A stretch of 35,966 nucleotides of DNA. Origin: a virus. The position numbers and the translations under genes are program-made. Below are positions 1-35,966 of the stretch, one piece after another. The stretch covers positions 1 through 35,966 of the IMG/VR virus record IMGVR_UViG_3300032073_000090. The stretch is one strand, 5' to 3'. The notes under the pieces are model-generated. The model ran no database searches. It was not told the origin of the DNA and saw nothing but the letters and a program-made list of their open reading frames with translations. The first letter of the stretch is position 1. Every line of letters starts with the position of its first letter.

Positions 1-208
1 CGGAAGGCCACACGTCATAACGTGATTTAACTTTATGGTAACAAGCATCTCGCTTGGCTGTTGTCTTTTTTGCTTTTCTCTTTTTGCGGCGAGCCTTCTT
101 CTTTGACTTGCGCTTGGCAGCAGCTTTGCCTTTGGCTTTTTTCTTTTTCTTCTCATCAAGCAGGGCTTCTTCCACCATGCTTCGAAGTTGAGAAATAGTA
201 ATCTTCAT
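1..208 (-). CDS. Small lysine-rich MKIT-type phage protein, 3' end cut by window edge
   Basis: The 69 visible residues begin MKITISQLRSMVEEALL, followed by a very basic stretch of about 35 residues made almost only of Lys, Arg and Ala, and then ACYHKVKSRYDVWPS at the window edge. The ATG at 208 has a strong GAGGAG ribosome-binding site whose first bases are part of the TGA stop of the primase gene, so the two genes are coupled. From memory, the amphipathic MKIT-SQLR start and the ACYxKVKxRYxVWPS end are each common in small proteins of uncultured marine phages, where the second motif usually continues into a short conserved Ala/Gly/Cys-containing tail; this could not be checked. The basic linker suggests contact with nucleic acid or another polyanion, but that is inference. 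The function is unknown and the C-terminus lies outside the window. Confidence 0.8.
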   Translation of the reverse strand, partial: MKITISQLRSMVEEALLDEKKKKKAKGKAAAKRKSKKKARRKKRKAKKTTAKRDACYHKVKSRYDVWPS

Positions 209-218
209 TGAGGGCTCC

Positions 219-1166
219 TCAGACAGACAAAGCGATCCTCATTAAATAGGCATCTGAATCGATAAAAGGAGCCTTTTCTTTACGATCCTGAAAGATGTCC
301 TGAGGCATTTCGCCGATGTCCTTATAGCCAGAAGTATCCATTAGTCGGACTTCCACATCATAAGCGAGTAATGCTTTCACAAGTTTCATCGCTTTTTTGT
401 GTGCGTCGGCATCCAGCCCCAACAGGACAGGTGTGTCGTTCTTTACTATCTTCCTAAAAAGTCTGCTGTCTTCTCGCAGAGTTGAGCCAAGCAGCGGAAT
501 GCTATTCTCGCCAGCAACGATTGCATCAAACACACCCTCAACCAGAGTGACCTCTCGTTCCCAATCAATCAACAGTTCGTTGAAGATGATGTCTTTGTTC
601 CCTGGTCCGTTCATATACGGAGGCCAGATGTTCGGGTCATATGTTCGGGACGTAAAAAAGTTACAGTATCCGTCTTCGTCAAATGATGGGAGAATAATTC
701 TATTTTTATATTCCCCGGAAGCGCAGTAGCCAATCTTCCAATAAAGGACGTCTTTCTGTTCAACGGCACGTTTGCGTAAATAGTTTAGGGGGACTCTTGC
801 CGAGGCAGGATGAGAACGACCAGTAAGCGTTTGGAACTCATTTGGAAGGTCCAATCGTTGGCTAGTTTCTTCTTCCTTGGCAAACAGGTTGTCTAGGTCG
901 CCTAGTTCAATATCGGCGTCAAAATCTTTCCATCTATGGATGTGACTTATATCACCCCAACGTCTGACAAGACGTCGTAAGTTTTTTGTTCGCCAATCAC
1001 AAGTCCAACACTTGGCAACATTCTTATCAAAGTTGACTGATAGCTTCTTTTTGTGATGACCACAACATCGAGAAGAATAAAGATATTCCTTGCCTTGGCG
1101 AGATGGTCTGCCAAGGATTTCATCAAGGATTCTTTTCTTCTTCGCCGAGTTAGGATCGTTAAGCAA
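219..1166 (-). CDS. DNA primase with atypical N-terminal zinc motif and TOPRIM domain
   Basis: This 315-aa protein has the two-part layout of phage primases, which make RNA primers for lagging-strand DNA synthesis. An N-terminal zinc-binding region holds Cys34, Cys35, His37, His38 and then Cys53-x-x-Cys56. A TOPRIM catalytic core follows, with EGVFDA (Glu210, Asp214) and LGLDADAHKKA (Asp252, Asp254). The length is close to T4 gp61 (342 aa). The reading frame opens with TTG directly after the TAA of the upstream nucleotidase and in the same frame; no ATG occurs until about residue 185, so TTG at 1166 is the only reasonable start. There is no good ribosome-binding site, so translation probably depends on reinitiation after the nucleotidase. 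The first Cys pair is adjacent (CC) rather than the usual CxxC, so His37/His38 may help to bind zinc. A partner replicative helicase is not in the window. Confidence 0.87.
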   Translation of the reverse strand: MLNDPNSAKKKRILDEILGRPSRQGKEYLYSSRCCGHHKKKLSVNFDKNVAKCWTCDWRTKNLRRLVRRWGDISHIHRWKDFDADIELGDLDNLFAKEEETSQRLDLPNEFQTLTGRSHPASARVPLNYLRKRAVEQKDVLYWKIGYCASGEYKNRIILPSFDEDGYCNFFTSRTYDPNIWPPYMNGPGNKDIIFNELLIDWEREVTLVEGVFDAIVAGENSIPLLGSTLREDSRLFRKIVKNDTPVLLGLDADAHKKAMKLVKALLAYDVEVRLMDTSGYKDIGEMPQDIFQDRKEKAPFIDSDAYLMRIALSV

Positions 1167-1772
1167 TTACAGTCCGAGTTCTTTGAGTTGCCTAATCGTA
1201 TTATCCACGTCATCTGGATTATGTTTAATAGCGATGCCGCCACCCTCCCGGAACTCGTTGACATATTTGTCACGGTCATCAATCAGAAGTCCTTGTTTTC
1301 CGTTCCAAACTCCGTAGGGTTTCTTGCTGTCAGAAAGATTGACTTTTTCAACTGGGACACCCAGTTCTCGTTCAACCCACATCCGCTTGCCGACCTTGGA
1401 ACCTTCTGCCATCGGAGCGGAAAGAATCTCTAACCCTGGGATGTCTTTGATATAATCCCACAGTTCTTTGCCGCCACGTTCCCAGCCTAGGTTAGCCCAG
1501 AGGTCAACGTCGTCTTCAACCATTCGGTACATGAAGTCTCGGACACGATAGTTCCGAGGCAGACTCTTTTCCTGGTCAGACCGAGCAATGTGCCACTTGT
1601 TGATTACCACATCCCAGCCGCCAAGTTCTTTGGCTGCCGAACGGGCAAGTTTGTAATCAGGATGATCTGGCTGATCTTTTAGCTCCTGAAAACGTTTGTT
1701 CATATACTCTAGAACGCCACCCTCGAAATTAACGAGGACACCATCCATATCACTAAACACTTGGTATCTCAT
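1167..1772 (-). CDS. HAD-family 5'(3')-deoxyribonucleotidase
   Basis: From the chosen start the protein is 201 aa and opens MRYQVFSDMDGVLVNFEGG. SDMDG is HAD motif I, with the nucleophile Asp8 and the acid/base Asp10. ILSAP near residue 117 fits motif II (Ser118), Lys126 in SKVGKRMWVE fits motif III, and LLIDDRDKYV (Asp165, Asp166) is motif IV. This pattern and size match the NT5C-like 5'(3')-deoxyribonucleotidases, which dephosphorylate dNMPs; phage versions are thought to adjust nucleotide pools. An upstream in-frame ATG at 1790 would add MEGGVP, but it coincides with the predicted transcription start and has no leader. The ATG at 1772 has GGAGGT six bases upstream, so it is preferred. The gene has its own promoter in the gap before it and abuts the primase gene. 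Substrate choice cannot be read from the sequence. Confidence 0.82.
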   Translation of the reverse strand: MRYQVFSDMDGVLVNFEGGVLEYMNKRFQELKDQPDHPDYKLARSAAKELGGWDVVINKWHIARSDQEKSLPRNYRVRDFMYRMVEDDVDLWANLGWERGGKELWDYIKDIPGLEILSAPMAEGSKVGKRMWVERELGVPVEKVNLSDSKKPYGVWNGKQGLLIDDRDKYVNEFREGGGIAIKHNPDDVDNTIRQLKELGL

Positions 1773-1777
1773 GGGGA

Positions 1778-1785
1778 CACCTCCC
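1778..1785 (-). promoter_or_regulatory. Ribosome-binding site that sets the nucleotidase start
   Basis: GGGAGGTG on the minus strand places GGAGGT six bases before the ATG at 1772. It lies downstream of the alternative ATG at 1790, so it can serve only the shorter form. Confidence 0.75.
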
Positions 1786-1794
1786 TCCATAAGT

Positions 1795-1822
1795 ATAATA
1801 CCATATGCTGTTGTTAGGTCAA
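1795..1822 (-). promoter_or_regulatory. Sigma70-type promoter for nucleotidase-primase genes
   Basis: In the gap between the RuvC-like gene and the nucleotidase, the minus strand reads TTGACC (1822-1817; 5 of 6 to the -35 consensus), a 16-base spacer, then TATTAT (1800-1795; 5 of 6 to the -10 consensus). Transcription would start near 1787-1789, leaving a leader of about 16 bases that carries the GGGAGGTG ribosome-binding site. It would drive the nucleotidase, primase and MKIT-type genes with host RNA polymerase, separately from the structural block. Confidence 0.65.
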
Positions 1823-1826
1823 GTGT

Positions 1827-2399
1827 TTATTCTGTTAATATTATTTTTTCTGTGAGGAACCCTTTGTTATTTTGGTTCTTTAAAATAAACTCACCTGCTC
1901 TAGCGATCACTACAGCATCTGCTTTGTCGTCAGTACCCTTTTTAAAATTTCTACCGCCACGAGCCATCTCATAGCTAAAAGAATTCTTTTCTTTTTCTAT
2001 CACCGCTTCGATGACCATCTTCTTTCTTTTAGGTCCTTTTGTCCCACGAGGAAATGACAAACCATATAATCCTCTAGCTGTGTTTACATTAATATAAGTT
2101 GGCTCTAAATCATAGCTCTCAAAACAAATCCAAGAAACAATGCCGTTAAACTTTGCAAGTTTTAATATAGTGTCAGCACGAGACTTTCCTGGCAAGAACT
2201 TCTTCAAGGCTGTCTCAACAAAAATGTTCTGTATATTATACTGAGACTTTAATCCATAAAGTTCAGCGCCTATGTACTCTGCCTTGTCAAACAGAGTTTC
2301 ATATTTTGAAATATCCCAAGCTTCTGACTTTACAAGTTTGCCGTTATCAATGACAGCGACGCCAACCATAGTGGTAGAAATATCTAGTCCAAGTATCAT
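1827..2399 (-). CDS. RuvC-like Holliday junction resolvase / RNase H-fold nuclease
   Basis: The 190-aa protein starts MILGLDISTTMVGVAVID, the first beta-hairpin of the RuvC/RNase H fold with catalytic Asp6. IFVETAL supplies the second acidic residue (Glu62), and GTDDKADAVVIARA supplies Asp158 and Asp161 on the C-terminal helix. The spacing and size match RuvC family resolvases, which cut four-way DNA junctions; in phages this would resolve branched replication intermediates before packaging. T4 does this job with the unrelated His-Me finger endonuclease VII. The gene stands between the structural block and the nucleotide genes, 12 bases after the stop of the 457-aa protein gene. There is no ribosome-binding site; instead TGATATAAT ends six bases before the ATG, suggesting a nearly leaderless transcript. 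A different RNase H-fold nuclease role is possible. Confidence 0.83.
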   Translation of the reverse strand: MILGLDISTTMVGVAVIDNGKLVKSEAWDISKYETLFDKAEYIGAELYGLKSQYNIQNIFVETALKKFLPGKSRADTILKLAKFNGIVSWICFESYDLEPTYINVNTARGLYGLSFPRGTKGPKRKKMVIEAVIEKEKNSFSYEMARGGRNFKKGTDDKADAVVIARAGEFILKNQNNKGFLTEKIILTE

Positions 2400-2405
2400 A
2401 CAAGG

Positions 2406-2414
2406 ATTATATCA
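2406..2414 (-). promoter_or_regulatory. Extended -10 promoter abutting the RuvC-like gene
   Basis: The minus strand reads TGATATAAT, a full match to the extended -10 form TGnTATAAT, followed by CCTTGT and the ATG at 2399. The TGA is also the stop codon of the preceding gene. The region 17 bases upstream shows only a poor -35 (TTAAAC). Transcription would start at or next to the ATG, which agrees with the absence of a Shine-Dalgarno sequence for this gene. Confidence 0.5.
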
Positions 2415-3785
2415 GAAGTCAAGCTTTAGTTTAAATGTATAAGAATCTGTTTCTTTCTTTAGTACTGGAGTAGCTAACTTAGCAATTCCTAATAGATTTT
2501 GATCATCGTCGTAAATTGCTATCTTACTTATAAACGTCTGCTTTTCAAAATCAGCGGTATCGTTTGTAAAATCTGACTCTGCTGTGTTTTTAATCGGCAC
2601 TTGCTTTGGTTCAATGTAAGAACTACTGTCAAAGTGTATTTGTTCTTTCCAACTAGAGTGAGATGATGAAACCCAAGTTGGGTTTTGAGAATTGTTTAAT
2701 TGTCCAGCAGGAGCATTTGCAAACATTGTTATTGTTGGTACAACATTTTTTCCGTTAAATTCTAGTGTGAAATTACTCGCACTTGGAAAAAGTGCGTTAG
2801 CACCATCTGTCCTGGTTGCCCCTCCTGGAGCATGATCAACACCAGCCGCCGCTGCGATACCGGCACTACCTGATGATCCTGTATTATAGGACCAGAAGTA
2901 AGTCCAATTCGGTCTAAACTGAACTGCGGTGCCATCCCAAGTTCCGGCTCCGCCGGTATCGACTGATCCTGTTCCTGAGTATGAATCTTTAACTAAAGCA
3001 TCTGAACTTATGTTCTCTTCGTTATACAGCATAATGAAACCTTCATCGTACAGAACGACACCCACTGTGCTTCCGCTGACCGATGAGTTTTTACCATATG
3101 ATATAAGCTCTCCGTTACGTCTCTCATCTCGGCATTGATCCATCAAAGTTCCTGTATAATAAAAAGATAGATTAACAGTACCCTTCTCCAAAGAGGATCC
3201 GTAAAATATAGAGGGGATGCTTATAAGATTTATTGCTCCGGTTAAATAAGGCGGCAGAGATGGATCTACTGTTTTGCTCCCCGAAAAGGTAAACGCAGGA
3301 CTATACCTCTTATATTTTTCCATTGTTGATCTTAGTGATAGCAATTGCTTGCTTTGGCTAAAGTAAAGATCTGTTGTATTCTGATTAATACGATTAACAG
3401 ATTCAACACCAATGGTGTAGGCAAACGGATAAGTTCGTCCGCCATAAATATAATTTCTAGCTATACTGGAGGTAAGCGGATATGCGCCGGTTAATTTTGT
3501 TCCGTAGTCGTCTTGATTATATGAGGATGTTGATATGCTCTTAAAAGACATATTTGATCCATCTTTTATGACGAATGCATGAATACTATTTGTATCGTCT
3601 AGTGTAGCAGCACGATTTGTGTTTAGCTCATACAAGCTAATGGAACCAGTGCCAACATTGATACCTTTATACCTAGATTCATCAACATAGAGAGAACCAC
3701 TGTAGGCGGTAAACTTTTTACCCGGACTAGTCTCTAGGTTATTTTGAAATATGTCGTCTGGACCAAACTCGTGGAGGAAGGGCAT
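2412..3785 (-). CDS. Tail/baseplate-associated structural protein (457 aa), paralogue of the next gene
   Basis: The 457-aa protein is rich in Ser, Gly, Thr, Asn and Tyr, the composition of beta-rich virion proteins, and lacks a signal peptide or membrane segment. I cannot name the family. Its second half resembles the 382-aa neighbour: SLEKGTVNLSFYYTG, then VGVVLYDEGFIMLYNEENIS, NSQNPTWVSS, and a C-terminal FISKIAIYDDDQNLLGIAKL that ends KLKLDF. The equivalent places in the neighbour read VQKGTFRMNF, GLIYYQAGIAVL, NYSSNPTYLS and a LYGANNELLAVAKL ending that finishes RVRLDY. The ATG has an excellent GGAGGT five bases upstream (3791-3796). As the last structural gene before the replication genes, next to its paralogue, it may be a peripheral baseplate or fibre-attachment component; that is inference. 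Confidence 0.72.
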   Translation of the reverse strand: MPFLHEFGPDDIFQNNLETSPGKKFTAYSGSLYVDESRYKGINVGTGSISLYELNTNRAATLDDTNSIHAFVIKDGSNMSFKSISTSSYNQDDYGTKLTGAYPLTSSIARNYIYGGRTYPFAYTIGVESVNRINQNTTDLYFSQSKQLLSLRSTMEKYKRYSPAFTFSGSKTVDPSLPPYLTGAINLISIPSIFYGSSLEKGTVNLSFYYTGTLMDQCRDERRNGELISYGKNSSVSGSTVGVVLYDEGFIMLYNEENISSDALVKDSYSGTGSVDTGGAGTWDGTAVQFRPNWTYFWSYNTGSSGSAGIAAAAGVDHAPGGATRTDGANALFPSASNFTLEFNGKNVVPTITMFANAPAGQLNNSQNPTWVSSSHSSWKEQIHFDSSSYIEPKQVPIKNTAESDFTNDTADFEKQTFISKIAIYDDDQNLLGIAKLATPVLKKETDSYTFKLKLDF

Positions 3786-3790
3786 TTTCC

Positions 3791-3796
3791 ACCTCC
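3791..3796 (-). promoter_or_regulatory. Strong ribosome-binding site for the 457-aa protein
   Basis: GGAGGT stands five bases before the ATG at 3785, in the 12-base gap after the TAG stop of the 382-aa gene. It is among the best Shine-Dalgarno matches in the window and suggests high expression, as expected for a multi-copy virion protein. Confidence 0.65.
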
Positions 3797-3797
3797 G

Positions 3798-4946
3798 CTA
3801 GTAGTCTAATCTAACTCGTAGCGTAAACTCGTTTGATGGAGTCTTTTTCAATGGTTCGCTGAGTTTTGCAACTGCCAGCAGTTCATTGTTGGCACCATAA
3901 AGACCGACAGTAGTTATGTATGATGCAGGAGAATCCTCTCTAGTTTCCTTGACCCTAATTTGACTTTTAGATAAATAGGTCGGGTTACTTGAGTAATTAA
4001 ATTCTCCAGCATTGCCTCTACAGAAGTAAATTGTTGAATTAAGCTCTGTGGTATTTGCAAAATAGATATCTTGCAATCTGTTTCTGAAATCGTCAGCAGC
4101 ACCACTTATCGAAGAACTGTTAAGCATTTCATCAACACCAAGATTTGATGCACTATTCATTGTTACCTTACCACCAGTATTAGGTGCTAAGTTGCCGCCC
4201 CAACCATACAAGTCTCTCCCTAAGAGTCCACCACTTGCCACTGTCTTGAAGAGCGAAGAGGTGAGCACGGCAATACCAGCTTGGTAATATATAAGCCCAC
4301 AAGGATGTCCAGAGTTTAGTGCCAATGGTGTTTCAAGGGTGCCACTCTGAGATGATGTAACAAACAAGATACCATATTCACCAGCAGGTGAATTTGTTTT
4401 AAATGATGTAGAACCACTCTGATCCTCAATAACAAGGACTCGGTTTGTTCGTGACTGCTGATCGTATGCACCTGTTGGGTCCACACTAAAGTTCATTCTA
4501 AATGTACCCTTTTGAACTTCATCTTTGACTAAAAGTCTTGAGAAGTTAAAGAAGACTGCATCTTTAAACTTGGCCCCAGAACTCAAATCGCCATCAGCGT
4601 CAAAAGGTCTGATGCTACCAGTAGCATCGTGTCCGACCAAAATTTGTGCCATCTGATTGTAGAGTTGAATCTTCTGTTTGCCTTGTTGCATTATAGAATT
4701 TGAAAGAGCAGAGTCAGCACTAACTCCAACAGTTATGTCAAAAATATGATTAGCTGAAGAACTCAAGTAAGGATAATCGTAAACACTTTGGAACATCCCG
4801 TGTGTATAATTCTTTACGTTAGTTGACTGATTAGCCAAAAGATAAGTTCCCGAAACAATTGTTCCTGTAAGTGGAATAGCTTCGTGGAGCTTTGTTCTTG
4901 CTTGTTGAATGTCTGAAGCTTGAAGTGTTTTAAACGATGTAGCCAT
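3798..4946 (-). CDS. Tail/baseplate-associated structural protein (382 aa), paralogue of the 457-aa protein
   Basis: The 382-aa protein begins MATSFKTLQASDIQQARTKL. Its C-terminus TVGLYGANNELLAVAKLSEP, ending TLRVRLDY, is the signature it shares with the 457-aa protein. From memory, this ending recurs in structural proteins of marine T4-like phages. Other shared landmarks are VQKGTFRMNF, GLIYYQAGIAVL and NYSSNPTYLS. There is no signal peptide or transmembrane helix. The ribosome-binding site is modest: AGGG eight bases before the ATG, in the 12-base gap after the 346-aa gene. A role at the edge of the baseplate or in attaching fibres fits its position, but is inferred from context only. Confidence 0.72.
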   Translation of the reverse strand: MATSFKTLQASDIQQARTKLHEAIPLTGTIVSGTYLLANQSTNVKNYTHGMFQSVYDYPYLSSSANHIFDITVGVSADSALSNSIMQQGKQKIQLYNQMAQILVGHDATGSIRPFDADGDLSSGAKFKDAVFFNFSRLLVKDEVQKGTFRMNFSVDPTGAYDQQSRTNRVLVIEDQSGSTSFKTNSPAGEYGILFVTSSQSGTLETPLALNSGHPCGLIYYQAGIAVLTSSLFKTVASGGLLGRDLYGWGGNLAPNTGGKVTMNSASNLGVDEMLNSSSISGAADDFRNRLQDIYFANTTELNSTIYFCRGNAGEFNYSSNPTYLSKSQIRVKETREDSPASYITTVGLYGANNELLAVAKLSEPLKKTPSNEFTLRVRLDY

Positions 4947-4958
4947 TATTTAACCCTA

Positions 4959-5999
4959 TTATGATTTCTTCACAAACCGAACAGGTATATCAACACGATA
5001 TCCTGTAGTGAAGCCTGTTATTCTGATTGTTGAATCGATGTATTTAAAAACGTTACCGCTATTAACATAGTTAGCTGCTGTTGTATTGCCAAGTTTGTCA
5101 AATAAGACATTACTTGTTGCGATATTCTCTGCTGCTAATAGTCTGAAAGCAAATCGTGTTCCGTAGCGACCACCGTTTGTGTCTCCTATGACCGAAAATG
5201 TGTCGGCAGGAGAATCTTCGTTTGTTGATCTATTAAATTCAGCGACGCCTGGGGCTGCACCATCAGGAGCAGCAAAATACTGAGCGTTAGAATTTAGAGA
5301 GAAATAATAACTAGCAATATTGTCATCGTCCACAAATGAAGGACGAGCAACAGTCTGTCCGTCCATAGACAATATTTGGACAAGACGATTGTCCATCTCT
5401 ACCAAGTACTGAGTTTCTCTGAGCGGGTCAGCATTATCTAATTTTTGAACTGAAAGGTCAGTGTTATCAATTCCCTGATCAAGACAAACGAACTGACCTG
5501 CTGTTGCAAAAGATCTGTTGCCACGAATAACACCTATGAATGTTCTAAAGGGCGACGTTGCAGTAGATGCAGCAAATGTATTTGGATCAGAAGTTGTATA
5601 GTCCGCCGTTACAAGATAGCCGCCCACCGGGATGTCCGTAAAGGCTGTTGTGTTCTTCTCAACGGTTTGAGATACAGTGTCGTTATTTTTGATAACTGGT
5701 AAGTATAACAAATCATCTCGAACATATGATACAAGTTTATGATTCAATATAGAAGTATTATTGGTAAAAGCCTCAAGAACTGGGCTTTGCAGAATGTTCA
5801 CATCATAGTAAGCGGAACCGCTAGGATGTGCGCCCTCGGCAGAATTACTATTCCTAAATAAAGAATAGTCAATCTCGTCGTCGCCGAACGCAAATTTTGC
5901 AATCCGGAAACTCCCGTCACCGGCTGCTAATCTTTTTCTCCCAGTATCAGTTAAAACCGCATCTAAGATGATATCACCACTGTTGTCTAGAAATGCCAT
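4959..5999 (-). CDS. Baseplate-cluster structural protein with FLD-GR N-terminal module (346 aa)
   Basis: The 346-aa protein starts MAFLDNSGDIILDAVLTDTG, followed by RKRLAAGDGSFRIAKFAFGDDEIDY. The pattern FLD...LTxxGRxxLAxG...KFxFxDDEIxY also opens the 340-aa protein at 13025-14047, so the two share an N-terminal module of about 45 residues but differ beyond it. The rest is Ser/Thr/Asn-rich and probably beta-structured, ending GYRVDIPVRFVKKS. I recall similar N-termini from marine phage structural proteins but cannot assign a T4 equivalent. The ATG has a good GAGGGAG ribosome-binding site and follows an 83-base gap, the longest in the structural block, so this gene may start a transcript of its own. 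Confidence 0.75.
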   Translation of the reverse strand: MAFLDNSGDIILDAVLTDTGRKRLAAGDGSFRIAKFAFGDDEIDYSLFRNSNSAEGAHPSGSAYYDVNILQSPVLEAFTNNTSILNHKLVSYVRDDLLYLPVIKNNDTVSQTVEKNTTAFTDIPVGGYLVTADYTTSDPNTFAASTATSPFRTFIGVIRGNRSFATAGQFVCLDQGIDNTDLSVQKLDNADPLRETQYLVEMDNRLVQILSMDGQTVARPSFVDDDNIASYYFSLNSNAQYFAAPDGAAPGVAEFNRSTNEDSPADTFSVIGDTNGGRYGTRFAFRLLAAENIATSNVLFDKLGNTTAANYVNSGNVFKYIDSTIRITGFTTGYRVDIPVRFVKKS

Positions 6000-6082
6000 G
6001 TGGTCTCCCTCTTTGTAGCAACTAATGTTAACAAACTTTTTAGTTCTTAATAAGTAGTCTCAAAATTATCTTTTTATTCGTT
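6000..6082 (-). other. 83-base non-coding gap, possible weak promoter
   Basis: This is the longest non-coding stretch within the structural block. Apart from the ribosome-binding site of the 346-aa gene (GAGGGAG near 6006-6013), it is AT-rich. TGTTAACAT (6033-6025 on the minus strand) fits the TG-extended -10 pattern with a 4-of-6 hexamer, but there is no convincing -35 at 17 bases. No hairpin with a T-run is visible, so I do not call a terminator. Confidence 0.3.
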
Positions 6083-9000
6083 TTACCTATTTTCCGTGCT
6101 TTGGAAATTAATAACTACGTTTACTTTTCTTCCAGTATCACGGGATGTAATTCTTACTATAAACTTATTACCAAGAATTCCATCGTTACCAACTTGAGGT
6201 ATAAGACTCTTCTCCGCAGCGAACAAGCCCGTCCTAGAATCCACAAATCCGCTGTTCTGACTTACTTCGTTAAATGGTAAAACCTGCAAGTCTGAACCTT
6301 TAATTTCTAAAAACCTCACCATCTTCTTAGAGGGCATCTTAGCCGTGGTTATCTGTGGTATATATTCTTGTATGATTGGTGTGTAAAAACCGTCTTGGAC
6401 ACGCAGTTCGACTTCATATATTGGTCCTGGGTTTGACATTTGGTTTCTGACATTTTCACTACGAAATGTGTAATAGTATTTTTTATTTGGTTCAACACTA
6501 TCCATAAAGTCGTGAGCCAAAGCCTTATTGGCAGGAGAGGCCAGATCGCCAAGTTCTAAAGTTTTGTGCAGTTTTCCAGAAAAACTTTTGTAAAGATCAT
6601 CTTTATTTGCCACGGCTGTGTTAATAGAGTCTGTGCGATAAATCAACATCTTAACTGCACCACCATATTTAGAAACTGTTTGTTCACGGTACGAAATTTT
6701 TCCAGTGCCCTGTTGAAGTCCTGATATTCTTTGGGCGGCGGCAATCTCACTTAGTTCTTGTTCTTCTTCAGCGTCAAATGCAATATATTTTAAAGCATCT
6801 TGTTCTAGATATTCACCAACTCCTGGTGATAAATTTATAAGCACCTTGTTATCTGTGTCCTTAAAAGACAATATACTTCCCTCAGGAGCAACTGGAGGAT
6901 AATCTTGAACTCTTGATATTGGATATGATACACCACCGACAGTAAGATCAGGTCTAGAATTTAAAGCAGGAACCGCATATGAGCCGAGTTGTGTTCTTCT
7001 TGGTCCAACCTTTTGTCTCCAATCATAAACATTGATTGGGTATTCAACTATTTTAACATTTGGTTGTGTATCAACATTAAAAGAATAGAAAGCTAAAGTG
7101 CCTCCCTCGCCGTTGCTTGAGGCTACCAGGGGAGTTCTAAATTCCGGAAAGGTTGCAAATCTTGTTCTGAACAAATATTTTGATCCATACACAATATCAT
7201 ACGCATACAGTTCATACTGATAATACTTTCCGTACTTTACTTGTGTGTCCACAAAATTGATCATATCGATCTCATCAGTATTAGCAAAGAAATAATTTTG
7301 TATAACTGATCGTTGTCTGGGGTTTGTTGGAGAAGTAGCATATTTGACAAGTTTGTACATTAAAGTTTCTGATTCGCAAAGACTCTTTTTGCCCTCCAGG
7401 AAATCTTTATACATAACCATCTTTTCTCTAGATTGTGTTCTGACTAGGTTACTTATCTGCCTGCGCCAGGCAGATAAAGCAGCTTCGCCGCCATTTCTCT
7501 CTGCCCAAGGTCCATTCAAGCTTAACTCTGCCGTGTCATCGGCCCTCAAAGCTGCATTGGTCGAGCTTAACCATTCATCAAAATCATATACTTTTCTAGG
7601 CTCTCTGTTTTCTACTACTTCTATATCTCGCTCAGTAGAATCAAACTCCTCATTACCTAAACGAACAACACCCCGTGGAGCCTTAACTCCATATGTGGTT
7701 GTTTTAAATGGTATTGTTCCGGAAGGCTCTGTGTTTAGAATCGAGTTGACTATTGATGTTGTGCCAAGAGATGCATTAATTAAGTCGTTTAAATCCCCAG
7801 TCTCTACCATAGGTATTCCAAGTTCAATGTACATTGGAAATTCTGTCTTATAAGCATTAAATTGCTCGTACAAATTCATCGAAGTAGTATCTGTTACTTG
7901 ATTATATTGTCTTCTAGCTATGGAAGATGTCATATCAATAATAACGTTCGTATCTCTTGTAGCTCTCCCGTATTGAATAAGGTAGTCCGAGATACCTCTA
8001 TCTGCACCAGTTCTTTGTTGTTCTCTTAATGCTGGCAATGTTCCCGTTATAAATTCTCCCAGTCTAACAAGTCCATCATATCCTCTGCGAATTTCGTCAC
8101 CCTGGGGTGATGAATCCCAGCCGCCGCCAACTCGTAAATTGATTGGATCTGCACTAGCAGCCAATTGGTACACATACATATTTGGTAGTGCTGCCTCTGG
8201 TATAGCTCGGTTAGCTATAGAATCCTCATATCCCGGAAGTGCATAGACATATTCAGCACTAATGTAAGCTCCTGGGGCAACGCCGGCATCAAATGCCTGG
8301 CGAGTTCCTGGTGCTTGGGTTAAAACCTCTGTATAAGGATCTTTTACATACGTTGTACTTGTCTCAAAATCATAAAATTCGTAGACAACTGGTTCTTGTG
8401 CTGTAGAGAGAACTATTTTTTCCTGCCTGGTTAGCGCACGGTGTGCAGCTTCTATTGCTTTTTCATCACCATAACGAGATTGTATTTCCAGGATAACAGC
8501 ATGTATAGTGTTGGCAAATCCTCGATATGGTCCATCTGTATTGTTATACATTCTCACATCACTGTAATATTGTCCAGCACCATTAATGCTTGAAAGGCGA
8601 AAGTTAGGATGCTCTTCTTCAAAATCTTCATACTCATCAAATCGCAAAAGTCGTAAAATCCGATTCATTCTTGGACTTGGCTGCCAATAATGTCTTGTGC
8701 CAGCGTTACGTCCTCGGGATACCACCGTCCTTCTTTCGCCGCCAACAGTCTTTGTTAGGCTGCCGTTTTCTCGGTACGAACTACGAGGAAAATATCTTAA
8801 AGCATCTGCAACAGTTGGAAATATTTCTGACTGACCGGCAGTGGCAAGATTATTAATCTCATTGAAAAAATTAAATGGATTTGGTCCACTGGTGCCGCTT
8901 GGGAAATTAGCAGGGTATACAAATCCCCGGAAAGCATAATTGAATCCAGTCCGAGTCTCACCTCGGCGGGCGTGTTCTATATCCTGAATATCTCCACGAT

Positions 9001-9472
9001 TCATTCCTTTGATTTTTGTCCGAGAGCCAATGTATTCGTACCCGCCAATATTAAAATTAACGTTAACCGAAGTTGGAGCTTCAATCGTCTGTCTTCTGTT
9101 GTGGATCCCACCTTGTTCTTCCTCTAAAGGAATAAAGTTAACCTTATCAGATAAGATCTTATCAGACCCCATTGAGTAATATTTATTTATCGGGTCCAAG
9201 AAAGAAATTGGTCTTTGACATATTATTTGTCTTGATGAAAAATCTGGGCTTCTTTCACCGCCCAAAATATCTATAGAACTAAATTTTCGATAAATGAATT
9301 CGCCACCCTCACCAATGTCAGGTTTAACAAATCGGTAAAATTGATGATTGGCGGCTACAAGGTTGCCGGCTTCTTCGTCAGTTACTGCTAAGAAAAAACG
9401 CTCTCGTCTTTCAGACAATTCTTGCTCTGAAATTTGTCCTTCGTTTTGTCTGTTGTTATCACCAGCAGCCAA
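6083..9472 (-). CDS. Large virion structural protein with C-terminal fibronectin III-like region (1129 aa)
   Basis: The 1129-aa protein begins MAAGDNNRQNEGQISEQELS. It starts with TTG at 9472, preceded seven bases upstream by AGAGGA, and no in-frame ATG lies close by. The N-terminal 30 residues are polar and helical; the remainder is Tyr/Asn/Arg-rich and looks like a mix of beta domains. Around residues 935-1030, a segment containing SVEPNKKYYYTFRSENV and NPGPIYEVELRV resembles a fibronectin type III fold, and the C-terminus has KFIVRITSRDTGRKVNVVIN. No enzymatic motif or transmembrane segment is apparent. Its place between gp6-like wedge genes and the smaller tail proteins makes a baseplate or fibre-network component likely. 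I do not recognise the family. A perfect 11-bp inverted repeat lies within codons for about residues 666-674. Confidence 0.72.
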   Translation of the reverse strand: MAAGDNNRQNEGQISEQELSERRERFFLAVTDEEAGNLVAANHQFYRFVKPDIGEGGEFIYRKFSSIDILGGERSPDFSSRQIICQRPISFLDPINKYYSMGSDKILSDKVNFIPLEEEQGGIHNRRQTIEAPTSVNVNFNIGGYEYIGSRTKIKGMNRGDIQDIEHARRGETRTGFNYAFRGFVYPANFPSGTSGPNPFNFFNEINNLATAGQSEIFPTVADALRYFPRSSYRENGSLTKTVGGERRTVVSRGRNAGTRHYWQPSPRMNRILRLLRFDEYEDFEEEHPNFRLSSINGAGQYYSDVRMYNNTDGPYRGFANTIHAVILEIQSRYGDEKAIEAAHRALTRQEKIVLSTAQEPVVYEFYDFETSTTYVKDPYTEVLTQAPGTRQAFDAGVAPGAYISAEYVYALPGYEDSIANRAIPEAALPNMYVYQLAASADPINLRVGGGWDSSPQGDEIRRGYDGLVRLGEFITGTLPALREQQRTGADRGISDYLIQYGRATRDTNVIIDMTSSIARRQYNQVTDTTSMNLYEQFNAYKTEFPMYIELGIPMVETGDLNDLINASLGTTSIVNSILNTEPSGTIPFKTTTYGVKAPRGVVRLGNEEFDSTERDIEVVENREPRKVYDFDEWLSSTNAALRADDTAELSLNGPWAERNGGEAALSAWRRQISNLVRTQSREKMVMYKDFLEGKKSLCESETLMYKLVKYATSPTNPRQRSVIQNYFFANTDEIDMINFVDTQVKYGKYYQYELYAYDIVYGSKYLFRTRFATFPEFRTPLVASSNGEGGTLAFYSFNVDTQPNVKIVEYPINVYDWRQKVGPRRTQLGSYAVPALNSRPDLTVGGVSYPISRVQDYPPVAPEGSILSFKDTDNKVLINLSPGVGEYLEQDALKYIAFDAEEEQELSEIAAAQRISGLQQGTGKISYREQTVSKYGGAVKMLIYRTDSINTAVANKDDLYKSFSGKLHKTLELGDLASPANKALAHDFMDSVEPNKKYYYTFRSENVRNQMSNPGPIYEVELRVQDGFYTPIIQEYIPQITTAKMPSKKMVRFLEIKGSDLQVLPFNEVSQNSGFVDSRTGLFAAEKSLIPQVGNDGILGNKFIVRITSRDTGRKVNVVINFQSTENR
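7453..7477. repeat. Perfect inverted repeat (11-bp arms, 3-base loop) inside a CDS
   Basis: On the plus strand the arms are TTATCTGCCTG (7453-7463) and CAGGCAGATAA (7467-7477), separated by CGC. The mRNA of the 1129-aa gene could fold here into an 11-bp stem. No T-run follows in the direction of transcription, so it does not look like an intrinsic terminator. Confidence 0.6.
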
Positions 9473-9473
9473 T

Positions 9474-12400
9474 TTATCTTCCTCTCAGCATAAAATATCT
9501 ATTGTATATAGGCAAGTCAAACAAGTCTTTTTTGTCCACGTCAATTCCACTATTGATATCATCTTTTGATATGTTTCTTACACGACACAAGAAACTTGTT
9601 GAAAGGCTTGCATTATAAAATTCTGGTGTAAACTTCTTCCACATTGGCCTCAAAGGTTTACGAGAATAAGAAGGATCTTCAGAATCTACAGTTATTCCAA
9701 ATGAAGACGTTTCAAGATTTTCAAATCCAGATAAGTATTCAATAACCCCTATTTGTTTATAATTCATCCAGAAAGCTAAAAACTTTGCATACGTTTTCAT
9801 TGGATCTCTTGTAGTTTTAAAAGGCGGAAAATCGCTGTTTTCTGAAATGTAAGAAATAGAATCTTTAAATGGTGCAGTATCCGATTCTTGTAATGATGGT
9901 CTAACTACATCAAATCCAGTTCCAAGCGTATTCTTTGTCTGTGAAGCGGCTAAAACAAACATTGCCTTATATTGATTTGGTATAGAGGAATAAATTGTTT
10001 CTATAGAAGCTTGTATACTTGTCTGGTCTATTCCAAGGTCATTGATATTTTTTACCATTGAGTTAAATTTCTCTGCCATATAAGATATGTTATCAGCAAT
10101 TGGGTCTAGTTCGAGTTCCCCAAGAATCGCAAAAGATATCTTCATTGGCGGTAGTCCTGCTGGTGGTGTTGCAAGAACAGATTTATCAATTGCTGCGGGA
10201 TCTTCTATAGCTCCGAACGATCCAGTAGTTGCAGGGTTTATTTTTTGTTCTGTTTTGTTCAAAAATTTAATTGCTTCTTCGTCAGTGTCAAATTCTCCAC
10301 CAAGAATAGCCGCAACTGCACGAGGGGATTCGTCCATTTTTTCACTAAGCTCTGATACACCCACATTTATAACTCTGCGGGGCGCATCGCCTGGGCTAGG
10401 AATAGTGAACTGCTGCTCTGTTCCTTCTGATATTTGAACGCCATGCTCAAATAGTATGTCGTTCACACTATTATACACACCTCTGGTGCCTGGCTCTTGA
10501 TTTTCTACAGATACAAAATGAAGGTCTCCCTTGTCAGAAAAATGTTGTTTTCTTATAATATCAGAAAACATTTCAGCGTAACGATCCAAATCATAAGACA
10601 CAATATTTTGATCTTTTGATTTGTAGTCTGTCTGAACTAAGGTTGGTTTTCCAAATACTTGGATTGCCTTAGGAGAGAAATATTGAAAACTTGAAAGATC
10701 ATACGGAGTATTCTCTACAGTCACTTGTTGTGATGTAGAGCCAGGCTCAATATAGTTTGAAAAATATTTATTAAATTCTTCAGATCGGCGGTCATCAAAA
10801 AAGCTTTTTGAAAATGTTGGTAGTCCGCCAGGATTACTTACATCACCAGCTTCTTGGTCTGACAAATACAAATAACCTGTTCCAAACTCCTTGCCAAAAT
10901 CAAAAAGTTCATCAAAGTGTTTTTTTATAGTCAGAATATTTACATTCCTTTGTTTACTATTGCCAGAAATTTTCTGGAGGCTTGTTGTTGATTCTCCAAG
11001 AGGATCTTTAGGTGCTTTAGTTTCAAGGACTTGCTCTAAAGACCGCTTAAAAGATTCTACAATGTCAGCATATTCTTTAATACCGTATGGGTTTTTTCTC
11101 TTGACCAAGGATAAAAAAGATCTTATCAAAGCATCGTTGCTAAGATTACTTGGACCGGACATTTTAGTAAATAAAGTTACATACTCTGTAATATCATTTT
11201 CCATTACTTCTATTAGTGGTTGACCATCAAATGCAATTGAAGATAATCCTACGAGCCTTTCGTTATTGTCTGGGTCATATAGTCCAACCCCATCAGAAAT
11301 TAATCCTAAGTCGTTTCCTATTTCATTATCAGATGGTGGCGAATTGACAATCATATCATAAGCATTGTAAGCTCGCAAAGATAACAAAGACAATCGTTTT
11401 ACAAACTTTTGAAGATAGTTTAATGACGGGTCGTATATGTTAAAGGATGCTGCATATTGAAATATGCCTCCTGTTTGAGTTTTTAATTTTTCTTCGTATG
11501 TGTCATAACCTTCGTAGAATGCCATTCTTTTTGGAAACACAGGACTCAATTGAGCAGCTACAGACTCTAAGTTCACGGGGGATGGAATAATTTCCTCTGG
11601 CCTATAATAAGATTCTTCAATTTTTTGACGGGCCAAAGTTAAATCATTTACACCTACAGTTCCCTGTTCTTTGACTTGTCTTTTAGACATTACAACGTCT
11701 AAACATTTAGTTGTCTCATGTTCTTCTAGATCAAGATCACCGTCGCCATTAATTAAATCGACAGCAGTGCTTGCGTTCTCATAGAGATAGGGCATATCAC
11801 TATTTTCACTAAGAAACGCTACTTTGTCAAAAACAAATCCAAATCTGGCATTATCATTTTCGCAGCGGGTTATCCACAACTCAGAAAAGAAGTTGTCATT
11901 TTTTACAACATCTGAAAATTCAAGCCCCTGGCTCATACTTCTTATTACTCTATCAGCAGTGTTGTTTAGCATTGTCTTAATATCTAATTTCTCTAGCGAC
12001 TGATAATTTCGAACATCGTCTAATTTTTTAGCTATAGCTGGTAAGCTTTCTTCTCTAATTACAATATCATTCGTAATGAAAGGAGATGACTCTTGGGGCT
12101 TGAATGAATATTCTATACCCTTAAACACTGCTTTCTTGATAAAGCTAAGTCCTGTCTCAAGCAACAGATCTTCTGCGCCTGGAACAGAAGGTATATTTAT
12201 TTTTTGAGACTCTAAGAAAGCTTGATTATCCATGTAGGTAAAAGCATAAAACCTCATCCTAGAAAGGTCTGTGTTCGTATATTGTTCTTTAGATCCTATT
12301 TTAAAAACAATTGGATTTAAAAGAATTTTTTGTAGAACATAGGCTGGCAATTCAGCCGAGCCTGGTGCAGCAGTGTTTTTCTTGACAAGAGTTGTTTTCT

Positions 12401-13022
12401 TGTCTAATAAAGCTTTTCCAGCTTTGTTTCTTTGAATTGCATTACTTAAAGGTATATCGTGTAAAATTATTCCTCTATTTGTAGACCCGTTGCTATAATA
12501 TATTTTATCACCGCCACTATTTTTAATAGATTGCAGTATTTTATTAGAACCAAAGGGACCCGAAGGAGATAAAAGAGAGTAATTACTAGAACCTAATAAA
12601 TTTGTTAGTTGAGAGAAAAAATTATCAGCATCTGCTTCGCCCTTTATTTTCATAAGGTCTGCTTGATACTCGTTCATTCTTTGTGCTATAAAATCAAGTT
12701 CGTCTCCCTGGTCACTAAAACAGGCGATCACTCTAACTCTCATATTATCAATATAGTTTGCAGTATCATACCACCTTGTAAATCCCTGCTGTTCTACTAA
12801 GGACTCCAATATTGCTTCACAGGTTGACGCTTGGATTTTTATTGTTATAGTCTCTTGACCACTTTGTTCCCCGATTGTTTTTATGTCATTAGAAATTTCT
12901 GCTGATTCTATCGCCACAGAGGGAAATGGCGAACTTAAATATGTAAGGTTTGACCGTTCCTGAAGCCCAACAACTCTTGAGGGAAAGAAATTATTTTGGT
13001 TCTGTGCTACTTCGTTTGGCAT
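9474..13022 (-). CDS. Large virion structural protein of unknown family (1182 aa)
   Basis: The chosen start is the ATG at 13022, giving a protein that begins MPNEVAQNQNNFFPSRVVGL. A TTG six bases upstream at 13028 would lie only three bases after the GAGGA ribosome-binding site, while the ATG is nine bases away, so the ATG is preferred. The gene begins two bases after the TGA of the 340-aa gene and ends one base before the TTG of the 1129-aa gene. The protein is acidic and rich in Asp, Ser, Asn, Phe and Tyr, with long helical-looking stretches around residues 270-400 and 560-690 and the terminus NRYFMLRGR. No signal peptide, membrane helix or catalytic motif is visible. From its position among wedge genes it is probably a baseplate component, but I do not recognise it. 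Confidence 0.7.
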   Translation of the reverse strand: MPNEVAQNQNNFFPSRVVGLQERSNLTYLSSPFPSVAIESAEISNDIKTIGEQSGQETITIKIQASTCEAILESLVEQQGFTRWYDTANYIDNMRVRVIACFSDQGDELDFIAQRMNEYQADLMKIKGEADADNFFSQLTNLLGSSNYSLLSPSGPFGSNKILQSIKNSGGDKIYYSNGSTNRGIILHDIPLSNAIQRNKAGKALLDKKTTLVKKNTAAPGSAELPAYVLQKILLNPIVFKIGSKEQYTNTDLSRMRFYAFTYMDNQAFLESQKINIPSVPGAEDLLLETGLSFIKKAVFKGIEYSFKPQESSPFITNDIVIREESLPAIAKKLDDVRNYQSLEKLDIKTMLNNTADRVIRSMSQGLEFSDVVKNDNFFSELWITRCENDNARFGFVFDKVAFLSENSDMPYLYENASTAVDLINGDGDLDLEEHETTKCLDVVMSKRQVKEQGTVGVNDLTLARQKIEESYYRPEEIIPSPVNLESVAAQLSPVFPKRMAFYEGYDTYEEKLKTQTGGIFQYAASFNIYDPSLNYLQKFVKRLSLLSLRAYNAYDMIVNSPPSDNEIGNDLGLISDGVGLYDPDNNERLVGLSSIAFDGQPLIEVMENDITEYVTLFTKMSGPSNLSNDALIRSFLSLVKRKNPYGIKEYADIVESFKRSLEQVLETKAPKDPLGESTTSLQKISGNSKQRNVNILTIKKHFDELFDFGKEFGTGYLYLSDQEAGDVSNPGGLPTFSKSFFDDRRSEEFNKYFSNYIEPGSTSQQVTVENTPYDLSSFQYFSPKAIQVFGKPTLVQTDYKSKDQNIVSYDLDRYAEMFSDIIRKQHFSDKGDLHFVSVENQEPGTRGVYNSVNDILFEHGVQISEGTEQQFTIPSPGDAPRRVINVGVSELSEKMDESPRAVAAILGGEFDTDEEAIKFLNKTEQKINPATTGSFGAIEDPAAIDKSVLATPPAGLPPMKISFAILGELELDPIADNISYMAEKFNSMVKNINDLGIDQTSIQASIETIYSSIPNQYKAMFVLAASQTKNTLGTGFDVVRPSLQESDTAPFKDSISYISENSDFPPFKTTRDPMKTYAKFLAFWMNYKQIGVIEYLSGFENLETSSFGITVDSEDPSYSRKPLRPMWKKFTPEFYNASLSTSFLCRVRNISKDDINSGIDVDKKDLFDLPIYNRYFMLRGR

Positions 13023-13024
13023 TA

Positions 13025-14047
13025 TCAAACATCCTCACAAGGATCAACAGGGTCACTAGCACCACCTTGGTACAGTGTTTCCCCTCTAATTTTAGCATCC
13101 TCTAATCCATCAATCTCATCGTCAACTTTAATCGATAAGAAATACTCAACATAACTAGGATCAAGCTTAGGAATATCTTTTGCAATTATCTCATCATCTC
13201 CAGACAAAACTCTAACATATTCGTCAGGGTCCTCTTGCAACCTCATACTAAACGAATCTTTAAAGCTGTCATTAATAAAACTTAACCTTTTTAGATCCCT
13301 TACCTGGTTTCCTTCACCGTCGGGTGCCCGGAATACTTCAATATCAAAATTGCCGTTACCCTTGAACAAAGTATTTATCTCTTCAACATCAAGAATAAGA
13401 GTTCCCTCATTGGTCAACTCATATATTCTTCTTGTTACTTCTCTGCCACCATCCTCTACAACAACATCATTACCATCAATGTTTATTGTTAACTCATTAA
13501 TCTCATACTCTAATGGTAAGCTTGAGGAGAAAAATGGAACAATAACTTCAGAACCAGAGGCCCCATTTCTATATGGAAAATTCTCTGTTCCAGAAACAGA
13601 TAGAGGCTCACTGCCATTCATTGTTTTTATTTCCCAGGCTGGCATAAAGTTTACAAACGGACTACTGGTTCCTATTGTTCTAGCAAACTTTGCTGTTGCC
13701 GGTGAAATTTGATCTGGGTTAGGGGAAGCTATGTTTGTATTTCTTTGAGCTTCTTCTCCACTTGCTGTAAAAAACTTATAGTTTTTCAGCCAACCACTAT
13801 CACTTATAATTGATACCCGTGGGGTTGTTTTAACTCTCTCAACTATGTCATTCTGAATTTCTTCATCCACCTTTGGACGACTGTTCTTTATGCTGCCGCT
13901 TGGTCCATATTCACTATCATACAAGATATCATCGTCGTGAAATGAATAATACTTAGGGACAAATTTACCCAAGGAAAAAGCAGACCTACCATGAGCGGTA
14001 AGCTCTATATCTATTACTTGTTCTTTTCGATCTAAAAACTTAGACAT
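13025..14047 (-). CDS. Baseplate-cluster structural protein with FLD-GR N-terminal module (340 aa)
   Basis: The 340-aa protein opens MSKFLDRKEQVIDIELTAHG, then RSAFSLGKFVPKYYSFHDDDILYD. This is the same N-terminal module as in the 346-aa protein at 4959-5999, two large genes further along. The remainder is Asp/Glu-rich and ends GASDPVDPCEDV. The ATG overlaps the TGA of the giant gene (TGATG), and its GGAGGT ribosome-binding site is made from the giant protein's last Gly codons, so translation of the two is tightly coupled. The coupling and the shared module suggest a partner that joins the giant wedge protein in the baseplate; that is inference. No enzymatic residues are seen. Confidence 0.74.
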   Translation of the reverse strand: MSKFLDRKEQVIDIELTAHGRSAFSLGKFVPKYYSFHDDDILYDSEYGPSGSIKNSRPKVDEEIQNDIVERVKTTPRVSIISDSGWLKNYKFFTASGEEAQRNTNIASPNPDQISPATAKFARTIGTSSPFVNFMPAWEIKTMNGSEPLSVSGTENFPYRNGASGSEVIVPFFSSSLPLEYEINELTINIDGNDVVVEDGGREVTRRIYELTNEGTLILDVEEINTLFKGNGNFDIEVFRAPDGEGNQVRDLKRLSFINDSFKDSFSMRLQEDPDEYVRVLSGDDEIIAKDIPKLDPSYVEYFLSIKVDDEIDGLEDAKIRGETLYQGGASDPVDPCEDV

Positions 14048-17000
14048 CAGTAACCTCCGCCACCGGATCCACCGCCGCTACCACCGCCGCTGCCGCCGCT
14101 GCCTCTTGGTGGTGCGGGAGGAGTAAAGCTGGGAGGAGCTTGTTGTTGTTCATTTGCTTTAGACATTTCCTCTGAACGTTGGCGCTCCATTTGTGCAGGC
14201 GTCATATTTTCAAATTGTTGTCTATATTGATCTGGAACTTTACTTACATCAAAATCTTCTGGTATCAAAGGTTGTTCGTCCATATTAGGATCCACTTGGG
14301 GCTGCTCCTGTGGCAAAACTTCTGGTCCTTCTATCAGTGGCGGCTGCTCTATCAATACTGCACCTTCAGGTAATTGTGGGATAGGCGGTGCCACCGTAGG
14401 AGCAACCGGAGAAGACGTTTGAATTACTGGAGTTGGTGCAGGTGTTGCCATCCTCTTCTCTTCTTCTCTAGCTGCGACCGCTTGTTGTTGCTGGCGCACG
14501 GCACGGCTTCTAGAATTATTTTTCTGTTCTTCAGAAATATCTTCAACCTCTCTATCTAGTTCCGGTCTAAAGCCTACCTTCATAGACATTTTGCCCAATT
14601 CAATTAGAGAGAAGTAATCGTAAGGCCAATTATAAGTGTTTCCACCAAGCCCCAATTCATCACTGACAAAGAGCCCTTTAGTATATGATGCTTTCTTACG
14701 TCTTAAGAATTCTTTTTGTTCTTCTGGTAGGTTTTCAGCTATGACGCCGAACACACTATCATAAGAAAGTGCCTCTGGCCCATTTAGCTCTTCGGATATA
14801 AACCTTGAAAAGGTTTCTACGCCTCTTTGCTTGACCCTGTATACCATCCACCTTATCTCTGGAATAAATCCATCTAGTTTACCATCTGCTGGTATGTCTA
14901 ACATATCAACTCGTGGGTGTCCGTTTCTTGACAGTCCAAGCTCAAGCTCTTTTAGCAAAAGTTCGGGGAAGACTGTCTTAGACCCAGCGGCGGATTTAGC
15001 ATCACCAGGCATATAGTGATCAATTGCCGACACACTTGATTTCATGGAAGCTGCAATATCAGGCATAATTCCTTGCCAGATATCCGCTAGGTCTTGTCTT
15101 GAAAGCGCAACACTATGTTCCATCAAATATACAAGTGGGACACTAGCATCCCTATCTGATGATAGTAAGGAGTCGTAATCGTCACCGCCAAATGGATTAA
15201 TGTAGGAAGAAACCTTAGGATAGTTTGGCGGCAATAAATTAGAAAGCTGCTTTTTGAGCGATGGCGGTAAAGAATATTTTGTAAACGCACGTCTAAATTC
15301 TTTTAGCTTAGGTCCTAGAGCAGTCCCATTACCCTTCAAGGTCATAACTCTCATTTGCTGTGACGAAGGATCCATATAATACGGCATTGCTATAATAGCT
15401 TCTGAAATAACTTTTTCGTTATTTTCTGCTAGCGTACCGAGTCTTCTTGCCTTCGATGGCAGGAAAGCTCCAGGAACCTGGATGTCGTCTTCCTTGAATC
15501 CTACCAGTTTAGCTAACGAGTCAACTTCTCTTCCTGCGTCAATAACAAACTTCGGCACCTTCTTAACAGTTTGAACTTTCGCAGTTCCAGATAAGAATGT
15601 TCCTGTTGCTTCTCTTGTTCTCTGTGCTCCAGACCCTGTAGGATTACCCAAGAGTCTAAGCTCAGTTGAATCGAGAGAAACATCAGAAATATACATAAAG
15701 ATTCCCTCTGATGAACCAGAAGGCATTGTTCCATACTGATGCCACATCCCCTCTACTTTTGGTTCGTGGGTTCCTGGCTCAACAGATGCACTGAAATCGT
15801 GCGGTGTCTGTCCAATATCCGTAGGGAAGTCTAATATCGGGCACTCCCATTTCGGCATAATGGTCCACTTGTTTTTATCTTTAGGTGACAAATCTGCACC
15901 ATCGGTCGGAAATACATTATCTACAACTATAGATGAATCTATATCTTGTCTGTTTTGCCATGCTCTATTAAATCCGTAGGCAGGAACCCCATCCAAAGAT
16001 AAAACTTGCTCGTTAGCTCCGATAAAGGAACCAGAATCAAAGTCATAATAATAACCGTTTTCATTGTTATATTCAACAAATAAATCTTCACCGCTGAGGA
16101 TGTTCTCAAGTGTAACCTCTCCATTCTCACGGGGCGTATATGTAATTCTAACAATACTCGGACCATAGTAATATGCAGGAGTAAATGGTGCAAACTCTGC
16201 CCTATGGTATGGCCACTCTCTGCCTTGTGGTAGTCCACCAGATTGTTCGGCTGTAGCAATTGTAAATGTTGGTGGTGTTTGTCCACCGTGGAATGGTCCT
16301 TGAGCAGTTACGCCAGCATTTAGTTGATCCGGTTGAACTGCGGAACCTACAATCTCCTTTGCATTAAATAATTTAGTTTTAAACTGTTGTGTAAGTAAAA
16401 CAGCACCAGTGCCAGCGTCTACATCTGCACGCATAAATAAATTGCCATTAGCTCTTGCAAGAGAAATTGCAGCAGCTATTCTATTACCTAAACCAACAGG
16501 GTCGCCAATACCCCCCACTCCTATTGTATATTCAGTTGCGCTTGCTCTTGCTGGATTTGTTGAACTTTTATCAAATTCAAAAGTAACTCTAGCTTCGGTG
16601 CCGTCTTCAACTGATCCAGTAATTCCTATAAATTTACCGTCAATTTGGTTTTCATCAAAGTTGTTTGGCTCCAAACTAGCTGTAGCTCCAACACCATATT
16701 CAATAGCGGTTAAAGTAGTAGCAGCACCAGGACCAGCGCATAACATCTCATTCCAATCGAATGAGCCTGTAGAAGTAGAGGGGCCAAAAGCTGCCGGATT
16801 ACTATACATCATGTGTCTTTCGGTTTGCTTTACGCCGATTTCCATAATGTAAGCTTTGTTTTTTGATACCCTCACTGTTCTTGCTTCAGTTTGTTGAGCG
16901 GGAGCAGCGCCGGCTGGGTTATCTGCCGGGGCACGAGTTGGTATCTCTGCTACAAACTTAGATAAAAACCCGCCGTCTCTCTGTTCTTTCAAGAAGAATG

Positions 17001-20000
17001 TTGGTATATTTGCCATAAAGTTTGACATTCCAAGACGATATAGATCATCGTCTGCTTGGAAAGTTGCAGTCACAGCTACTTCTGATTCGCCTGATTCGAA
17101 TGTATAGTTAACAATGTTTCCAGATGTTGGAATGGAGGCTGTGATTTCAGTATACATTGTAGGGTTTGTATCTGCTAAAACTATACCTCGTTTAGCATCT
17201 GAAATATGTTCCAATGGTTTAAATATTCCTTCGAACGGAATTACGTCGGAATAAAACATATTATGTGGGGCACCACGAGACTGGTCTTTCAACTGGTCTC
17301 CTTCTAGTCCTACATCAAGCTTAAAGAAATCAAAATTATCAGCAGCGCCTTCTTTTCTTCTTCTACGTCCGCCAGGAATTGTAATAGCTGCTTCGTTAGT
17401 TCCGGTTGGTAATGGTCCACCAGTAGAATAAGACCAGAGTATTGACTCGCTCAAGTGACCGTGCAAAGGATCCTGTATTGAACAAGACTGTAAAGCACTC
17501 ATACCCTTTCTTATGATTGGATATGAAACTGCCATCCCAGCCTTAATTGAGTTGTAAATAATTCCAGGCGCAAAGAAAGGTCTAGATATTGCTCGGAATC
17601 CTCGTTGAACCTTGATGCCTGATGGATCAGCATCCGGAAGAAAATCTTTATAGTTTGGTGCCCCGTTGGTATACCCTTCTCCTTCGTATATAATACAGTT
17701 ATCATAAGACTTGGAAAATAAGGTAGCTAGCTCGAGGGTTCTTAGCACTGGATAAAAACCATCATATGGAAGCATCTTCATAATAGCATCTGATTTAATC
17801 TCAAGATGTCTGGGGTCTTTATTGAATTGAGAATCTTTTGAGTCTTTAGCCATAAAAGTCTTAAGATATTCTGCCACATCAGAAGTTGCATATCTTGGAA
17901 AGAAATCTTCTTCCACACTGTTAAAAGGTGAACCATCAATGTTTGGTGTAGCTCCAGTGATATCTAAAGCAGCAGAAAGAGAAGAAGCAAAATTACCTAA
18001 CTCTTTATATTTGGGCATCAAGGTGCTAATTCTATACTCAGGAATTATAGTGTACTCTTTGCCTTTGTTTTTAACTTCTGCACACCAGTCTTCGTAGCTA
18101 TTATACCAGGGAAATCTTGCTGGTGCCTGAGAGCGTCGCTCGGGTCCATCTACAAACTTTCTTATTCTTCCAGCGGTCCAGCCTGGTCTTGTAAGAGCCC
18201 CACCAACTGCTCGGGCGTCAGCGATGAACTTAGATGATCCGTTTGCCAAATCAGTTACACGAATCAACTCAGTAGGAACTGTGTATACATATTGTGAAGT
18301 GTTTATGCTGGAAGTGTTCCATCTAACACCACCTCGTTGGGAACCACTGTTAGCTGCATTTCCACTCATCACAATTCCGTAATGAGGCATCATTAGTTCA
18401 CCAGCCGGCAAAGTTGATGCCATGGCATACATCAAAGGTGTACCTATATTTGTCCCACTAAAGGTGCCCGTTGGTAATCCAAGTGGAGATGTATAATTAC
18501 CGTCTCGGTTTATGCTGGGGTATTGTTCGCAATAATAGAAAGAATCTAATGGCCATATTGACGCTGAACCTCTACCATTTCCAATGGCGTCTCGTGTATA
18601 CGGTGTTGGATCTAGAGGAGGTGCCCACCCATTATTACCAGAAGCATCACTTGCAAATGTTCCAGTTGGGTATTGTTCATCCATTGTATAATGGTACCCA
18701 AATGATGATTTTATATTATTATCGCCAAAATCGGAAATCTGTCTTCTTTCCCAAGAGTTGTTATACTCTTCTATGTTACCTTCATCAATTAGGTCTGGAA
18801 TTCCTGTGAATGTTTTTATTATAAAAACATCTGCGGCAGCGCCAGCAGGTCGTTTTGTTGCAGACCCCGTTGTTATGTCTGAGCGCCAGAAATTATTTTT
18901 ATAAACGTTTCTAGTTCTTGAAGACGATAAATATGTATATATTTCTTTAGGATATATTGTTTCCTCATAACTCATCATTTTAATAAGTTCTACGCCGTCA
19001 GTTGAAGGATCTACATTATCAACAAATGTATCTCTAAGAACCTCATAGGGTCTCTTAATTGCTCCAAGTTTAAAACCCTGTTTATTTCCCAGGTCTATAT
19101 TGAGACCTCGGTTAGCAAACCCTTGTAATTCATTTCCGTAAGAATATCTCAATGTCACATCGACTGATTTGTTCTCTGTGGAATTAGCAGAGCCACGATA
19201 TGTTTTTATCTGATGTATAATCGGCTTATATCTTGACGTCAAAATCGGTTCTTTATATTTTTTGCTTACGTTATGAGATACACGATTGCCACCTATAATA
19301 GTGCCACCATCGTTTAATGATCTATCATAGGCTGATACAATAGATTTCTCAAGATCTGATACAGATTCTGCTTTGGTTGTAGCTATTAATCTTTTCCCTG
19401 TTGGAAACTCAACTTCTTCTGACTGAAGTGTTATTTTTGACGCATCTATTGTGTAAAGGTTTTGCCTAGAATTAAACAACCCTTTATTCGTATACTGACC
19501 AAATCTTGTCTGTGTCCAAGGCACCCATCCGCCTAGACCATTAGCTTCCCAAATATATTGATATGCATTTGATTTGTTTCTAAACACCCCAGACATTTTC
19601 AATGCAGCAGCAGGATAAAGTCTGCCAAGCTCCAACGCAGCTATAGAAGAACTATAGATTGTTATATCCGCTGGAAACCTAGAAGACGATAGTATAAACT
19701 TATGAAAGTTGTCTCCGTAATTACGACCGGGCCAATCACCCACAGTTCCCTGTGAGTGGGAGAGCCTCATAAACCAAGATAAGCGGTCGCCATCAGGTAT
19801 AGGTCTTGTAATAAAAGCATTATCACGCAATGCACCTGTTACATATAATTCTTGATTCGCTGGATCATTTAGGTTCCCTGAAACAAACTTCGGTCTTAGG
19901 ATAGTGTTTCTTTGTGTCTTATGTATAGCCACCAAAGAAGCTGTATGCTCAGATAGGTCATCGCCATATAAAGCAGTGGGAGGGACCACAACCCCTTCGT

Positions 20001-23000
20001 TAAATGGAGTCAAGTCGGTAGAATCGTGGCGAGTCAACAAAGTGTTCAGAGATGCTGTTTGGAATCCTCCCCATCCGGTGTGTCGCTTAAGCAATGTATT
20101 GTGCTTTTGGCGTACATCAATGTTCCTAAAAGGCAGCGCATTATTTGGAGAATACTGATCGGATGGACCATCTCTAAACAACTGTTTGGAATCTAGCTTG
20201 CTACCAGGAGAAGAGAACCTGTCCACAATAACTGTTTTGTTTATCCTAACATCACTTCTTTGTCGGGGAGCTTGGTAATCAACTGATCCTGTAAAGCCAG
20301 CGGCACGACGAGATACCGAAGTTAGGAAAGCAGTTGGCATTTTACCGTTTGTCAGAACAGCAACCGATAAGGCATCATTACTGCCAGTAAAATACTGATC
20401 ACTATGGAAAGTAAAATCTATGTTCGTATCGTCACGATTTGAGATATTTACAATTTCATAGTTTTTAGTATAATTACCTATAACTTGGACGCCGCCCTCT
20501 GGAGCGATAGATCCTGTGCTAGTTTGTATGTTTTCTATATTTACGGGTCGAGAAGCGCCTGAACCTCTTTTGTATTGTCCCTTGGGTGTCGGTCCTGTTT
20601 TGTTGGTCTCAAAGGACCCGCCGCCGTCGCCAGCAACTTCTAGTTCATAAGACTCTTTACGAACAGTTTTTGATGCATCAAACTTTGCACCTACTGGTGC
20701 TTGTCTTGACTGTTGTCCACCAACGTGTGCTAAGGTAAATGGTGTTTGTACTGCGGCTGGTCTAACATGCAAATTAGCAAAATCAGTGTTTGTAATTCCA
20801 GCACTTTGTAATTGTTTTTGATACCCTGTGGTAACTGTTGAACTAACAGGAGTAAATGGTAAAACAGATTTTCCGTCTACATCACGTCCTTCAATCGAGG
20901 CGCTTAAAGTCCGTGTGCTCTTGAGATTTGGAATGAGTTCTTTCTCATCAAGATCCATATCGCCCTGCGGTGGCTCGTCAAATGTGCCAAACGATACTCC
21001 GGCTACACCAACCTCTTGCTTCGTTTCTTTCTGGTTTCCAACATCAGCGTTTGTGACCTGAACTTCTTGAGGTACTTCGCCACTAATAGTTACTATTCCT
21101 CGTGGAAGATAAAAAGATTGCGCTTGCTTTAGAATGGCCTGTCTAGATTCCATTACACCAGGATTAGATTGCGATATTGTTGGATGATATCTTTCTGCCC
21201 TAGTCATCCACCAAAATGTATTTTGGTTTTCTCTTGGCAGAGACGAAGGCAAAGGAGCATGGTTTACTTCCCAGCCAAGAGGCTGTTGTACGTTTCCATC
21301 TTTTGAAACATTTTTAATCTTCTTTGGATTAGTAACATTTTTTGGAGGCAAAACCGGCTTGTTCGGATTCATATTAACTACTGGTTTAATAGGGGTTTGT
21401 CCGGCAGGGGGTGCATCCTCTAGGGTAATATTCGATATCACTGGGGCTTGAGGCGAGTTTTGCCCAACGCTTTGCGGGGAGTTATCTTTTCGGTTGCCCA
21501 TGAAAGTATACTTGAATTTAGCTCGCTCAAGAAGGTGACTCTCAACAACATTTCTAACCCCAGGGGCAAACTTTACGCTAGCAGGAAATAACTGCTCAAG
21601 CATCTGCCCCAAGGACATATCAACCCACTGATAGTAATCTAAATACTTTTGGAGGTCTGGTGTATTACCAACCTTGGAAAAGAATATTTGTCTTAGTTTT
21701 TCCATCGCCTTATAATTTGGACGATATCTGTTTACAGGATCACCAATGAGATTGTTAAGCTCTTCGACTGAAGAGAAAAGATGTAACATTCTCTCCGATA
21801 CGCTTCTGTACATACTTTTTTCTATAGCATAATAAAGCCTCTCAGGACGCATCAGTGGAGCATATGCTTCATCATCTATATTCTTAAGCTTGATCATATC
21901 ACTGCTGATAGCATATTCCGGTAGTTCCATCCTGTCAGTGTATAATAATTCTTTTCTTATTGGTGTTGAGGATGCAGGGAAGTGATCTCCTCGTCCTGTG
22001 TATTGTCTGTAGTTTATGTGCTGTGGGGATGCCCAGTACACACTCCCCCTACTTCCAGAATCCAAGGACCCAGATGAAAAATCATTTACGTTAAAACGTC
22101 CCGAAGAATCGCTGCCTGTAATATCTGCAAAGTCCCAATGCAAAGCCAGTGTTTCTATCTGAGGTATATAAATTCCAGGATTATATTTTTGATCTGTGTA
22201 AGCCTGGCGAGTGGGATTAAATCTTCCATAGTTATCCACGCTTCGTGCATGCATATCAATGGTTCCTGTACTAAGAACATCAGTCCAATACCTTAAACTG
22301 GAGCCTCGCACATCACTAGCATTTACCACTGTGCCAGAAAAGTTTGTTCTGGCTGCTCCCATATAAAATCTTTTTGGTCCAGAAACAATATCAGATCCTG
22401 ACTTGTAAGTCAAGGACGCTGTTGCATAAAGGCTGTTTCTTTTTATTCCGGAATCATAATTTACAGCGTAAAAATCAAGATCATAACCATCATGCACATT
22501 AGCATTAGAGCTAGAATTTTGTGCAAAAGGAAATCTCTTTGGGTGAACAGATAATGCAATATTCCATTTCTGGTTATCGTAAGCATTTGTAAACACAGAA
22601 GACGTAAGTATTACATTGTTGTGCCTATCTAGGACTTTAAAAAACACATCCTTAACTTTATGAGCGGGGCTTAATACCTCGGCCATTTCAGAAGCAGATT
22701 TAATGGCTACAACCTGTAAACCAGCATCGTGTTGTGCCCACATCCAACTTGTATCCGTGGAAGAGGACAGGAGTTTATCTTCTCCTCGTGGAGTGTGCCA
22801 ACCAAACAACGATGAAGTTACTACCTGTACTGGAGTGTAACTAAGTGTTTCTATTTCGCTTCTGTCTGGGAATACAAACTCTGCTTCTGCTGTAAACCCA
22901 AAATCAATCAAAGTAACACTGCCACTGCTTCCACTTATGACACCATAAGACTCTGGCAGATCTGGGTTGGGATATTGATATATCGTTGCGTCAGATGAGT

Positions 23001-24939
23001 CCCTCTTGAAAAGACCAGTGAAATCAGCATATTTTTTATTGCTAGTATCTGCTCGATAATTTGTTTCCAGTTTGTAGGTTGAGTTATCTGAGTATATGCT
23101 TAGGTTTATAACATCCTCATCCACACCAAAGCACCGAATAAAGTTTCGTATTGCTTTTTCATTTCCTTTTGATTTGAAAATATGATTCAAGTTATTATAA
23201 AGATTTTTGTATAAAGTATTCTTTATGGAACTTAAATCTTGTTCAAAGTTGATATCATTTCCCCTCTTAAGGAAATGCGCTAATAAATCAGCGTTCTCAA
23301 ATAATTCAGGGGCTTCCATCCCTAAGTTTTCTACTAACCTATCATTATAAGGAAATTCATTAATACTACCTGTGGCACTACCACTAACGTAGTCCATAGC
23401 TTTTATCTTAGTCAAGGAGGATATTTGAGAATGCAGCGTATCAAAATAATTCGCCATTATCTGGGTTACATTTTTTAGCTCAGAGCCGAACCTAGCATCC
23501 TCCTCCACAATCCAATCTGGTACTGAGTTTAACACATACGCCGTGTTTGTTCTGTCGTGCTGCTCGCCTATCTGCTTTAACTCATCTCTTCTTACCGTTA
23601 CCACAGATGCAGAGGGGAAAATTATTGGATCTTCTACCTCAGTCCTAGAACTTACCGATTGGGTTAAAGATTGTAGGGTTATAGCAGACCCAGTATCTCT
23701 TGCTCCAGCAGCATAGCCTGTCCAGTTTCCATTTGAAATTCTACCAGAGTAATCTAATACTAAATTGTCTACACTGCCTGTGCCAGAAATACCCTCATTA
23801 AATTTATAGTAAACTCCTAGAGAAACGTTTGCATCTTGAGTATTACTGCCGCCATTAATGTCTGTAAACCAATTTCTTCCAATCTGTTCACCAGTGCGTG
23901 CTGATTTCCAGAACCTAAACTCATCGAGAGCCCCCGAAAGTTTTCCATAGCCTTCAACTGGCCCCGAGACACCTGATGGTTCATTGCGAAGAGCACCCAG
24001 GTTGCCGATTAAAGTTCCAGTTACCAGGCTAATTTGTCCAGCCTGGTGCCCAGTTGCTGCAATGCCCGCTTCGTGACACACTCCGTTGATATAAAAATCA
24101 ATAGTTGGTGAACTCTCTGAAGTGTTGAATACAAAAGCAAATTGGTTCCAGCTACTACCAGTAATATAATTTCCTATGTTGCCAGTAGTTGGAATTGACT
24201 GTGTTACATAACCCTTTGTTCCAGAGAGCATAGTGACCAAGAAACGGTCTTCAAGGCTTTTAGATAATTCAATTCTAAGATTTCCGTAACATCCATTTGT
24301 TTCATCATCGCCTATAGAGCCAGTCCGAACTCCGTTCCATAAATCAAAGATGACTTGGCGAGGAGACTGGGTAGTAACATCTGCGCCGCCACCAGGGATA
24401 GCAGATTTAGACAAGAAGAACTCAACAGTTGAACCACTTGGTCCACCAAACTCTAGATTATTTTGTCTATAATTTGAAGAATATAAAGTTCCCGAATGAG
24501 GTCCACCTTTAACCTGAATGTATTCTGTTTTTGGAGAGTTGTAATAATGAGAACTATGAGATACAGCAGTACCGTAATTTGTTCCAATATTTACAAACCC
24601 AGTGCTCTTAGGGTATCTCTCATTAAAAACATACTTCTCTAGTGGATTTAAATCATTGTAGAATTTTTCTTTTTCATATTTAGACCCATCATAGGGATAG
24701 TTTTGCAAAATATGATTAAAAGCATTTTCATAGTATTTTTCTGCTGATCCATACTTTGCAAATTGTGCTGGATCACCATAATCAAGCGCAGGAATAAATT
24801 CATCTCGACGGCGCAAGCTTTCACTTAAGTGGTGAGCAGATTCTATACCACCACTTAAGTCACCTACAGCACTCTTTTTGAGGTACTTCCCTACAGCGGT
24901 AGATTGCTTACTTTGTTCAAATAACTTTTTTATACTCAT
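14047..24939 (-). CDS. Giant baseplate/tail protein with two LamG-like segments (3630 aa)
   Basis: This single 3630-aa frame dominates the window. Residues 1-120 form a helical N-terminal region containing KYYENAFNHILQNYPYDGSK and LEKYVFNERYPKSTGF, of a type I recall from very large marine phage proteins. Residues about 155-420 look like a LamG/concanavalin-type jelly roll, with NQFAFVFN, IDFYINGV and LSGALDEFRFWKSART. Residues about 440-630 are helical. Residues about 680-905 repeat jelly-roll landmarks (KWNIALSV, FYMGAARTNFSG, LRYWTDVL). Residues about 1030-1145 are again helical. A Pro/Asn/Lys linker (about 1150-1215) precedes a long Ser/Gly/Tyr-rich body. The last 157 residues are Pro/Gln-rich and end in a Gly/Ser run (3613-3629) and Tyr. 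It follows the gp6-like and DNRLRE-like genes, the place of gp7 (about 1032 aa) in T4, so it may be a greatly enlarged wedge protein with sugar-binding domains; that is inference. Start: ATG overlapping the upstream stop (ATGA). Confidence 0.75.
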   Translation of the reverse strand: MSIKKLFEQSKQSTAVGKYLKKSAVGDLSGGIESAHHLSESLRRRDEFIPALDYGDPAQFAKYGSAEKYYENAFNHILQNYPYDGSKYEKEKFYNDLNPLEKYVFNERYPKSTGFVNIGTNYGTAVSHSSHYYNSPKTEYIQVKGGPHSGTLYSSNYRQNNLEFGGPSGSTVEFFLSKSAIPGGGADVTTQSPRQVIFDLWNGVRTGSIGDDETNGCYGNLRIELSKSLEDRFLVTMLSGTKGYVTQSIPTTGNIGNYITGSSWNQFAFVFNTSESSPTIDFYINGVCHEAGIAATGHQAGQISLVTGTLIGNLGALRNEPSGVSGPVEGYGKLSGALDEFRFWKSARTGEQIGRNWFTDINGGSNTQDANVSLGVYYKFNEGISGTGSVDNLVLDYSGRISNGNWTGYAAGARDTGSAITLQSLTQSVSSRTEVEDPIIFPSASVVTVRRDELKQIGEQHDRTNTAYVLNSVPDWIVEEDARFGSELKNVTQIMANYFDTLHSQISSLTKIKAMDYVSGSATGSINEFPYNDRLVENLGMEAPELFENADLLAHFLKRGNDINFEQDLSSIKNTLYKNLYNNLNHIFKSKGNEKAIRNFIRCFGVDEDVINLSIYSDNSTYKLETNYRADTSNKKYADFTGLFKRDSSDATIYQYPNPDLPESYGVISGSSGSVTLIDFGFTAEAEFVFPDRSEIETLSYTPVQVVTSSLFGWHTPRGEDKLLSSSTDTSWMWAQHDAGLQVVAIKSASEMAEVLSPAHKVKDVFFKVLDRHNNVILTSSVFTNAYDNQKWNIALSVHPKRFPFAQNSSSNANVHDGYDLDFYAVNYDSGIKRNSLYATASLTYKSGSDIVSGPKRFYMGAARTNFSGTVVNASDVRGSSLRYWTDVLSTGTIDMHARSVDNYGRFNPTRQAYTDQKYNPGIYIPQIETLALHWDFADITGSDSSGRFNVNDFSSGSLDSGSRGSVYWASPQHINYRQYTGRGDHFPASSTPIRKELLYTDRMELPEYAISSDMIKLKNIDDEAYAPLMRPERLYYAIEKSMYRSVSERMLHLFSSVEELNNLIGDPVNRYRPNYKAMEKLRQIFFSKVGNTPDLQKYLDYYQWVDMSLGQMLEQLFPASVKFAPGVRNVVESHLLERAKFKYTFMGNRKDNSPQSVGQNSPQAPVISNITLEDAPPAGQTPIKPVVNMNPNKPVLPPKNVTNPKKIKNVSKDGNVQQPLGWEVNHAPLPSSLPRENQNTFWWMTRAERYHPTISQSNPGVMESRQAILKQAQSFYLPRGIVTISGEVPQEVQVTNADVGNQKETKQEVGVAGVSFGTFDEPPQGDMDLDEKELIPNLKSTRTLSASIEGRDVDGKSVLPFTPVSSTVTTGYQKQLQSAGITNTDFANLHVRPAAVQTPFTLAHVGGQQSRQAPVGAKFDASKTVRKESYELEVAGDGGGSFETNKTGPTPKGQYKRGSGASRPVNIENIQTSTGSIAPEGGVQVIGNYTKNYEIVNISNRDDTNIDFTFHSDQYFTGSNDALSVAVLTNGKMPTAFLTSVSRRAAGFTGSVDYQAPRQRSDVRINKTVIVDRFSSPGSKLDSKQLFRDGPSDQYSPNNALPFRNIDVRQKHNTLLKRHTGWGGFQTASLNTLLTRHDSTDLTPFNEGVVVPPTALYGDDLSEHTASLVAIHKTQRNTILRPKFVSGNLNDPANQELYVTGALRDNAFITRPIPDGDRLSWFMRLSHSQGTVGDWPGRNYGDNFHKFILSSSRFPADITIYSSSIAALELGRLYPAAALKMSGVFRNKSNAYQYIWEANGLGGWVPWTQTRFGQYTNKGLFNSRQNLYTIDASKITLQSEEVEFPTGKRLIATTKAESVSDLEKSIVSAYDRSLNDGGTIIGGNRVSHNVSKKYKEPILTSRYKPIIHQIKTYRGSANSTENKSVDVTLRYSYGNELQGFANRGLNIDLGNKQGFKLGAIKRPYEVLRDTFVDNVDPSTDGVELIKMMSYEETIYPKEIYTYLSSSRTRNVYKNNFWRSDITTGSATKRPAGAAADVFIIKTFTGIPDLIDEGNIEEYNNSWERRQISDFGDNNIKSSFGYHYTMDEQYPTGTFASDASGNNGWAPPLDPTPYTRDAIGNGRGSASIWPLDSFYYCEQYPSINRDGNYTSPLGLPTGTFSGTNIGTPLMYAMASTLPAGELMMPHYGIVMSGNAANSGSQRGGVRWNTSSINTSQYVYTVPTELIRVTDLANGSSKFIADARAVGGALTRPGWTAGRIRKFVDGPERRSQAPARFPWYNSYEDWCAEVKNKGKEYTIIPEYRISTLMPKYKELGNFASSLSAALDITGATPNIDGSPFNSVEEDFFPRYATSDVAEYLKTFMAKDSKDSQFNKDPRHLEIKSDAIMKMLPYDGFYPVLRTLELATLFSKSYDNCIIYEGEGYTNGAPNYKDFLPDADPSGIKVQRGFRAISRPFFAPGIIYNSIKAGMAVSYPIIRKGMSALQSCSIQDPLHGHLSESILWSYSTGGPLPTGTNEAAITIPGGRRRRKEGAADNFDFFKLDVGLEGDQLKDQSRGAPHNMFYSDVIPFEGIFKPLEHISDAKRGIVLADTNPTMYTEITASIPTSGNIVNYTFESGESEVAVTATFQADDDLYRLGMSNFMANIPTFFLKEQRDGGFLSKFVAEIPTRAPADNPAGAAPAQQTEARTVRVSKNKAYIMEIGVKQTERHMMYSNPAAFGPSTSTGSFDWNEMLCAGPGAATTLTAIEYGVGATASLEPNNFDENQIDGKFIGITGSVEDGTEARVTFEFDKSSTNPARASATEYTIGVGGIGDPVGLGNRIAAAISLARANGNLFMRADVDAGTGAVLLTQQFKTKLFNAKEIVGSAVQPDQLNAGVTAQGPFHGGQTPPTFTIATAEQSGGLPQGREWPYHRAEFAPFTPAYYYGPSIVRITYTPRENGEVTLENILSGEDLFVEYNNENGYYYDFDSGSFIGANEQVLSLDGVPAYGFNRAWQNRQDIDSSIVVDNVFPTDGADLSPKDKNKWTIMPKWECPILDFPTDIGQTPHDFSASVEPGTHEPKVEGMWHQYGTMPSGSSEGIFMYISDVSLDSTELRLLGNPTGSGAQRTREATGTFLSGTAKVQTVKKVPKFVIDAGREVDSLAKLVGFKEDDIQVPGAFLPSKARRLGTLAENNEKVISEAIIAMPYYMDPSSQQMRVMTLKGNGTALGPKLKEFRRAFTKYSLPPSLKKQLSNLLPPNYPKVSSYINPFGGDDYDSLLSSDRDASVPLVYLMEHSVALSRQDLADIWQGIMPDIAASMKSSVSAIDHYMPGDAKSAAGSKTVFPELLLKELELGLSRNGHPRVDMLDIPADGKLDGFIPEIRWMVYRVKQRGVETFSRFISEELNGPEALSYDSVFGVIAENLPEEQKEFLRRKKASYTKGLFVSDELGLGGNTYNWPYDYFSLIELGKMSMKVGFRPELDREVEDISEEQKNNSRSRAVRQQQQAVAAREEEKRMATPAPTPVIQTSSPVAPTVAPPIPQLPEGAVLIEQPPLIEGPEVLPQEQPQVDPNMDEQPLIPEDFDVSKVPDQYRQQFENMTPAQMERQRSEEMSKANEQQQAPPSFTPPAPPRGSGGSGGGSGGGSGGGGY
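14053..14058 (-). promoter_or_regulatory. Ribosome-binding site embedded in the Gly tail of the giant gene
   Basis: GGAGGT, five bases before the ATG at 14047, is formed by the last two Gly codons (GGA GGT) of the 3630-aa protein just before its Tyr and stop codons. Confidence 0.65.
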
Positions 24940-26426
24940 ATGGGTTCTTCATCAACCTTAAATTTGAAAATCTCTGGTTGCTCTACATACTTTCCGTTCA
25001 AGTAATAAACAAACTGAAATCCATATGCATACCCCTGATCTAATATACTTGTATCTAAATCAAAATAATTTCCGCTAACATCGTAAGACATCTTCGTGTG
25101 GTTATATGTTCCTGTTCCATATGGGATTACTTCCAAATTATCAACAACTCGGAACAATCTCCAATAAGCGTCTTCTATTATTTGTGTTGGCGGCTCAGAG
25201 GCAGCCAAGGTATAAATATTTGGGTTCCAATTTTTTTCACGAGCATAAACTCTAAACACAGGTTTTTGCCCCTTGACATATGACTTTTTAAGATTTGTTA
25301 TATCAGATAAATGTTGGGTTTCGTATTCCACAAAGCTTGCAGACAATCCTTCAAGATCAATAGAGCCTGTAAAATATTCTATACTTCCGGAGTGCCAAAC
25401 ATCGTGAATAACATCCAAAGAACTTGTTGTTGCGAAAGAACAGCTATAAATTCCTGTTTGTGCAACCCCATTTTCTACAACAATACCACCTGTAATTTCT
25501 TGCTGCACTAATCCACCCGCATCTAAAACATGCAAACGATGTCCTGCTGGTAGATTATCATTACTACTACTAAAGAAACTTACATATATTTTTTGTTCTG
25601 TACCAGCAAGGCTTGGTATATCCTTTAATTGACCTCTTATCTTGTTGTACAAATAAACTTTATTTAGGTTATCTGCCGCAGGGGCCAAAGCACTTGAAAT
25701 AAAACTCATGCCACGCTGGTCTTTTCTTGCTGAGTCCCAACGAGCTTCTATGTACGGTCTCTTTAAAAAATATTCGCTTGTTCTTCCAAAGAACTTTTTA
25801 GTATAGTAAGACCCCGAGGATCCTGAAATTATAGGGTCTGGGTGCTTAAGCATAAATCCATAGTTAGTTGCGGTGCCCGCCCCGTCTGATCTCCATTTAT
25901 CGACAGCAAATGTGACGTCAACATCAATATCTTCTATGCCGCCAGAAAAGTGGAAACTTGAAGAATAACTAGAGCTATTGAAATAGTCTCCACCTTGCAC
26001 TTCCCAGTCAGTTCCATCAGCACTGTTTATCCAGTTGCAAGGCCCTGCATCAGAATATTCGCTCATATCTAAGCCACGACCCTCTGTCCAAGATTTACTC
26101 ATCATTGCTACATTCAAAGAATACTCATACGGTAAACTATCAGCGTGAGGGGCATTAAACATTTTTAGCCTATATTCCACACTAGATGAGGGTATGGTTC
26201 CATCTGTAATGTCTGAAACAATACTATCAATTGGAAACTGTATTAAAATTCTTGACTGCTCGGCATTAGTAGCATTAACAGAAGCCGAAGTTTGTCCGTG
26301 AATAACAAACGCCTCTAAAATATCAGAGGCACCCATATTTGAGCCTGTCCCTCTTGTAAGAAGGTTTGCCTTAAAGGCATTTGTTATTGTGTTATCTTGG
26401 TCTGCAAAATATCTTTTTATGCCCAT
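24936..26426 (-). CDS. Structural protein with DNRLRE-like N-terminal domain (496 aa)
   Basis: The 496-aa protein starts MGIKRYFADQDNTITNAFKA. Residues about 12-195 have the pattern of DNRLRE-type beta-sandwich domains: DNTITNAF, a buried strand SRILIQFPIDSI, YRLKMFNA, the SWTEGRGLD...NWINSADGTDW segment, and VDKWRSDG...NYGFMLKHP. Such domains are structural or adhesive in secreted and virion proteins. The C-terminal part (about 210-496) contains further beta-rich sequence (YVSFFSSSNDNLPAG, KPVFRVYAREKNWNPNIYT). The gene is locked between the gp6-like gene (TAATG, one-base overlap) and the giant gene (ATGA overlap), so the three products are made together and probably assemble together in the baseplate wedge. 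The ribosome-binding site is AGGAG ten bases upstream. The domain assignment is from pattern memory, not a search. Confidence 0.72.
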   Translation of the reverse strand: MGIKRYFADQDNTITNAFKANLLTRGTGSNMGASDILEAFVIHGQTSASVNATNAEQSRILIQFPIDSIVSDITDGTIPSSSVEYRLKMFNAPHADSLPYEYSLNVAMMSKSWTEGRGLDMSEYSDAGPCNWINSADGTDWEVQGGDYFNSSSYSSSFHFSGGIEDIDVDVTFAVDKWRSDGAGTATNYGFMLKHPDPIISGSSGSYYTKKFFGRTSEYFLKRPYIEARWDSARKDQRGMSFISSALAPAADNLNKVYLYNKIRGQLKDIPSLAGTEQKIYVSFFSSSNDNLPAGHRLHVLDAGGLVQQEITGGIVVENGVAQTGIYSCSFATTSSLDVIHDVWHSGSIEYFTGSIDLEGLSASFVEYETQHLSDITNLKKSYVKGQKPVFRVYAREKNWNPNIYTLAASEPPTQIIEDAYWRLFRVVDNLEVIPYGTGTYNHTKMSYDVSGNYFDLDTSILDQGYAYGFQFVYYLNGKYVEQPEIFKFKVDEEPI

Positions 26427-28219
26427 TATTTGATAACTCCTGAAATATCGTCATCTGGAAACAGAATATCTGCTACAGCATCCGCCGGGATGGCCAAGAA
26501 TCTTCCATCAGAAGATAGATTCTTTTCTATCTCATAATTGAAAGAACTGTAAGAACCACCCGTCTTATTAATTAGTTTCACGGCAGTCGTATCAACAACG
26601 CCAGGAACACTATTTAGGTGCTTAAATATTTCTGTCAAATAAACAGGCTCTCCCATTTCATTTGCTACGTTTAAAAGTTTTTCTTTAAGTCTTATTACGC
26701 AGTTGTTTAACACTTCAAATCTGTTAGAGTCTGTTTCGGCTATAACTTCAAATTCTATCCCATAGTTAATTATTTTCCCGTCAAGAATATCTACGCTGTC
26801 ATTTATCATCCTATATCTGTCAAGCCAGGATTTCAAATTTGTTTTTAGTTGTGTTGTTGGCGCTGCAAATTTTCCATTGACATTTTCCGCTAAAACATAT
26901 AAGTTTAAATTGCGTCTAGTAGATCGTGGGTCTTGAATTATATTAACTCTTTTTACCTTGCCAAACCCATTAGGCATTCTATACGATAAGCTAATATAAT
27001 CAGTTCTTGTTACTGCTCTGTTTTGAGACGCAAATGATGCATATGCTCTTGTTTTAATTTCTTCTGCTGTTAATTCAGAAGTGTCTCCCAGGATTGGTTC
27101 TGGGTTTTCAACCTCCAAAGAATCAATAACGGTACCCGCTGTTTCATCGTTCAAGGCTGGTCTATTTGTAAAAGTTAAATTTGACTCAACTACATCGTTA
27201 ACAGTGCTGCCGGCAGAGTTTACAGTGCTTGAAGTATTTCCTCTATACACTACAGTAAGAGTTGTATTTTCTGGAACAACACCAAACTTGTCAGTCTTTA
27301 TTAAATTAGTTGGATCAAAAGTTGGATCGCTTACATAATTTCTTCCCGTCACATCCAACACAACATCTGCCGGGTTTGCAATTAGGTCTCCTGTTAAATT
27401 ATCTGCTGAACCATATCCAAACTGCAAGAATGCATTCCCATTTGTGTCGAATTCTGTTACAAATCTTCTTGGACAAGGTTTTGTTTTCATAATAAACGGA
27501 ACAAGATCTCGGTTTGTTCCTCTGTTAGGTTCCTTGGATATGACAACATCCTGTGTGAGATAATCAACTTGAAAATACTCATTTCCTTGAGAGTCTACAA
27601 CAGATATTATTTCTGACACATCAGAGGCTGCCAATCTTAGTCTTAAAAATCTTTCGTAATTTGTTACAGAAACCTCCTCTTCAAACAGCCTTCCAGAAAC
27701 AACAGTTCCCTGACCCTTGATTGCAAAGAAAGTTGGAACACCAGTATCAGAATCCACCCTAGCTACAGTTATCTCGTTATTTGGGGCTGTAAAATCTACA
27801 TCTTGCGTCAATGTATATACAGCGCCGCTTTGTGATCCAACTAACGATCCACGTTTTAAAATAGGTATGTAACTGGTGTCAGGACCACCGCTGGTTGTTG
27901 ATGCTGGTATTAAGATGTAAAAATTACATATTCCTGTTGAAGTAGCTGCTCCGGGTTGCTTGAAACCCATTTGTTTAGCTATTCTTTGAACGTTTGGTAA
28001 TTCTATAGCTGTATCTAGGAAACTTTCGTTTGCTTGATAGTCTGTATAGAAAGAAAGTTGATCACCGACATAAGATACCAAATCAAGCATCATAGCTCCA
28101 AATGAAGCCTCGTTAAAGTCTTGATAAGTATTTGCATAATAACGTTTTGCGTAGTTGACCAAAGACTCTTTGATTGAGTCAAATTCTCTACTTGTATAAT
28201 TGATAGGTCTTTTTGACAT
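26426..28219 (-). CDS. Baseplate wedge protein, T4 gp6-like / baseplate J family
   Basis: The 597-aa protein begins MSKRPINYTSREFDSIKESL, followed by NEASFGAMMLDLVSYVGDQLSFYTDYQANESFLDTA. This is the classic N-terminus of gp6/baseplate J-like wedge proteins, where the capsid-distal iris of the baseplate is built. The region from about residue 385, with RAVTRTDYISLSYRMPNGFG, and the later INYGIEFEVIAETDSNRFEV are also typical. Length is near T4 gp6 (660 aa). In contractile tails this protein joins with the gp25 homologue to hold the tube-sheath junction and trigger sheath contraction. The gene follows the gp25-like gene after a 26-base gap with a GAGGT ribosome-binding site six bases upstream. 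Adjacency of gp25 and gp6 homologues is a hallmark of contractile injection machines. Confidence 0.93.
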   Translation of the reverse strand: MSKRPINYTSREFDSIKESLVNYAKRYYANTYQDFNEASFGAMMLDLVSYVGDQLSFYTDYQANESFLDTAIELPNVQRIAKQMGFKQPGAATSTGICNFYILIPASTTSGGPDTSYIPILKRGSLVGSQSGAVYTLTQDVDFTAPNNEITVARVDSDTGVPTFFAIKGQGTVVSGRLFEEEVSVTNYERFLRLRLAASDVSEIISVVDSQGNEYFQVDYLTQDVVISKEPNRGTNRDLVPFIMKTKPCPRRFVTEFDTNGNAFLQFGYGSADNLTGDLIANPADVVLDVTGRNYVSDPTFDPTNLIKTDKFGVVPENTTLTVVYRGNTSSTVNSAGSTVNDVVESNLTFTNRPALNDETAGTVIDSLEVENPEPILGDTSELTAEEIKTRAYASFASQNRAVTRTDYISLSYRMPNGFGKVKRVNIIQDPRSTRRNLNLYVLAENVNGKFAAPTTQLKTNLKSWLDRYRMINDSVDILDGKIINYGIEFEVIAETDSNRFEVLNNCVIRLKEKLLNVANEMGEPVYLTEIFKHLNSVPGVVDTTAVKLINKTGGSYSSFNYEIEKNLSSDGRFLAIPADAVADILFPDDDISGVIK

Positions 28220-28245
28220 TATCGAACCTCATTTAACTTGAGTAA

Positions 28246-28650
28246 TTAGTCTATGCTCTGAGTTATTATCAAGGTATCACTATCATTGATTGGTCCAATG
28301 TTATATTTTATAACAAGACGGACTGAATTAGGAGATAGTGAACTGTCTTGGTCAGATGTTATAAAAGAAATATTTTCTATATTAAGGTAGCTCATAAACT
28401 TTGTTACTTGCGAAGAAATTCTTTGAGATACTTTACTAAAAGTCTCAGGGGTTGAAGGCTCAAACAAAAGCCTTCTTACGCCGGCTCCAAATGTTGGCAA
28501 CATAACTCTTTCTCCCGGAGATGTCAAGATTAAATTTTTGAAATTTTGCCTGACAACCTGCTTAAGAGTCTTGTTCAAACGATAAGGTCCGTCCTCATTA
28601 TCATATGTGAGCGGCAGTGAAACTGATAAGCCTTGTAATTTGTTAGCCAT
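28246..28650 (-). CDS. Baseplate wedge protein, T4 gp25-like (GPW/gp25 family)
   Basis: At 134 aa it matches T4 gp25 (132 aa). The core motif SPGERVMLPTFGAGVRRLLFE (residues 44-64) is the conserved part of the gp25/GPW family, whose members sit at the inner ring of the baseplate and nucleate sheath polymerisation. The N-terminus reads MANKLQGLSVSLPLTYDNED. The ATG has a good AGGAG ribosome-binding site in the 10-base gap after the LysM protein gene. No departures from the family are apparent. Confidence 0.95.
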   Translation of the reverse strand: MANKLQGLSVSLPLTYDNEDGPYRLNKTLKQVVRQNFKNLILTSPGERVMLPTFGAGVRRLLFEPSTPETFSKVSQRISSQVTKFMSYLNIENISFITSDQDSSLSPNSVRLVIKYNIGPINDSDTLIITQSID

Positions 28651-28660
28651 TTTTTATCTC

Positions 28661-31600
28661 CTATTCCTCGCTTAAGAAATTGGTCATTTCTTGAATTATA
28701 CCCGTAACCCGAGTTCTTTGTTCGGGATCCCAGGCGTTTATTCTCAAATCCCTAAATAATGCTGCCTCATCCAATTGTGCAACAGTATAAGATATTAAAC
28801 ACAATATGCCGATAACCGTGTTGTTTTGTGCGGCAGTTTGGGAGTTTCTATAAATAGTAAAATCAGCATCGTGCTCCGCTCTTCCTCTAGATCGTAATCC
28901 AAATGCTTCATTGGCTGCATTTAAAAGGTGGGTGTAATACGCAGTGCTTTCAAAATTGTCTCCGAGCCCTCCTGTTCTTGATTCCAATCCTGCGTGCAAG
29001 AGGGCTAACAAAGGTGCCAAAGAAGAATTACGCAAAGCCTCAGCCCTAACAGGAGGGTTGGTAGGATGAAATCTTCTGGAAGTTGTAAGATCTGTTGGAG
29101 TGATTCGGTCCTTGTTCGTGACCCTAAGGTCTGTACTATTATTGTATCGACGCTGGTCGTTATCTCCTCCACCATTGGATCGGTTTGTTCCATATTGTGT
29201 AATTCCAAGTGTTGAGCCTCGGTTTATATTAAGGACAAATTGGTGTATTCTACCACGAAATGCTGTATTGGTCTCCCCACTTACTCTTATAAAGTAATCG
29301 TAGTCATTGCCGTGTGCTGCTTCCGATCTAGCAACCTCATTACCAAATCTTCTAAGTCTTGTTTCAAGAGCGGTTTTATGACTTCTTAATGTGTTGGCTC
29401 GCTCGAGTAGATCTTCATATTTTCTCTTATCTCGAACCAATTCATTTTCATTATTGTACGCTTTTCCACCAAACGAACGTGGGAATCGCTCAACAAGCTC
29501 TTCTCGTTGCTGCTCTTGTCCACCCTCTTCTCCTGCTCTCCGGTTGGCCTCATCTCTTTCTTCCGGAGTTACAACCTGCATTGGAACAACTGGCGGAGGA
29601 GCCGGAAGTCCGTTATCGTCTTCTTCTTCTTGCGCAACGAGTTGTGACTTTTTCCGAGCAAGGCGCTTTAAACGTAGTCTTTCGTCTTCAGCTATTATAT
29701 CTGATATCGTTGGTGGTCCAACCAGATTGAAATCAGGAATTTCAAGAATTGGTGTTGATTCTTCCTGTATTAGTGATCTCAAAGCATTATCTGCATCATT
29801 AAGTCTCTTGGTGGCATAATAAGCCATAGTAGGATATTTACCTACTACATTAACAACCTTATCATAGTATATGAAATTTAATCCGGTTAAAAGCGGTACG
29901 GGGACAAGTCCCAAAAACTGCTCATATCTAAATTCTCTTACATTATCACGAATACCAGGTAAATCTTCAAGACCAGCCGTGCGCAGGTATGAAGGTAAAT
30001 TGTACGTTGCATTTCCTGTTCTTCCAAGATTTTGCCCATTATGAAAATAACTCGTAAGCATGCTATACCTTTGTGAATCATTAAGCCCGTATTTAGATCC
30101 AGTACCACCGCCGGTATTTATAGACTCAAACATGTTTTTACTTAGGGTACCCCATCCTGTAAAACTATCGTCTGTATTATAATCTTTTCCGTCCTTTGAT
30201 GTATTAAACAAAACCTGTGTAAGCATTTGCTTTATAATGTACTCTAATCTTTCCTTTGGGTCTTGTAATAAAGCGGGGTTGAACTCTACTTCACCGTCTG
30301 GTGGCTCTGTTGTTGAACAAGTCCTAGCAACAAAGTCCACGCCGGTTAATACTATCCCAAGATTTCCCTTTCTTTCAAAGTCTGATATAATCTTATGCTG
30401 CAAATAAGCAGCCAACATATTAAGTGTATCAGGCGTTGCCGCAGGAAATCCAAAATTATACAAAGGAGCAGTATTCAATACAAAACTAAAAATTCTCTGG
30501 TTGATTGAATTTAGGGTTGCCAATGCTCTTTGTTCATCCTTGCCGAAATTACAAGGGTCTCCGTTGGGTCCGAACGGAGGTATAGAAGCTCTAGATATTG
30601 TTCCGTCAACTCGGTCTACAATGTTCTTACTAGCATTACCATATAAATTATATGCTACACTCCTGGCAACATTATAATACCCATTTATATACTGGCTAGC
30701 AACGGCAGAATAATCTACAAAAGTTGCTGACCGTCCTCGGTTGGCGGGGAGCGCAGCGATTGCTCGAGCAACCTGCTGCGTGCCGCCATTACCCCCTAGG
30801 TCATCACGTTCACCAACCTGCATGCCAGCGTGTATATGCAAAAGATTTTGATTAATGTTATTGATAGTGTTTAATATTGATTCTCCATTTTCGCCGCTCA
30901 TATATTCAGGGTCTGATAATGGTATATCGCTAACAGCAGCCAAGATTGAGTATTGTCTTCTTCCTGCGTCTTCTTCACCAGAAGGAGTATTATCATCTAC
31001 TAATGAAAATTCTGCAACAAGTTCTTCTCCCACTGCTAAAGTATCTGAAAAACCATATGGTAGCGGGTCTCCATCGAGGTCGCTTGATCGCTGGATCTGG
31101 TTGCCGTTTATTTGATTTGGAGCCGCATCTTTGTATTTGCGCTTAGAAAAATAAACACGGACTTTTTCATCGGTGTCTCCTCTCGGAATATAATCAAGTT
31201 TTAACATCCCAAAACTCATATCATTTGGAGGTCCCGAATCAACTGGCTGGTACCCTACAGTAGTATCCGTATAACCAAATATATAATGTGGGTGATTCCC
31301 TTGGATATTTCCAACGGGACGATCAACAATTTTTAGGCTTCTTTGAGGATGTATTCCTACTGGCTCGCTAACATCTCCATAATAATATTTGTAAAACTTG
31401 TAGATCTCAGACCTAGATGGATTATTTGCTATTACTGTATCTTCAGATCCTTGTGCCCGAGCACCAGCAGTTACTGATAGTGCTTGGATTCTTTGTGCTC
31501 TTCTGGAGGCTTCCGAGATTTTGCGAAGAAAATCTTTCCACCAGTCTGGAAGTCCTATTAAATCCCAGAACGCTTGAATCTCTGATGCAAAATCAAAGTT

Positions 31601-34600
31601 TAATGAAGCTAATTCACATAAATTTCCAATCTTAAATGTATTGAAGCGTATGCACTGATCTATCTCTCTTTGTAGTTGCGCCTTGGATAAACCACCTGCA
31701 ACCGTGGTAGAATCTGATGCACCAGACAAATCTTCTAAGCCAATGTCTAATCCGGCACCCATACCATAGGCTAATATATCTCTTTCATCACAATATGCTT
31801 CTTTTGTATCCAGCGGCTTTTCAAGACCAAGGGAAATGTCTGCGCCGACAAGTTGTCCAAGACGGCGGAAATATTTTGTAATATTCTCTTTAGACATATT
31901 CAATGTCCCATATCTTGTATCTCCAACATTTAATGATTCTTGTACAGAACCAACCAGGGCACGAGATATCGCTTCGGAGTATTCACCATTAGTAATTTTA
32001 TCTTTATCTGCCTGAGATAGTTCGTTCATGGCAACAGGCCCAAGATTGAATCCTCGGTTCAAGGAATTTATTAATACTGTTCCTCCGCTACCTTGCAAAA
32101 TAGCTGTGACATCTCTATCTGTCATCATATCCGAAGCATCATCATTGAGTTGTCTAAGTTGCTCGAGGGTGGCAGGGCTTGTTATAAGCTCTTGATTCAC
32201 ATATTTTATGTTATGAATTTGTAATTCTTCTGCTACTTCTAAAAGATCAACCCCAGTATAATCGACTATATCATTGATTCTTATTATTCCATAAGGAGAT
32301 GATGGTCCTTTGTTTTTATTTATTACATTCCTATCAACAACTGTTTCTGGTCCACATCCTGCCATGGCTAAAAGAACTTCTTTCATCGCCTCCAGAATAA
32401 GCTGTTTGATAAACTCTATAATCAATTTTAATAATTGTTTTCTCCACAATGCAAACAAATCAGTTGTAGGAGTTTTTCCAAGCTTAATCCCCCTAGGAGG
32501 AGTTAATCCTTTTTTTATTAGTTGGGAAACCTCTGGAGGCACTGGTGGCAATACTTCTTTAAGTATAACATCACCCAAGACCTTAAAACAATTATAGAAC
32601 TGTCGGTTTAATTCCTTTTCTATGTCTCGTGTTACTTGACTTGGATTATCTAGGTATCCTGCTCCTTGTAAAAGTAATTGCTCATCTTGTTTGCATATCA
32701 TAAGTTCGTCTTTTAGTAACTTAATGACTACACCAATAATCTGTTTGAAACTAGACTTACCCCCCACAAGTTGGTATATCATAAAAGCATCTTCAAGATA
32801 TTTTGCTAGAGGTGTTTCACAACCAGCTTTGTTCAGGATATTAACATATCCGCCAATCATATCTCTTCCGAAGTTATACCTTTCTTGGAACTGTTTCTCA
32901 ACTTCTGCTTTTGTTTTTGGAGTCGGTGAAGATTTTGCCTTCTTAGGTCCTTTCTCAAAACTGTTGCGGCCTAAAGAAGCACCTTCTGGGTCTTCTGGAA
33001 ATTTATTAGATTTTTCGTTTTCCTTTATTTTGCTATCAATTTCAGTTGGTTTAATAACTGGACTTGGATAAATGTACTTTTGAACAAAGTCCGTAGCAGG
33101 AGGCAAGTCTCCAATTTTGACATTCTTTAGAGAAGATATTGAAGGGGAATAGAATATTAGCGCCATTGTTGAAGGAGACACATCCCCAAAAGCTAATTTT
33201 AAATAAAACTTAGGTACTTGGTCAAGAGTATATTCTGCGCCATTATGATAGGCACTTACTGGATTAAAGCTAGCATCAAAGATAAGTTCTAATCTATCGT
33301 TATCTTCTAGTGAAAGGTTAAATAAATTTGCGTACTTTACAAGTCTTTCAAAAAAGTTTCCTAGTCTTTCGGCTTCAACATCAAGATTAACACCACCCAT
33401 CATAGAAGGAGTAATATTTTCCTGCCCAAGCTTGGTGTGGTATTCCTTCAACATAAATCTTGTATTTTTTATATTTTCCTTAAGAACTTTTACAGTTAAA
33501 GGAGTGCGGCGAAGACCAGGCGCAGTTGGATCACCTCTTTCAGCCAAAAGAAGTTTTGCTCGGGCTAACGTTGATATCGAGTTATCCTCTAATGACTCGC
33601 CTTTGGGCATTTCATCAATTACTTTTTTGGGAATTACTGTTGATAGAAGCCAGTATCCCTGTCCGGCTGGCGTGGGCATTGGTCTTCCAGGCTCACTGTA
33701 TTTGGTCTCAGTAACTATACCCCGATCAAAGTCGCCCCGTTCATCGGCTATCGTCCCTATGTTATCGCTGCTGTACTTTCTAGCAAATTTTAAAATTTGT
33801 GTTTTAGCGGCTAAGCTTGCATCGCTTAGATTACTGAAAGCTTCCGATCCTTGTGTTGCATCATAACTTTTAGGGTTCTTACACAAGGTTCTTACAACGT
33901 GATAATACGTTTTTTCTCGTTGGTTGTAATAAGTCTTAGATAACGACGGATCCGTCTGTTCAGGTACTCTAAATGCTGTTGTAACATTAAGACCAGCTTC
34001 TGGTCCAGATGGTTGATTAGGAATATTATTTAACCAGTTATCTTGATCAACATCAGGATCGACCAAACTAGCTTGTTCTGATAGTTCCGGCTTAATCTGC
34101 TGTAGTCCCTCTGGGATAGAACCAGTTGATTGCCCCGTTGCTTGAAGAATTGTGTCAATGCGATCTTTAGACATCACAGGAATTATTTCTGGAAGTCTTG
34201 AATTAGCCTCATTATAAGGTAGGGTGACGATTTGCCCAGGTTCAATAAGATCTGGATTTTCTCTGTATTGTGCGTTTGCTTCTAGCGCAAGCAAAGCCTC
34301 AACTGTAGTGTCGTTTCGTATAGCTATTTTAGAAAGCCAGTCTCCCTCTTTGACTGTATATTTTGACTTAGACCTTGCTGGACCAGCAGGGTCATTTACT
34401 TTTGTCTGGTTTGTTGGCTTCTGTGCTGCTTCAGTTGTTACTGTATCAAACGCAGAATTTTGCATATTGACAGCGTTTGTAATTACTGTCAGCATCTCTT
34501 GCTGTTCTTTTTTTCCTACATAAGATAGTGCCCAAACCTTGCCGCCTACTCTTGGGTTTTCTAGATTAGGTGGAGATGTAGCAGATCGAACAATTTTTGC

Positions 34601-34909
34601 ATTTTGCGGATACAATGCGGCATATGCCATGGCATCCGTTAGTGTGACAATGTTATTGTCTTCTGTAAGTCCATATGTTGTTGCGCTTTCACCTACAGAT
34701 AGCCGGTACCCAATACTTATGTGCCCCCGACCTGCTAGAAAAGAAGTGTGGATTGCGTCTATTATAAATCTATTTCTTTTAACCTCGTAGTCATACCCAA
34801 CACCACGCCGTCCATACTCATAATCATTTTCATTAGTCCATACCGCACCATTAAGAACCGGAATCGGCTCGTTAAATATTTCTGGTAATGGATTGACTAT
34901 GTTTTTCAT
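28661..34909 (-). CDS. Large baseplate protein with LysM domain (2082 aa)
   Basis: The 2082-aa protein has one clear domain: a LysM fold at residues about 184-231 (YTVKEGDWLSKIAIRNDTTV, then IEPGQIVTLP). LysM domains bind GlcNAc polymers such as peptidoglycan; in T4, the much smaller baseplate protein gp53 is reported to carry a LysM-like domain, so the domain may be purely structural here. The N-terminal 150 residues are unassigned, and residues about 750-900 are helical and hydrophobic (RKQLLKLIIEFIKQLILEAM). The last third contains a charged, coiled-coil-like stretch (DKRKYEDLLERANTL, HKTALETRL). No lysozyme, transglycosylase or peptidase active-site motif is seen. Located directly before the gp25-like gene, it probably belongs to the hub/wedge. 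The ATG has no Shine-Dalgarno sequence, only an AT-rich 8-base gap after the previous stop. Confidence 0.75.
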   Translation of the reverse strand: MKNIVNPLPEIFNEPIPVLNGAVWTNENDYEYGRRGVGYDYEVKRNRFIIDAIHTSFLAGRGHISIGYRLSVGESATTYGLTEDNNIVTLTDAMAYAALYPQNAKIVRSATSPPNLENPRVGGKVWALSYVGKKEQQEMLTVITNAVNMQNSAFDTVTTEAAQKPTNQTKVNDPAGPARSKSKYTVKEGDWLSKIAIRNDTTVEALLALEANAQYRENPDLIEPGQIVTLPYNEANSRLPEIIPVMSKDRIDTILQATGQSTGSIPEGLQQIKPELSEQASLVDPDVDQDNWLNNIPNQPSGPEAGLNVTTAFRVPEQTDPSLSKTYYNQREKTYYHVVRTLCKNPKSYDATQGSEAFSNLSDASLAAKTQILKFARKYSSDNIGTIADERGDFDRGIVTETKYSEPGRPMPTPAGQGYWLLSTVIPKKVIDEMPKGESLEDNSISTLARAKLLLAERGDPTAPGLRRTPLTVKVLKENIKNTRFMLKEYHTKLGQENITPSMMGGVNLDVEAERLGNFFERLVKYANLFNLSLEDNDRLELIFDASFNPVSAYHNGAEYTLDQVPKFYLKLAFGDVSPSTMALIFYSPSISSLKNVKIGDLPPATDFVQKYIYPSPVIKPTEIDSKIKENEKSNKFPEDPEGASLGRNSFEKGPKKAKSSPTPKTKAEVEKQFQERYNFGRDMIGGYVNILNKAGCETPLAKYLEDAFMIYQLVGGKSSFKQIIGVVIKLLKDELMICKQDEQLLLQGAGYLDNPSQVTRDIEKELNRQFYNCFKVLGDVILKEVLPPVPPEVSQLIKKGLTPPRGIKLGKTPTTDLFALWRKQLLKLIIEFIKQLILEAMKEVLLAMAGCGPETVVDRNVINKNKGPSSPYGIIRINDIVDYTGVDLLEVAEELQIHNIKYVNQELITSPATLEQLRQLNDDASDMMTDRDVTAILQGSGGTVLINSLNRGFNLGPVAMNELSQADKDKITNGEYSEAISRALVGSVQESLNVGDTRYGTLNMSKENITKYFRRLGQLVGADISLGLEKPLDTKEAYCDERDILAYGMGAGLDIGLEDLSGASDSTTVAGGLSKAQLQREIDQCIRFNTFKIGNLCELASLNFDFASEIQAFWDLIGLPDWWKDFLRKISEASRRAQRIQALSVTAGARAQGSEDTVIANNPSRSEIYKFYKYYYGDVSEPVGIHPQRSLKIVDRPVGNIQGNHPHYIFGYTDTTVGYQPVDSGPPNDMSFGMLKLDYIPRGDTDEKVRVYFSKRKYKDAAPNQINGNQIQRSSDLDGDPLPYGFSDTLAVGEELVAEFSLVDDNTPSGEEDAGRRQYSILAAVSDIPLSDPEYMSGENGESILNTINNINQNLLHIHAGMQVGERDDLGGNGGTQQVARAIAALPANRGRSATFVDYSAVASQYINGYYNVARSVAYNLYGNASKNIVDRVDGTISRASIPPFGPNGDPCNFGKDEQRALATLNSINQRIFSFVLNTAPLYNFGFPAATPDTLNMLAAYLQHKIISDFERKGNLGIVLTGVDFVARTCSTTEPPDGEVEFNPALLQDPKERLEYIIKQMLTQVLFNTSKDGKDYNTDDSFTGWGTLSKNMFESINTGGGTGSKYGLNDSQRYSMLTSYFHNGQNLGRTGNATYNLPSYLRTAGLEDLPGIRDNVREFRYEQFLGLVPVPLLTGLNFIYYDKVVNVVGKYPTMAYYATKRLNDADNALRSLIQEESTPILEIPDFNLVGPPTISDIIAEDERLRLKRLARKKSQLVAQEEEDDNGLPAPPPVVPMQVVTPEERDEANRRAGEEGGQEQQREELVERFPRSFGGKAYNNENELVRDKRKYEDLLERANTLRSHKTALETRLRRFGNEVARSEAAHGNDYDYFIRVSGETNTAFRGRIHQFVLNINRGSTLGITQYGTNRSNGGGDNDQRRYNNSTDLRVTNKDRITPTDLTTSRRFHPTNPPVRAEALRNSSLAPLLALLHAGLESRTGGLGDNFESTAYYTHLLNAANEAFGLRSRGRAEHDADFTIYRNSQTAAQNNTVIGILCLISYTVAQLDEAALFRDLRINAWDPEQRTRVTGIIQEMTNFLSEE

Positions 34910-34917
34910 ATTAATAT

Positions 34918-35847
34918 TTAGTTTGTATTATTAAAGATACTGTTTATGTATGCGCCGCCAGTCTCATATGTGTAATCAAGCTTTGTTGATACAGTATTCT
35001 TCTGATGAATAACTAAATCAAAAAGCATTTTTGACAACTGAGCATACTGTGAAACAGCGGTTATACAAAAATCCGGCGATGGTGTAACCGGGGTTCCAGG
35101 GATTGGGCCAGTACTTAAGTGAGTGTGAACAGTTATTGCTGTAACAAGCTGAAAATACATCTGAACAAGCGAAGTAGTGATACCATTCATATCTGCAACT
35201 AGATCAATTATTTCCTGGAGTGCCTCTCCAAGGTTGTCACCTTTTACTAAGGGCTGGAGGTCTTCGTCATTATTTCCGGCAATTAAATCTATACCCTGTT
35301 GGATATCTATTCTTACGCCTTGACCATCATACACGTCAGTTCCTGTGACTAGTTTTATCCCATCCCTGCCTATAATCCTAACCGCATCAGCTTTCACAGC
35401 TACAGCAGATTTTGCCTTTGCTTGTCCTACAAAACCTTCAGGCAAATTAAAGTTATCATCAATGTCTGTTCTCTGGCTTAAATAAATTCTAGCAGAATCA
35501 AGTTCAGGACTCTTATCCGTGAATACAGTTTCATCATCTTCATCAACTTGCTTGGCAAGGGCACCGCCTAGTCCAGCTACTATATCAATGGTACCACACT
35601 GTGTTCCACCAACACCGCCATAGCCAGATTCTATACCACGAGGACGATCTCTGCCCATTATAATGAAAGCGTTATGAAGTCCCTTGGTTACTGTTTCTGC
35701 ATCAGTGCTGTTGTAATTTGGGTTAACTTCTACTATATGGGTATTAAACAACCCATTGTTCCAATAATAATAATCTGGGGTTGAGTTGATTTTATCTCTT
35801 ACCTCTTTAGGTAAGCCAACTAAACTTTGTTTCTTTTTTAAAACCAT
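34918..35847 (-). CDS. Spike/hub-like baseplate protein (309 aa)
   Basis: The 309-aa protein has a central region (about 118-200) with short Val/Ile-rich strands: ARIYLSQRTDIDDNF, KSAVAVKADAVRIIGRDGIK and GIDLIAGNNDEDLQPLVKGD. This resembles the repetitive beta-strand region of phage tail spikes, and from memory matches a protein found beside gp25/gp6 in marine T4-like phages. A helix (about 205-237) leads to AITVHTHLSTGPIPGTPVTP, whose HTH (241-243) recalls the His-x-His metal site at the tip of P2-type spikes. The C-terminal 50 residues are helical. It comes before the LysM protein and the gp25-like gene, a natural place for a hub or spike protein. There is no ribosome-binding site; the ATG is three bases after the previous stop. 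No catalytic residues are visible. Confidence 0.7.
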   Translation of the reverse strand: MVLKKKQSLVGLPKEVRDKINSTPDYYYWNNGLFNTHIVEVNPNYNSTDAETVTKGLHNAFIIMGRDRPRGIESGYGGVGGTQCGTIDIVAGLGGALAKQVDEDDETVFTDKSPELDSARIYLSQRTDIDDNFNLPEGFVGQAKAKSAVAVKADAVRIIGRDGIKLVTGTDVYDGQGVRIDIQQGIDLIAGNNDEDLQPLVKGDNLGEALQEIIDLVADMNGITTSLVQMYFQLVTAITVHTHLSTGPIPGTPVTPSPDFCITAVSQYAQLSKMLFDLVIHQKNTVSTKLDYTYETGGAYINSIFNNTN

Positions 35848-35850
35848 AAT

Positions 35851-35966
35851 TTAAAACTTCGGAAATTTATAATTTGGTCCAAGTTTCTTGTCAACAATAA
35901 CTTGTCCCTGATCCTCTTTGCGACGTAACTGAGATGCACGAGCTTTGAATACCTCAAAGTGAGGTC
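35851..35966 (-). CDS. 3' end of an unidentified phage gene
   Basis: The last 37 codons are open in one minus-strand frame and end with TAA, three bases before the ATG of the spike-like gene. The visible residues include PHFEVFKARASQLRRKED and end KKLGPNYKFPKF. The frame, the tight spacing and the sensible composition support a real gene that begins outside the window. The short tail is basic and polar and gives no clue to function; the neighbours suggest a tail or baseplate protein. Confidence 0.72.
   Translation of the reverse strand, partial: PHFEVFKARASQLRRKEDQGQVIVDKKLGPNYKFPKF

Follow-up and report, generated by a model that had tools for sequence, protein, structure and literature searches.

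The best described counterparts of the locus reported here belong to the baseplate wedges of contractile-tailed phages. In T4, gp7 (1,032 aa; NP_049765) is encoded in the wedge operon directly after gp6, and in P2 the gene for gpI (176 aa; Tail_P2_I, PF09684) follows J, the counterpart of gp6. Each wedge of XM1, (gp16)2-gp17, joins one scaffold subunit (gp17, 242 aa) to two gp6-type subunits, with extensions that hold spikes (PMC10457771). A survey of pelagimyophages reports no T4 gp7 in them, with VrlC apparently in its place (PMC7029224); VrlC is a large protein of pelagimyophages and cyanophages that is said to stand in for gp7.

Giant proteins in the gp7 slot are known from cultured cyanophages: P-SSM2 gp7 has 5,195 aa, S-SSM7 gp7 3,007, the S-PM2 protein (S-PM2p084) 3,048 and that of P-RSM6 8,573. 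They follow gp25 and gp6 in marine T4-like phages and carry a KG[T/I] motif, and their N-termini have the T4 gp7 motif in common (E 1.8e-6). The P-RSM6 protein (NC_020855; 8908-34629 of our extract L179) is annotated as a 'virion structural protein', lies directly after gp6 and has its KG motif at aa 712. As cyanophages carry gp7-slot proteins of 3,007-8,573 aa, the size of the protein described below is by itself not new, nor is it exceptional for marine T4-like phages.

We analyzed a 35,966-nt stretch of viral DNA (IMG/VR record IMGVR_UViG_3300032073_000090, positions 1 to 35,966; hereafter, the window). Its genes run in the order gp25, gp6, a 496-aa gene and a giant gene, followed by further genes of the same block:

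28246..28650, minus strand: gp25-like wedge protein, 134 aa (Pfam GPW_gp25, E 2.8e-12)
26426..28219, minus strand: gp6-like baseplate wedge protein, 597 aa (PHROG baseplate wedge, E 4e-20; 34% identity to Mel-JY01)
24936..26426, minus strand: 496-aa neighbor (hmmsearch E 2e-22 to 7e-18 to the post-gp6 proteins of Mel-JY01, 386 aa, immuto, 369 aa, and LR756508, 420 aa)
14047..24939, minus strand: giant protein, 3,630 aa, whole frame including the stop codon (homologs, dN/dS)
13025..14047, minus strand: 340-aa gene after the giant (conserved order)
9474..13028, minus strand: 1,184-aa putative protein without assigned function (conserved order)
6083..9472, minus strand: 1,129-aa putative protein without assigned function (conserved order)

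A first-pass annotation had placed the giant among gp25/gp6-type genes, in the position of T4 gp7. The profile matches bear out the neighbors. The position applies in so far as the giant occupies a slot in a wedge operon with gp25 and gp6, but the intervening 496-aa gene means that it does not directly follow gp6 as gp7 does in T4. The giant's first 4 bases are also the last 4 of the 496-aa gene, and its stop codon runs into the start of the 340-aa gene, an arrangement like that of an operon.

The giant is encoded by a single unbroken minus-strand frame of 10,893 bases, from an ATG at 24939 to a stop ending at 14047, giving a 3,630-aa protein with a computed mass of 400 kDa and occupying 30% of the window. 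The same frame, length and share of the window had been reported in the first pass, where the strand was not given, and homologs and substitution rates agree with them. Scanning IMG/VR with the giant protein returned 10 contigs with full-length, near full-length or contig-cut homologs at 42-95% identity, in which the surrounding gene order is kept. Against the nearest relative (95% identical), dN/dS was 0.072 for the whole protein, 0.044 for the N-terminal unit and 0.057 for the C-terminal unit; the frame is under purifying selection. The homologs and the low dN/dS together indicate that this is not a chance open frame. A tblastn search of 50,697 phage records with two pieces of the giant, aa 1-1331 and aa 1332-3297, gave no match, and neither did a search with the initial 25 kb of the window.

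We divided the giant into the following regions, based on structure models, conservation and homology:

24607..24939, minus strand: short N-terminal helical region, aa 1-111 (AlphaFold2 model)
23629..24606, minus strand: first jelly roll, LamG/pentraxin type, aa 112-437 (Pfam Laminin_G_3 E 3.4e-4, below the cut-off; structure Z 19.6 to 4dqa and 17.9 to C-reactive protein)
23110..23607, minus strand: helical wedge-core region, aa 445-610, with a PDWIVEED..YFDTL segment and then KSKGNEKAIRNFIRCFG (model; homology to Microcystis, Flavobacterium and LR756508 proteins)
23125..23175, minus strand: KG[T/N] motif, aa 589-605 (46 of 50 family rows; picked out by hhalign against gpI)
21970..22992, minus strand: second jelly-roll-like domain, aa ~650-990 (model strands; tandem LamG chains align through it; colinear with the Microcystis phage protein)
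21502..21822, minus strand: conserved helical end of unit 1, aa 1040-1146, LDYYQWVDMSLGQMLEQLFPASVKFAPGVRNVVESHLLER (conservation and homology)
21280..21501, minus strand: P-rich variable linker, aa 1147-1220 (drop in identity; gene split here in several relatives)
18043..21279, minus strand: middle region, aa 1221-2299 (moderately conserved; extra split points in some relatives)
14500..18042, minus strand: compact C-terminal unit, aa 2300-3480 (AlphaFold2 pTM 0.78, pLDDT 74.5)
14050..14499, minus strand: Q/P/G-rich variable tail, aa 3481-3630 (sequence; low identity)

AlphaFold2 modeling of aa 1-1150 from an alignment of 63 rows (pLDDT 74.7, pTM 0.48) gave the jelly roll at aa 112-437, the helical region at 445-610, a second beta-rich domain and a helical end; confidence in the helical core is partly low, and lowest at about aa 513-583. 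In a structure search, the modeled aa 112-437 gave a best Z of 19.6 over 205 residues (rmsd 2.8), confirming the predicted LamG/ConA-like fold. Chains with two LamG domains aligned across ~330 residues, from aa 112 to 939-988, suggesting a second jelly roll at aa ~650-990. The two jelly-roll segments proposed from the sequence are thus established for the first and suggested for the second. When the whole-unit model (aa 1-1150) was searched, LamG chains took up the match list, and PHROG, Pfam and solved-structure profile searches of the N-terminal unit likewise returned nothing but LamG. Conservation collapses at aa 1141-1220 and again beyond aa 3480, where the low-complexity sequence matches the disordered tail noted in the first pass.

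For the C-terminal unit, modeled as aa 2300-3480 from a 68-row alignment, the structure search found no PDB chain at Z >= 5, a result from which a novel fold does not follow. Searching BFVD with this unit returned unnamed marine viral homologs only. Within it, ~120 aa (aa ~2760-2880; window 16300-16660, minus strand) are missing or unrecognizable in two relatives (L007 and L010), which suggests an optional inserted module.

The window's gp6 leads to three phages: Flavobacterium phage immuto, Microcystis phage Mel-JY01 (34% identity) and an uncultured phage of 484 kb (LR756508). These phages largely share the order gp25, gp6, 496-aa homolog, slot protein: their post-gp6 proteins of 369-420 aa are homologous to the 496-aa protein (E 7e-18 to 2e-22), and an extra gene precedes the slot protein in immuto (112 aa) and Mel-JY01 (413 aa). 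The slot proteins themselves are hypothetical or unannotated (Mel-JY01 WWT39511, 1,336 aa; immuto YP_010114574, 1,265 aa; an LR756508 ORF, 1,400 aa). A profile of giant aa 440-1146 matched them at E 4e-26, with single comparisons at 1e-12 to 1e-13, and the alignment is colinear in Mel-JY01 and LR756508. Homology together with the shared slot of these 1,265-1,400-aa proteins identifies giant aa 440-1146 as a common wedge-slot unit. They differ from the giant in having their own N-terminal ~400 aa and in lacking its C-terminal part of ~2,400 aa; beyond the slot unit, the giant adds a LamG domain before it and ~2,480 residues after it.

Does this unit correspond to gp7? The KG[T/N] motif occurs in 46 of 50 family rows and also in T4 gp7, P2 gpI and six of eight tested slot proteins from cyanophages, Microcystis and Flavobacterium phages and uncultured phages; it is missing from four family rows and from the immuto and S-H34 proteins. 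In T4 gp7, as in the giant, the KG motif is followed by a strand and preceded by a P-x..D..F..Y segment, and gpI shares the helix-KGT-helix-G-strand arrangement. Decoys gave 2 matches in 274,264 aa, or 0.005 expected per 700 aa, a figure that is optimistic because the pattern was written after the sequences had been viewed.

Profile comparison did not detect significant homology to T4 gp7 (hhalign E 0.58, away from the core; 0.16; and 0.023, at an unrelated place likewise outside the core) or to P2 gpI (E 0.094, aligned on the KG[T/N] motif). In a control, gp7 and gpI compared in a 70-residue window reached E 1.9e-4, a spurious value, so nothing can be decided from such profile scores. No Pfam or PHROG wedge model matched the giant, and PF09684 matched none of 50 family members and nothing in seven long related contigs. 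A search of these contigs for a T4-type gp7 elsewhere, run without a positive control, found none, and PF09215 revealed no gp8 here. Compared with the giant, T4 gp7 is 3.5 times shorter and has no 2,400-aa C-terminal extension.

The conserved gp25-gp6-496-giant order, together with sheath and T4-type capsid genes in all seven long contigs, makes the placement of the giant in the baseplate wedge well supported. The slot and the shared KG[T/N] motif make a gp7-like role likely, and homology to T4 gp7 is not proven. The part with a counterpart in the wedge slot of distant phages is aa ~440-1146 only; the remainder of the chain consists of added modules, encoded by a separate gene in some relatives.

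We think it probable, if far from settled, that the giant combines a wedge scaffold of gp7 type, doing the job that gp7 does in T4 or gpI in P2, with a large peripheral baseplate protein fused to its C-terminal side. The scaffold role is modeled on the (gp6)2-gp7 arrangement as described for XM1, whose gp17 is likened to the giant by role only (PMC10457771). The helical core of unit 1 (aa 1-1146) would pack against two copies of gp6 in each of six wedges, with the LamG jelly rolls sitting beside it. A flexible linker would then lead to ~2,300 aa that end in the compact unit (aa 2300-3480) and would form or hold the outer baseplate, followed by the disordered tail. With both parts in one chain, every wedge would be sure to receive one outer module, and a signal arising at the periphery could be passed on to the sheath.

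LamG folds often bind glycans. The modeled LamG domains are therefore possible receptor-binding modules within the wedge, and this same property favors a different reading, in which the giant is a LamG-bearing, receptor-binding peripheral baseplate protein or adhesin whose place in the wedge operon would be incidental, the true gp7 counterpart being another gene. The 496-aa protein would be one candidate for that counterpart, being equally conserved in order and directly after gp6, and the absence of sequence homology between the giant and T4 gp7 fits as well. We nevertheless regard this alternative as unlikely, though it deserves serious attention: unit 1 retains a non-LamG helical core homologous to the same-slot proteins of distant phages, and it bears the gp7/gpI KG[T/N] motif, in a scan that covered the giant's family, T4 gp7, P2 gpI and the slot proteins of other phages.

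Homologs of unit 1 (the first ~1,150 aa) occur in hundreds of viral contigs, with at least 462 related stretches; family members in BFVD are all unnamed proteins. Seven long related contigs (150-193 kb) each carry exactly one copy of the unit-1 family. A contractile-sheath match is present in every one of them, above the curated cut-off in four, and so is a capsid gene of the T4 Gp23 type (E 1e-60 or better).

The C-terminal part is also encoded in all 69 unit-1 contigs with enough DNA. Among 78 contigs, both units lie in one ORF in 56 and in separate ORFs in 13, and 9 end before the C-terminal unit becomes visible; closed ORFs range from 1,155 to 4,031 aa. In several relatives the ORF ends just past unit 1 and the remainder is the next gene, and in others the break falls elsewhere, always before aa ~2275 and hence before the compact C-terminal unit. 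In a unit-1 tree built with FastTree, the fused or split state changed at least 8 times, in several independent lineages.

The 13 split contigs imply that the parts can work unfused. They are also compatible with cleavage of the giant chain by a protease during assembly, such that the virion would hold separate wedge and peripheral proteins as in the split-gene relatives, and the P-rich variable linker (aa 1147-1220) also fits this reading. We consider this improbable, as the fused form predominates (56 of 69) and the putative cleavage has no known site. Artefacts can be set aside as very improbable: metagenomic assemblies do contain errors and some splits occur in single contigs, but at the junctions, in several independent lineages, the start codons are ordinary and the spacing is ATGA, TAA-ATG or a short gap, which speaks against sequencing frameshifts, and conservation of the long frame (dN/dS 0.07) largely refutes a chance open frame. 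In three split-gene relatives (L088, 12300-12330; L090, 13756-13790; L091, 13726-13760), a similar spacer (ACTAGTTACTAAATG) precedes the second start codon and is possibly a promoter or ribosome-binding element.

Building on the wedge-scaffold reading, we offer a more tentative conjecture, which we would not expect to hold in full: that aa 2300-3480 may adopt a new fold and build the outer baseplate in a widespread group of uncultured marine myoviruses. Most lineages would have this part joined covalently to the wedge scaffold and others would encode it as a gene of its own, and repeated gene fission and fusion would have rewired the connection from host recognition to firing of the sheath.

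What is new here is the giant's family, its split/fused architecture and a C-terminal unit without a PDB match; giant size in the gp7 slot was already known. In the papers we searched, we found none on this family, and both family and architecture appear undescribed there. The analysis offers a testable identity for an uncharacterized protein family of hundreds of viral contigs. Because relatives carry the protein both split and fused, the border between wedge unit and added module can be read off from them, which makes fragment expression, complex prediction and the mapping of parts for host recognition practical.

The cyanophage giants differ from the window giant in having the core motif near the N terminus, not after a LamG domain, and a gp8 gene nearby. 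Profile comparison of both units with the S-PM2, S-SSM7, P-SSM2 and P-RSM6 giants gave a best E of 0.026, on the KG motif, which is not significant. Marine contractile phages have reached such sizes of the gp7-slot protein by different, not detectably related routes. VrlC, a large protein like the giant and said to stand in for gp7 in its own phages (PMC7029224), was rejected as a counterpart of the C-terminal unit or of the neighboring genes. We took the 2,747-aa 'Virulence Associated protein' of S-PM2 to be VrlC, and it had no profile match with the C-terminal unit, the core or the 340-, 1,184- and 1,129-aa proteins.

A unit-1 homolog (41% identity, ORF of 1,559 aa) also lies at ~588-593 kb of CP070664.1 (L167, 5938-10617), a 2.8-Mb metagenome-assembled genome labeled candidate division WOR-3 bacterium, and would reflect either an integrated phage or a misassembly. 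In the window itself, the 2,082-aa protein upstream of gp25 (28661-34909, minus strand) contains, by eye, a LysM-like stretch (KYTVKEGDWLSKIAIRNDTTVEALLALEA...). The low-coordinate end (219-2399, minus strand) encodes apparently non-structural proteins, by eye primase-like with a zinc ribbon (315 aa), phosphatase-like (207 aa) and RuvC-like (190 aa).
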